Part shown: one piece after another, positions 1 through 33,403 of the stretch
How the letters are laid out: each line of letters begins with the position of its first letter
Numbering within the stretch: the first letter of the stretch is position 1
From: Empedobacter tilapiae
GTDB lineage: Bacteria; Bacteroidota; Bacteroidia; Flavobacteriales; Weeksellaceae
Assembly (NCBI RefSeq): GCF_004785645.1
Contig: NZ_SRPE01000019.1
Location: 1 to 33,403, forward strand
Direction: 5' to 3'
Length of the DNA stretch: 33,403 bases
Made by a program: the position numbers and the translations under genes
The notes under the pieces: model-generated
Seen by the model: the letters and a program-made list of their open reading frames with translations, nothing else
Told to the model about the DNA's origin: nothing
The model's database searches: none

Positions 1-445
1 AGAGTTCAATCAAATGTTTTCTTTCAACACTTAATAGGGGTAATACTTTTATAATTTCATCAAAATAGTGCTGTTGTCTATCATGGTCGATTAGGTTTTG
101 AATATTATCTGCGGGATCATATCCAGCCAAATAACTTTGATAATTCTCATAACTTTCTAGCGAACTCACGCTCCTAAAAAACTTATTCTTCGGTTTACGA
201 TAATGCGAATAGCAACTGTGTTTCATTACAAGTTTCAAAAAGAAAAAGATATGATCAGGAGATTCAATTTTCTCACAATATTCCCATAATTTCAGAAACA
301 CATCTTGTACCAAACATTCTACTACAAATTCATCATCAACTATTTGTTTACCAATCCAAAAAAGTAACCTTTTATGTCTTACATAAATTTGATCCAAAGC
401 TATGGGATCACCTTTTTTTAATAATTCAATTTCTTTTTCTAGCAT
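1..445 (-). CDS. ECF-type sigma factor, N-terminal part (cut by left edge)
   Basis: The first 148 codons from the ATG at 443-445 run open to the window edge. The N-terminal half reads as sigma region 2: an opening like LLKKGDPIALDQIYVRHKRL, then the acidic/aromatic helix VQDVFLKLWEY that normally contacts core polymerase and the -10 element. After a linker, KVLPLLSVERKHLIEL looks like the start of region 4. The region 4 helix-turn-helix lies outside the window. There is no anti-sigma gene upstream; about 1.27 kb of gene-poor DNA separates it from the next gene, so it has its own promoter. Compared with ordinary SusCD-type ECF factors the region 2 sequence is divergent. What lies downstream cannot be seen; a role in iron or polysaccharide uptake is possible, as is pairing with a dCas12f gene as at the right end of this window. 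Confidence 0.85.
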   Translation of the reverse strand, partial: MLEKEIELLKKGDPIALDQIYVRHKRLLFWIGKQIVDDEFVVECLVQDVFLKLWEYCEKIESPDHIFFFLKLVMKHSCYSHYRKPKNKFFRSVSSLESYENYQSYLAGYDPADNIQNLIDHDRQQHYFDEIIKVLPLLSVERKHLIEL

Positions 446-1463
446 AATAAGGGTGGTTTATTTATTAAGTTTTACATTTATTCTTTTTTATTGCCACATT
501 GAGAGATTTTCGTTTCATAGAAAAAGAAAATTGTATCGAAATGTCCTTTTCTTTTCTGTCATTTCGAGGTATCAAAGAATATTTTGTCACTTTTTTTAGT
601 CAAAAAAACTAACGAAAAAAGACTTGGCTGTAAACCTCTCTACTAAAAATGTTCTCATTCCACTAAAGATTTTACAAACCCTACGGGCTAAAACCTTTTT
701 AACGCTCCATTTAACCATTTTCTTAACGTGAGAGTTTTAATGCCAGTTTATTCATCCTTTTTCAATATTCAAATTCGTTATCTCTTTCAAGAACGAATTC
801 CAAAACCGTCATTGCTGAAAAGTCGAGTGTCAATTCGGCGTAAGGAGCGTTAAAAATGATTTACTGTTCGCATTTTATATGCGAATGATTTAAAGCATTT
901 AGCGAATAGCCATTATTGACCGACTTGTAAGCATAGACTTGACTTTTTTGGTTCGTTTTTGTGTCAAGACAAAAATGAACATATAATTATTAATCAACTT
1001 GTAACAATTTTTACCTAAGCTCCACTGGAGCTTCTCCTTTTAATTTCAAATTCTTAATCTCAAATGTTTTTTCATCAAGGTTCCTCGTAGGGCATATGAA
1101 TTCATTTGAAATAATAATAACTCATGAATAAAAAATGAACAAATAATCATTTTCTTATTATCGTAATTATGTTCAGAACCTCATCTCGTTGTCATTCTGA
1201 ACTCATCTCAAAACCTCATCCTTAATCTGAATACATACTACTTTTTACATTTTACACTATACATCATAAATACTACATTTTACAATTCTAAAATCTCAAT
1301 ACTAATAGCTAACATCTACTATTAGAATCGAATAACCGTCTGTGCATTTCTTTATCCGAAACACATATTTTTAGAGAGAGTATTTTACTTGATTTGTAGA
1401 GGAATTAAACCAAGTATATCGTATGAAGTCCAATGCGATTGTTATGGAAGAAACGACCAAAAC
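446..1463. other. Gene-poor A+T-rich intergenic DNA
   Basis: About 1 kb with no credible coding region. It contains a perfect 7-bp hairpin (AAGCTCC, loop ACT, GGAGCTT) at 1017-1033, degenerate patches such as 'gtcatttcgagg' and 'gtcattctgaac' of the kind common between flavobacterial genes, and low-complexity TACATTTTA-like sequence around 1240-1320. I see no tRNA, rRNA or recognisable gene remnant. The promoter of the sigma gene at 445 must be in the lower end of this stretch but I could not pin it. Confidence 0.6.
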
Positions 1464-1637
1464 AAAAAAGGCGTGGAGCTCATCTTAAAGCATTAGAGGT
1501 ACTGGTATACCGCGCAACAACAAGAGAGCCCACGCCTAGGTCGTGAGCAAAACTACTTATTTTTTCTCGTTGCTACAAAAATTACCAGTTTTCTAATGCG
1601 AGATCAAAGTAATAAATACTTTTATTTTTTAACTATC
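1464..1637 (-). ncRNA. Candidate stand-alone structured RNA, class unknown
   Basis: On the minus strand a consensus-like -7 box TATATTTG (1644-1651) is followed by about 170 nt ending in CCACGCC plus six T (1464-1469), the layout of an independent small RNA with an intrinsic terminator. The sequence can fold into an interrupted rod: 1592-1599 with 1490-1497 (8 bp), 1583-1589 with 1501-1507 (7 bp), 1569-1573 with 1514-1518 (5 bp), 1565-1568 with 1524-1527 (4 bp), capped by CACG/CGTG at 1531-1545. A competing stem pairs 1526-1536 with 1470-1481 (7+4 bp, one bulge) and would form the terminator. The two folds cannot coexist except as a pseudoknot. Length and rod shape recall 6S RNA, but I cannot assign a family. 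The plus strand can form the same rod, so strand is inferred from promoter and terminator. Confidence 0.55.
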
Positions 1638-1643
1638 TGAAAA

Positions 1644-1651
1644 CAAATATA
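1644..1651 (-). promoter_or_regulatory. Bacteroidota -7 box (TATATTTG) before the ncRNA
   Basis: On the minus strand this octamer fits the TAnnTTTG -7 consensus of the Bacteroidota housekeeping sigma factor. It would start transcription near 1637, just before the structured RNA candidate. I see no clear -33 TTG at the expected distance. Confidence 0.4.
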
Positions 1652-1666
1652 ATAATATTATTTAAT

Positions 1667-1695
1667 ATTCGGATATAAATCCGAATTTTTTTTTT
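1667..1695 (+). terminator. Hairpin with nine-T tail upstream of the HTH gene
   Basis: A perfect 8-bp stem (ATTCGGAT, loop ATAA, ATCCGAAT) at 1667-1686 is followed by nine T on the plus strand. It has the form of an intrinsic terminator but lies 24 bp before the start of the HTH gene. It could end a plus-strand transcript from the ncRNA region, or be an operator or leader element for the regulator. Confidence 0.55.
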
Positions 1696-1718
1696 AAATA
1701 ACTCTTTCATTTGTTTAA

Positions 1719-1940
1719 ATGAATGATAAAAATAGAAAAATAGTAGAGTTTATCAGGGACAATTGGTTATCTAAAGATCAAAGTAATTTGTCTTTTGCTA
1801 CTTCACATGGTATTGATGAAAAAACTGTAAGGTTAATTAAGGAAGATGAAAATTATAATATAAGCTTAAAAACAATTTTACGAATTTGCGAAGCTCGTGA
1901 GATTAAATTATATGATTTTTTCAAATTAGTAAACATATAA
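1719..1940 (+). CDS. Small XRE-like helix-turn-helix regulator
   Basis: A 73-residue protein made almost entirely of one DNA-binding domain. Residues 24-42 (SFATSHGIDEKTVRLIKED) fit a helix-turn-helix, followed by the helix typical of Cro/CI domains, ISLKTILRICEAREIKLYDFF, near the C-terminus. There is no second domain, so it is a minimal transcriptional regulator, possibly of mobile-element origin. The ATG at 1719 follows a hairpin with a T-run at 1667-1695. It stands alone, with no partner gene on either side. Target genes are unknown. The domain call is from sequence pattern only. Confidence 0.7.
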   Translation: MNDKNRKIVEFIRDNWLSKDQSNLSFATSHGIDEKTVRLIKEDENYNISLKTILRICEAREIKLYDFFKLVNI

Positions 1941-1985
1941 AAGACTCTTAATGTCGCTTTTATTTATTAAACTTTCGTTAATTTA

Positions 1986-2150
1986 TTATTGCGTTTTAGA
2001 TAATTTTTGTAGTAAAGAATCATTGGTTTGCAATGTGCTTTCCAGTTTATACAGACATAATTCATTAATTTGCACCTCCTCTTTCTTGCACCCCATCAGT
2101 AAAGTAATAAATATTAATGCTGTAAAGTAGAAGTAAATCTTACTATCTAT
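1986..2150 (-). CDS. Possible tiny lipoprotein or lipoprotein remnant
   Basis: A minus-strand reading frame of about 50 codons encodes a hydrophobic stretch FTALIFITLLMGC followed by KKEE, a classic lipoprotein signal with lipobox LLMGC, then a short helical tail ending LLQKLSKTQ. No ATG opens the frame: an in-frame stop lies at about 2157-2159, and the only starts before the lipobox would be ATA (2148-2150) or ATT (2136-2138). It may be a decayed gene or use a rare start. No neighbour suggests a role. Confidence 0.3.
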   Translation of the reverse strand: MDSKIYFYFTALIFITLLMGCKKEEVQINELCLYKLESTLQTNDSLLQKLSKTQ

Positions 2151-2254
2151 TGAATACTAATTTACATTATTACACATTCTAAAAACACTTTACACAACAA
2201 TGTATACTTCTTATATTGTCATCTATATTTTATAATAACAAAATAGTCTATTTA

Positions 2255-2351
2255 TTCGAGGTTTGTTCGAGTGTCCTTCGACAATGGTTCGAGAAAAAGT
2301 ATGTTTTGTCGAACAACAGTCGAACAACGGTCGAAGGATTGTCGAAGAAGA
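2255..2351. repeat. Mirror array of TTCGA/TCGAA repeats with 11-bp period
   Basis: TTCGA occurs at 2255, 2266, 2277 and 2288, exactly 11 bp apart. After a 16-bp spacer its complement TCGAA occurs at 2309, 2320, 2331 and 2342, again every 11 bp. The second half reads as four tandem units beginning GTCGAACAACA. The two halves form an inverted repeat; the best part (2274-2292 against 2320-2338) matches at 16 of 19 positions. It could fold into a long hairpin or offer a face-aligned row of protein sites. It lies between the XRE gene and the end of the RHS locus. Related TTCGA-rich sequences are common between flavobacterial genes, so it may be a dispersed repeat. Confidence 0.7.
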
Positions 2352-2414
2352 TAGGTTAAAACACAGCTTTATTTAGGTGTAATATTTTTTGCGTTAAACA
2401 ATATGAATTGAGAG

Positions 2415-2460
2415 AACTTTATAAAATAACAAAAGGCAAACCGAGGTTTGCCTTTTGTGT
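2415..2460. terminator. Terminator hairpin after cassette 3 (copy A)
   Basis: A 12-bp perfect stem (2431-2442 with 2445-2456, loop GA) built on AAAAGGCAAACC, followed in the minus direction by TTATTTTA. It closes the DUF4265 immunity gene. The same module, starting CTTTATAAAATAACAAAAGG on the plus strand, recurs near 4135 and 5845 after the other two toxin/immunity pairs. Confidence 0.75.
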
Positions 2461-2516
2461 TATTGTGAATTAATACGTTGTGTAAAAACAACACATCTGG
2501 AACACTACCCCTATAT

Positions 2517-2960
2517 TTAATTTATTTGTTTAGAGTGAATATCTGAAAGACAAGCCTCTCTATAATCCAAAATATTTGTATCAAACAAAGTATCTAAATA
2601 TTCTTTAACTTTAGTATAATTAACATTAAAAGGAACATCAATTGCTAAAATTTTTTGATTATGCATTCCTTCCCAAGAGCATCCAAAAGATTCTATTTCT
2701 TTTGTTGTATTTTCTACAAATTCATCTTTAAAAAAAACAATCTGTATTGTACTATTTCCAGATGTTTTTATAATCTCTTCAAAGTATAGAACTCCTTCAT
2801 CATCTTCAACCTTTATTATGTCATTATATGCAATATTTGGAGCGAAAAATGGGATGTTTTTAATTTGGTAAAGATTGTTCCCAAGGGAATCAATCCATAA
2901 AGTTTCTTCAGATAAATTATCTTCTAAATCGTAATAAGTAATAATTACTTTATTTTTCAT
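2517..2960 (-). CDS. DUF4265-like immunity protein
   Basis: A 147-residue cytoplasmic protein with no signal peptide, starting 6 bp after the HNH-tip gene. The pattern ETLWIDSLGNNLYQIKNIPFF, then a segment around YNDIIKVEDDEGVLYFEEII, then TSGNSTIQIVF matches what I know of the DUF4265 family, a recurring neighbour of polymorphic toxins. Position directly after the nuclease tip indicates that it neutralises that toxin, which is inference. A terminator hairpin follows. Since the cassette upstream has no start or promoter of its own, expression of this gene would depend on read-through from the RHS operon or a weak internal promoter; I saw none. Family call is good, function by context. Confidence 0.75.
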   Translation of the reverse strand: MKNKVIITYYDLEDNLSEETLWIDSLGNNLYQIKNIPFFAPNIAYNDIIKVEDDEGVLYFEEIIKTSGNSTIQIVFFKDEFVENTTKEIESFGCSWEGMHNQKILAIDVPFNVNYTKVKEYLDTLFDTNILDYREACLSDIHSKQIN

Positions 2961-2966
2961 ATATCT

Positions 2967-3875
2967 TTAATGCTTTTTAAGGTTACACCCTCTACATAAA
3001 ACTTGACCATTATCTGGAGTTCCACTTCCTCCTTCTCTTTTCCTTATAATATGGTCTACTTGAGTTTCATTTTTAGGAGGAGTTACACCTTTCTCTGATT
3101 TTTTAGCAGGTACAGTTTCTGTTTTACAACCAACACAAACAGTTTTCCCTCCATTTTTTTCTTTATTTACATCTATTACAGCTTCTTTTCCAGCTTTAGT
3201 GAAATCCATTCCATCTCTTGGTTTTAGGCTTAATTTAGCCGCTCTTTGCTCAGCTTTAGATTGTTCGTTTGTTGCTTCTGTTTCTGCACCAGATGTTGTT
3301 TCAGTTGATTTATTATCTGCTTCATTTTTAGAATCATTATTTAATATATTCCATGCAGCATTTAAACCAGAAGCTATACCTGAAATGATTTTCCCAAAAA
3401 TACTTTTTCCAGAATTTTGATTAAACTCATTATTGATACTATATACAGTAGATGCAGTACCAATTATTATAGTTTCACTTAAGCTAATTGTTAAAATTTC
3501 TGGAACTTGTGCTCCAGAGTTTTGTGTATGTGCAGTTCCTAGAACTACCCCTCCTGCGCCAGAAGCAGCTAATGCTTCTAATAAATAAGGTGCCAATTGA
3601 AGCTCTAATCCTTCTAGTTCAACTCCGGATCCCATTTTATTTTCTTGAAAATTGTAATGAGATTGATAAGCGTATTTCTCAGAAAGAGGGTCAACATTAA
3701 AGAATCTACCAATAGCAGGATCATAATTTCTGTATTTAAAAGAGTACCATCCTAATCCAAGCTCGTCTTGTAACTCTTGCCCTTGGTATTTGTACTTATA
3801 GTTAGTATTCGCAAGATTGGTATTGTTGTATCCACTATGTTTTAACCCAAATGGATAATAGTTGTTTTCTTCCAA
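2967..3875 (-). CDS. Displaced RHS tip cassette 3: core end plus HNH nuclease toxin
   Basis: This frame holds the last part of an RHS core and a toxin tip. The core end runs from EENNYYPFGLKH through the hallmark RNYDPAIGRFFNVDPLSEKY; then comes a low-complexity linker and, at about residues 245-302, an HNH/endonuclease-VII-like domain with CVGC, DHI, a glycine-rich segment and CRGCN. The two Cys pairs would bind zinc and the DH the catalytic metal, so the predicted activity is DNA cleavage. There is no signal peptide and no ATG; homology with the core continues upstream in the same frame as far as VRLSYQK, where a 62-bp insertion with a stop interrupts it. It is therefore a silent C-terminal cassette rather than an expressed protein. 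The DUF4265 immunity gene follows at 6 bp. Confidence 0.8.
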   Translation of the reverse strand: MEENNYYPFGLKHSGYNNTNLANTNYKYKYQGQELQDELGLGWYSFKYRNYDPAIGRFFNVDPLSEKYAYQSHYNFQENKMGSGVELEGLELQLAPYLLEALAASGAGGVVLGTAHTQNSGAQVPEILTISLSETIIIGTASTVYSINNEFNQNSGKSIFGKIISGIASGLNAAWNILNNDSKNEADNKSTETTSGAETEATNEQSKAEQRAAKLSLKPRDGMDFTKAGKEAVIDVNKEKNGGKTVCVGCKTETVPAKKSEKGVTPPKNETQVDHIIRKREGGSGTPDNGQVLCRGCNLKKH

Positions 3876-3920
3876 TACTTTTAGCGTACCATTTGCTTCT
3901 TTTTGGTAGCTTAAACGTAC

Positions 3921-3982
3921 ACTCGCTTTGCTCGGGTCATTTCACGAAAAGCTTTATCAAAGCTTTTCACTCATGAATCAAA
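3921..3982. repeat. Small hairpin insertion in RHS core (copy 1)
   Basis: Compared with the intact RHS gene at 7321-7360, about 62 bp replace roughly 8 bp coding for Leu-Gly-Asn in the TDHLGNVRLSYQK segment. The insert has a CTCGCTTTGCTCG block and a perfect 10-bp stem (GAAAAGCTTT, loop ATC, AAAGCTTTTC) at 3946-3968. It brings an in-frame stop. An almost identical insert sits at the same codons of cassette 2. Confidence 0.75.
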
Positions 3983-4120
3983 ATGATCCGTGTAATTGTA
4001 CACATAGTTAATCTTATCTCCTCCGCGACAATCTGGCTCGTTCGCTAAAAATGTTTACAAAACATTTTTTAACACTCTACTCTCAAAGAACTTCTGTTGG
4101 TAAATTTAAGAAATTATACC
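3983..4120 (-). pseudogene. RHS core remnant of cassette 3
   Basis: Minus-strand fragments of the RHS core lie upstream of the HNH cassette: LNLPTEVL near 4100, then GDKI fused directly to NYVYNYTDHF. Compared with cassette 2 and with the intact gene, about 75 codons between GDKI and NYVYNYTDH are missing. A further insertion at 4022-4083 breaks the frame. The remnant is non-coding as it stands but keeps short blocks of homology to the expressed RHS gene. Confidence 0.7.
4022..4083. repeat. Second small hairpin insertion in cassette 3
   Basis: About 60 bp replace roughly 9 bp between the LPTEVL and GDKI codons. It has the same plan as the insert at 3921: a GC-richer block with GGCTCGTTCGCT, then a perfect 10-bp stem with a 3-nt loop (AAAAATGTTT, ACA, AAACATTTTT at 4047-4069). 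The stem sequence differs from that of the other inserts. Confidence 0.65.
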
Positions 4121-4130
4121 TTAAAAATGT

Positions 4131-4180
4131 AGCAACTTTATAAAATAACAAAAGGCAAACCATAGTTCGCCTTTTGTGTT
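4131..4180. terminator. Terminator-like hairpin after cassette 2 (copy B)
   Basis: Second copy of the CTTTATAAAATAACAAAAGG module, with an imperfect hairpin (AAAAGGC paired with GCCTTTT, inner part mismatched). It lies downstream, on the minus strand, of the Imm53-like gene and marks the end of cassette 2. Confidence 0.65.
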
Positions 4181-4228
4181 ATTGTGAATTATACGTTGTG
4201 TAATAATAACACGTTTGGAACAGTACCA

Positions 4229-4540
4229 TTAAAAATATTTTTTAAACTCCTTAGGATTATTAGTTTGATAATCTATGATTTCTTTTAAAACTTCTAATAA
4301 TATTTTAAAAGAAGTTGGATCACAAGATCCATTAAACTTACTATCTTTTATTTTAAATCCAATCCACTTAGAATTAAAATCTCCATATATAGACCAAGAA
4401 ATATCTGCTACAATATAATTGTTTATATCTACAGAAATATCCCATCCAGGGTTATCTAAAGTTTCTATTTTAATCCCATAATAATGCTCCCAATCTCCAT
4501 CACATTGAGATTCATACCAATTTTGTAGCCAATCAATCAT
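4229..4540 (-). CDS. Imm53-like immunity protein
   Basis: A 103-residue cytoplasmic protein. The opening IDWLQNWYESQCDGDWEHYY followed by GIKIETLDNPGW is the signature I associate with the Imm53 immunity family of polymorphic toxin systems. It begins one base after the stop of the Ntox24-like tip gene, so the two are translationally coupled. By context it protects against that toxin; direct binding is inferred. As with the toxin fragment, there is no obvious promoter of its own. Downstream on the minus strand lies a terminator-like hairpin shared by all three cassettes. Confidence 0.8.
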   Translation of the reverse strand: MIDWLQNWYESQCDGDWEHYYGIKIETLDNPGWDISVDINNYIVADISWSIYGDFNSKWIGFKIKDSKFNGSCDPTSFKILLEVLKEIIDYQTNNPKEFKKYF

Positions 4541-4541
4541 T

Positions 4542-5480
4542 TTAATTTAAATTTTTAGGCATATCCTCGCCTGGGATAGCAGGTCTAACATTACCTTTTT
4601 CTTGAACATGAGGAGTAGGAATACTTTCTCCGTTTTTATTTTTGTGAGAATTACCTTGGTAATCTACCCTTTTTTCTGTTTCGAATCCTTTTCCTTTCGA
4701 GTTTTTATTAGGGTTATTTTGGTTGACTCTATAAGTAGTATTTCCTCTTTCATTAATTACAGAATGATCACCTTCTGCTTCATCAGAAGCTGTTCTATTA
4801 TTACTTCCTCTACCTGTATTAGTCTTAGAGGATTCAGTGTTGATTGTCTCAGAAGCAGTATTTGAATCATTGTTAAATATTCGACCAATACTCTTTCCAA
4901 TTGATGTTACACCATCTACTATTCTATCCCATAAATTTCCTTTAGAAGAACTTGAAATTGTGGCTTCTTGTAATTGTATCGTTTGGTCTAAAGGAATACC
5001 TGTTGTAGAGATAGATGCACCAACAGTACCTGAAGCACTAGTTAATCCCGCACTTGTAGCTGTCATAGTCGTCGAAAAACTTGAACCAGCTGATGCGTAA
5101 TAACCTGTTTGAGCGGTACCAAGAGTTAATGTTGCTTCAGAATAAAATATTCCTAACATAGGACCTAGCTCTAAACCTTCTAATTCTCTACCAGAGCCTA
5201 ATTTATTTTCAGCAAAATTATAATGAGATTGATAAGCGTATTTTTCAGAAAGAGGATCTACATTGAAGAATCTCCCAATAGCAGGGTCATAATTTCTGTA
5301 TTTAAAAGAGTACCATCCTAAGCCAAGTTCGTCTTGTAACTCTTGCCCTTGGTATTTGTACTTATAGTTAGTATTTGCAAGATTAGTATTGTTGTATCCC
5401 TTATGCTTTAACCCAAACGGATAGTAATTGTTTTCTTCTAATACTTTTAGTGCACCATTACTTTCCTTTTGGTAGCTCAA
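4542..5480 (-). CDS. Displaced RHS tip cassette 2: core end plus Ntox24-like toxin
   Basis: The frame carries an RHS core end nearly identical to that of cassette 3 (NYYPFGLKH to AIGRFFNVDPLSEKY, then NFAENKLGSG), a Ser/Thr-rich linker, and a C-terminal domain of about 47 residues: FETEKRVDYQGNSHKNKNGE, then PTPHVQEKGNVRPA. This matches my knowledge of the polymorphic toxin type 24 domain, a predicted RNase; the His residues in GNSHKN and TPHV are the likely functional ones. The only start is a TTG at the LSYQK codons and there is no signal peptide, so it is probably not made as a separate protein. The reading frame of the core continues upstream but is cut by a 60-bp insertion. The Imm53-like gene follows directly. 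Confidence 0.75.
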   Translation of the reverse strand: MSYQKESNGALKVLEENNYYPFGLKHKGYNNTNLANTNYKYKYQGQELQDELGLGWYSFKYRNYDPAIGRFFNVDPLSEKYAYQSHYNFAENKLGSGRELEGLELGPMLGIFYSEATLTLGTAQTGYYASAGSSFSTTMTATSAGLTSASGTVGASISTTGIPLDQTIQLQEATISSSSKGNLWDRIVDGVTSIGKSIGRIFNNDSNTASETINTESSKTNTGRGSNNRTASDEAEGDHSVINERGNTTYRVNQNNPNKNSKGKGFETEKRVDYQGNSHKNKNGESIPTPHVQEKGNVRPAIPGEDMPKNLN

Positions 5481-5486
5481 TCGTAC

Positions 5487-5546
5487 ACTCGCTTCGCTCG
5501 GGTCATTTCATGAAAAGCTTTATCAAAGCTTTCATTCATGAATCAA
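5487..5546. repeat. Small hairpin insertion in RHS core (copy 2)
   Basis: Same location in the RHS core as the insertion at 3921-3982 and nearly the same sequence: CTCGCTTCGCTCG block, then GAAAAGCTTT, loop ATC, and a partner arm with one base lost, at 5512-5533. It separates the frames on either side with a stop shortly after TDHF. The shared insert shows that cassettes 2 and 3 derive from one inactivated ancestor. Confidence 0.75.
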
Positions 5547-5818
5547 AATGATCGGTGTAATTGTACACATAATTAAAAGCTGTACCACCTGTTACATTCA
5601 CATACCCTTCTGCTGTTGGAAAAAATTGTAAAACTGACTGATTTCCTTTTCCTGCTGCTTGAGAATACTGAAAACCATTCAAATAATAGGTCGTCTCAGC
5701 ATTTGATAACAGATTCTTCTGTACATACTTTGCTAATTTTACACCGCTAGCATCATACACATAACTAATCTTATCCCCATTTCCCCAAAGAACTTCCGTA
5801 GGTAAATTTAAGAAAATA
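5547..5818 (-). pseudogene. RHS core remnant of cassette 2
   Basis: A stretch of about 90 codons from FLNLPTEVLWGNGDKISY to YNYTDHF is nearly identical to the corresponding part of the intact RHS gene (LPTEVLWINGDKISY to YNYTDHL). Homology begins abruptly inside the gene, shortly after the terminator hairpin of the preceding module, so no upstream core or start is present. It is the longest homology arm (with the following frame about 400 bp) available for exchange with the expressed gene. Confidence 0.75.
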
Positions 5819-5842
5819 GTCCCGTTTACAGAATTTATAGAC

Positions 5843-5890
5843 TTCTTTATAAAATAACAAAAGGTAGACCTGAGCCTACCTTTTGTTTTA
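5843..5890. terminator. Terminator hairpin after the main RHS operon (copy C)
   Basis: 9-bp stem AAAAGGTAG / CTACCTTTT (5859-5884) with flanks CTTTATAAAATAAC shared with copies A and B. On the minus strand it follows the lipoprotein gene that ends at 5943 and so closes the main RHS operon before the displaced cassettes. Confidence 0.7.
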
Positions 5891-5942
5891 GCCTGAATGA
5901 TTAATATGTTGCAAGACAACAATATTTTTGCAATATTGTCCT

Positions 5943-6362
5943 TTATTCATAAACAATTTTATTTGAAAATTGATTTATTTGTATATCATTATTGCAACCA
6001 TCAATTACAAACCTTTTCCCTTTTGATAATGAAATTGTTTTTTTTTGAATTTTATTATTTTTCTCAATATATAATGAAATTTCTTTATCTAAATCTATCT
6101 TATTGCTATATAAGATATCCTTTTTGTTATAAACTTTTATGGTATTATCAGAGAAATAAATAACTCTTATTGGAGTTAAATCCAATTCATCATCTGTTTT
6201 AATAACTAAATTTTTAAATATTACTTGTTCATTTATATATAAAGAAACTTTATCTGAGTTGAAGCAACTTGCAAATCGAATCATAAATTTATTATCCATG
6301 TTATTGTTGACAGCACATGATGATAATATTAACAATATTATTATACTTAATTTATTAATCAT
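5943..6362 (-). CDS. Lipoprotein, likely immunity protein for the metzincin RHS tip
   Basis: A 139-residue protein with a lipoprotein signal: hydrophobic residues 5-13, lipobox LSSC with Cys16, then a polar VNNNMDNK linker. The rest is rich in beta-type segments and lysine, with two further Cys. No family recognised. It overlaps the end of the toxin gene by 8 bp, the usual place and coupling for an immunity gene. A periplasmic or membrane-anchored immunity protein would make sense if the peptidase tip attacks envelope proteins, which is inference. A terminator hairpin follows. Confidence 0.65.
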   Translation of the reverse strand: MINKLSIIILLILSSCAVNNNMDNKFMIRFASCFNSDKVSLYINEQVIFKNLVIKTDDELDLTPIRVIYFSDNTIKVYNKKDILYSNKIDLDKEISLYIEKNNKIQKKTISLSKGKRFVIDGCNNDIQINQFSNKIVYE

Positions 6363-9300
6363 CTGTTTTCTGTTTTCCTCTATTTAACTTCTTATTAGAA
6401 TATAAAGACTCAATCATTGTTAATTGCCACTTGGTTAGCTTATTTCCTTGATTTGAAGTCCCAAATTTATTTAGATCTCTCTGTTGATGCATAAGATTAC
6501 CTGAATAATCATTAGTTGAAAAGCTTTGAAAATGGTTTCCAATCTTTTTTATAGGTTTACCAAATGTACCAGATTGCATTTCATCTTTAATATGTTTTAA
6601 TCCTGCTGAGTGGAATGTTTCATGTGCCGCAGTGGTTCCATCGAAATTTTTATCTAAATAAATATAATTCTGTCCCCTTGCAGCAAAACCCATAACTTTT
6701 TCATCATCAGACAATTCTTCTCCTTTTAAACTTCCTATATCGTCAACAATTCTATAAACATGATCGTTACTAGCTATTTCAGACTCATCATTTGCCACTG
6801 TTATATCTGCTGTTATATTGATTCCAAATTTATCATCTTTAGAATCTCCTGAATATGTTATTTTTCCAACTAAGGAATTTACTATTCTTCCATTAATTCT
6901 TTGCATCTGTTTATCGGATAAACCTTTTGAAGTATTATCAATAACTTTTCCCTTGACTGAAATATTTATTCCATTAATATTTCCTTCTTCATCCCTATCC
7001 CATGCTATAATTATTTCTTTACCATTAGGGTCTGTATATAAAATAGGAGAGTTTAAAGCAAAAGAATATGGTGTTATCCCATAATACTTCTCCGCAAGCG
7101 GATCAATATTAAACCAACGACCTATTGTTGGATCGTAATTTCGTGCACCATAATCATACAAATTAATATTAAAATCGTCTTGCAATTCTTTCCCATTATA
7201 TTTGTACTTATAGTTAGTATTCGCAAGATTAGTATTGTTATATCCACTATGTTTTAATCCAAATGGATAATAGTTGTTTTCTTCTAATATTTTTAGTGTT
7301 CCATCAGTATTCTTCTGGTAGCTCAATCGGACATTACCCAAATGGTCGGTGTAATTGTAGACATAGTTAAACGCTGTTCCGTTTGTTACATTTACATAAC
7401 CTTCTGCTGTTGGAAAAAATTGTAAAACTGACTGATTTCCTTTTCCTGCTTCTTGAGAATATTGAAAACCATTCATATAATAGGTCGTCTCAACATTTGA
7501 TAGCAGATTCTTCTGTACATACTTTGCTAATTTTACACCGCTAGCATCATATGCATAGCTGATCTTATCCCCATTTATCCAAAGAACTTCCGTAGGTAAA
7601 CTTAAGGAATTATACGAAATCTTCGTAATTCCTTTGTTTAAATCTTGAATTAAATTTCCATTAGCATCATAGGCGTAATCGTTCCCCGAAGTATTTCCAT
7701 CTATAAAACCTACATCTTTGTACCCGGGATTATCCGTTACAGCCAGCAATTTATTTGAGTTCGCTTGATAGGTATAATTCGTATCATCTATCCAAACCAT
7801 ATTGTTAGAGATATCCTGCTCACCTGAACGAGTTATTCCAATAATATTCCCATTCTTATCGTACCCCTTGATAATTTCATTATAAGCATTAACTATCTGA
7901 TTAGCACCTTTGATATAAGTACCTTCTCTTAATCGATTAAGATTATCATATTGATAATTATAACTTCTGATGATATTGTCCGAGGCTTTCCAAATAGCTT
8001 CATTAATATTACCATTGTACAAAGGTTTGAATCTTTGAGGTTCCCATGTCAAACGAGTTACTTTATCATAATTTAAACGAAATGAAAACAAATCTTTATA
8101 CGTTCCTGTTTCCGTTACATCAATATTATTGATATCCGTTAACCATCCACGAATATTATACTTATAATCCACTTTTTGTAAAGGCGTAGACGAATTGGTG
8201 TTTCCTACTTTTTTCGAAGTCAATTGATTAATCTCGTTGTAAGAGTTCTGAACAATATATTCCTTTGGATTATTATTGATCTGATGAGTTTGATACTTCA
8301 ACAATTCATTGGGATAATAATCAAATTCTTCTTTTATTGTAATTTCATTACTTATGTATTCCGCTAACATATGTTTGGTTACGGTATTTTTAACTTTACC
8401 TCTAAAATCTAAAACAGAAGCTGTTGTTTGATAACCTCCTAAATAATTATCTAAATGTGAAGCTATAGGACGTATATATTTAGCATCATAATATGTATAG
8501 GATTTGTTCCACGTTGTTTCTCCCAAAACATTTATATAACTCGCTACAGCTAAACCTTTGGTTTTTGTATCATCAGCTCCAATTACATTTTGATTATCTA
8601 TAGACGAAGGTGTAACTCCTAAATTTTGATAATGATCGTAATAATTAACAGATTGAACTATTAAGCTTCCATTTGGAAATTGTGCATTGGTATAATAAAT
8701 ACTCTGTCCATTATTAGCAAATACAGACGATACTCTTTCCTCATTATTAGGAGTTTTTTTATTGTTCAACGCGGTTTGCATTGAACCTCGTGAGGCTGTA
8801 TTTTTAAAGAAACCTGAATACACCATTCGTCCAAACTTATCGTATTTAAAGAAAGTCCATCCTTTTTCAACCGCCGTTCGTTGATTGATATCTTGTTGTA
8901 AGGTTAAACGATCTTGGTTATCATACACCATAAACTCTCTTCCTTTGCCCGGAAGTTGTTTTTCTACTAATCTGTTTTTTTCATCATAAAAATACTGGTA
9001 GCCTAATTCAGCAAGATTATTTCTATAAGAAATTATATTTCCATGATCAGTATCAATTAATTTAGGAGGAAGAACAAAAGTTAAATTACCATAAATATCA
9101 TACACATAATATGTATCATGATTGCCAGAAGAATTTCCACTAATTGCGGGAATATTAATTCTTTTCAGAACGACTCTCCCTTCTTTATCTTTAAATTCTT
9201 GTATTGGTTGACCATTCTCATCTGTTGTCACAGTTTTATATAACACACCTTTTTGATAGGTGCTATTTAACGTTAAAGTTGGATTGGTAGTTGGATTGTC

Positions 9301-9804
9301 TACGCCAAATTTGTAAACTTCTCCATCTACATTCGTATCATAACCAAATCTTATTTCGTGTGCACCTTTTTTCCAAGAATTCCCTGGCGCAGCTTGTGCT
9401 ATTACTCGATTCAGTGGAGAGTTCTCAAACGTTTTCTCAGAGAATGGTGTTGTATCCCCTGTTAATGTAGAATAAAACGAATTTCCATTAGCTGAAGAAC
9501 TGACAATAGTGTTAGCTGCTGATGTTATTGGAAATGGTAAATATTCTTTGGCTTGACGTCCAAAACCATCATATTCAAATGGGGTTACAATCGTTTTTCC
9601 AGTAGGAGAACCGCCTACTTGTAGAATTTGTTTTTCGCGTCCTAAACCATCAAAATAAACAATTGTTTCTTTCTTCTTAGAACAATCTGTTTCTAAACAT
9701 TCAACTGTTTTAATGTAATTCTCTGTAGATGTTTGTGCATATACACTACCACCTCCTATAGTTAGAAGCGTACCGTATATAAAATTTTTATAAAAGTGTT
9801 TCAT
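6355..9804 (-). CDS. DUF6443 RHS-repeat toxin with metzincin-like peptidase tip
   Basis: 1149 residues. Residues 1-23 are a Sec signal ending VYAQ. A DUF6443-type domain (YFDGLGREKQILQVGG) precedes a long row of YD/RHS repeats such as YDKFGRMVYSGF and YDNLNRLREG, which build the cocoon that encloses the toxin. The core closes with RNYDPTIGRWFNIDPLAEKY and DPNG. The tip (about 928-1149) has HETFHSAGLKH at 1061-1071, a full HExxHxxGxxH zinc site, and GNLMHQ at about 1102-1107 as probable Met-turn, so the effector is a metzincin-like metallopeptidase. It is the only full-length RHS toxin here and the only copy not broken in the core. Its gene follows the SpvB-like gene by 11 bp and overlaps the lipoprotein gene. 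Export may depend on T9SS, since no T6SS genes are nearby; that is inference. Confidence 0.85.
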   Translation of the reverse strand: MKHFYKNFIYGTLLTIGGGSVYAQTSTENYIKTVECLETDCSKKKETIVYFDGLGREKQILQVGGSPTGKTIVTPFEYDGFGRQAKEYLPFPITSAANTIVSSSANGNSFYSTLTGDTTPFSEKTFENSPLNRVIAQAAPGNSWKKGAHEIRFGYDTNVDGEVYKFGVDNPTTNPTLTLNSTYQKGVLYKTVTTDENGQPIQEFKDKEGRVVLKRINIPAISGNSSGNHDTYYVYDIYGNLTFVLPPKLIDTDHGNIISYRNNLAELGYQYFYDEKNRLVEKQLPGKGREFMVYDNQDRLTLQQDINQRTAVEKGWTFFKYDKFGRMVYSGFFKNTASRGSMQTALNNKKTPNNEERVSSVFANNGQSIYYTNAQFPNGSLIVQSVNYYDHYQNLGVTPSSIDNQNVIGADDTKTKGLAVASYINVLGETTWNKSYTYYDAKYIRPIASHLDNYLGGYQTTASVLDFRGKVKNTVTKHMLAEYISNEITIKEEFDYYPNELLKYQTHQINNNPKEYIVQNSYNEINQLTSKKVGNTNSSTPLQKVDYKYNIRGWLTDINNIDVTETGTYKDLFSFRLNYDKVTRLTWEPQRFKPLYNGNINEAIWKASDNIIRSYNYQYDNLNRLREGTYIKGANQIVNAYNEIIKGYDKNGNIIGITRSGEQDISNNMVWIDDTNYTYQANSNKLLAVTDNPGYKDVGFIDGNTSGNDYAYDANGNLIQDLNKGITKISYNSLSLPTEVLWINGDKISYAYDASGVKLAKYVQKNLLSNVETTYYMNGFQYSQEAGKGNQSVLQFFPTAEGYVNVTNGTAFNYVYNYTDHLGNVRLSYQKNTDGTLKILEENNYYPFGLKHSGYNNTNLANTNYKYKYNGKELQDDFNINLYDYGARNYDPTIGRWFNIDPLAEKYYGITPYSFALNSPILYTDPNGKEIIIAWDRDEEGNINGINISVKGKVIDNTSKGLSDKQMQRINGRIVNSLVGKITYSGDSKDDKFGINITADITVANDESEIASNDHVYRIVDDIGSLKGEELSDDEKVMGFAARGQNYIYLDKNFDGTTAAHETFHSAGLKHIKDEMQSGTFGKPIKKIGNHFQSFSTNDYSGNLMHQQRDLNKFGTSNQGNKLTKWQLTMIESLYSNKKLNRGKQKTDD

Positions 9805-9815
9805 TTCGCTTGAGC

Positions 9816-12800
9816 TTAAGGTTGTTTGTAGTTGTACTGGAATGTTTTTAAAACCTCTTGTTTATCATTTCTGATATCTTGCAAACGATTAGCAGCATCA
9901 TAGTTGTAATATTCTGTCTGTCCATTTGGTCCTGTAATACTTGTTACACCAACAAGTGGTTTGTACGTATAGGTTGTTATCATCGCATCAGGAATTAATG
10001 TTCGAATAGTCGATTGTTCAGCAGCAGTCAAGGTTCCGCTTTGTATTTTAGTTAGATAATTTGCTAATTTACTTGTAGCATTTGCAAACGTTGAACCTTC
10101 AATCTTAGCTACTGGATATTGACCATTGTATCCCCAAATAATAGAAACTTGAATACCGTTTTCTGGAGTATATTGTGTTAGATTACCTTTTTCATCATAG
10201 CTGTCGTAAGTGATTTTGCGGTTATTATTTCCGTCAAATACATTTGATCCTTTTTTTTGATGTATAGCTAACTTTTGGATAATTCCGTTGAATAGATTAT
10301 ACTGATTATGAACTTCTGAAATATATACTCCATCAACACTTTGTTTCACAATGACTGGTTCTGCAATACGATTAGCATCTGTCAACTCTTTCATATAATA
10401 TTCTTGCCCTACCAAATCTGGTGGATATTGATATTCTGTCGTTAGGGTTTCGCCTTTACTATTTTGAGTGGTTTTAGAATTTAGATAAAAATAATTTGGT
10501 TTATTTGAATAAATATTTGAGGTATTTTCTTCAACATAAGATGAATTATTGAAATATTTTTTATTGTTTACACTAATGTTTTCAATAGAAGCAGAATTAA
10601 TCCAATTCATGGTCTTTTTTATGAAATATGTTTTATCATCAGGTAAAGGAGAATATTGTAAAGATTTTGGAGCAATATCTAGGTTAACGCTAAAAGAAAC
10701 AGCAGTTTTTTGGGCATTCATTCCTGTATTAAAAGTAGTTAAATCATTTCTTAATTCATTAAAATTATACTTAAAATTAGATTCTTCTAATAGGTTAGAT
10801 TTTTCATCTTTTATTTTTTTATTTAATAAAAGACCATCTTTCCAATCGCTATAGTCGCTATTAATAAGAGAAAAAACATTAGATAAATTATAATAATTAT
10901 TAAGACTGAATTCATATTCAGTACTTCCTCCTTTTGAATATTCAATAACATAAGGATAGGCAATACCTTTAGAAGAACCATAGACGTTTGCTGATTGGTT
11001 ACTATTATGTATTGTTATGATTTCTTCTATATCAAAACTTTCTTGTTGGTCAAAATAAAGTTTATCTTTAAATTTAGGGGCTATATTCAAATAAAGAATC
11101 GGTTTATCTAAATAAGCAAAGGGTTTAAATTCATCATCTTCATATTTACCATATTTAAACTCTCTTTTGTTTTCTAATGTAGAATTAGCATTATAATCTG
11201 AGATACTTTTGATTCTTAATCCAGGATAGGTAGGAATCGTGCTAAACATAATCATGTACTTATACTTTAATTTTAAAGGAATAGAACAACGACATGGTTC
11301 AGGACTGGTATCTAATAGTTGTACACCACCTTCAAATAGTCTAGTTAGATCACCATATATTGTTCCCATTTTGGGAGGACCATCAAAACCGTCTATTCTT
11401 TTTCCTTGACTATTTAGGTATCCAAAACACATTGTTTCTTGAATATGATTAGGAGTTGTATCATTATTCTTACAAGTATTATCAAAATTATACTCTATAT
11501 ATGGTTCAGCATCTGGTGCTAATTTAGATATTTCGATCAAATCTTGGTATGTAAACTGAAGTGTTCCTTCGGAATAACCTTCGCTGTTGAATTCAAGTGT
11601 TTTATAGGTACGGTGTCCATAATATCCTGATGCAGTTTTCGTTTCTTCTCCTATGGGGTTTTCGTACTTAAATACTTTATATCCTCCAGTAGGATAGGTT
11701 ATTTTAGATAAACTTCCTATTTGAGTGTATATAGAATTAGGACTTCGATCACGTTTATTATTAATTCGGACAAAATCATCTTGGTTATATTGAATACCAT
11801 AGTTTATAGTTAAAGGTATATTGGACTTTCCTGTATTATTTAAGCTATTGATATACCCCCAATGATCATCATTAAAAGAATTCCTTCTAGGAAATTGATA
11901 GGTTTCATTGTATTCAAATTTATGATATGTGTTGTCAAGATTATTATATACATTGACAAGTTTTAAACGGTAATCTTCTGGTGTTTTTGGGGTATTATTA
12001 TTTGAAAAATATTCATAATTGAAAGTATATTCTTTAATAATCTTTAATTGTTTATCTTTAACAATAATCTTTCTTAAAGCTATACCTAAACCATCTATAT
12101 CGATACGATTAGGATTTCCATTTATATATAAACTTGGTGTATCATTGGAATAAGTGAAAAAAATATCTTCAGTTTCAGTTTCTATTTTAGAAATTAATTT
12201 TTCTGTGTTTGCAGTATTTTTTTCTTCACATTCATAAGGAATACGAAGTTGTTCTCGCTGATTAATCTGTTGAATTTTACGTAAATGAGCTTTTTCATAA
12301 ACAAGTAAGTCATTATATCCAAAATCCTTATTATAAAAGAAATTTATTTTTTTATTATTAGGAGTAATGATTTCAGTTACTTTAAATAAATTTCCCTCTG
12401 CGGAATTATCAGTAAATACAATATTCTTCTTGGCAAATAAATATTTATTACCAGCTGAATCTGTAATATCTATAGTATTGTCAGGATTAAATACTATCTG
12501 ATCATTATTATAAGGGATAGGGATGCCTTTTTTATCATCTTTTATAAAGCTACCAGATGAAGTAGGTAGATTATAGGAAAACAAATCGGGTTTGGTGTCA
12601 TATATTCCTTCTAATATTTCTCCTACTTTCACTCTTAATCCTGAATTCTCTGCTATAGGAGCTAAGCCTCCATTTAGAGCGTCATAATCATTGAAATCTT
12701 TTGAATAGAGAGGAGTTTTAAAATCATTTTGTCCTTTTATATCTTGGTTAATAGAACCAGTTATATTTAAAGACCAACCTAATCCTACACTACTAGCTAC

Positions 12801-13052
12801 TTCATTTAATTTAATTCCTGATGTGTTATAAGATAGGTTAATAGGAATATTTACTCCATCGATATTGATTGAATGAATAGGAATAGAAATATTTGCTTGT
12901 CCTCTAAAATAGTCAACTTCAAGATCAGTTATTTTAGAAAGAGCATAAGCATCAGGAGTAGTAGGTATAGGTATTATATTAGTATCTTGACCATAATTTT
13001 TAATCCCAACTAAAAAAGCTAACAAAGCAAGTAGCACTACATTTTTCTTCAT
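9816..13052 (-). CDS. SpvB/TcB-like RHS-family protein, companion of the RHS toxin
   Basis: 1078 residues with a signal peptide (KNVVLLALLAFLVGIKNYGQ). The N-terminal third resembles the opening of SpvB/TcdB-type and large Bacteroidota RHS-associated proteins: PDAYALSKITDLEVDYFRGQ, then ISIPIHSINIDG and SYNTSGIKLNEVASSVGLGW. The C-terminus carries RHS/YD repeats (YNYDAANRLQDIRNDKQE) and stops without a toxin tip. Insecticidal Tc B and C components also split the shell between two chains, so this protein may form part of the shell around the downstream DUF6443 protein. It starts 2 bp after the propeller gene and ends 11 bp before the RHS toxin, in one operon. Confidence 0.8.
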   Translation of the reverse strand: MKKNVVLLALLAFLVGIKNYGQDTNIIPIPTTPDAYALSKITDLEVDYFRGQANISIPIHSINIDGVNIPINLSYNTSGIKLNEVASSVGLGWSLNITGSINQDIKGQNDFKTPLYSKDFNDYDALNGGLAPIAENSGLRVKVGEILEGIYDTKPDLFSYNLPTSSGSFIKDDKKGIPIPYNNDQIVFNPDNTIDITDSAGNKYLFAKKNIVFTDNSAEGNLFKVTEIITPNNKKINFFYNKDFGYNDLLVYEKAHLRKIQQINQREQLRIPYECEEKNTANTEKLISKIETETEDIFFTYSNDTPSLYINGNPNRIDIDGLGIALRKIIVKDKQLKIIKEYTFNYEYFSNNNTPKTPEDYRLKLVNVYNNLDNTYHKFEYNETYQFPRRNSFNDDHWGYINSLNNTGKSNIPLTINYGIQYNQDDFVRINNKRDRSPNSIYTQIGSLSKITYPTGGYKVFKYENPIGEETKTASGYYGHRTYKTLEFNSEGYSEGTLQFTYQDLIEISKLAPDAEPYIEYNFDNTCKNNDTTPNHIQETMCFGYLNSQGKRIDGFDGPPKMGTIYGDLTRLFEGGVQLLDTSPEPCRCSIPLKLKYKYMIMFSTIPTYPGLRIKSISDYNANSTLENKREFKYGKYEDDEFKPFAYLDKPILYLNIAPKFKDKLYFDQQESFDIEEIITIHNSNQSANVYGSSKGIAYPYVIEYSKGGSTEYEFSLNNYYNLSNVFSLINSDYSDWKDGLLLNKKIKDEKSNLLEESNFKYNFNELRNDLTTFNTGMNAQKTAVSFSVNLDIAPKSLQYSPLPDDKTYFIKKTMNWINSASIENISVNNKKYFNNSSYVEENTSNIYSNKPNYFYLNSKTTQNSKGETLTTEYQYPPDLVGQEYYMKELTDANRIAEPVIVKQSVDGVYISEVHNQYNLFNGIIQKLAIHQKKGSNVFDGNNNRKITYDSYDEKGNLTQYTPENGIQVSIIWGYNGQYPVAKIEGSTFANATSKLANYLTKIQSGTLTAAEQSTIRTLIPDAMITTYTYKPLVGVTSITGPNGQTEYYNYDAANRLQDIRNDKQEVLKTFQYNYKQP

Positions 13053-13054
13053 AA

Positions 13055-14569
13055 TTACTTTTTAATAATTTTAATAGATTCTGTCTGGTTGTCAGTGTTG
13101 ATTTTTAGGATGTAAACACCAGCTGGATAATTACTCAACGAAATAGGTGTTGAACGGTATTTCACCTCTTTGGTTTGCAAATATTGTCCTGTTAAATTGT
13201 AAACTTCAATCGTTGCTTTTTCAAACTCTTTGTTGATTAAAACATTCACAATATCACGCGTAGGATTTGGATAGGCTTCGATATAGGTACGTTTTTCTGT
13301 AGAAGATTTATCACCTAATTTCACTAAATAAAAATCGGATTGTCCATTACTCCCTTTATCTTCTTGTGTTGAGTTTCCAAATAAAATAACTGAACCATCA
13401 CGTGTTGTAATCGCTTTTTCAAGGTAATTGAATCCTTCTTCTCCAAATTGTTTCTTCCAAATTTCTGAACCATTTTCATCAAAAGTTTTAGCGATATAAT
13501 AGCTTTCTATTGAATGATTGTTAGATTTTAACTGTTCTAACGTAGAGATTTTATTCGCTGTAAAAAGGTATTTATTGTCAATCAATTTGATTTCTGTAAT
13601 AGACAAATCATTCTCTATTTCCAATTCGGTTATTTTCTGAGTTTGAAAGTTAAAATCGGTATGAATAACCTTTGGTTTTAACTTATTTTCAACCTTTTCT
13701 AGAATTGAAAACAAATAACCATTCTTATTTTCTTGAAAAGAAATCAATTGATTGTCTGTATTCAAATTTAAATTTTGCTCTGAAATTATTTCACCTTTTT
13801 GATTAATCTGAACAATCCAAGTTCCATTAGATGTTTGATCTATCGTTTTATTTCCACTTATAGGAGAATTCGAATTACCTACTAAAATAAAACCATCTTT
13901 CGTTTCTATAACCGATTTGATTTGATCATCAAAAGAACCTCCAAATGTTTTTTCCCAAAGGATTTCTCCTTTTTCATTTAGCTTGATGATATAATAATCA
14001 TTTCCTCCAAAATTTTCGCTCTTTTTGTAGGAAGAAGGCGTTGAATTAGAATTAGCAGCAATTAAATATCCTTTATCCTTTGTTCGAATAATATCTACAG
14101 GAATATCATTCCCATTTCCGCCAAACGAATTTTGCCACTGTATTTTTCCTTGTGCATCTATTTTTATAGCCCAAATATCTTCGTTTCCTTGGTTTTCACT
14201 CACTTTATCACCAGATTTAGAAGATGTAGAAGCTCCTGCTAAAACATAGCCACCATCAGAAGTGGATTGGGCGGCATATAAAAAATCTGAACCATTCCCG
14301 CCAAACGAGTTTTGCCATTCTTGTTTACCATTTTCATCCATTTTCCAGATAAAATAATCTAAACTTCCTTGATTTTTCTTCTGGATATCTCCTGTTGCAT
14401 TAGATGCTGAACTACCTAAAATCAAGAAACCATAATCGGGTGTAGAAATAGCATTGTAAAGATATTCTGCCTGTTCTCCTCCTATAGATTTTTCCCACAA
14501 CACATCTTGTTGTGCTAAAATAGTATACATAGAAAATAAACAGAAAACTGAGAGTAGAGTTTTCTTCAT
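13055..14569 (-). CDS. T9SS type A sorted beta-propeller-like protein heading the RHS operon
   Basis: 504 residues. Signal peptide at residues 1-19 (SVFCLFSMYTILAQ). About seven repeats of the pattern W(E/Q)xxFGGxxxD...DGGYxLAGxS..G....N.G..DxWxxKxxxxGxIxWQ follow, typical of secreted propeller-like proteins. Residues about 430-504 (YIEAYPNPTRDIVNVLIN ... LSNYPAGVYILKI) form a T9SS type A C-terminal sorting domain, so the protein should be exported and possibly anchored on the surface. It is first in the operon, 2 bp before the SpvB-like gene, which suggests that it helps secretion or display of the RHS complex. The promoter box TAATTTTG lies about 23 bp before the ATG. Confidence 0.85.
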   Translation of the reverse strand: MKKTLLSVFCLFSMYTILAQQDVLWEKSIGGEQAEYLYNAISTPDYGFLILGSSASNATGDIQKKNQGSLDYFIWKMDENGKQEWQNSFGGNGSDFLYAAQSTSDGGYVLAGASTSSKSGDKVSENQGNEDIWAIKIDAQGKIQWQNSFGGNGNDIPVDIIRTKDKGYLIAANSNSTPSSYKKSENFGGNDYYIIKLNEKGEILWEKTFGGSFDDQIKSVIETKDGFILVGNSNSPISGNKTIDQTSNGTWIVQINQKGEIISEQNLNLNTDNQLISFQENKNGYLFSILEKVENKLKPKVIHTDFNFQTQKITELEIENDLSITEIKLIDNKYLFTANKISTLEQLKSNNHSIESYYIAKTFDENGSEIWKKQFGEEGFNYLEKAITTRDGSVILFGNSTQEDKGSNGQSDFYLVKLGDKSSTEKRTYIEAYPNPTRDIVNVLINKEFEKATIEVYNLTGQYLQTKEVKYRSTPISLSNYPAGVYILKINTDNQTESIKIIKK

Positions 14570-14591
14570 ATAAATTAAATTTTATTTTTCG

Positions 14592-14599
14592 CAAAATTA
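14592..14599 (-). promoter_or_regulatory. -7 box (TAATTTTG) of the RHS operon
   Basis: Minus-strand TAATTTTG matches the TAnnTTTG consensus and ends 22 bp before the ATG of the propeller gene. I find no convincing -33 element. It is the only box of this type seen at the head of the RHS locus and so probably drives the three or four genes of the main operon. Confidence 0.5.
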
Positions 14600-14807
14600 G
14601 TCCTTTTTAGTTTATTGATTTATATTATAAAAGAAGAATAATATTGATTTAATTCATAAAAGTTAAGTAGTCTATTTTTCTAAGATTCCTATTAAGAAGA
14701 ATAATGTTAGCATAAAAGTGTACTATCTAATTACTATTAACCTATTCTAATAAACCATTAGCTGCTAATTGTTTTTTAGTGATTAGTAGCTTTTTAAACT
14801 CAAACCA

Positions 14808-15110
14808 ATGAAAACCAAAGTAAACTACAAAACACTTTATACTGATATTATAAATGATCATTATCCTTCAAAAAAATCAGTTTGTCAAGAAATACTGAAT
14901 AAAAAAACTTTATTTATACTTGATACTATAGAATTAAATAAATTGATTTTCGAAGATGAACACAATAAAAATATTGAAGTAAATCAAAAATTCAAATCTT
15001 ATTCGAAAAAGGAAATTTTATTAATATTAGATTATCAGAAAACACATAATTTAAACAATTCTCAATTAGCTAATCATTTTAAATTAAGTAGAAATACTGT
15101 TGCTAAATAG
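14808..15110 (+). CDS. HTH protein of the Chryseobacterium-type family, cut by an amber codon
   Basis: 100 residues: an N-terminal part with NYKTLYTDIINDHYPSKK, then a helix-turn-helix near the end, ILLILDYQKTHNLNNSQLAN followed by HFKLSRNTVAK. This pattern recalls a small HTH family common in Chryseobacterium and relatives, whose members usually end ...RNTVxKWKK plus a few residues. Here the codon after AK is TAG, and the next codons read KKIL; TGG would restore KWKKIL. A single G-to-A change therefore seems to have removed the last residues of the HTH. The protein may still fold. It is divergent from the RHS operon, and regulation of that operon is possible but not shown. Confidence 0.65.
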   Translation: MKTKVNYKTLYTDIINDHYPSKKSVCQEILNKKTLFILDTIELNKLIFEDEHNKNIEVNQKFKSYSKKEILLILDYQKTHNLNNSQLANHFKLSRNTVAK

Positions 15111-15191
15111 AAAAAGATACTTATTTGACAAACAATATTTAGCATATATCTACTTTTAAATTTGCAATATCTATCTAACATAATTTTAAAA

Positions 15192-15215
15192 TAATAAATA
15201 CTATAGTATTTATTA
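15192..15215. repeat. Perfect 24-bp palindrome
   Basis: The sequence centred on CTATAG reads identically on both strands for 12 bp each way (left arm TAATAAATACTA). It sits between the HTH gene and the terminator of the pore-toxin operon. It could be an operator for a dimeric regulator or part of the terminator region; all-A/T arms make chance more likely than for a GC-rich site. Confidence 0.5.
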
Positions 15216-15218
15216 AAT

Positions 15219-15244
15219 AAACCCAAAGTATATGCTTTGGGTTT
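15219..15244. terminator. Bidirectional terminator between HTH gene and pore-toxin operon
   Basis: Perfect 10-bp stem AAACCCAAAG / CTTTGGGTTT with loop TATATG. In the minus direction it is followed by ATTTAATAA, serving the lipoprotein gene that ends at 15353; in the plus direction it follows the HTH gene. Confidence 0.75.
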
Positions 15245-15352
15245 AGTAGACTTTTATGCTATAAAAAATATGCTTATCATATAACTATAAAGTTACACAA
15301 AAAAGTTTTTATTTTTATTTACATAAAAGATATATATGAATTAGTTTAAGTT

Positions 15353-15940
15353 CTATTTTGTAAATGTATATTCAATGTTGCACCAAAAAACAAACTCATC
15401 TTTAGAAGTTAGTACTTTAGGTGATGAAATAAATAATGGAAACATATCATTATAAGTTATTTTACCATAATTAATACCTTTTGAGTATAAGATTTCATTT
15501 GTTTCTTTATTGCTTATAATTAATGAACTTTGAAAATTTTTGTAAATATTTAAGGATTTATTTGTTTGATCTACATATCCTAAGATAATTTTTTTACGAT
15601 CTTTCTCAATTAAAATGTTATTTCCATCTTTCGTATACTTATACTTTTGTATAGAAAGATTTTCATTAATAATAATCGAATCTTTTTTTAAGTGAATGAT
15701 TTTTATTGATGGATCATTATAAAAAGACCATTGTTTTTTAAAAAAAGTATCTGCTTCCTTTGTATATTCATTTCCATCAGTGCCTTTATAATATTTTAAA
15801 TCTAAAATATTATAATTATTAGAAAACTTATAAATTTCTTCCTTATTAGATTCTGGATTTGGTTTTACAGGTATTGAATCGTCATCATTAGTACATGAAA
15901 AAATAATAAATAGACTTGGTATTAATAATAAATGTTTCAT
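15353..15940 (-). CDS. Surface-type lipoprotein, third gene of the CDCL operon
   Basis: 195 residues. Lipoprotein signal with lipobox IFSC and Cys16, followed by TNDDDS, an acidic stretch right after the Cys as in flavobacterial surface-export signals. The mature part is rich in Lys, Tyr and beta-type segments (KKDSIIINENLSIQKYKYTK). I recognise no family. It starts 2 bp after the long cytolysin-like gene and is the last gene before the terminator at 15219, so it is co-expressed with the two toxin-like proteins. Candidate roles are immunity against the pore, receptor or chaperone; the sequence does not decide. Confidence 0.6.
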   Translation of the reverse strand: MKHLLLIPSLFIIFSCTNDDDSIPVKPNPESNKEEIYKFSNNYNILDLKYYKGTDGNEYTKEADTFFKKQWSFYNDPSIKIIHLKKDSIIINENLSIQKYKYTKDGNNILIEKDRKKIILGYVDQTNKSLNIYKNFQSSLIISNKETNEILYSKGINYGKITYNDMFPLFISSPKVLTSKDEFVFWCNIEYTFTK

Positions 15941-15942
15941 AA

Positions 15943-17430
15943 TTAATTTAAAGGTATATAATTAAATTTTTCATCAGATAAGACCTTAAATATAATAGTT
16001 TTTTCATATTGCAAATGATTTCTAGGAGAAGGTCCTGAATTATAAATGATTTTATGTCCTAGATCTTTAAAAGTACCCATTTGAGTATTTTGTATTAAAT
16101 TTGTCACTTGCTCATTAGTATTTGATATAATAGAATTTCTATCACTCATTCTTCTTATAGTATGAGTAGTTTCACTTAAGTTAATATTTATATATGGTGA
16201 GGCTATAACAGGTATTTTACTTCTAGATTGATAAAAATATAATCTCAAGTCACCTTCTTTACGTTTTAATTGACCATTTGCATATTTTTCTTCTTTCAAA
16301 TTTTCAAAAACTAATTCAACATATAAAGGAGCCTTTTTTATATCAAATTTAAACTTCGTTTTAACAGGAGAGTTATCATTAAGATAAGAATAGGAACAAA
16401 ATATAGGAACACCAGGACTCTCTTTAGTAAATATCCCTTGAGAAATATGTTGAACGAACGCTTCATATCCTTTAAACGTTTGAACAGCCGTATTAGCATT
16501 ACCTCCTAATAATAAAAGTTTAAAATCAGCTGAATTAATTAATTTTAATTCTTCTTTAGAAAATGTACTATTACCACTTTTAAATAATTTTGAAAAAGTG
16601 GTATTAATTATTTTTGAAGCTTCTTCTGAATATTCATCAGTTTCTATTGCTAAAACTCCCATTCTACCATAAGAAATAGAACTAACATATACAGGTTCAA
16701 CACCACCATCATCAAAATTTCTATCTTTGACTAAACTTCCATTAGGAATATCCATATCTAATGTGAAAGATGTCTGATAAAATTTCACATAAAATCCAGT
16801 CCTCTTCGCAATCATATGACCATATTGATTTTCAGTAGTCGATTGCTTATTAAACAATTTTCTTGTATCTACATTTGAACCAAAAGCCACTTTTAATTCA
16901 TCATAAGAAGAAAATTGTTCTATGCTATAACTCAATTGGCCATTTTGAGAAAAATTTGCCGTTTTGAGATATTCATTAACTAGAGTTCTTAATGATGACA
17001 ATGACGGTTGTTCCATTGTAAATCCTGCTTCATAATTTGTTGCAGGTATAGATAATGAAACTCTAACAGGATTGATGTTGGCAGATATTGGTACAAAGCC
17101 TAAATCTTGGATAGAGTTTCCTTTTAATAAAGAACCTGGAAATATATATCGTTGTAGATGTGGTAAAATAATAGATTCAGATGACTCAAATTCTACAGCA
17201 GTTTGAAATTCATCCTCACCAGTTAATGTGTTAATTTTACTATTGATTAAATTATCATTTAAAATATTTGATGGTTTTGTTCCAAATGAAGTGATTTCAA
17301 TTAAGTTAACAGATCTATTACCGTTTGAATTTCTATTAATAGAATAAGTATCATTTAAATCTTCATTACAACCTACTGTAATGATACTTACAAATACTAG
17401 TAAAAGAGTCTTTAATCTTGATTTTATCAT
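15943..17430 (-). CDS. Cholesterol-dependent-cytolysin-like protein, long form (CDCL-L type)
   Basis: 495 residues with a lipoprotein signal (lipobox TVGC, Cys21). The body matches the thiol-activated cytolysin (CDC) fold family: QPSLSSLRTLVNEYL, SYDELKVAFGSNVD, KRTGFYVKFYQTSFTLDMDI, and the most conserved block PVYVSSISYGRMGVLAIE. About 140 extra residues at the C-terminus compared with the short partner (from the KFKFDIKKAPLYVELVFE region) occupy the place of CDC domain 4, but the cholesterol-binding undecapeptide is not visible. Proteins of this kind occur as short/long pairs in Elizabethkingia and relatives and, as I recall, form pores against other bacteria after proteolytic activation. 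It overlaps the short gene by 4 bp and precedes the third lipoprotein by 2 bp. Confidence 0.8.
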   Translation of the reverse strand: MIKSRLKTLLLVFVSIITVGCNEDLNDTYSINRNSNGNRSVNLIEITSFGTKPSNILNDNLINSKINTLTGEDEFQTAVEFESSESIILPHLQRYIFPGSLLKGNSIQDLGFVPISANINPVRVSLSIPATNYEAGFTMEQPSLSSLRTLVNEYLKTANFSQNGQLSYSIEQFSSYDELKVAFGSNVDTRKLFNKQSTTENQYGHMIAKRTGFYVKFYQTSFTLDMDIPNGSLVKDRNFDDGGVEPVYVSSISYGRMGVLAIETDEYSEEASKIINTTFSKLFKSGNSTFSKEELKLINSADFKLLLLGGNANTAVQTFKGYEAFVQHISQGIFTKESPGVPIFCSYSYLNDNSPVKTKFKFDIKKAPLYVELVFENLKEEKYANGQLKRKEGDLRLYFYQSRSKIPVIASPYININLSETTHTIRRMSDRNSIISNTNEQVTNLIQNTQMGTFKDLGHKIIYNSGPSPRNHLQYEKTIIFKVLSDEKFNYIPLN

Positions 17431-18476
17431 TCTATACTAAATTTTGTAAAAAATATTGAATTATCAGATGCATGACTAGCTGAAAAATAAATAGGAACAC
17501 CAGGAACTTCAGCGGTAAATTCTCCACCATTTACTATAAAATCAGAAAAACCCTTGTACCCATTTACTATCTGAGTAGCATCTGTTCCTTTACCTCCTAA
17601 TACATAGGTTTTTAATTCTGATTCTTCCAATACTTTTTTACTTTGTATATCAATGCTTAATTCTCCATTAACAACTTTCGCTGTAAATGCTGCTTTCAAC
17701 GCAAATAAAACTTCATCGAAACTATAATTAGATTCTAAAGCCAACACTCCCAATCTTCCATACGTTATAGAGCTGATATAAACAGGATTATGAGATGCTG
17801 AATTTTGTTTATCTAAAGGATTTAGGAATATATTACCATCGTAAGGTAAATCCATATCTACTGTAAAATTTCGATGTATAAACTTAGCAAAAACACCTGT
17901 TTTCTTTTTTATTGAATGAGAACTTCCACTAGCTTCTAATTTAAACAGACTACCTACATTTACGTTTGCTCCAAATGCTAATTTAGCTTCTTCATATTTA
18001 GAGAATTGCTTAATGTCATATTCGAAAGATAAAGATTGTTGTCCACTAAAATTAACATCTCTTGTAGCTTTATTAACTGCTGCTCTCATAGCAGATAATG
18101 AAGGTCTAGAGATTGTACTTTGTATAAAATCTGTTGGAAAAGAAAATGATATATCAATTGGTTTTAATTGAAAAGGGGCTGGACTATAACTCGAATTATC
18201 AATTGTTTCAGCATTTAATAAAGAACCAATAAATGTATATTGTGGATAGGTTACAATAATTTGATCGCTTGAAATTGTATTTGAAGTTCCTTTATTAAGT
18301 TTAGAACGGGAACTATAATCATATTGTAAAGATTTTGTATCAAGTTTTACTTCAGGATTAAAATTACTTAATCGAGTTTCTTCATTATGTACATTAGTAT
18401 CAGTATCATCATCTGATTGGCAGGAATTAAAAATTAAGGATGTTAATACAAATGATAAGATAGATAATTTTCTCAT
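17427..18476 (-). CDS. Cholesterol-dependent-cytolysin-like protein, short form (CDCL-S type)
   Basis: 349 residues, lipoprotein signal with lipobox FNSC and Cys19, then QSDDDTDT, an acidic surface-export type motif. The CDC-family blocks are all present: RPSLSAMRAAVNKATRDV, KYEEAKLAFGANVNVGSLF, KKTGVFAKFIHRNFTVDMDL and NPVYISSITYGRLGVLALES. The chain ends soon after VPGVPIYFSASHASDNSIFF, so the domain 4 region of classical cytolysins is absent. It is the first gene of a three-gene operon and overlaps the long form by ATGA, ensuring coordinated synthesis of the pair. The -7 box TATTTTTG lies 14 bp before the ATG. Pore formation is inferred from the family. Confidence 0.82.
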   Translation of the reverse strand: MRKLSILSFVLTSLIFNSCQSDDDTDTNVHNEETRLSNFNPEVKLDTKSLQYDYSSRSKLNKGTSNTISSDQIIVTYPQYTFIGSLLNAETIDNSSYSPAPFQLKPIDISFSFPTDFIQSTISRPSLSAMRAAVNKATRDVNFSGQQSLSFEYDIKQFSKYEEAKLAFGANVNVGSLFKLEASGSSHSIKKKTGVFAKFIHRNFTVDMDLPYDGNIFLNPLDKQNSASHNPVYISSITYGRLGVLALESNYSFDEVLFALKAAFTAKVVNGELSIDIQSKKVLEESELKTYVLGGKGTDATQIVNGYKGFSDFIVNGGEFTAEVPGVPIYFSASHASDNSIFFTKFSIE

Positions 18477-18490
18477 GCTTTATTTTTTTG

Positions 18491-18498
18491 CAAAAATA
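18491..18498 (-). promoter_or_regulatory. -7 box (TATTTTTG) of the CDCL operon
   Basis: Minus-strand TATTTTTG fits TAnnTTTG and ends 14 bp before the ATG of the short cytolysin-like gene, which implies a very short leader. It is back-to-back with the box at 18592 of the divergent operon. Confidence 0.5.
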
Positions 18499-18591
18499 TA
18501 AATATATCTCTAACAAGGGATATATTTATTCTATAAAGTTAAAATTTTAACATAACGACATATTACGTTTATAATAGTTGCTTATAAGTGA

Positions 18592-18599
18592 TATATTTG
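18592..18599 (+). promoter_or_regulatory. -7 box (TATATTTG) of the PLP-enzyme/TetR operon
   Basis: TATATTTG matches the consensus and lies 20 bp before the ATG at 18620. It decides the start of the PLP enzyme: the in-frame TTG at 18578 lies upstream of this box and would not be on the transcript. Confidence 0.55.
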
Positions 18600-18619
18600 A
18601 GCCGATAGAAAATATAAAA

Positions 18620-19870
18620 ATGAAAAAACACAATAATTTATTAAGTTTTAAAGATTTCGAAAACATCCCAGGTCTTAACATTAACGAAAGAGCAAAAGAG
18701 CATATAAAATACCTTATACACTTGAAAAACAATGATTTTATGAATTACAGATTATTAGTTAATTCTGGTTGTAATTCAGAAATAGAGTTAATAAAAAATG
18801 AAAATACAAGTACCTATATTAGCTTTGTCAGTAATGATTATTTAGGATTCACACAACATCCTGAAGTAAAAAATGCCGTAATAAAAGGTATTGAACAATA
18901 TGGAACAGGAGCAGGATCTTCACCTTTAATTGGAGGATATTATTCCTTTCACAAAGAATTAGAAGATAAATTATGTTTTTTCTTTAAACGTCCATTAGGA
19001 TCTTCCCTTATTTATACAACAGGATATACTGCTAATAGCGCTACACTTTTATGTTTACTAAAAAAAGAAGATATTGCTATTGTTGATATGGCTGTACACG
19101 CTAGCGTATATGAAGGTTTAATAGGTACAACTTCAAAACGATTTCTTCATAATGATGTTGAATCTCTTGAACGAATATTAAAAGCTAGTAAAGATAATTT
19201 TAGAACTAAACTTGTTATTATTGATGGAGTTTATTCACAAGACGGAGATCTTGCTAAACTAAATGAAATAATAGAGATAACTCATCGATATGGTGGATTA
19301 ATAATGGTAGATGATGCGCATGGTGTAGGAGTAATAGGAGAAACAGGAAGAGGAGTTTTAGAATATTTTAATTTACTTGATAAAGCTGATTTTATCACTG
19401 GTACATTTAGTAAAACATTTGCTAGTATTGGTGGATATGTTATAGCTAATCCTGAAATTATTTCCTACTTACAATTTCAATCTCGACAATACGCTTTCTC
19501 TGCAGCTGCTACACCAGCTGTTAAAGGTATAACAAGAGCTATTGAATTATTAGATGAAGAACCTCATTGGCAAAAACAATTATGGGAAAATATTGATTAT
19601 TATAAAAAAGGGTTATTAAATATCGGTTTAGAAATAGGAACTACAAATTCAGCTATTATTCCTGTAAAAATTGGTGATACGCAAAAAAATTCAGAAGTAG
19701 GAAAGATTTTACTTAAAAATGGTATATATACCAATCCTATTATGTATCCTGCTGTATCATTAAAAGATTCTCGCATTAGAATGAGTATAATGGCAACACA
19801 TACAAAAGAACAACTAGATAAAGCGTTAAATGTTTTTGATTATATTAATAAAAAATTGCAAATTGCTTAA
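18620..19870 (+). CDS. Alpha-oxoamine synthase-like PLP enzyme (BioF/SPT/CqsA type)
   Basis: 416 residues from the ATG at 18620. It belongs to the class II-like PLP-dependent acyl-CoA:amino-acid condensing enzymes: SNDYLGFTQHPEVKNA, GTGAGSSPLIGGYYSFHKEL, the cofactor-binding DDAHGVGVIG (Asp and His at 231-234) and GTFSKTFASIGGYV with Lys265 as the Schiff-base lysine. GTFSKxFASxGG is closer to serine palmitoyltransferase and autoinducer-synthase-type members than to BioF, which usually has GTxGKAxG. No biotin genes are nearby and a TetR gene follows after 28 bp, so a lipid, signal molecule or secondary product is more likely than biotin. The substrate cannot be read from the sequence. Confidence 0.8.
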   Translation: MKKHNNLLSFKDFENIPGLNINERAKEHIKYLIHLKNNDFMNYRLLVNSGCNSEIELIKNENTSTYISFVSNDYLGFTQHPEVKNAVIKGIEQYGTGAGSSPLIGGYYSFHKELEDKLCFFFKRPLGSSLIYTTGYTANSATLLCLLKKEDIAIVDMAVHASVYEGLIGTTSKRFLHNDVESLERILKASKDNFRTKLVIIDGVYSQDGDLAKLNEIIEITHRYGGLIMVDDAHGVGVIGETGRGVLEYFNLLDKADFITGTFSKTFASIGGYVIANPEIISYLQFQSRQYAFSAAATPAVKGITRAIELLDEEPHWQKQLWENIDYYKKGLLNIGLEIGTTNSAIIPVKIGDTQKNSEVGKILLKNGIYTNPIMYPAVSLKDSRIRMSIMATHTKEQLDKALNVFDYINKKLQIA

Positions 19871-19898
19871 TCTTCTCTCTTCCTTAAAATAATATAGT

Positions 19899-20558
19899 AT
19901 GAACCAAAATAATGATAAAAATTTAAAAGTAAGAAAAACAACTTCTGGATTGATTAGAGACAAATCTCGTACCATGGCGAGAATGGTTGCTGCTGTCGGA
20001 AAAGTTTTACAAAAAAAAGGTTATACTGGATTAGATGCTCCAAGTGTAGCTAAAGCAGCTGGAGTTGATAAAAAACTTGTTTGGACATATTTTGGAGGGT
20101 TAGATAATTTAGTTGAAGAATATATCGAACAACGTGACTTTTGGAAAAGTATTTCGAAAGAAGAAATAAAAAAAATTACAGAAACTCCCGAATTTATAAA
20201 TCAAAATGATATAAATAACATTTTACAGGGACAACTTGAAACTCTTTTAAAAGATAAAGTTTTACAAAAAATAATCCACTGGGAATTAGGAGAAAGCAAT
20301 AAAACACTTCGAAAAATTGCAGATAAGAGAGAAGAAATGGGAGAAGTTTTATTTTCTATAATAGATAAACAATTTGAAAATAGCAATGTTGATATTAGAG
20401 CAAACTTAGCTATACTTATCGGAGGTATTTATTATTTAACGCTACATGGAAAAAATAATGGAAGTCTTTTCTGCGGAATAGACATTAATGATGAAAAAGG
20501 CAAAGAAAGGATATCACTAGCTATCGAAAATATTATTAATAGTTCTTATTGTAAGTAA
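19899..20558 (+). CDS. TetR/AcrR-family regulator
   Basis: 219 residues. The N-terminal DNA-binding domain is clear: MARMVAAVGKVLQKKGYTGL, then APSVAKAAGVDKKLVWTYFG and LDNLVEEYIEQRD, the usual TetR helix-turn-helix with the Y/W-TYF recognition segment. The C-terminal 140 residues are the ligand-binding helices and are not conserved enough to name a ligand. It follows the PLP enzyme by 28 bp in the same direction, so it probably regulates its own operon, perhaps in response to the enzyme's acyl substrate or product. A terminator (20588-20610) closes the operon. Confidence 0.85.
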   Translation: MNQNNDKNLKVRKTTSGLIRDKSRTMARMVAAVGKVLQKKGYTGLDAPSVAKAAGVDKKLVWTYFGGLDNLVEEYIEQRDFWKSISKEEIKKITETPEFINQNDINNILQGQLETLLKDKVLQKIIHWELGESNKTLRKIADKREEMGEVLFSIIDKQFENSNVDIRANLAILIGGIYYLTLHGKNNGSLFCGIDINDEKGKERISLAIENIINSSYCK

Positions 20559-20587
20559 AAGATTAATTTTAACCAAAAAGTATAAAT

Positions 20588-20610
20588 AAAAGGTTCTTTA
20601 CGAACCTTTT
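20588..20610 (+). terminator. Terminator after the TetR gene
   Basis: Perfect 9-bp stem AAAAGGTTC / GAACCTTTT with loop TTTAC, followed by ATTATTC. It lies between the converging TetR gene and AraC gene. Confidence 0.75.
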
Positions 20611-20685
20611 ATTATTCAAATTCTTATACAGAAGAAAAGATAAAAAAAACAGCATAGATTATTAATCCTTTTATAGAAGAATACA

Positions 20686-21522
20686 TTAAATAGATAAAGA
20701 TGCTATTCTATATTTCTTCAAGCTTATGCCATGGTACCTTTTGAAAAATTTATTGATATGACTCTCATCTATAAATCCAAATTCGTCAGCTATTTCATGC
20801 ACTCGTTTATCACTAAATCGTAACCGATGTTCGATCAGTCTGATACGATAAGAAGATATATACTGTTGAATAGATTCATTACAATGTTTTCGAAAATAGT
20901 GGCCAAGATAATTCGGAGACAAACCAAACTTTTCTGCAATTACAGCAATCTTTAATAATTCGGGTTTACAGATATTTGCTTGTATATAATCTAAGATTTC
21001 CATTAAACGAATATCCGTAGTTGATGAAATCTTTGGCGGATTGATAATCGCTATATTTTTAGCTACAAGTACAATAATAGCATGCACTAAATGATGCATA
21101 AGTTCTTCTACATATAAGCTTTGATGTTCAGAAATCATTCTTAGATTTCCCATCAAAGATGCTATCATAATTTTATCATCTGCATTAAGAACTATCGCAC
21201 CTGGCAAATGAGAAGTATAATACAATAAACAAGCAATATGCCCTTTATCTTTGAATTGATAGTGATTAATATATTGTTCTCCAAAGCGAATAACCATAAA
21301 TTCACAAGTACCTTCTAAATCAAATTCATGACAGTCATTGGGTGCTAAAAGAAATAAATCACCTTGAGAATAAGTAAATTTATTTCCATTAACTGTATGA
21401 AATCCTCTTCCAGAAATAACATACACCATCTCAAAAAAATTGAACTGTCTATCACGTAGTGGACAATCATCTACTTTTTCATAAAACACTTCCAATGATT
21501 GATACATATTCTCTTTTGCCAT
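20686..21522 (-). CDS. AraC-family transcriptional regulator
   Basis: 278 residues from the ATG at 21520-21522; a TTG seven codons earlier is less likely. The N-terminal cupin-like sensor has FFEMVYVISGRGFHTVNGNK and the typical YSQGDLFLLAPNDCHEF. The C-terminal about 100 residues hold the double HTH: LKIAVIAEKFGLSPNYLGHY FRKHCNES, then RVHEIADEFGFIDESHINKF and FKRYHGISLKKYR. It is divergent from the oxidoreductase/esterase operon that starts at 21610, only 87 bp away, and is most likely the regulator of that operon, with a small phenolic or reactive electrophile as possible inducer (inference from the redox genes). Confidence 0.88.
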   Translation of the reverse strand: MAKENMYQSLEVFYEKVDDCPLRDRQFNFFEMVYVISGRGFHTVNGNKFTYSQGDLFLLAPNDCHEFDLEGTCEFMVIRFGEQYINHYQFKDKGHIACLLYYTSHLPGAIVLNADDKIMIASLMGNLRMISEHQSLYVEELMHHLVHAIIVLVAKNIAIINPPKISSTTDIRLMEILDYIQANICKPELLKIAVIAEKFGLSPNYLGHYFRKHCNESIQQYISSYRIRLIEHRLRFSDKRVHEIADEFGFIDESHINKFFKRYHGISLKKYRIASLSI

Positions 21523-21553
21523 AGCGTAAATATACTTAAACAAACACTAAATG

Positions 21554-21588
21554 TACCTGTTTTAAATTATTTTTCAGGTATAATTTTG
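21554..21588 (+). promoter_or_regulatory. Inverted-repeat operator overlapping the operon promoter
   Basis: TACCTG (21554-21559) and CAGGTA (21575-21580) form a 6-bp inverted repeat with a 15-bp spacer. The right arm abuts the -7 box TAATTTTG at 21581-21588, so a bound protein would touch the polymerase site. The centre-to-centre distance of 21 bp is two helical turns. The AraC regulator encoded next door is the obvious candidate. Confidence 0.5.
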
Positions 21589-21609
21589 TTAAATAAAGTA
21601 AATAAAAAC

Positions 21610-22557
21610 ATGAAAGCAATTGTATTAAATCAATTTGGTAGTGTCGAAAATCTCCTTTATAAAGAGATTGAAAAACCTATTATAAAAGAAACTGAAGTGC
21701 TCGTAAAAGTAAAAGCAATAAGTATAAATCCTGTAGATATCAAAGTTCGTAATCGTGAAGCTCCATTGGCTGAAGAATTAGTAAATGTGAATCCTTTGAT
21801 ATTAGGTTGGGATATTTCGGGAGAAATCGTAGAAATAGGGAATAAAGTCAGTCAATTTAATCTAGGAGACGAAGTATTTGGTATGGTAAATTTTGTTGGG
21901 CATGGAAAAGCCTATGCCGAATATGTTGCTGTTTCTCCTAATCATATTACTTTAAAACCTCAAAACATAAACCATACAGAAGCAGCAGCAAGTACTCTAG
22001 CAGCTTTAACAGCTTGGCAAGCTTTTAATAGTTATGGTAAACTTCGACCAAAAGACAAGATCTTAATTCATGCTGCTTCAGGAGGTGTAGGTCATTTTGC
22101 AATACAAATAGCAAAACACATGGGAGCCTATGTAATTGCCACTTCTTCTGCCGCTAACCATGATTTTGTAATAGGGCTAGGTGCTGATGAATTTATTGAT
22201 TATAAAACTGTTCAGTTTGAAAATACACTACAAGATTTAGATTTTGTCTTGGAAGCAATAGGCGGTTCTAATTTTCAAAAATCTGTTAAAGTATTAAAAC
22301 CTTTTGGAACAATTGTTACACTACCATCTGGGCATTCTTTAGAAGATGAATTAAAAGCGCAAGAGAAGAATCTACATGCATGTTATTTTATGTCCGTTTA
22401 TTCAAGTGGACAAGATATGGAACACATCGCCTCTCTATTGGAAATGGGAGTTTTGAAACCATACGTCTCTCATGTCTTCGAATTTAATGAAATGGCAAAA
22501 GCTCATTTACAAATTGAAACTGGTCATACAGTTGGTAAGGTCGTTGTTAAATTATAA
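21610..22557 (+). CDS. Zinc-less MDR family NADP-dependent quinone oxidoreductase
   Basis: 315 residues from the ATG at 21610. Medium-chain reductase with N-terminal GroES-like part (NPVDIKVRNREAPL, GWDISGEIVEIG, LGDEVFGMV) and a Rossmann domain with AASGGVGHFAIQIAKHMGA at about 155-173 for NADP(H). The Cys/His ligands of the zinc alcohol dehydrogenases are absent, as in quinone oxidoreductase/zeta-crystallin types. It probably reduces quinones or alpha,beta-unsaturated carbonyls. First gene of an operon with an esterase (12 bp gap) and a flavodoxin-fold oxidoreductase; the promoter box lies 22 bp before the start. Longer N-terminal extension is rejected because the -7 box lies inside it. Confidence 0.85.
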   Translation: MKAIVLNQFGSVENLLYKEIEKPIIKETEVLVKVKAISINPVDIKVRNREAPLAEELVNVNPLILGWDISGEIVEIGNKVSQFNLGDEVFGMVNFVGHGKAYAEYVAVSPNHITLKPQNINHTEAAASTLAALTAWQAFNSYGKLRPKDKILIHAASGGVGHFAIQIAKHMGAYVIATSSAANHDFVIGLGADEFIDYKTVQFENTLQDLDFVLEAIGGSNFQKSVKVLKPFGTIVTLPSGHSLEDELKAQEKNLHACYFMSVYSSGQDMEHIASLLEMGVLKPYVSHVFEFNEMAKAHLQIETGHTVGKVVVKL

Positions 22558-22569
22558 TTGTTTTGAATA

Positions 22570-23523
22570 GTGAATAATACTAAAAATATAGATTTCGAGC
22601 TTTGGCAAGCAGTATCAAACAGTCCATATAATACCATTAATTACGAAGATTTATTAGAAATAAATCCTTCAAAAATTAGAACCGAAGAACTGAAAATAGC
22701 AACAAAAGAAACTTCATTACATATTCCAAAACAGCTTCAAGTTGAAAATATAGAAATTCCTTCGGCTAATAAAGCAAGAAAAATTAGAGTAAGAACCTAT
22801 CAACCTAAAAACAAAAAAGACTTACCTATACTTATCTACTTTCATGGCGGAGCTTTCATATATGGAACACCTGAACAATATGATTTTATATTCTTCAAAT
22901 TAGCTTTGGATGTAGATATGCTAATTGTTTCTGTAGATTATCGCTTAGCTCCTGAAAATCCTTTTCCTGCAGCATTGGAAGATGGATACGAGGTTCTACT
23001 ATGGTTAGCTCAATATGCTAATCGAATAAATGGAGATAACAACAATATGTTAATTGGAGGAAGTAGCGCTGGTGCAACAATTGCTGCATCTCTAACGCAT
23101 TTGGCACGAGATAAAAAAGAGATTACAATTCAACACCAATATTTACTCTATCCGCCTTTTAGTCATCTTTTGGACACTCCATCGATGAATGAGTTAGCCA
23201 ATGCTCCTATGCAAACTAAGAAAGCTGCTAAATTAATGTGGAAACATTACTTAAAAGAGCAAATATACAATCTGCCTAAGTACGCTGTTCCATTAGAAGA
23301 ACATAATTTTCATGATTTACCAAATGCAACAATCATCGTTTGTGAATTTGATCCATTGAAAGATGAAGGAAAATTGTATGCGCAAAAATTAAAAGATGCT
23401 AATGTATCAGTCAACCTATTAGAAATTAAAAAAGCTATCCATGCATTCGATTTTTTTGATTGTCCTATATCAAACAAATTTTATCAACAGCAAGTCAAAA
23501 TATTAAAACAAATTTTAAAATAA
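22570..23523 (+). CDS. Alpha/beta hydrolase, HSL-family esterase
   Basis: 317 residues starting at a GTG. The oxyanion-hole motif HGG is at 92-94 (YFHGGAFIYGTPEQY), followed by the family block SVDYRLAPENPFPAALED. The nucleophile is Ser166 in GSSAG; Asp261 (CEFDPLKDEG) and His291 (KAIHAFDFF) complete the triad. This is the bacterial hormone-sensitive-lipase/acetyl-esterase group acting on short acyl esters. No signal peptide, so it is cytoplasmic. It lies 12 bp after the MDR gene and 2 bp before the NAD(P)H oxidoreductase. Together the genes suggest detoxification or breakdown of a small ester with a quinone-like or enone part. Confidence 0.87.
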   Translation: MNNTKNIDFELWQAVSNSPYNTINYEDLLEINPSKIRTEELKIATKETSLHIPKQLQVENIEIPSANKARKIRVRTYQPKNKKDLPILIYFHGGAFIYGTPEQYDFIFFKLALDVDMLIVSVDYRLAPENPFPAALEDGYEVLLWLAQYANRINGDNNNMLIGGSSAGATIAASLTHLARDKKEITIQHQYLLYPPFSHLLDTPSMNELANAPMQTKKAAKLMWKHYLKEQIYNLPKYAVPLEEHNFHDLPNATIIVCEFDPLKDEGKLYAQKLKDANVSVNLLEIKKAIHAFDFFDCPISNKFYQQQVKILKQILK

Positions 23524-23525
23524 AG

Positions 23526-24134
23526 ATGAAAAAGATAGTCGTTATAAATGGTCACCCCGATAAAGAAAGTTTTAATAGTGCTATTGCACAAACATATATA
23601 ACATCTGCGATAAGCTTAGGTACTGAGGTTCGGTATATACCAATAGGAGAATTAGATTTTAATCCTAATTTACAATTTGGATATCGAAAACGAATGGAAC
23701 TTGAACCTGATCTCGTAAAGGCATTAGAAGATTTGCATTGGAGTGAACATCAAGTTTGGATACATCCTATGTGGTGGCTAGGAATGCCTGCAATAATGAA
23801 AGGTTTTTTTGACCGAGCATTTCTACCAAGTATTGCTTTCAAAATTAATAAAAATGGACAGAGCGAAGGCTTATTAGAAGGAAAAACGGCTAGAATAATC
23901 ACAACAGCTGGTGATTTATCTGAAAAGGAGTATGAAGAGATTTATAAATCTAGTGGACAGATACAATTACAAAAGGGTATTTTAGAATATTGTGGCATAT
24001 CTCCTATCCAAAATGATTTTATTGGTCCTCTTATTAAATTCAATGAAAAGGATAGAAATAATTGGATAGAACAAGTAAAAAGCTTGGCAGCGTTTGATTC
24101 AAAAATAGAAAATAAAATACCTCAACAAAGTTAA
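23526..24134 (+). CDS. Flavodoxin-fold NAD(P)H oxidoreductase
   Basis: 202 residues from the ATG at 23526. The opening KKIVVINGHPDKESFNSAIA is the phosphate-binding part of the NQO1/MdaB/KefF-type flavin reductases, and QVWIHPMWWLGMPAIMKGFF with DRAF (about 76-98) is their conserved flavin-ring loop. It should reduce quinones or other electrophiles by two electrons with bound FMN or FAD in the cytoplasm. Last gene of the AraC-linked operon, with a strong terminator 25 bp downstream of its stop. An upstream in-frame start at 23460 would overlap the esterase by 64 bp and is less likely. Confidence 0.87.
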   Translation: MKKIVVINGHPDKESFNSAIAQTYITSAISLGTEVRYIPIGELDFNPNLQFGYRKRMELEPDLVKALEDLHWSEHQVWIHPMWWLGMPAIMKGFFDRAFLPSIAFKINKNGQSEGLLEGKTARIITTAGDLSEKEYEEIYKSSGQIQLQKGILEYCGISPIQNDFIGPLIKFNEKDRNNWIEQVKSLAAFDSKIENKIPQQS

Positions 24135-24158
24135 ATATTTCAATTTTATTTCATAAGA

Positions 24159-24189
24159 AAAGAAAAGTCTTTACATAAGACTTTTCTTT
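24159..24189 (+). terminator. Terminator of the oxidoreductase operon
   Basis: Perfect 13-bp stem (AAAGAAAAGTCTT, loop TACAT, AAGACTTTTCTTT), followed by GTTTGAG. It separates the operon from the S41 peptidase gene. Confidence 0.8.
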
Positions 24190-24270
24190 GTTTGAGTTAA
24201 AAGGTCATAAAAAGATTAAGAAGAATTGTAACTATTTTTTAAACATAGAGTCTATTAGAAAAATACACTT

Positions 24271-25287
24271 ATGAAAAAAATCATATTACTTCTATATCTA
24301 ATTCACTTCTCTATTGTTATGCAAGCTCAAAACTTTCAAAATGCTAATGTGAAAAAATTTATAGATAAATCAATTAATATTATTGAAAATAATGCTGTTA
24401 ATGTGGAGAATATAACATCTATTAAAGAAAGATTATATAAAAAATCGGTAGATTTTAAATCAGTCGATGAGATAGCTCCTTTGTTTAAAGAGGTATTTAA
24501 AGATCTTAATGACTATCACGGTAATTTAAAATACAATGGAAAAACGTATGGATGGGATAAACTTACAGAAAGCACCAACACTTATTTGAAAAACAAAATA
24601 AAAAATGAAACAAAAGTAAAAAGTGTAATTATTAATAAACAAATCGGTTATATAAGAATTTCAGGAAATGATGATTTCGCCTTTAAGAAAGTGGATAGTA
24701 TTGCAAATGATATTGTTTCGAATATCAATTCTATTGATTCAAAAAAAATAAAAGCATGGATTATTGATTTAAGAATAAATACTGGAGGAAATATGTATCC
24801 CATTTTATTAGGACTTAAGGAATTTATTGGAAATAATGTAATCTTTGGAGGTTTTGTCAATTCTAAAAATGAAATTACTGGAAATTGGGAAATAAAAAAC
24901 AATAAATTACTGATTGACAAAAATTTACTAGAAAGAAAATCAGAACTTATCTTTCCATCTAAAAATACGATTCCTATAGCAATACTTACAAGTGGCTATA
25001 CAGCAAGTGCAGGAGAAATGACAGCGATTTCGTTTATTGGAAGAGATAATACATTTTTCATTGGCGAACCTACTGCAAATTATACGACAGCAGTTCAAGG
25101 GTTTGAGATAAATAAATTTGCAGCAATAAATTTATCAACTGATTATGTGATAGACCGAAATAAAAAAGTGTACAAACAAAATATTATACCAGATTATGAA
25201 GTAAAAGATGGAGATAATTTCGAGAATTTAAACAAAGATTCCAAAATAAAAGAGGCTCTAAAATTATTTAAACAATTTTCTTATTAG
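24271..25287 (+). CDS. Secreted S41-family peptidase
   Basis: 338 residues. Signal peptide at 1-19 (LLLYLIHFSIVMQAQ). The S41 (C-terminal processing protease/TSP) core is visible: IGYIRISG, IIDLRINTGGN at 164-174, then TSGYTASAGEMTA with nucleophile Ser246 and FIGEPTANYTTA further on. There is no PDZ domain, so it is the short form of the family common in Bacteroidota with unknown substrates. Monocistronic: 136 bp follow the previous terminator region and 166 bp precede the next gene. Whether it could process the lipoprotein cytolysins of this window is only speculation. Confidence 0.85.
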   Translation: MKKIILLLYLIHFSIVMQAQNFQNANVKKFIDKSINIIENNAVNVENITSIKERLYKKSVDFKSVDEIAPLFKEVFKDLNDYHGNLKYNGKTYGWDKLTESTNTYLKNKIKNETKVKSVIINKQIGYIRISGNDDFAFKKVDSIANDIVSNINSIDSKKIKAWIIDLRINTGGNMYPILLGLKEFIGNNVIFGGFVNSKNEITGNWEIKNNKLLIDKNLLERKSELIFPSKNTIPIAILTSGYTASAGEMTAISFIGRDNTFFIGEPTANYTTAVQGFEINKFAAINLSTDYVIDRNKKVYKQNIIPDYEVKDGDNFENLNKDSKIKEALKLFKQFSY

Positions 25288-25453
25288 CTTGATAAAAAAC
25301 ATCGATTATAAATCTAGCATACATTGATACTATCTTTTTCAAGCTAGTAAACCTATAAAATATAGTTTGAAAAAATTATATATTTTAAATTTTGACACAT
25401 CTTAACACGATAAAATTAATTTTAGTCAAAAAATGTTTATTACATTTGCAATA

Positions 25454-25774
25454 ATGAAATTTATGATTTTCATAATCGCTTTATATGTTAATGTTCTATC
25501 ATTTATTCCGTGTCAGGATACAAATAGTAATGGAGCACTAACTTCTATGGTACATAGTGAAAATGAAAATTCCAATCATAAAGATAAATGTAGTCCTTTG
25601 TGCGCATGTAATTGTTGTCAAATTACAATTTCTTCTATAAAATTTACACGATTACTAAAAACACCAAAAATCTTTGAACCAAATACTTCAAAGAAAATAC
25701 AATTCAAAAAAAATACAATTCAAAACCAATTGTATGCCGATATCTGGCAACCTCCTAAAATAAATATTGCTTAA
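25454..25774 (+). CDS. Cys/His-rich DUF6660-like protein leading the metal-efflux operon
   Basis: 106 residues from the ATG at 25454 (another ATG lies at 25433). A hydrophobic N-terminus (KFMIFIIALYVNVLSFIPC) is followed by HSENENSNHKDKCSPLCACNCC, a dense set of His and Cys residues suited to binding soft or transition metals. A short basic C-terminus ends WQPPKINIA. Small proteins of this plan stand at the head of CzcA-type efflux operons in flavobacteria and carry the DUF6660 name as far as I recall. It probably binds or senses metal in the periplasm for the pump encoded 105 bp downstream. No promoter with an exact TAnnTTTG box was found before it. Confidence 0.7.
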   Translation: MKFMIFIIALYVNVLSFIPCQDTNSNGALTSMVHSENENSNHKDKCSPLCACNCCQITISSIKFTRLLKTPKIFEPNTSKKIQFKKNTIQNQLYADIWQPPKINIA

Positions 25775-25879
25775 CGAGACGATTTCTATTTTTCGTCTAC
25801 ACATTGATTTCAATTAATTTAAAATTGAAGTCAACACTTTTCTGTGCTCATTTATTTTGATAATAAGTGGGTAATGTTA

Positions 25880-28800
25880 ATGCAATTAATCAAATTATCT
25901 GTGTTAGATAAAATCATAAAATTTAGTATCCAAAACAAGATTGTTATTGGAATTATGACTGGTTTATGGATTATCTGGGGCGTATGGAGTGCAACAAAAT
26001 TGCCAATAGATGCGGTACCAGATATTACCAATAATCAAGTCCAAATTATTACGGTCAGCCCTACTCTAGCTGGTCAAGAAGTAGAACAATTGGTCACTTT
26101 TCCAATTGAACAAAGTATTGCAAATATTCCTGATATCGAAGAAACAAGAAGTATTTCTCGTTTTGGTTTATCTGTGATTACAGTAGTGTTTAAAGAAGAT
26201 GTTGACATTTATTTTGCACGTCAATTAGTCAACGAAAAATTAAAAGAAGCACAAGAAGACATTCCGCAAGGTGTTGGTATTCCCGAATTATCACCTGTGA
26301 GTACCGGTCTTGGAGAAGTCTATCAATATATTTTACATCCTAAAAAAGGAAGTGAGAAAAAATACAATTCAAAACAATTGCGCGAAATGCAAGATTGGAT
26401 TGTTCGGAGACAATTAAACGGAACTCCTGGTGTTGCTGAGATCAATAGTTTTGGTGGAGAATTAAAGGAATACGAAGTTGCTTTAGATCCGAATAGATTA
26501 CGCGCAATGGGGATTAGTGTATCGGATATTTTTGATGCCTTAGAAAAAAATAATCAAAACACTGGAGGAGCCTACATCGATAAGAAGCCAAATGCTTACT
26601 TCATTCGAGGAATTGGAATGGTAACTTCTCTGGATGATGTAAAATTAATTCCTATAAAAAATGCGACGGGAACTGTTCCTATTTTTATAAAAGATGTAGC
26701 TGATGTAAGACTAGGACATGCCATACGATACGGAGCGATGACCTACAATGGTGAAGTAGATGCTGTTGGAGGTGTTGTAATGATGTTAAAAGGAGCCAAT
26801 TCTAACGAAGTGGTTAACCTAATTAAAGAAAAAATACCTACAATTCAAAAATCACTACCAGACGATATCGTCATCGAGCCTTTCCTTGATCGAACGAATT
26901 TAGTCAATCGTGCAATTAAAACAGTAGAAAAAAATCTAATCGAAGGTGCATTAATTGTCATCTTTGTATTGGTTATTTTTCTTGGTAATCTAAGAGCTGG
27001 TTTAATCGTTGCTTCAGCAATTCCTCTATCCTTATTATTTGCATTAGGAATGATGAATGTTTTTGGTGTAAGTGCGAATTTAATGAGTTTAGGAGCTATT
27101 GATTTTGGATTGATAGTTGATGGAGCAGTTATTATTGTAGAAGCGACTTTACATCATCTTGGACTTAGAAAATCAACGCATCAATTAACCCAAAAAGAAA
27201 TGGATGAAGAGGTTTTTCTTTCAGCTTCAAAAATTAGAAATTCAGCCGCTTTCGGGGAAATTATCATACTTATTGTCTACATTCCTATTCTTACATTGGT
27301 TGGTGTAGAAGGAAAAATGTTTACACCAATGGCTAAAACAGTTGGTTTTGCAATTCTAGGAGCATTAATTCTTTCGTTAACGTACATCCCAATGATGAGT
27401 GCTTTATTTTTATCAAAAAAGCCTACTCTCAAACCTTCTTTTTCAGATAAAATGATGGTGAAAATCCATAAAGTTTATGAACCATTATTAGAAAAAGCAA
27501 TCCGAATCAAATATTGGTTAGTTGGTATTACTGTTGCAATTTTTGCAGTATCAATTATTCAATTCAGAAATATGGGTGGCGAATTTATTCCGCAATTACA
27601 AGAAGGTGATTTTGCTTTTCACTGTATTTTACCACAAGGAAGTTCCTTAACTCAAAGTTTAGAAACATCCATGCAAGCTTCTCGAATTTTAAAAGAATTT
27701 GATGAGGTGAAAATGGTCGTTGGTAAAACAGGATCTGCTGAGGTTCCCACAGATCCTATGCCTCCTGAAGCAACAGATATGATTATCGTTCTAAAACCAA
27801 AGGACGAATGGAAAAGAAAAATTTCTTATGAAGAATTAGGTGATGAAATGATGGAGAAACTAGAGGTTATTCCTGGTGTTTTCTTTGAAAAAAATCAACC
27901 AATCCAAATGCGTTTTAATGAATTGATGACAGGAATTCGACAAGATGTAGCTGTCAAAATTTTTGGCGAAAATTTAGATTCTCTCTCTTATTATGCAGAT
28001 AAAACCTCAAAAGCAATTCAATCTGTTGAAGGTGTTACAGCACCCCAAGTAGAACGCGTAAGTGGTTTGCCTCAGATTAATGTTGAATATGACCGAATCC
28101 GAATGGCAAATTACGGATTAAATATTCAAGATGTAAATGATATGTTGAGTACAGCATTTGCTGGAAAAACAGCTGGACAAGTTTTCGAGAATGAACGACG
28201 CTTTGATTTGGTTGTTCGATTGGATAGTGTGCATCGAAAAAGCATTGATGACATTAACAATTTAATGATTCCTACAAGTTCTGGTAATCAAATTCCAATC
28301 TCTCAGGTGGCAAATGTGAGTTATAAATTAGGCGCTTCTCAAATTAGTCGCGAAGAAGGAAAACGAAGAATTGTAATTGGTTTCAACGTAAAAGATCGCG
28401 ACGTACAATCAGTTGTAAAAGATATTCAGACAAAATTAGACAACGAAATCAAATTGCCTTCAGGCTATTATTTCACCTATGGAGGACAGTTCGAAAATCT
28501 ACAAGCAGCTAGTCAACGTTTGATGATTGCAGTACCAATCTCCTTGTTGTTAATTTTTATGTTATTGTATTTCACATTTCATTCATTCAAACAAGCTGCA
28601 TTAATTTTTACAGCAATTCCAATGAGTGCAATCGGAGGTATTTTTGCATTAATTATTCGCGACATGCCATTTAGTATTAGTGCTGGAATCGGTTTTATTG
28701 CTTTGTTCGGAGTAGCTGTTTTAAACGGAATTGTTTTAATTGGAACATTCAATCAATTAGAAAAAGAAGGAGAGAAAAACATTTTAAAACGAATAATGGA

Positions 28801-30262
28801 AGGAACCAATATCCGATTACGACCAGTATTAATGACAGCAACAGTTGCATCGTTAGGATTTTTACCGATGGCAATTTCCACAGGCGCAGGTGCCGAGGTT
28901 CAAAAACCTTTAGCAACAGTTGTCATTGGAGGATTAATCACAGCTACTTTTTTAACCTTATTTGTATTACCAATGTTATATTTAATATTCAATTCAAAAC
29001 TTCCAAAAATAAAATTGAACTCAAAAAATACACTTCCATTCCTTGTATTCGGAATGTTTTTGATGGGACAATCTATTCAAGCGCAAACTCGTTCAATTAA
29101 TATTCAAGAAGCTCAACAAATTGCAATTGAAAATAATCCATTAATCAAAGCAAATGAACGAAGTATCTCATCAAGTGAAGCTTTAAAAGGAACCGAAAAT
29201 GAATTACCAAAATTAAATGTGGAAGCACAACTTGGGCAATATGCGAGTCCAAAATTCGATTATGGTTTATCTATTTCTCAAAGTATTCCATTTCCAACGA
29301 TTTTTAAACATCGAAAGGCAGTTTTAGAATCAGAAGTGAATAGCAAGAAGATACAAAAAGAAGTAACAACAAACGAATTGTTGAAACAAGTGAGAACCTA
29401 TTTCTATCAGATCGAATATTTAGAATATAACCATGATCAACTCGAACAATTAAATAAACTTTATTTAGAATTTATTCGAATTGCTTCGGTTCGATTTAAT
29501 GCAGGTGATATTAAGAAAATCGAAATTAATACGGCAGAAACTCAACAAGGAGAAATCAACCTACTGTTGAAACAAAACAAAGTGTATTTAGCAAATGCTT
29601 ATAAAAATCTAAACGTATTATTGAATACCGAAGAAAGTTTTACAATTACCAAAGAGACGAATTATATTCCATTAAAATTGAGTGGAATTTTAGACGGTTC
29701 TACAATTGATAGTAATCCTACTCTCAAAGCTTTTTACCAACAGATGGAAATTACAGAACGAAACAAAGAAGTCGTAAAAGCCGAAGGTTTACCAGAATTT
29801 TCACTTGGTATAAACAGTTTATCGATGATTGGAATGCAAGAAAAAAATGGAGTTGAAAGGTATTACAATGGCCTTGATCGTTTTACTTCAGTAAACCTTA
29901 GTGTAGCAATTCCATTAACGTTTGGTGCTACAAAAGCAAAAATAAAAGCATTGGAATATGATAAACAAGCCATTCAAGAAACAGCCAATTTTCAAAAACA
30001 ACAGCTAAAGATTCAATTGGATAATTCAATTAATCAATATCAGCAAGATTGGGAACAATATGAATATTATGTAAACCAAGCCATTCCAAATGCAGAGAAA
30101 ATTGTAAAAGCAGCTCAATTGGGTTACAAAACTGGTGAAATTTCCTATGTCGAATATCTTTTTGCATTGCAAACCGCAACGGATATTCAATTAAAATATC
30201 TTGAATCGATACAACAAGTCAATCAAACTATTGTCAATATTAATTCTATCATCAATCAATAA
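25880..30262 (+). CDS. CzcA-type heavy-metal RND pump fused to a TolC-like outer-membrane factor
   Basis: 1460 residues from the ATG at 25880 (ATGs at 25844 and 25874 are alternatives). Residues 1 to about 1040 are a complete HME-RND pump: first membrane helix, porter domains (LPIDAVPDITNNQVQI), GAIDFGLIVDGAVIIVE with Asp408, Asp414 and Glu421 for proton and ion coupling, and the second six-helix bundle ending FVLPMLYLIFN. DFG..VDGA fits the divalent-cation CzcA type better than CusA. After a short linker comes a second signal-like segment (LPFLVFGMFLMGQSIQAQ) and then about 390 residues of outer-membrane factor (INIQEAQQIAIENNPLIKAN and long coiled helices). Fusions like this are known in flavobacteria. 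The adaptor gene starts 1 bp after the stop. Confidence 0.88.
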   Translation: MQLIKLSVLDKIIKFSIQNKIVIGIMTGLWIIWGVWSATKLPIDAVPDITNNQVQIITVSPTLAGQEVEQLVTFPIEQSIANIPDIEETRSISRFGLSVITVVFKEDVDIYFARQLVNEKLKEAQEDIPQGVGIPELSPVSTGLGEVYQYILHPKKGSEKKYNSKQLREMQDWIVRRQLNGTPGVAEINSFGGELKEYEVALDPNRLRAMGISVSDIFDALEKNNQNTGGAYIDKKPNAYFIRGIGMVTSLDDVKLIPIKNATGTVPIFIKDVADVRLGHAIRYGAMTYNGEVDAVGGVVMMLKGANSNEVVNLIKEKIPTIQKSLPDDIVIEPFLDRTNLVNRAIKTVEKNLIEGALIVIFVLVIFLGNLRAGLIVASAIPLSLLFALGMMNVFGVSANLMSLGAIDFGLIVDGAVIIVEATLHHLGLRKSTHQLTQKEMDEEVFLSASKIRNSAAFGEIIILIVYIPILTLVGVEGKMFTPMAKTVGFAILGALILSLTYIPMMSALFLSKKPTLKPSFSDKMMVKIHKVYEPLLEKAIRIKYWLVGITVAIFAVSIIQFRNMGGEFIPQLQEGDFAFHCILPQGSSLTQSLETSMQASRILKEFDEVKMVVGKTGSAEVPTDPMPPEATDMIIVLKPKDEWKRKISYEELGDEMMEKLEVIPGVFFEKNQPIQMRFNELMTGIRQDVAVKIFGENLDSLSYYADKTSKAIQSVEGVTAPQVERVSGLPQINVEYDRIRMANYGLNIQDVNDMLSTAFAGKTAGQVFENERRFDLVVRLDSVHRKSIDDINNLMIPTSSGNQIPISQVANVSYKLGASQISREEGKRRIVIGFNVKDRDVQSVVKDIQTKLDNEIKLPSGYYFTYGGQFENLQAASQRLMIAVPISLLLIFMLLYFTFHSFKQAALIFTAIPMSAIGGIFALIIRDMPFSISAGIGFIALFGVAVLNGIVLIGTFNQLEKEGEKNILKRIMEGTNIRLRPVLMTATVASLGFLPMAISTGAGAEVQKPLATVVIGGLITATFLTLFVLPMLYLIFNSKLPKIKLNSKNTLPFLVFGMFLMGQSIQAQTRSINIQEAQQIAIENNPLIKANERSISSSEALKGTENELPKLNVEAQLGQYASPKFDYGLSISQSIPFPTIFKHRKAVLESEVNSKKIQKEVTTNELLKQVRTYFYQIEYLEYNHDQLEQLNKLYLEFIRIASVRFNAGDIKKIEINTAETQQGEINLLLKQNKVYLANAYKNLNVLLNTEESFTITKETNYIPLKLSGILDGSTIDSNPTLKAFYQQMEITERNKEVVKAEGLPEFSLGINSLSMIGMQEKNGVERYYNGLDRFTSVNLSVAIPLTFGATKAKIKALEYDKQAIQETANFQKQQLKIQLDNSINQYQQDWEQYEYYVNQAIPNAEKIVKAAQLGYKTGEISYVEYLFALQTATDIQLKYLESIQQVNQTIVNINSIINQ

Positions 30263-30263
30263 A

Positions 30264-31508
30264 ATGAAAAAAATAAAGATCATTATCTATAGCGTGTTAG
30301 CCATATTATTTCTAAGTAGTTGTACCAAAGAAACAAAAACGGAACAACCCACAGAAGAAAAAGAAGCTGAGCACGAAGAAGCGCCGCAAACAATTGCTTC
30401 GCTAACAGAAGAACAAATGAAGGCTGTTGGTGTAAAACTGGGAACAATTGAAGTAAAGGAGCTAACGGCTATGATTAAAGCAAATGGAATTTTAAACGTT
30501 CCTAATAGCAATATGGCAAGTGTTGCATCCATGTTTGGTGGAGTAATACAAACGTTGCCAATTCAGGAAGGTTCATATGTCAAAAAAGGACAAGTAATTG
30601 CGACAATTTCAAATCCAGAATTTATTATTGCACAAGAGCAATACTTAACTGTTCTGAGTCGAATTACATATGCAGAGCAAGAATTTAGAAGACAAAAAGA
30701 ATTGTTTGATAACGATGCTGGTGCAAAAAAGAATCTTCAGAATTCTTCTGCCGAATTGAAAACATTACGTTCTCAAAAAGCATCTTTATCTCGTCAACTG
30801 CAAATGATGGGAATTAATCCTTCTAAAGTAACCAATGCAAATTTGAGAAATGGAATGGTAATTACAGCACCAATTAGTGGAACAGTAAGTAAAATTATTG
30901 CGCAAATAGGAAGTTATGTAGATGTCTCTTCTCCTGTCGCTGAAATCATTGATAACAGTTCTATTCACTTAGATTTGCAAGTTTTCGAGAAAGATTTACC
31001 TAAAATGAAAGTTGGTCAAGTCATTCAATTTGAATTAACAAATAATCCAGGAAACAGTTACGAAGCAGTCGTTTACAGTATTGGTTCTTCTTTCGAAAAT
31101 GAAAGTAAAACCATTGCAGTACATAGCAAAGTACAAGGAAATAAAAGTGGATTGATAAATGGAATGAATATTACAGGAGCCGTAAGCTTAAGTAATTCCT
31201 CTACACCTGCTGTTCCCAATGAAGCAATTGTAGAAGCGGATGGTAAGTTTTACATCTTTGTCAAAACAAACAAAAAAGTAAAAGAGCATACAGACGAAGA
31301 AAGTAAAAATTCAAACGAAAAGAATAAAGATCATCAAAATGAAAAATCGATAAACTTTGAGAAAATCGAGGTTGTAAAAGGTTCTTCAGATATGGGTTAC
31401 ACAGCTATTACAACCGTAAATGAAATTGATCCAACTGCACAAATTGTTGTAAAAGGAGCCTTTTTCGTTAATGCTAAATTAAGTAATTCTGGCGATCACG
31501 GACATTAA
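30264..31508 (+). CDS. HlyD/CusB-type periplasmic adaptor lipoprotein of the metal pump
   Basis: 414 residues from the ATG at 30264, which lies 1 bp after the pump gene. Lipoprotein signal with lipobox LSSC, Cys20. A Glu/His-rich linker (EEKEAEHEEAPQT) leads into the barrel-lipoyl-hairpin order of RND adaptors: GVIQTLPIQEGSYVKKGQVI (first lipoyl half), the alpha-hairpin at about residues 130-175, ITAPISGTVSKIIAQIGSYV (second half), then beta-barrel and membrane-proximal parts. A charged insertion with HTDEESKNSNEKNKDHQNEK (about 340-360) and the C-terminal SGDHGH may bind metal. It links the inner-membrane pump to the outer-membrane factor part of the fusion. Confidence 0.88.
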   Translation: MKKIKIIIYSVLAILFLSSCTKETKTEQPTEEKEAEHEEAPQTIASLTEEQMKAVGVKLGTIEVKELTAMIKANGILNVPNSNMASVASMFGGVIQTLPIQEGSYVKKGQVIATISNPEFIIAQEQYLTVLSRITYAEQEFRRQKELFDNDAGAKKNLQNSSAELKTLRSQKASLSRQLQMMGINPSKVTNANLRNGMVITAPISGTVSKIIAQIGSYVDVSSPVAEIIDNSSIHLDLQVFEKDLPKMKVGQVIQFELTNNPGNSYEAVVYSIGSSFENESKTIAVHSKVQGNKSGLINGMNITGAVSLSNSSTPAVPNEAIVEADGKFYIFVKTNKKVKEHTDEESKNSNEKNKDHQNEKSINFEKIEVVKGSSDMGYTAITTVNEIDPTAQIVVKGAFFVNAKLSNSGDHGH

Positions 31509-31553
31509 AAACAATTCAAATAAATTGAGTTGTTCCCCTAACTAACTGCCAAT

Positions 31554-31590
31554 AAAAAGTCCTATAAACAATATGTTTATAGGACTTTTT
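31554..31590 (+). terminator. Perfect 17-bp terminator of the metal-efflux operon
   Basis: The 17-bp arms 31554-31570 and 31574-31590 are exact complements with the 3-nt loop ATA; the right arm ends in five T. The A-rich left arm makes it usable on both strands, so it could also stop transcripts coming from the dCas12f side. Confidence 0.85.
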
Positions 31591-32062
31591 ATAATTGTAA
31601 TAAGCGACCTTTTTTATATTCAGTTTTTCTTATAGAATTTACCTTATCTATTGTGATGTGTATTTTTTTTCAATTATAATAGGTACTTTTTAGATAAGTA
31701 AAATTCCTTGACTTCAATCGTTTTAATTCAACCTCTAGTTTTTATAATTCTCATATCTAACGTCTAAAATCTAACTAACAAGTAATATAATCCTATTAAA
31801 TTTGGAAAATGTCAATTCGATTTAATAAGAATTAACGTTTCGTATTCGAATATTTTAGGGTGTAAAAAAACAACTATTTTAACTTAAATGCGAGCTACAA
31901 AAATCTTTTACATACTATGACTATTGCAAAGCCTTTGTCCTAATTTTATATAGGGAATATTTAAATTATACGCTACACTCTTAGTATATGTTGTTTACAT
32001 TTAGTGAGTGTTCGTAATCAACCTCACCTTATGGGTGTACAATCACCCTCAAAAATTATAAT
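31591..32062 (-). ncRNA. Candidate guide-RNA region behind the dCas12f gene
   Basis: 470 bp with no coding region. On the same strand as the Cas12f-like gene, directly after its stop, several stems can form: GGGTG/CACCC with loop ATTGTA (32033-32048); GTGAG/CTCAC extended by GTT/AAC (32004-32027); an alternative ACACTC/GAGTGT pairing between 32006-32011 and 31975-31980; and CAAAG/CTTTG around 31927-31937. T-runs follow near 31866. Cas12f and TnpB guides are commonly encoded beside or just behind the nuclease gene, so the scaffold is expected here. No direct repeats of CRISPR type are visible, which would fit a single-guide layout. I cannot fix the 5' end, the guide boundary or the target. The part below about 31850 is low-complexity A+T-rich sequence. 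Confidence 0.4.
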
Positions 32063-33163
32063 TTATGCTATAATAAGCTCTATTCCTGCTTTATTAGCTT
32101 TATATTTTATTTTAGTCATCAATTCATAATAACTCCAATTTCTCAGTACAAATTCTTCTTCTTTGGCTATTTCCATCTTTTCTTCTTGATCCAATAAAAT
32201 AAGCGTTCCTGCTTTATTATTGATGCAAAAATCAATTAGCATTTTACTATAGACATGTAATCGATGATGGACGTAACTTCGTTCCACTTGACTCATTTTT
32301 TCTAAAGCTTTTACTTTTCTTGTTCTTCCTTTGCCCGATTTTGCATAGGTTACTCCTGTTTGTATTCGTTTACGGGACGCTTGTATTGCTAATCTACGGT
32401 AAAGAAACTCTTCTTTGGTTCCGATGGTAAGCCGAGACTTACCAATTTTTACAACCAACGGATATTCTAAGGATAAGGATGCTTCTGCAATAATTTCGGG
32501 TTGTAGATGATGGTTTTCTTTTTTGATCTCAACAACAGCTAACCAAAATATTTTTCCTTTTTCGATTTTTATTTGTGAGGTACAAAGTTTAATTTCACCA
32601 CTTACCACTTGTTCCAATAACCTTTTATTGCCTGTAAAATCTTTTCCTAAATAAGTTTTGAATGGAAGTTGAAACAACCGAAAACAGAAACTTTTTTTCT
32701 CGGAGGAATAAGATAATCCACTTATACCATCTAGTCCAAAAGGAAATGCCATATCTCGTTTGAAGTTTTTTAACGAAGCTTCTCCTTTCCAATATTTTTG
32801 GTAATCTTGGTTGTAAGAACTGTAGAGTCTGTTATTCAAAATAGTTAATATGTTCATCGGTATTTCTCCTTTAAATCGTTTTGAGAGCATACGATAAGTG
32901 GTACTCATACGCGAACATTCTAGTATACCTTCTTGCTGTTTCTTTTCATCCACTAATTTGTATTTAACTCCCTCCGAGAGATATAAAAAATCTTTCGCCA
33001 TCTCTTGTATGTATAAATGAGAAACGATCAAATTAGCTGCTCTAAAACACCTATTTCGCCATCTGTAAAGCGTATCCAAAACCTCTTTACGTTCTTCTTG
33101 AGTTGGTAAATCAACGATTAATCGTATTTTTCGAGTGAGTATTAAAGTAGATTTTTCCATCAT
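32063..33163 (-). CDS. Nuclease-dead, C-terminally truncated Cas12f/TnpB homologue (dCas12f)
   Basis: 366 residues from the ATG at 33161-33163. The N-terminal half has the Cas12f/TnpB recognition and wedge pattern (LYRWRNRCFRAAN, MNILTILNNRLYSSYNQDY, SLKNFKRDMAFPF, KIFWLAVVEI). The RuvC half follows the family order, but where RuvC-I should read GVDLG it reads LVVKIGKSRL, without Asp. The RuvC-II position (normally xxEDL) is LILLDQEEK. FVLRNWSYYELMTKIKYKAN KAGIEL is the family's conserved helix, after which the protein stops at IIA; the zinc-finger and RuvC-III Asp are missing. It should therefore bind guide RNA and DNA without cutting. Its start overlaps the stop of the sigma-like gene as TGATG, so the two are coupled. 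Recruitment of sigma/RNA polymerase to guide-matched DNA is the likely role. Confidence 0.85.
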   Translation of the reverse strand: MMEKSTLILTRKIRLIVDLPTQEERKEVLDTLYRWRNRCFRAANLIVSHLYIQEMAKDFLYLSEGVKYKLVDEKKQQEGILECSRMSTTYRMLSKRFKGEIPMNILTILNNRLYSSYNQDYQKYWKGEASLKNFKRDMAFPFGLDGISGLSYSSEKKSFCFRLFQLPFKTYLGKDFTGNKRLLEQVVSGEIKLCTSQIKIEKGKIFWLAVVEIKKENHHLQPEIIAEASLSLEYPLVVKIGKSRLTIGTKEEFLYRRLAIQASRKRIQTGVTYAKSGKGRTRKVKALEKMSQVERSYVHHRLHVYSKMLIDFCINNKAGTLILLDQEEKMEIAKEEEFVLRNWSYYELMTKIKYKANKAGIELIIA

Positions 33164-33403
33164 CAATAGTTTAGGGATTGAGCTTTATTTTGTTGAGTGA
33201 ATTTATAAGCGACTATAAATTCATTGTGTACTTCTTTCTGAGAAAGTTCTAATGTCTTAGCAATGGTTGTAAACGATTGTTTTCCCTCACATCGAAGTTT
33301 TAAAATCAGCGATTGTCTTTCGTTTATTTGATCTTTTTTTTCTGTAAAAGAAACTGTTTTGCTTCTAGTCAACTTATCTTGGTGATTTAAAATCTTCTTA
33401 AGA
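33163..33403 (-). CDS. Sigma factor, C-terminal region 4 (5' part beyond right edge)
   Basis: The frame is open from the window edge, and the first 10 visible codons (LKKILNHQDK) precede the TTG that might be taken as a start, so the gene continues outside. The visible 79 residues contain INERQSLILKLRCEGKQSFT then TIAKTLELSQKEVHNEFIVA, the two helices of sigma region 4.2 (compare the usual ER..IL.LR..G.....IA..L..S...V). Together with its overlap with the dCas12f gene this makes an ECF sigma partner the best reading; another HTH regulator cannot be excluded from 79 residues. A Lys-rich stretch at the start of the visible part (LTRSKTVSFTEKKDQ) is the linker between regions 2 and 4. Confidence 0.7.
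   Translation of the reverse strand, partial: LKKILNHQDKLTRSKTVSFTEKKDQINERQSLILKLRCEGKQSFTTIAKTLELSQKEVHNEFIVAYKFTQQNKAQSLNY

Follow-up and report, generated by a model that had tools for sequence, protein, structure and literature searches.

A probable RNA-guided sigma factor system of Empedobacter tilapiae and a structured leader RNA matched by guides of its relatives

The right end of contig NZ_SRPE01000019.1 of Empedobacter tilapiae carries a gene for a Cas12f-type protein whose start overlaps the end of a putative sigma factor gene, which raises the question whether the two form an RNA-guided sigma system and where on the genome such a system would be directed. The stretch analysed (the window, 33,403 nucleotides) makes up the entire contig C11 of a genome assembled into 27 contigs (3.71 Mb). 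Its relevant features are:

32063..33166, minus strand: dCas12f gene, its frame of 367 residues counted from a TTG, with translation probably starting at an ATG at 33163 or 33160
33163..33402, minus strand: ECF sigma gene, 3′ part (79 codons up to the contig end)
2..445, minus strand: ECF sigma gene, 5′ part (148 codons up to the contig end)
31981..32051, minus strand: guide-RNA scaffold with a GAGGGTG hairpin, a GGTGAG..CTCAC hairpin and the end ATATACTAA
31965..31980, minus strand: predicted 16-nt guide GAGTGTAGCGTATAAT, its boundary drawn by analogy with other units
1446..1615, minus strand: structured leader with switch/terminator, ~1 kb upstream of a sigma fragment; 152.5 bits, being itself among the sequences used to build the model
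1520..1535, minus strand: leader stretch similar to guides of the GCGTGGGCTC class in relatives, preceded by a 5′ G; a 14-nt pattern match, its 16-nt extent taken from the guide/leader test in relatives
1719..1940, plus strand: small divergent gene, XRE/HTH-like by eye, its product without an NCBIfam match

The kinship of the Cas12f-type protein was assigned by phmmer against the Cas12f/TnpB chains of the PDB. The top match is the chain named “Nuclease-deactivated Cas12f” in 9n9q (581 bits over 364 residues), one solved sequence deposited in four entries, and active Cas12f/TnpB chains score at most 156 bits. A Pfam search with the window protein gave no match, and the NCBIfam TnpB model reached 54.3, below its cut-off of 100. 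Window residues 86-364 align with residues 126-416 of the active protein 9nzr, but, unlike the active chains (9nzr, 9nzo, 8hr5), the window protein has its RuvC-I Asp replaced and is devoid of the RuvC-III and zinc-finger end; the catalytic residues of an active type V-F CRISPR nuclease are thus not found, and nuclease activity would not be expected from the sequence. The first-pass annotation had called the protein nuclease-dead and placed LVVKIGKS at the position of the lost Asp. The loss stands, but the register does not: LVVKIGKS sits just downstream, and the counterpart of GVDLGINIPL in the active chains is EASLSLEYPL, with Ser in place of Asp.

The zinc-finger/RuvC-III end is indeed absent, as had been proposed, but this is not peculiar to the window copy. 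The missing RuvC-I Asp and the short C-terminal end are common to 18 aligned sequences, with a stop at most one residue after the short C-terminus in 18 of 18, at most 8 residues after it in 79 of 80 related loci and at most 17 in the remaining one. The solved dCas12f has 365 residues and the sister copies on contigs C1 and C26 of the same genome have 367, as the window copy does. Because the stop follows in all 18 aligned sequences, in the 80 related loci and in the solved protein, the short C-terminus is a family trait, and so is the length of ~365-367 residues. A sequencing frameshift, which had been named as a way for the proposal to fail, is contradicted by the equal length of the C1 and C26 copies; the window frame is intact and aligns over its full length with 17 relatives. 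The protein is a Cas12f homologue of ~365 residues that has lost RuvC, as in the dCas12f-sigmaE family.

Its partner is seen only in part in the window, where the 3′ fragment matches sigma region 4 weakly (18.9 bits, cut-off 24.1). The gene is complete in three other copies of the same genome, and one of these (L009 6039-6818, minus strand, 259 residues) matches Pfam Sigma70_r2 with 26.1 against a cut-off of 24 and NCBIfam sigma70-ECF with 63 against 42.9. Over its 79 residues the 3′ part in the window shares 98.7% identity with the C1 copy, the two window fragments being 97 and 99% identical to the C1 sigma; it was on this C1 sigma that orthology to the solved “RpoE” of 9n9q was tested (290 bits). 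At the right end of the window, the dCas12f ATG and the sigma TGA have one base in common (TGATG), so the overlap described in the first-pass annotation is confirmed, and the complete ECF copies show that the upstream gene is a sigma factor, contrary to the other refuting condition named there. An ECF sigma gene thus lies directly upstream of dCas12f and overlaps it, both proteins being orthologous by sequence to those of the solved dCas12f-sigma complex; for this reason it is very likely that an RNA-guided sigma system was correctly proposed. The sister copies, the guide-RNA unit and the leader described below were not part of that proposal.

The protein pair itself is of a known type. The solved chains (9n9c, 9n9m, 9n9o, 9n9q) are letter-identical to both proteins of a locus of Allomuricauda (Flagellimonas) taeanensis (L159), whose dCas12f is 69% identical to that of the window and resembles it in length and RuvC loss; gene order, scaffold and a structured leader upstream of sigma are also as in Empedobacter, with sigma factors of 261 and 259 residues, respectively. 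The Empedobacter genome differs in its several dCas12f copies and in its guide; that of A. taeanensis, TTGTGGGATATACGCT, fits its own leader poorly, with 4 of 14 mismatches at best.

Complete sigma-dCas12f pairs are found on C1 and C26, and the pair on C14 has a dCas12f with an internal stop. C4 holds a remnant (L012 238-474), an in-frame dCas12f of 21 N-terminal and 57 C-terminal residues that has kept scaffold and guide and lies upstream of a gene resembling, by eye, a catalase-peroxidase. The sigma gene is also interrupted by contig ends: C11-left and C26-right hold two 5′ halves with the same last codon, C11-right and C4 two 3′ halves with the same first codon, and a leader is present at both 5′ halves. 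The 5′ half joining the window dCas12f would be either that of C11-left or that of C26-right, and the C11-left half would join either the other window end or C4; the order expected is C26, C11 reversed, C4. The window copy probably lies behind a structured leader and is itself a target.

The guide-RNA scaffold lies 3′ of dCas12f, as in the dCas12f-sigmaE family, and is present at all five copies of this genome, which has six scaffold units; that of the window is intact. It is kept across genera, mostly ending in ATACAAC, beyond which the copies diverge; the edge at the window guide is ATACTAA. The sixth unit, the second on C26 (L010, C26:54087-54148), stands alone with no protein gene of its own and is almost letter-identical in two loci of another genome of the genus (L024 and L036, both G002). 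A guide-tail-like repeat, AGCAGGATACTCCCAACAT.., was also seen at L072 7787 (minus strand; C26:47787), the preceding 200 bases being without scaffold.

A search of 99 genomes gave matches in 13, the own genome counted. In the genome collection, a query with the single protein returned no relative, and an alignment query returned 213, from which 80 loci were kept. The scaffold was recognised by script in 72 of these 80, and the commonest class of guide, with 34 units among these 72 loci, starts with GCGTGGGCTC. Another class, around CCTTCCCYWAAAGATTAA and partly in tandem units, was seen in Salegentibacter, Leeuwenhoekiella and Gramella (L198, L202, L203, L206, L209, L211, L212, L215, L217). 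Carriage of the system by mobile elements was considered and is not general: of the 80 loci, 15 have a relative of the A. taeanensis integrase and 10 its relaxase, A. taeanensis counted; the idea of plasmid or phage carriage was also dropped, the only matches being remote TnpB-like ones of 23-27% identity.

Where the guides point was examined in the own genome. For the window guide, nothing credible was found with 20 nt at up to 3 mismatches; with 16 nt at up to 2, the guide itself apart, the 2 matches both lie in coding frames. The guide common to C1 and C4 matched two guide units only (up to 3 of 22), and the search with the C14 guide covered the stretches fetched. The first clue to a target came from the resemblance of own-genome guides to an intergenic element, the leader: allowing one mismatch, GCGTGGGYTCWCTT occurs at five places in the genome (in a guide, at three elements and in an open frame) against none for its reversed control, and RGCTYACTTATC has three (the C26a guide, the C2 element and one coding frame) against 1 for its reversed control. 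Guide C26a has 12 exact nucleotides at the C2 leader, counted from the scaffold edge and after a G, and guide C26b has 3 mismatches in 16 at the C1 leader. The fit between sibling guides of the own genome and leaders is only partial.

Guides of a second Empedobacter clade gave a less clear picture. Sites upstream of SusC that match their GGGGGATTTTT pattern were attractive at first and are at most candidates for a second class of target: at up to one mismatch there are 6-10 matches per genome, guides included, against 1-4 for the reversed pattern, most of those inspected fall in coding frames, and in E. stercoris (L186), beyond its guide, sites of this class occur only at 3 mismatches. Guides of the form AAAGGGGGATTTTTTAG were noted in L028, L029, L038, L039, L045, L186 and L197, and several operons of the own genome have G-rich sites similar to them in the stretch from leader to SusC.

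The correspondence between guide and leader could be tested across the 80 related loci. By script the element was found in 37 loci, a scaffold in 73 and the two together in 34, and the best guide differs from the leader of its own locus at no more than 3 of 14 positions in 15 of these 34; 14 are credible, the match of L216 being discounted as AT-rich and at another spot. With shuffled guides (200 rounds) the mean was 0.225 and the maximum 2 matching loci. A further locus whose element was missed by the script, L160, has a one-mismatch site in its leader. Position by position, guide and leader agree in 11-15 of 15 loci at offsets 0-15, in 0-1 at −1 to −3 and in 3-6 at +16 to +20; the match thus extends over 16 nt from the edge of the scaffold. 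The agreement at offset −4 (12 of 15) is due to the two flanks being constant at that position. The base before the target is G in 14 of 15, which does not count as independent evidence because the leader is invariant at this base. A candidate target next to a 5′ G is seen in 14 credible relatives of 34, and the window guide has none within the mismatches searched. In the 22 loci that have a leader and another kind of guide, the own guide matches only in L187 (and in the discounted L216); L196 has a GCGTGGG-like guide, yet with 5 of 14 mismatches to its own leader.

The leader fold was computed from 37 sequences, 28 of them from the 40 loci with strong matches. It comprises 31 pairs, with 97.8% of the cells paired, 14 of the 31 pairs showing changes on both sides and 126 double-change cells against a mean of 34 in shuffles. 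In an alternative pairing the guide-matched strand joins a downstream arm followed by T's (99.3% of cells, double changes in 4 of 11 pairs), as in a terminator. The two structures are mutually exclusive because one strand is common to both, and it is the sequence of this bistable strand that the guide repeats. In having two incompatible folds, one of which is a terminator-like stem followed by a T-run, the leader resembles attenuators and riboswitches; it differs from the curated riboswitch families in that the Rfam search gave nothing near a gathering score.

The covariance model finds strong leader matches in 40 of the 80 loci, all on the operon strand and upstream of dCas12f, and weak ones in two more (L178 and L175). 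From target to sigma start the distance is 148-237 bp in 30 of the 38 loci measured (of 40) and 537-3559 bp in the other 8; in Empedobacter some 0.9-2.8 kb separate the leader from the gene. A promoter-like TATATTTG box was seen by eye upstream of the target.

In Empedobacter the leader is found at a second kind of operon. Six strong leaders were located in the stretches fetched from the own genome, three with SusC/SusD next (C2, C6, C25) and three before sigma (on C1 and at two contig ends, C11-left and C26-right). Ten SusC loci of this genome score above the cut-off (C1 only with its neighbour); one, at C12:6602, has a weak leader match (E 0.002), and in six no leader was found in the upstream stretches fetched. 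In four other genomes of the genus (G002, G003, G010, G013), six of the 16 non-own target-pattern matches are leader-like and were fetched, two before SusC and four before sigma-dCas12f; the remaining ten comprise four guides and six more sites, the three inspected lying in long open frames. Of 12 strong genus leaders examined, 9 being sequences of the model itself, 5 have SusC downstream and 7 have sigma. At one G010 locus picked for another motif (L237) the SusC is 96% identical to the C6 protein, and no leader was found. SusCD as the usual neighbour of the system was rejected, a SusC query having matched 1 of the 80 loci, and the link comes from the genus Empedobacter only. Upstream of sigma or SusC in C2, C6, C12, C25, C26, C14, C10 and C11 the sequence is a mosaic of repeats, the C1 sigma region having 73 matches genome-wide, itself counted.

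Taken with the membership of the pair in the dCas12f-sigmaE family, these observations make it probable, in our judgement, that guides direct transcription to start beyond a target in the leader, so that the operon would be expressed whatever the leader senses. A guide RNA would be made from the unit directly downstream of the gene and bound by dCas12f, an R-loop would form at the ~16-nt match beside the 5′ G, and the complex would bring sigma factor and RNA polymerase, with transcription starting beyond the R-loop. A 5′ G beside the target and a start beyond the R-loop are the reported rules of the known system, and details of the wiring may already be in print. Against the proposed wiring stand the window guide, for which no credible target was found, the imperfect match of its siblings and the many loci in which either a leader or a matching guide was not found. 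The commonest guide would be aimed at the structured leader before sigma-dCas12f operons and, in Empedobacter, before some SusC/SusD operons as well, its target being the switching strand of an RNA that folds into either stacked helices or a terminator. Since the matched strand is the 5′ arm of the terminator, a start downstream of it, given the reported direction of initiation, would yield a transcript that skips the terminator and leave the operon on whatever the leader senses. The likely wiring is the new part, and it opens the question of what dCas12f-sigmaE systems regulate in nature: the 16-nt guide shared across genera predicts that RNA-guided initiation skips a terminator and closes a positive loop or a cascade.

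The same sequence match would be expected if the guides of this dCas12f-sigmaE system acted on the leader RNA: identical in sequence to the bistable strand, a guide could pair with the 3′ arm of the terminator or with the 5′ arms of the fold and so tip the switch in trans. Such an action would leave the paired sigma factor without a role, several guide classes mismatch their own leader, and the guides of the known system are reportedly directed at DNA; we consider it very unlikely. Repression by a dead nuclease of this kind has a precedent in TldR, described (PMC13418256) as a nuclease-dead TnpB that serves as an RNA-guided repressor; the window protein resembles it as a nuclease-dead TnpB/Cas12 relative and probable RNA-guided regulator. 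The window gene differs from it in being overlapped by a sigma gene and does not stand alone. TldR is not known to have a sigma partner. With the target downstream of the promoter-like box, bound dCas12f could block the elongating polymerase at the leader, the sigma factor being merely co-transcribed; against this, the two frames overlap, both chains are present in the solved entry 9n9q, and 30 of 38 leaders lie at the short distance from the sigma start given above, and we consider repression as the main role very unlikely as well.

A different doubt concerns the window copy, which could be a decaying duplicate without function. Its sisters on C14 and C4 are visibly decaying, its guide found no target and the edge of that guide deviates from ATACAAC; its frame and scaffold are nevertheless intact, the frame aligning with relatives from end to end, and decay seems unlikely to us, if somewhat less so than the two foregoing alternatives.

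The distribution of guides and leaders among the loci suggests a further step. Among loci with GCGTGGG-like guides, 25 have no leader found in at least 1.5 kb of upstream sequence and 15 have one, whereas with other guides 22 have a leader and 8 have none; three loci whose upstream sequence is short and seven in which no scaffold was recognised are omitted. Fisher's test gives p 0.004, and p 0.0006 if two borderline guides are put in the other class, phylogeny not being controlled for. Matches at up to 3 of 14 between a leader and the guide of another locus occur in four of the nine genomes that have a leader and guides from another locus (S. flavus 1, Sinomicrobium N-1-3-6 1, Salegentibacter R32 1, A. 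abyssi 3), and none was found at this threshold in Galbibacter, S. agarivorans, L. blandensis, P. baculatum and E. stercoris. In the own genome, the C26 pair has leader-like guides and no strong leader (best 16.9 bits), and C1 and the sigma halves at contig ends have leaders, with guides of other kinds at C1 and in the window; this suggests a cascade with the window copy in its second tier. We put forward tentatively, and with more doubt than confidence, that Flavobacteriia and their relatives have a layered network, in which a first tier with GCGTGGGCTC guides bypasses the leader switch of SusCD operons, of itself and of second-tier systems such as that of the window, which would act elsewhere with different guides, the leader forming a new class of RNA switch. 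If such a network exists, RNA-guided initiation is a natural override of an RNA attenuator.

Two other regions of the window were noted in passing. RHS-type proteins, recognised by eye, with orphan C-terminal modules occupy 2517-13052 (minus strand) near the leader, and sequence similar to this region occurs on C1 and at the end of C26. A 1472-residue frame at 25844-30262 (plus strand) combines a CusA/CzcA RND pump (1194 bits) with an outer-membrane-factor-like C-terminal part that the NodT/IhpA models match below cut-off.
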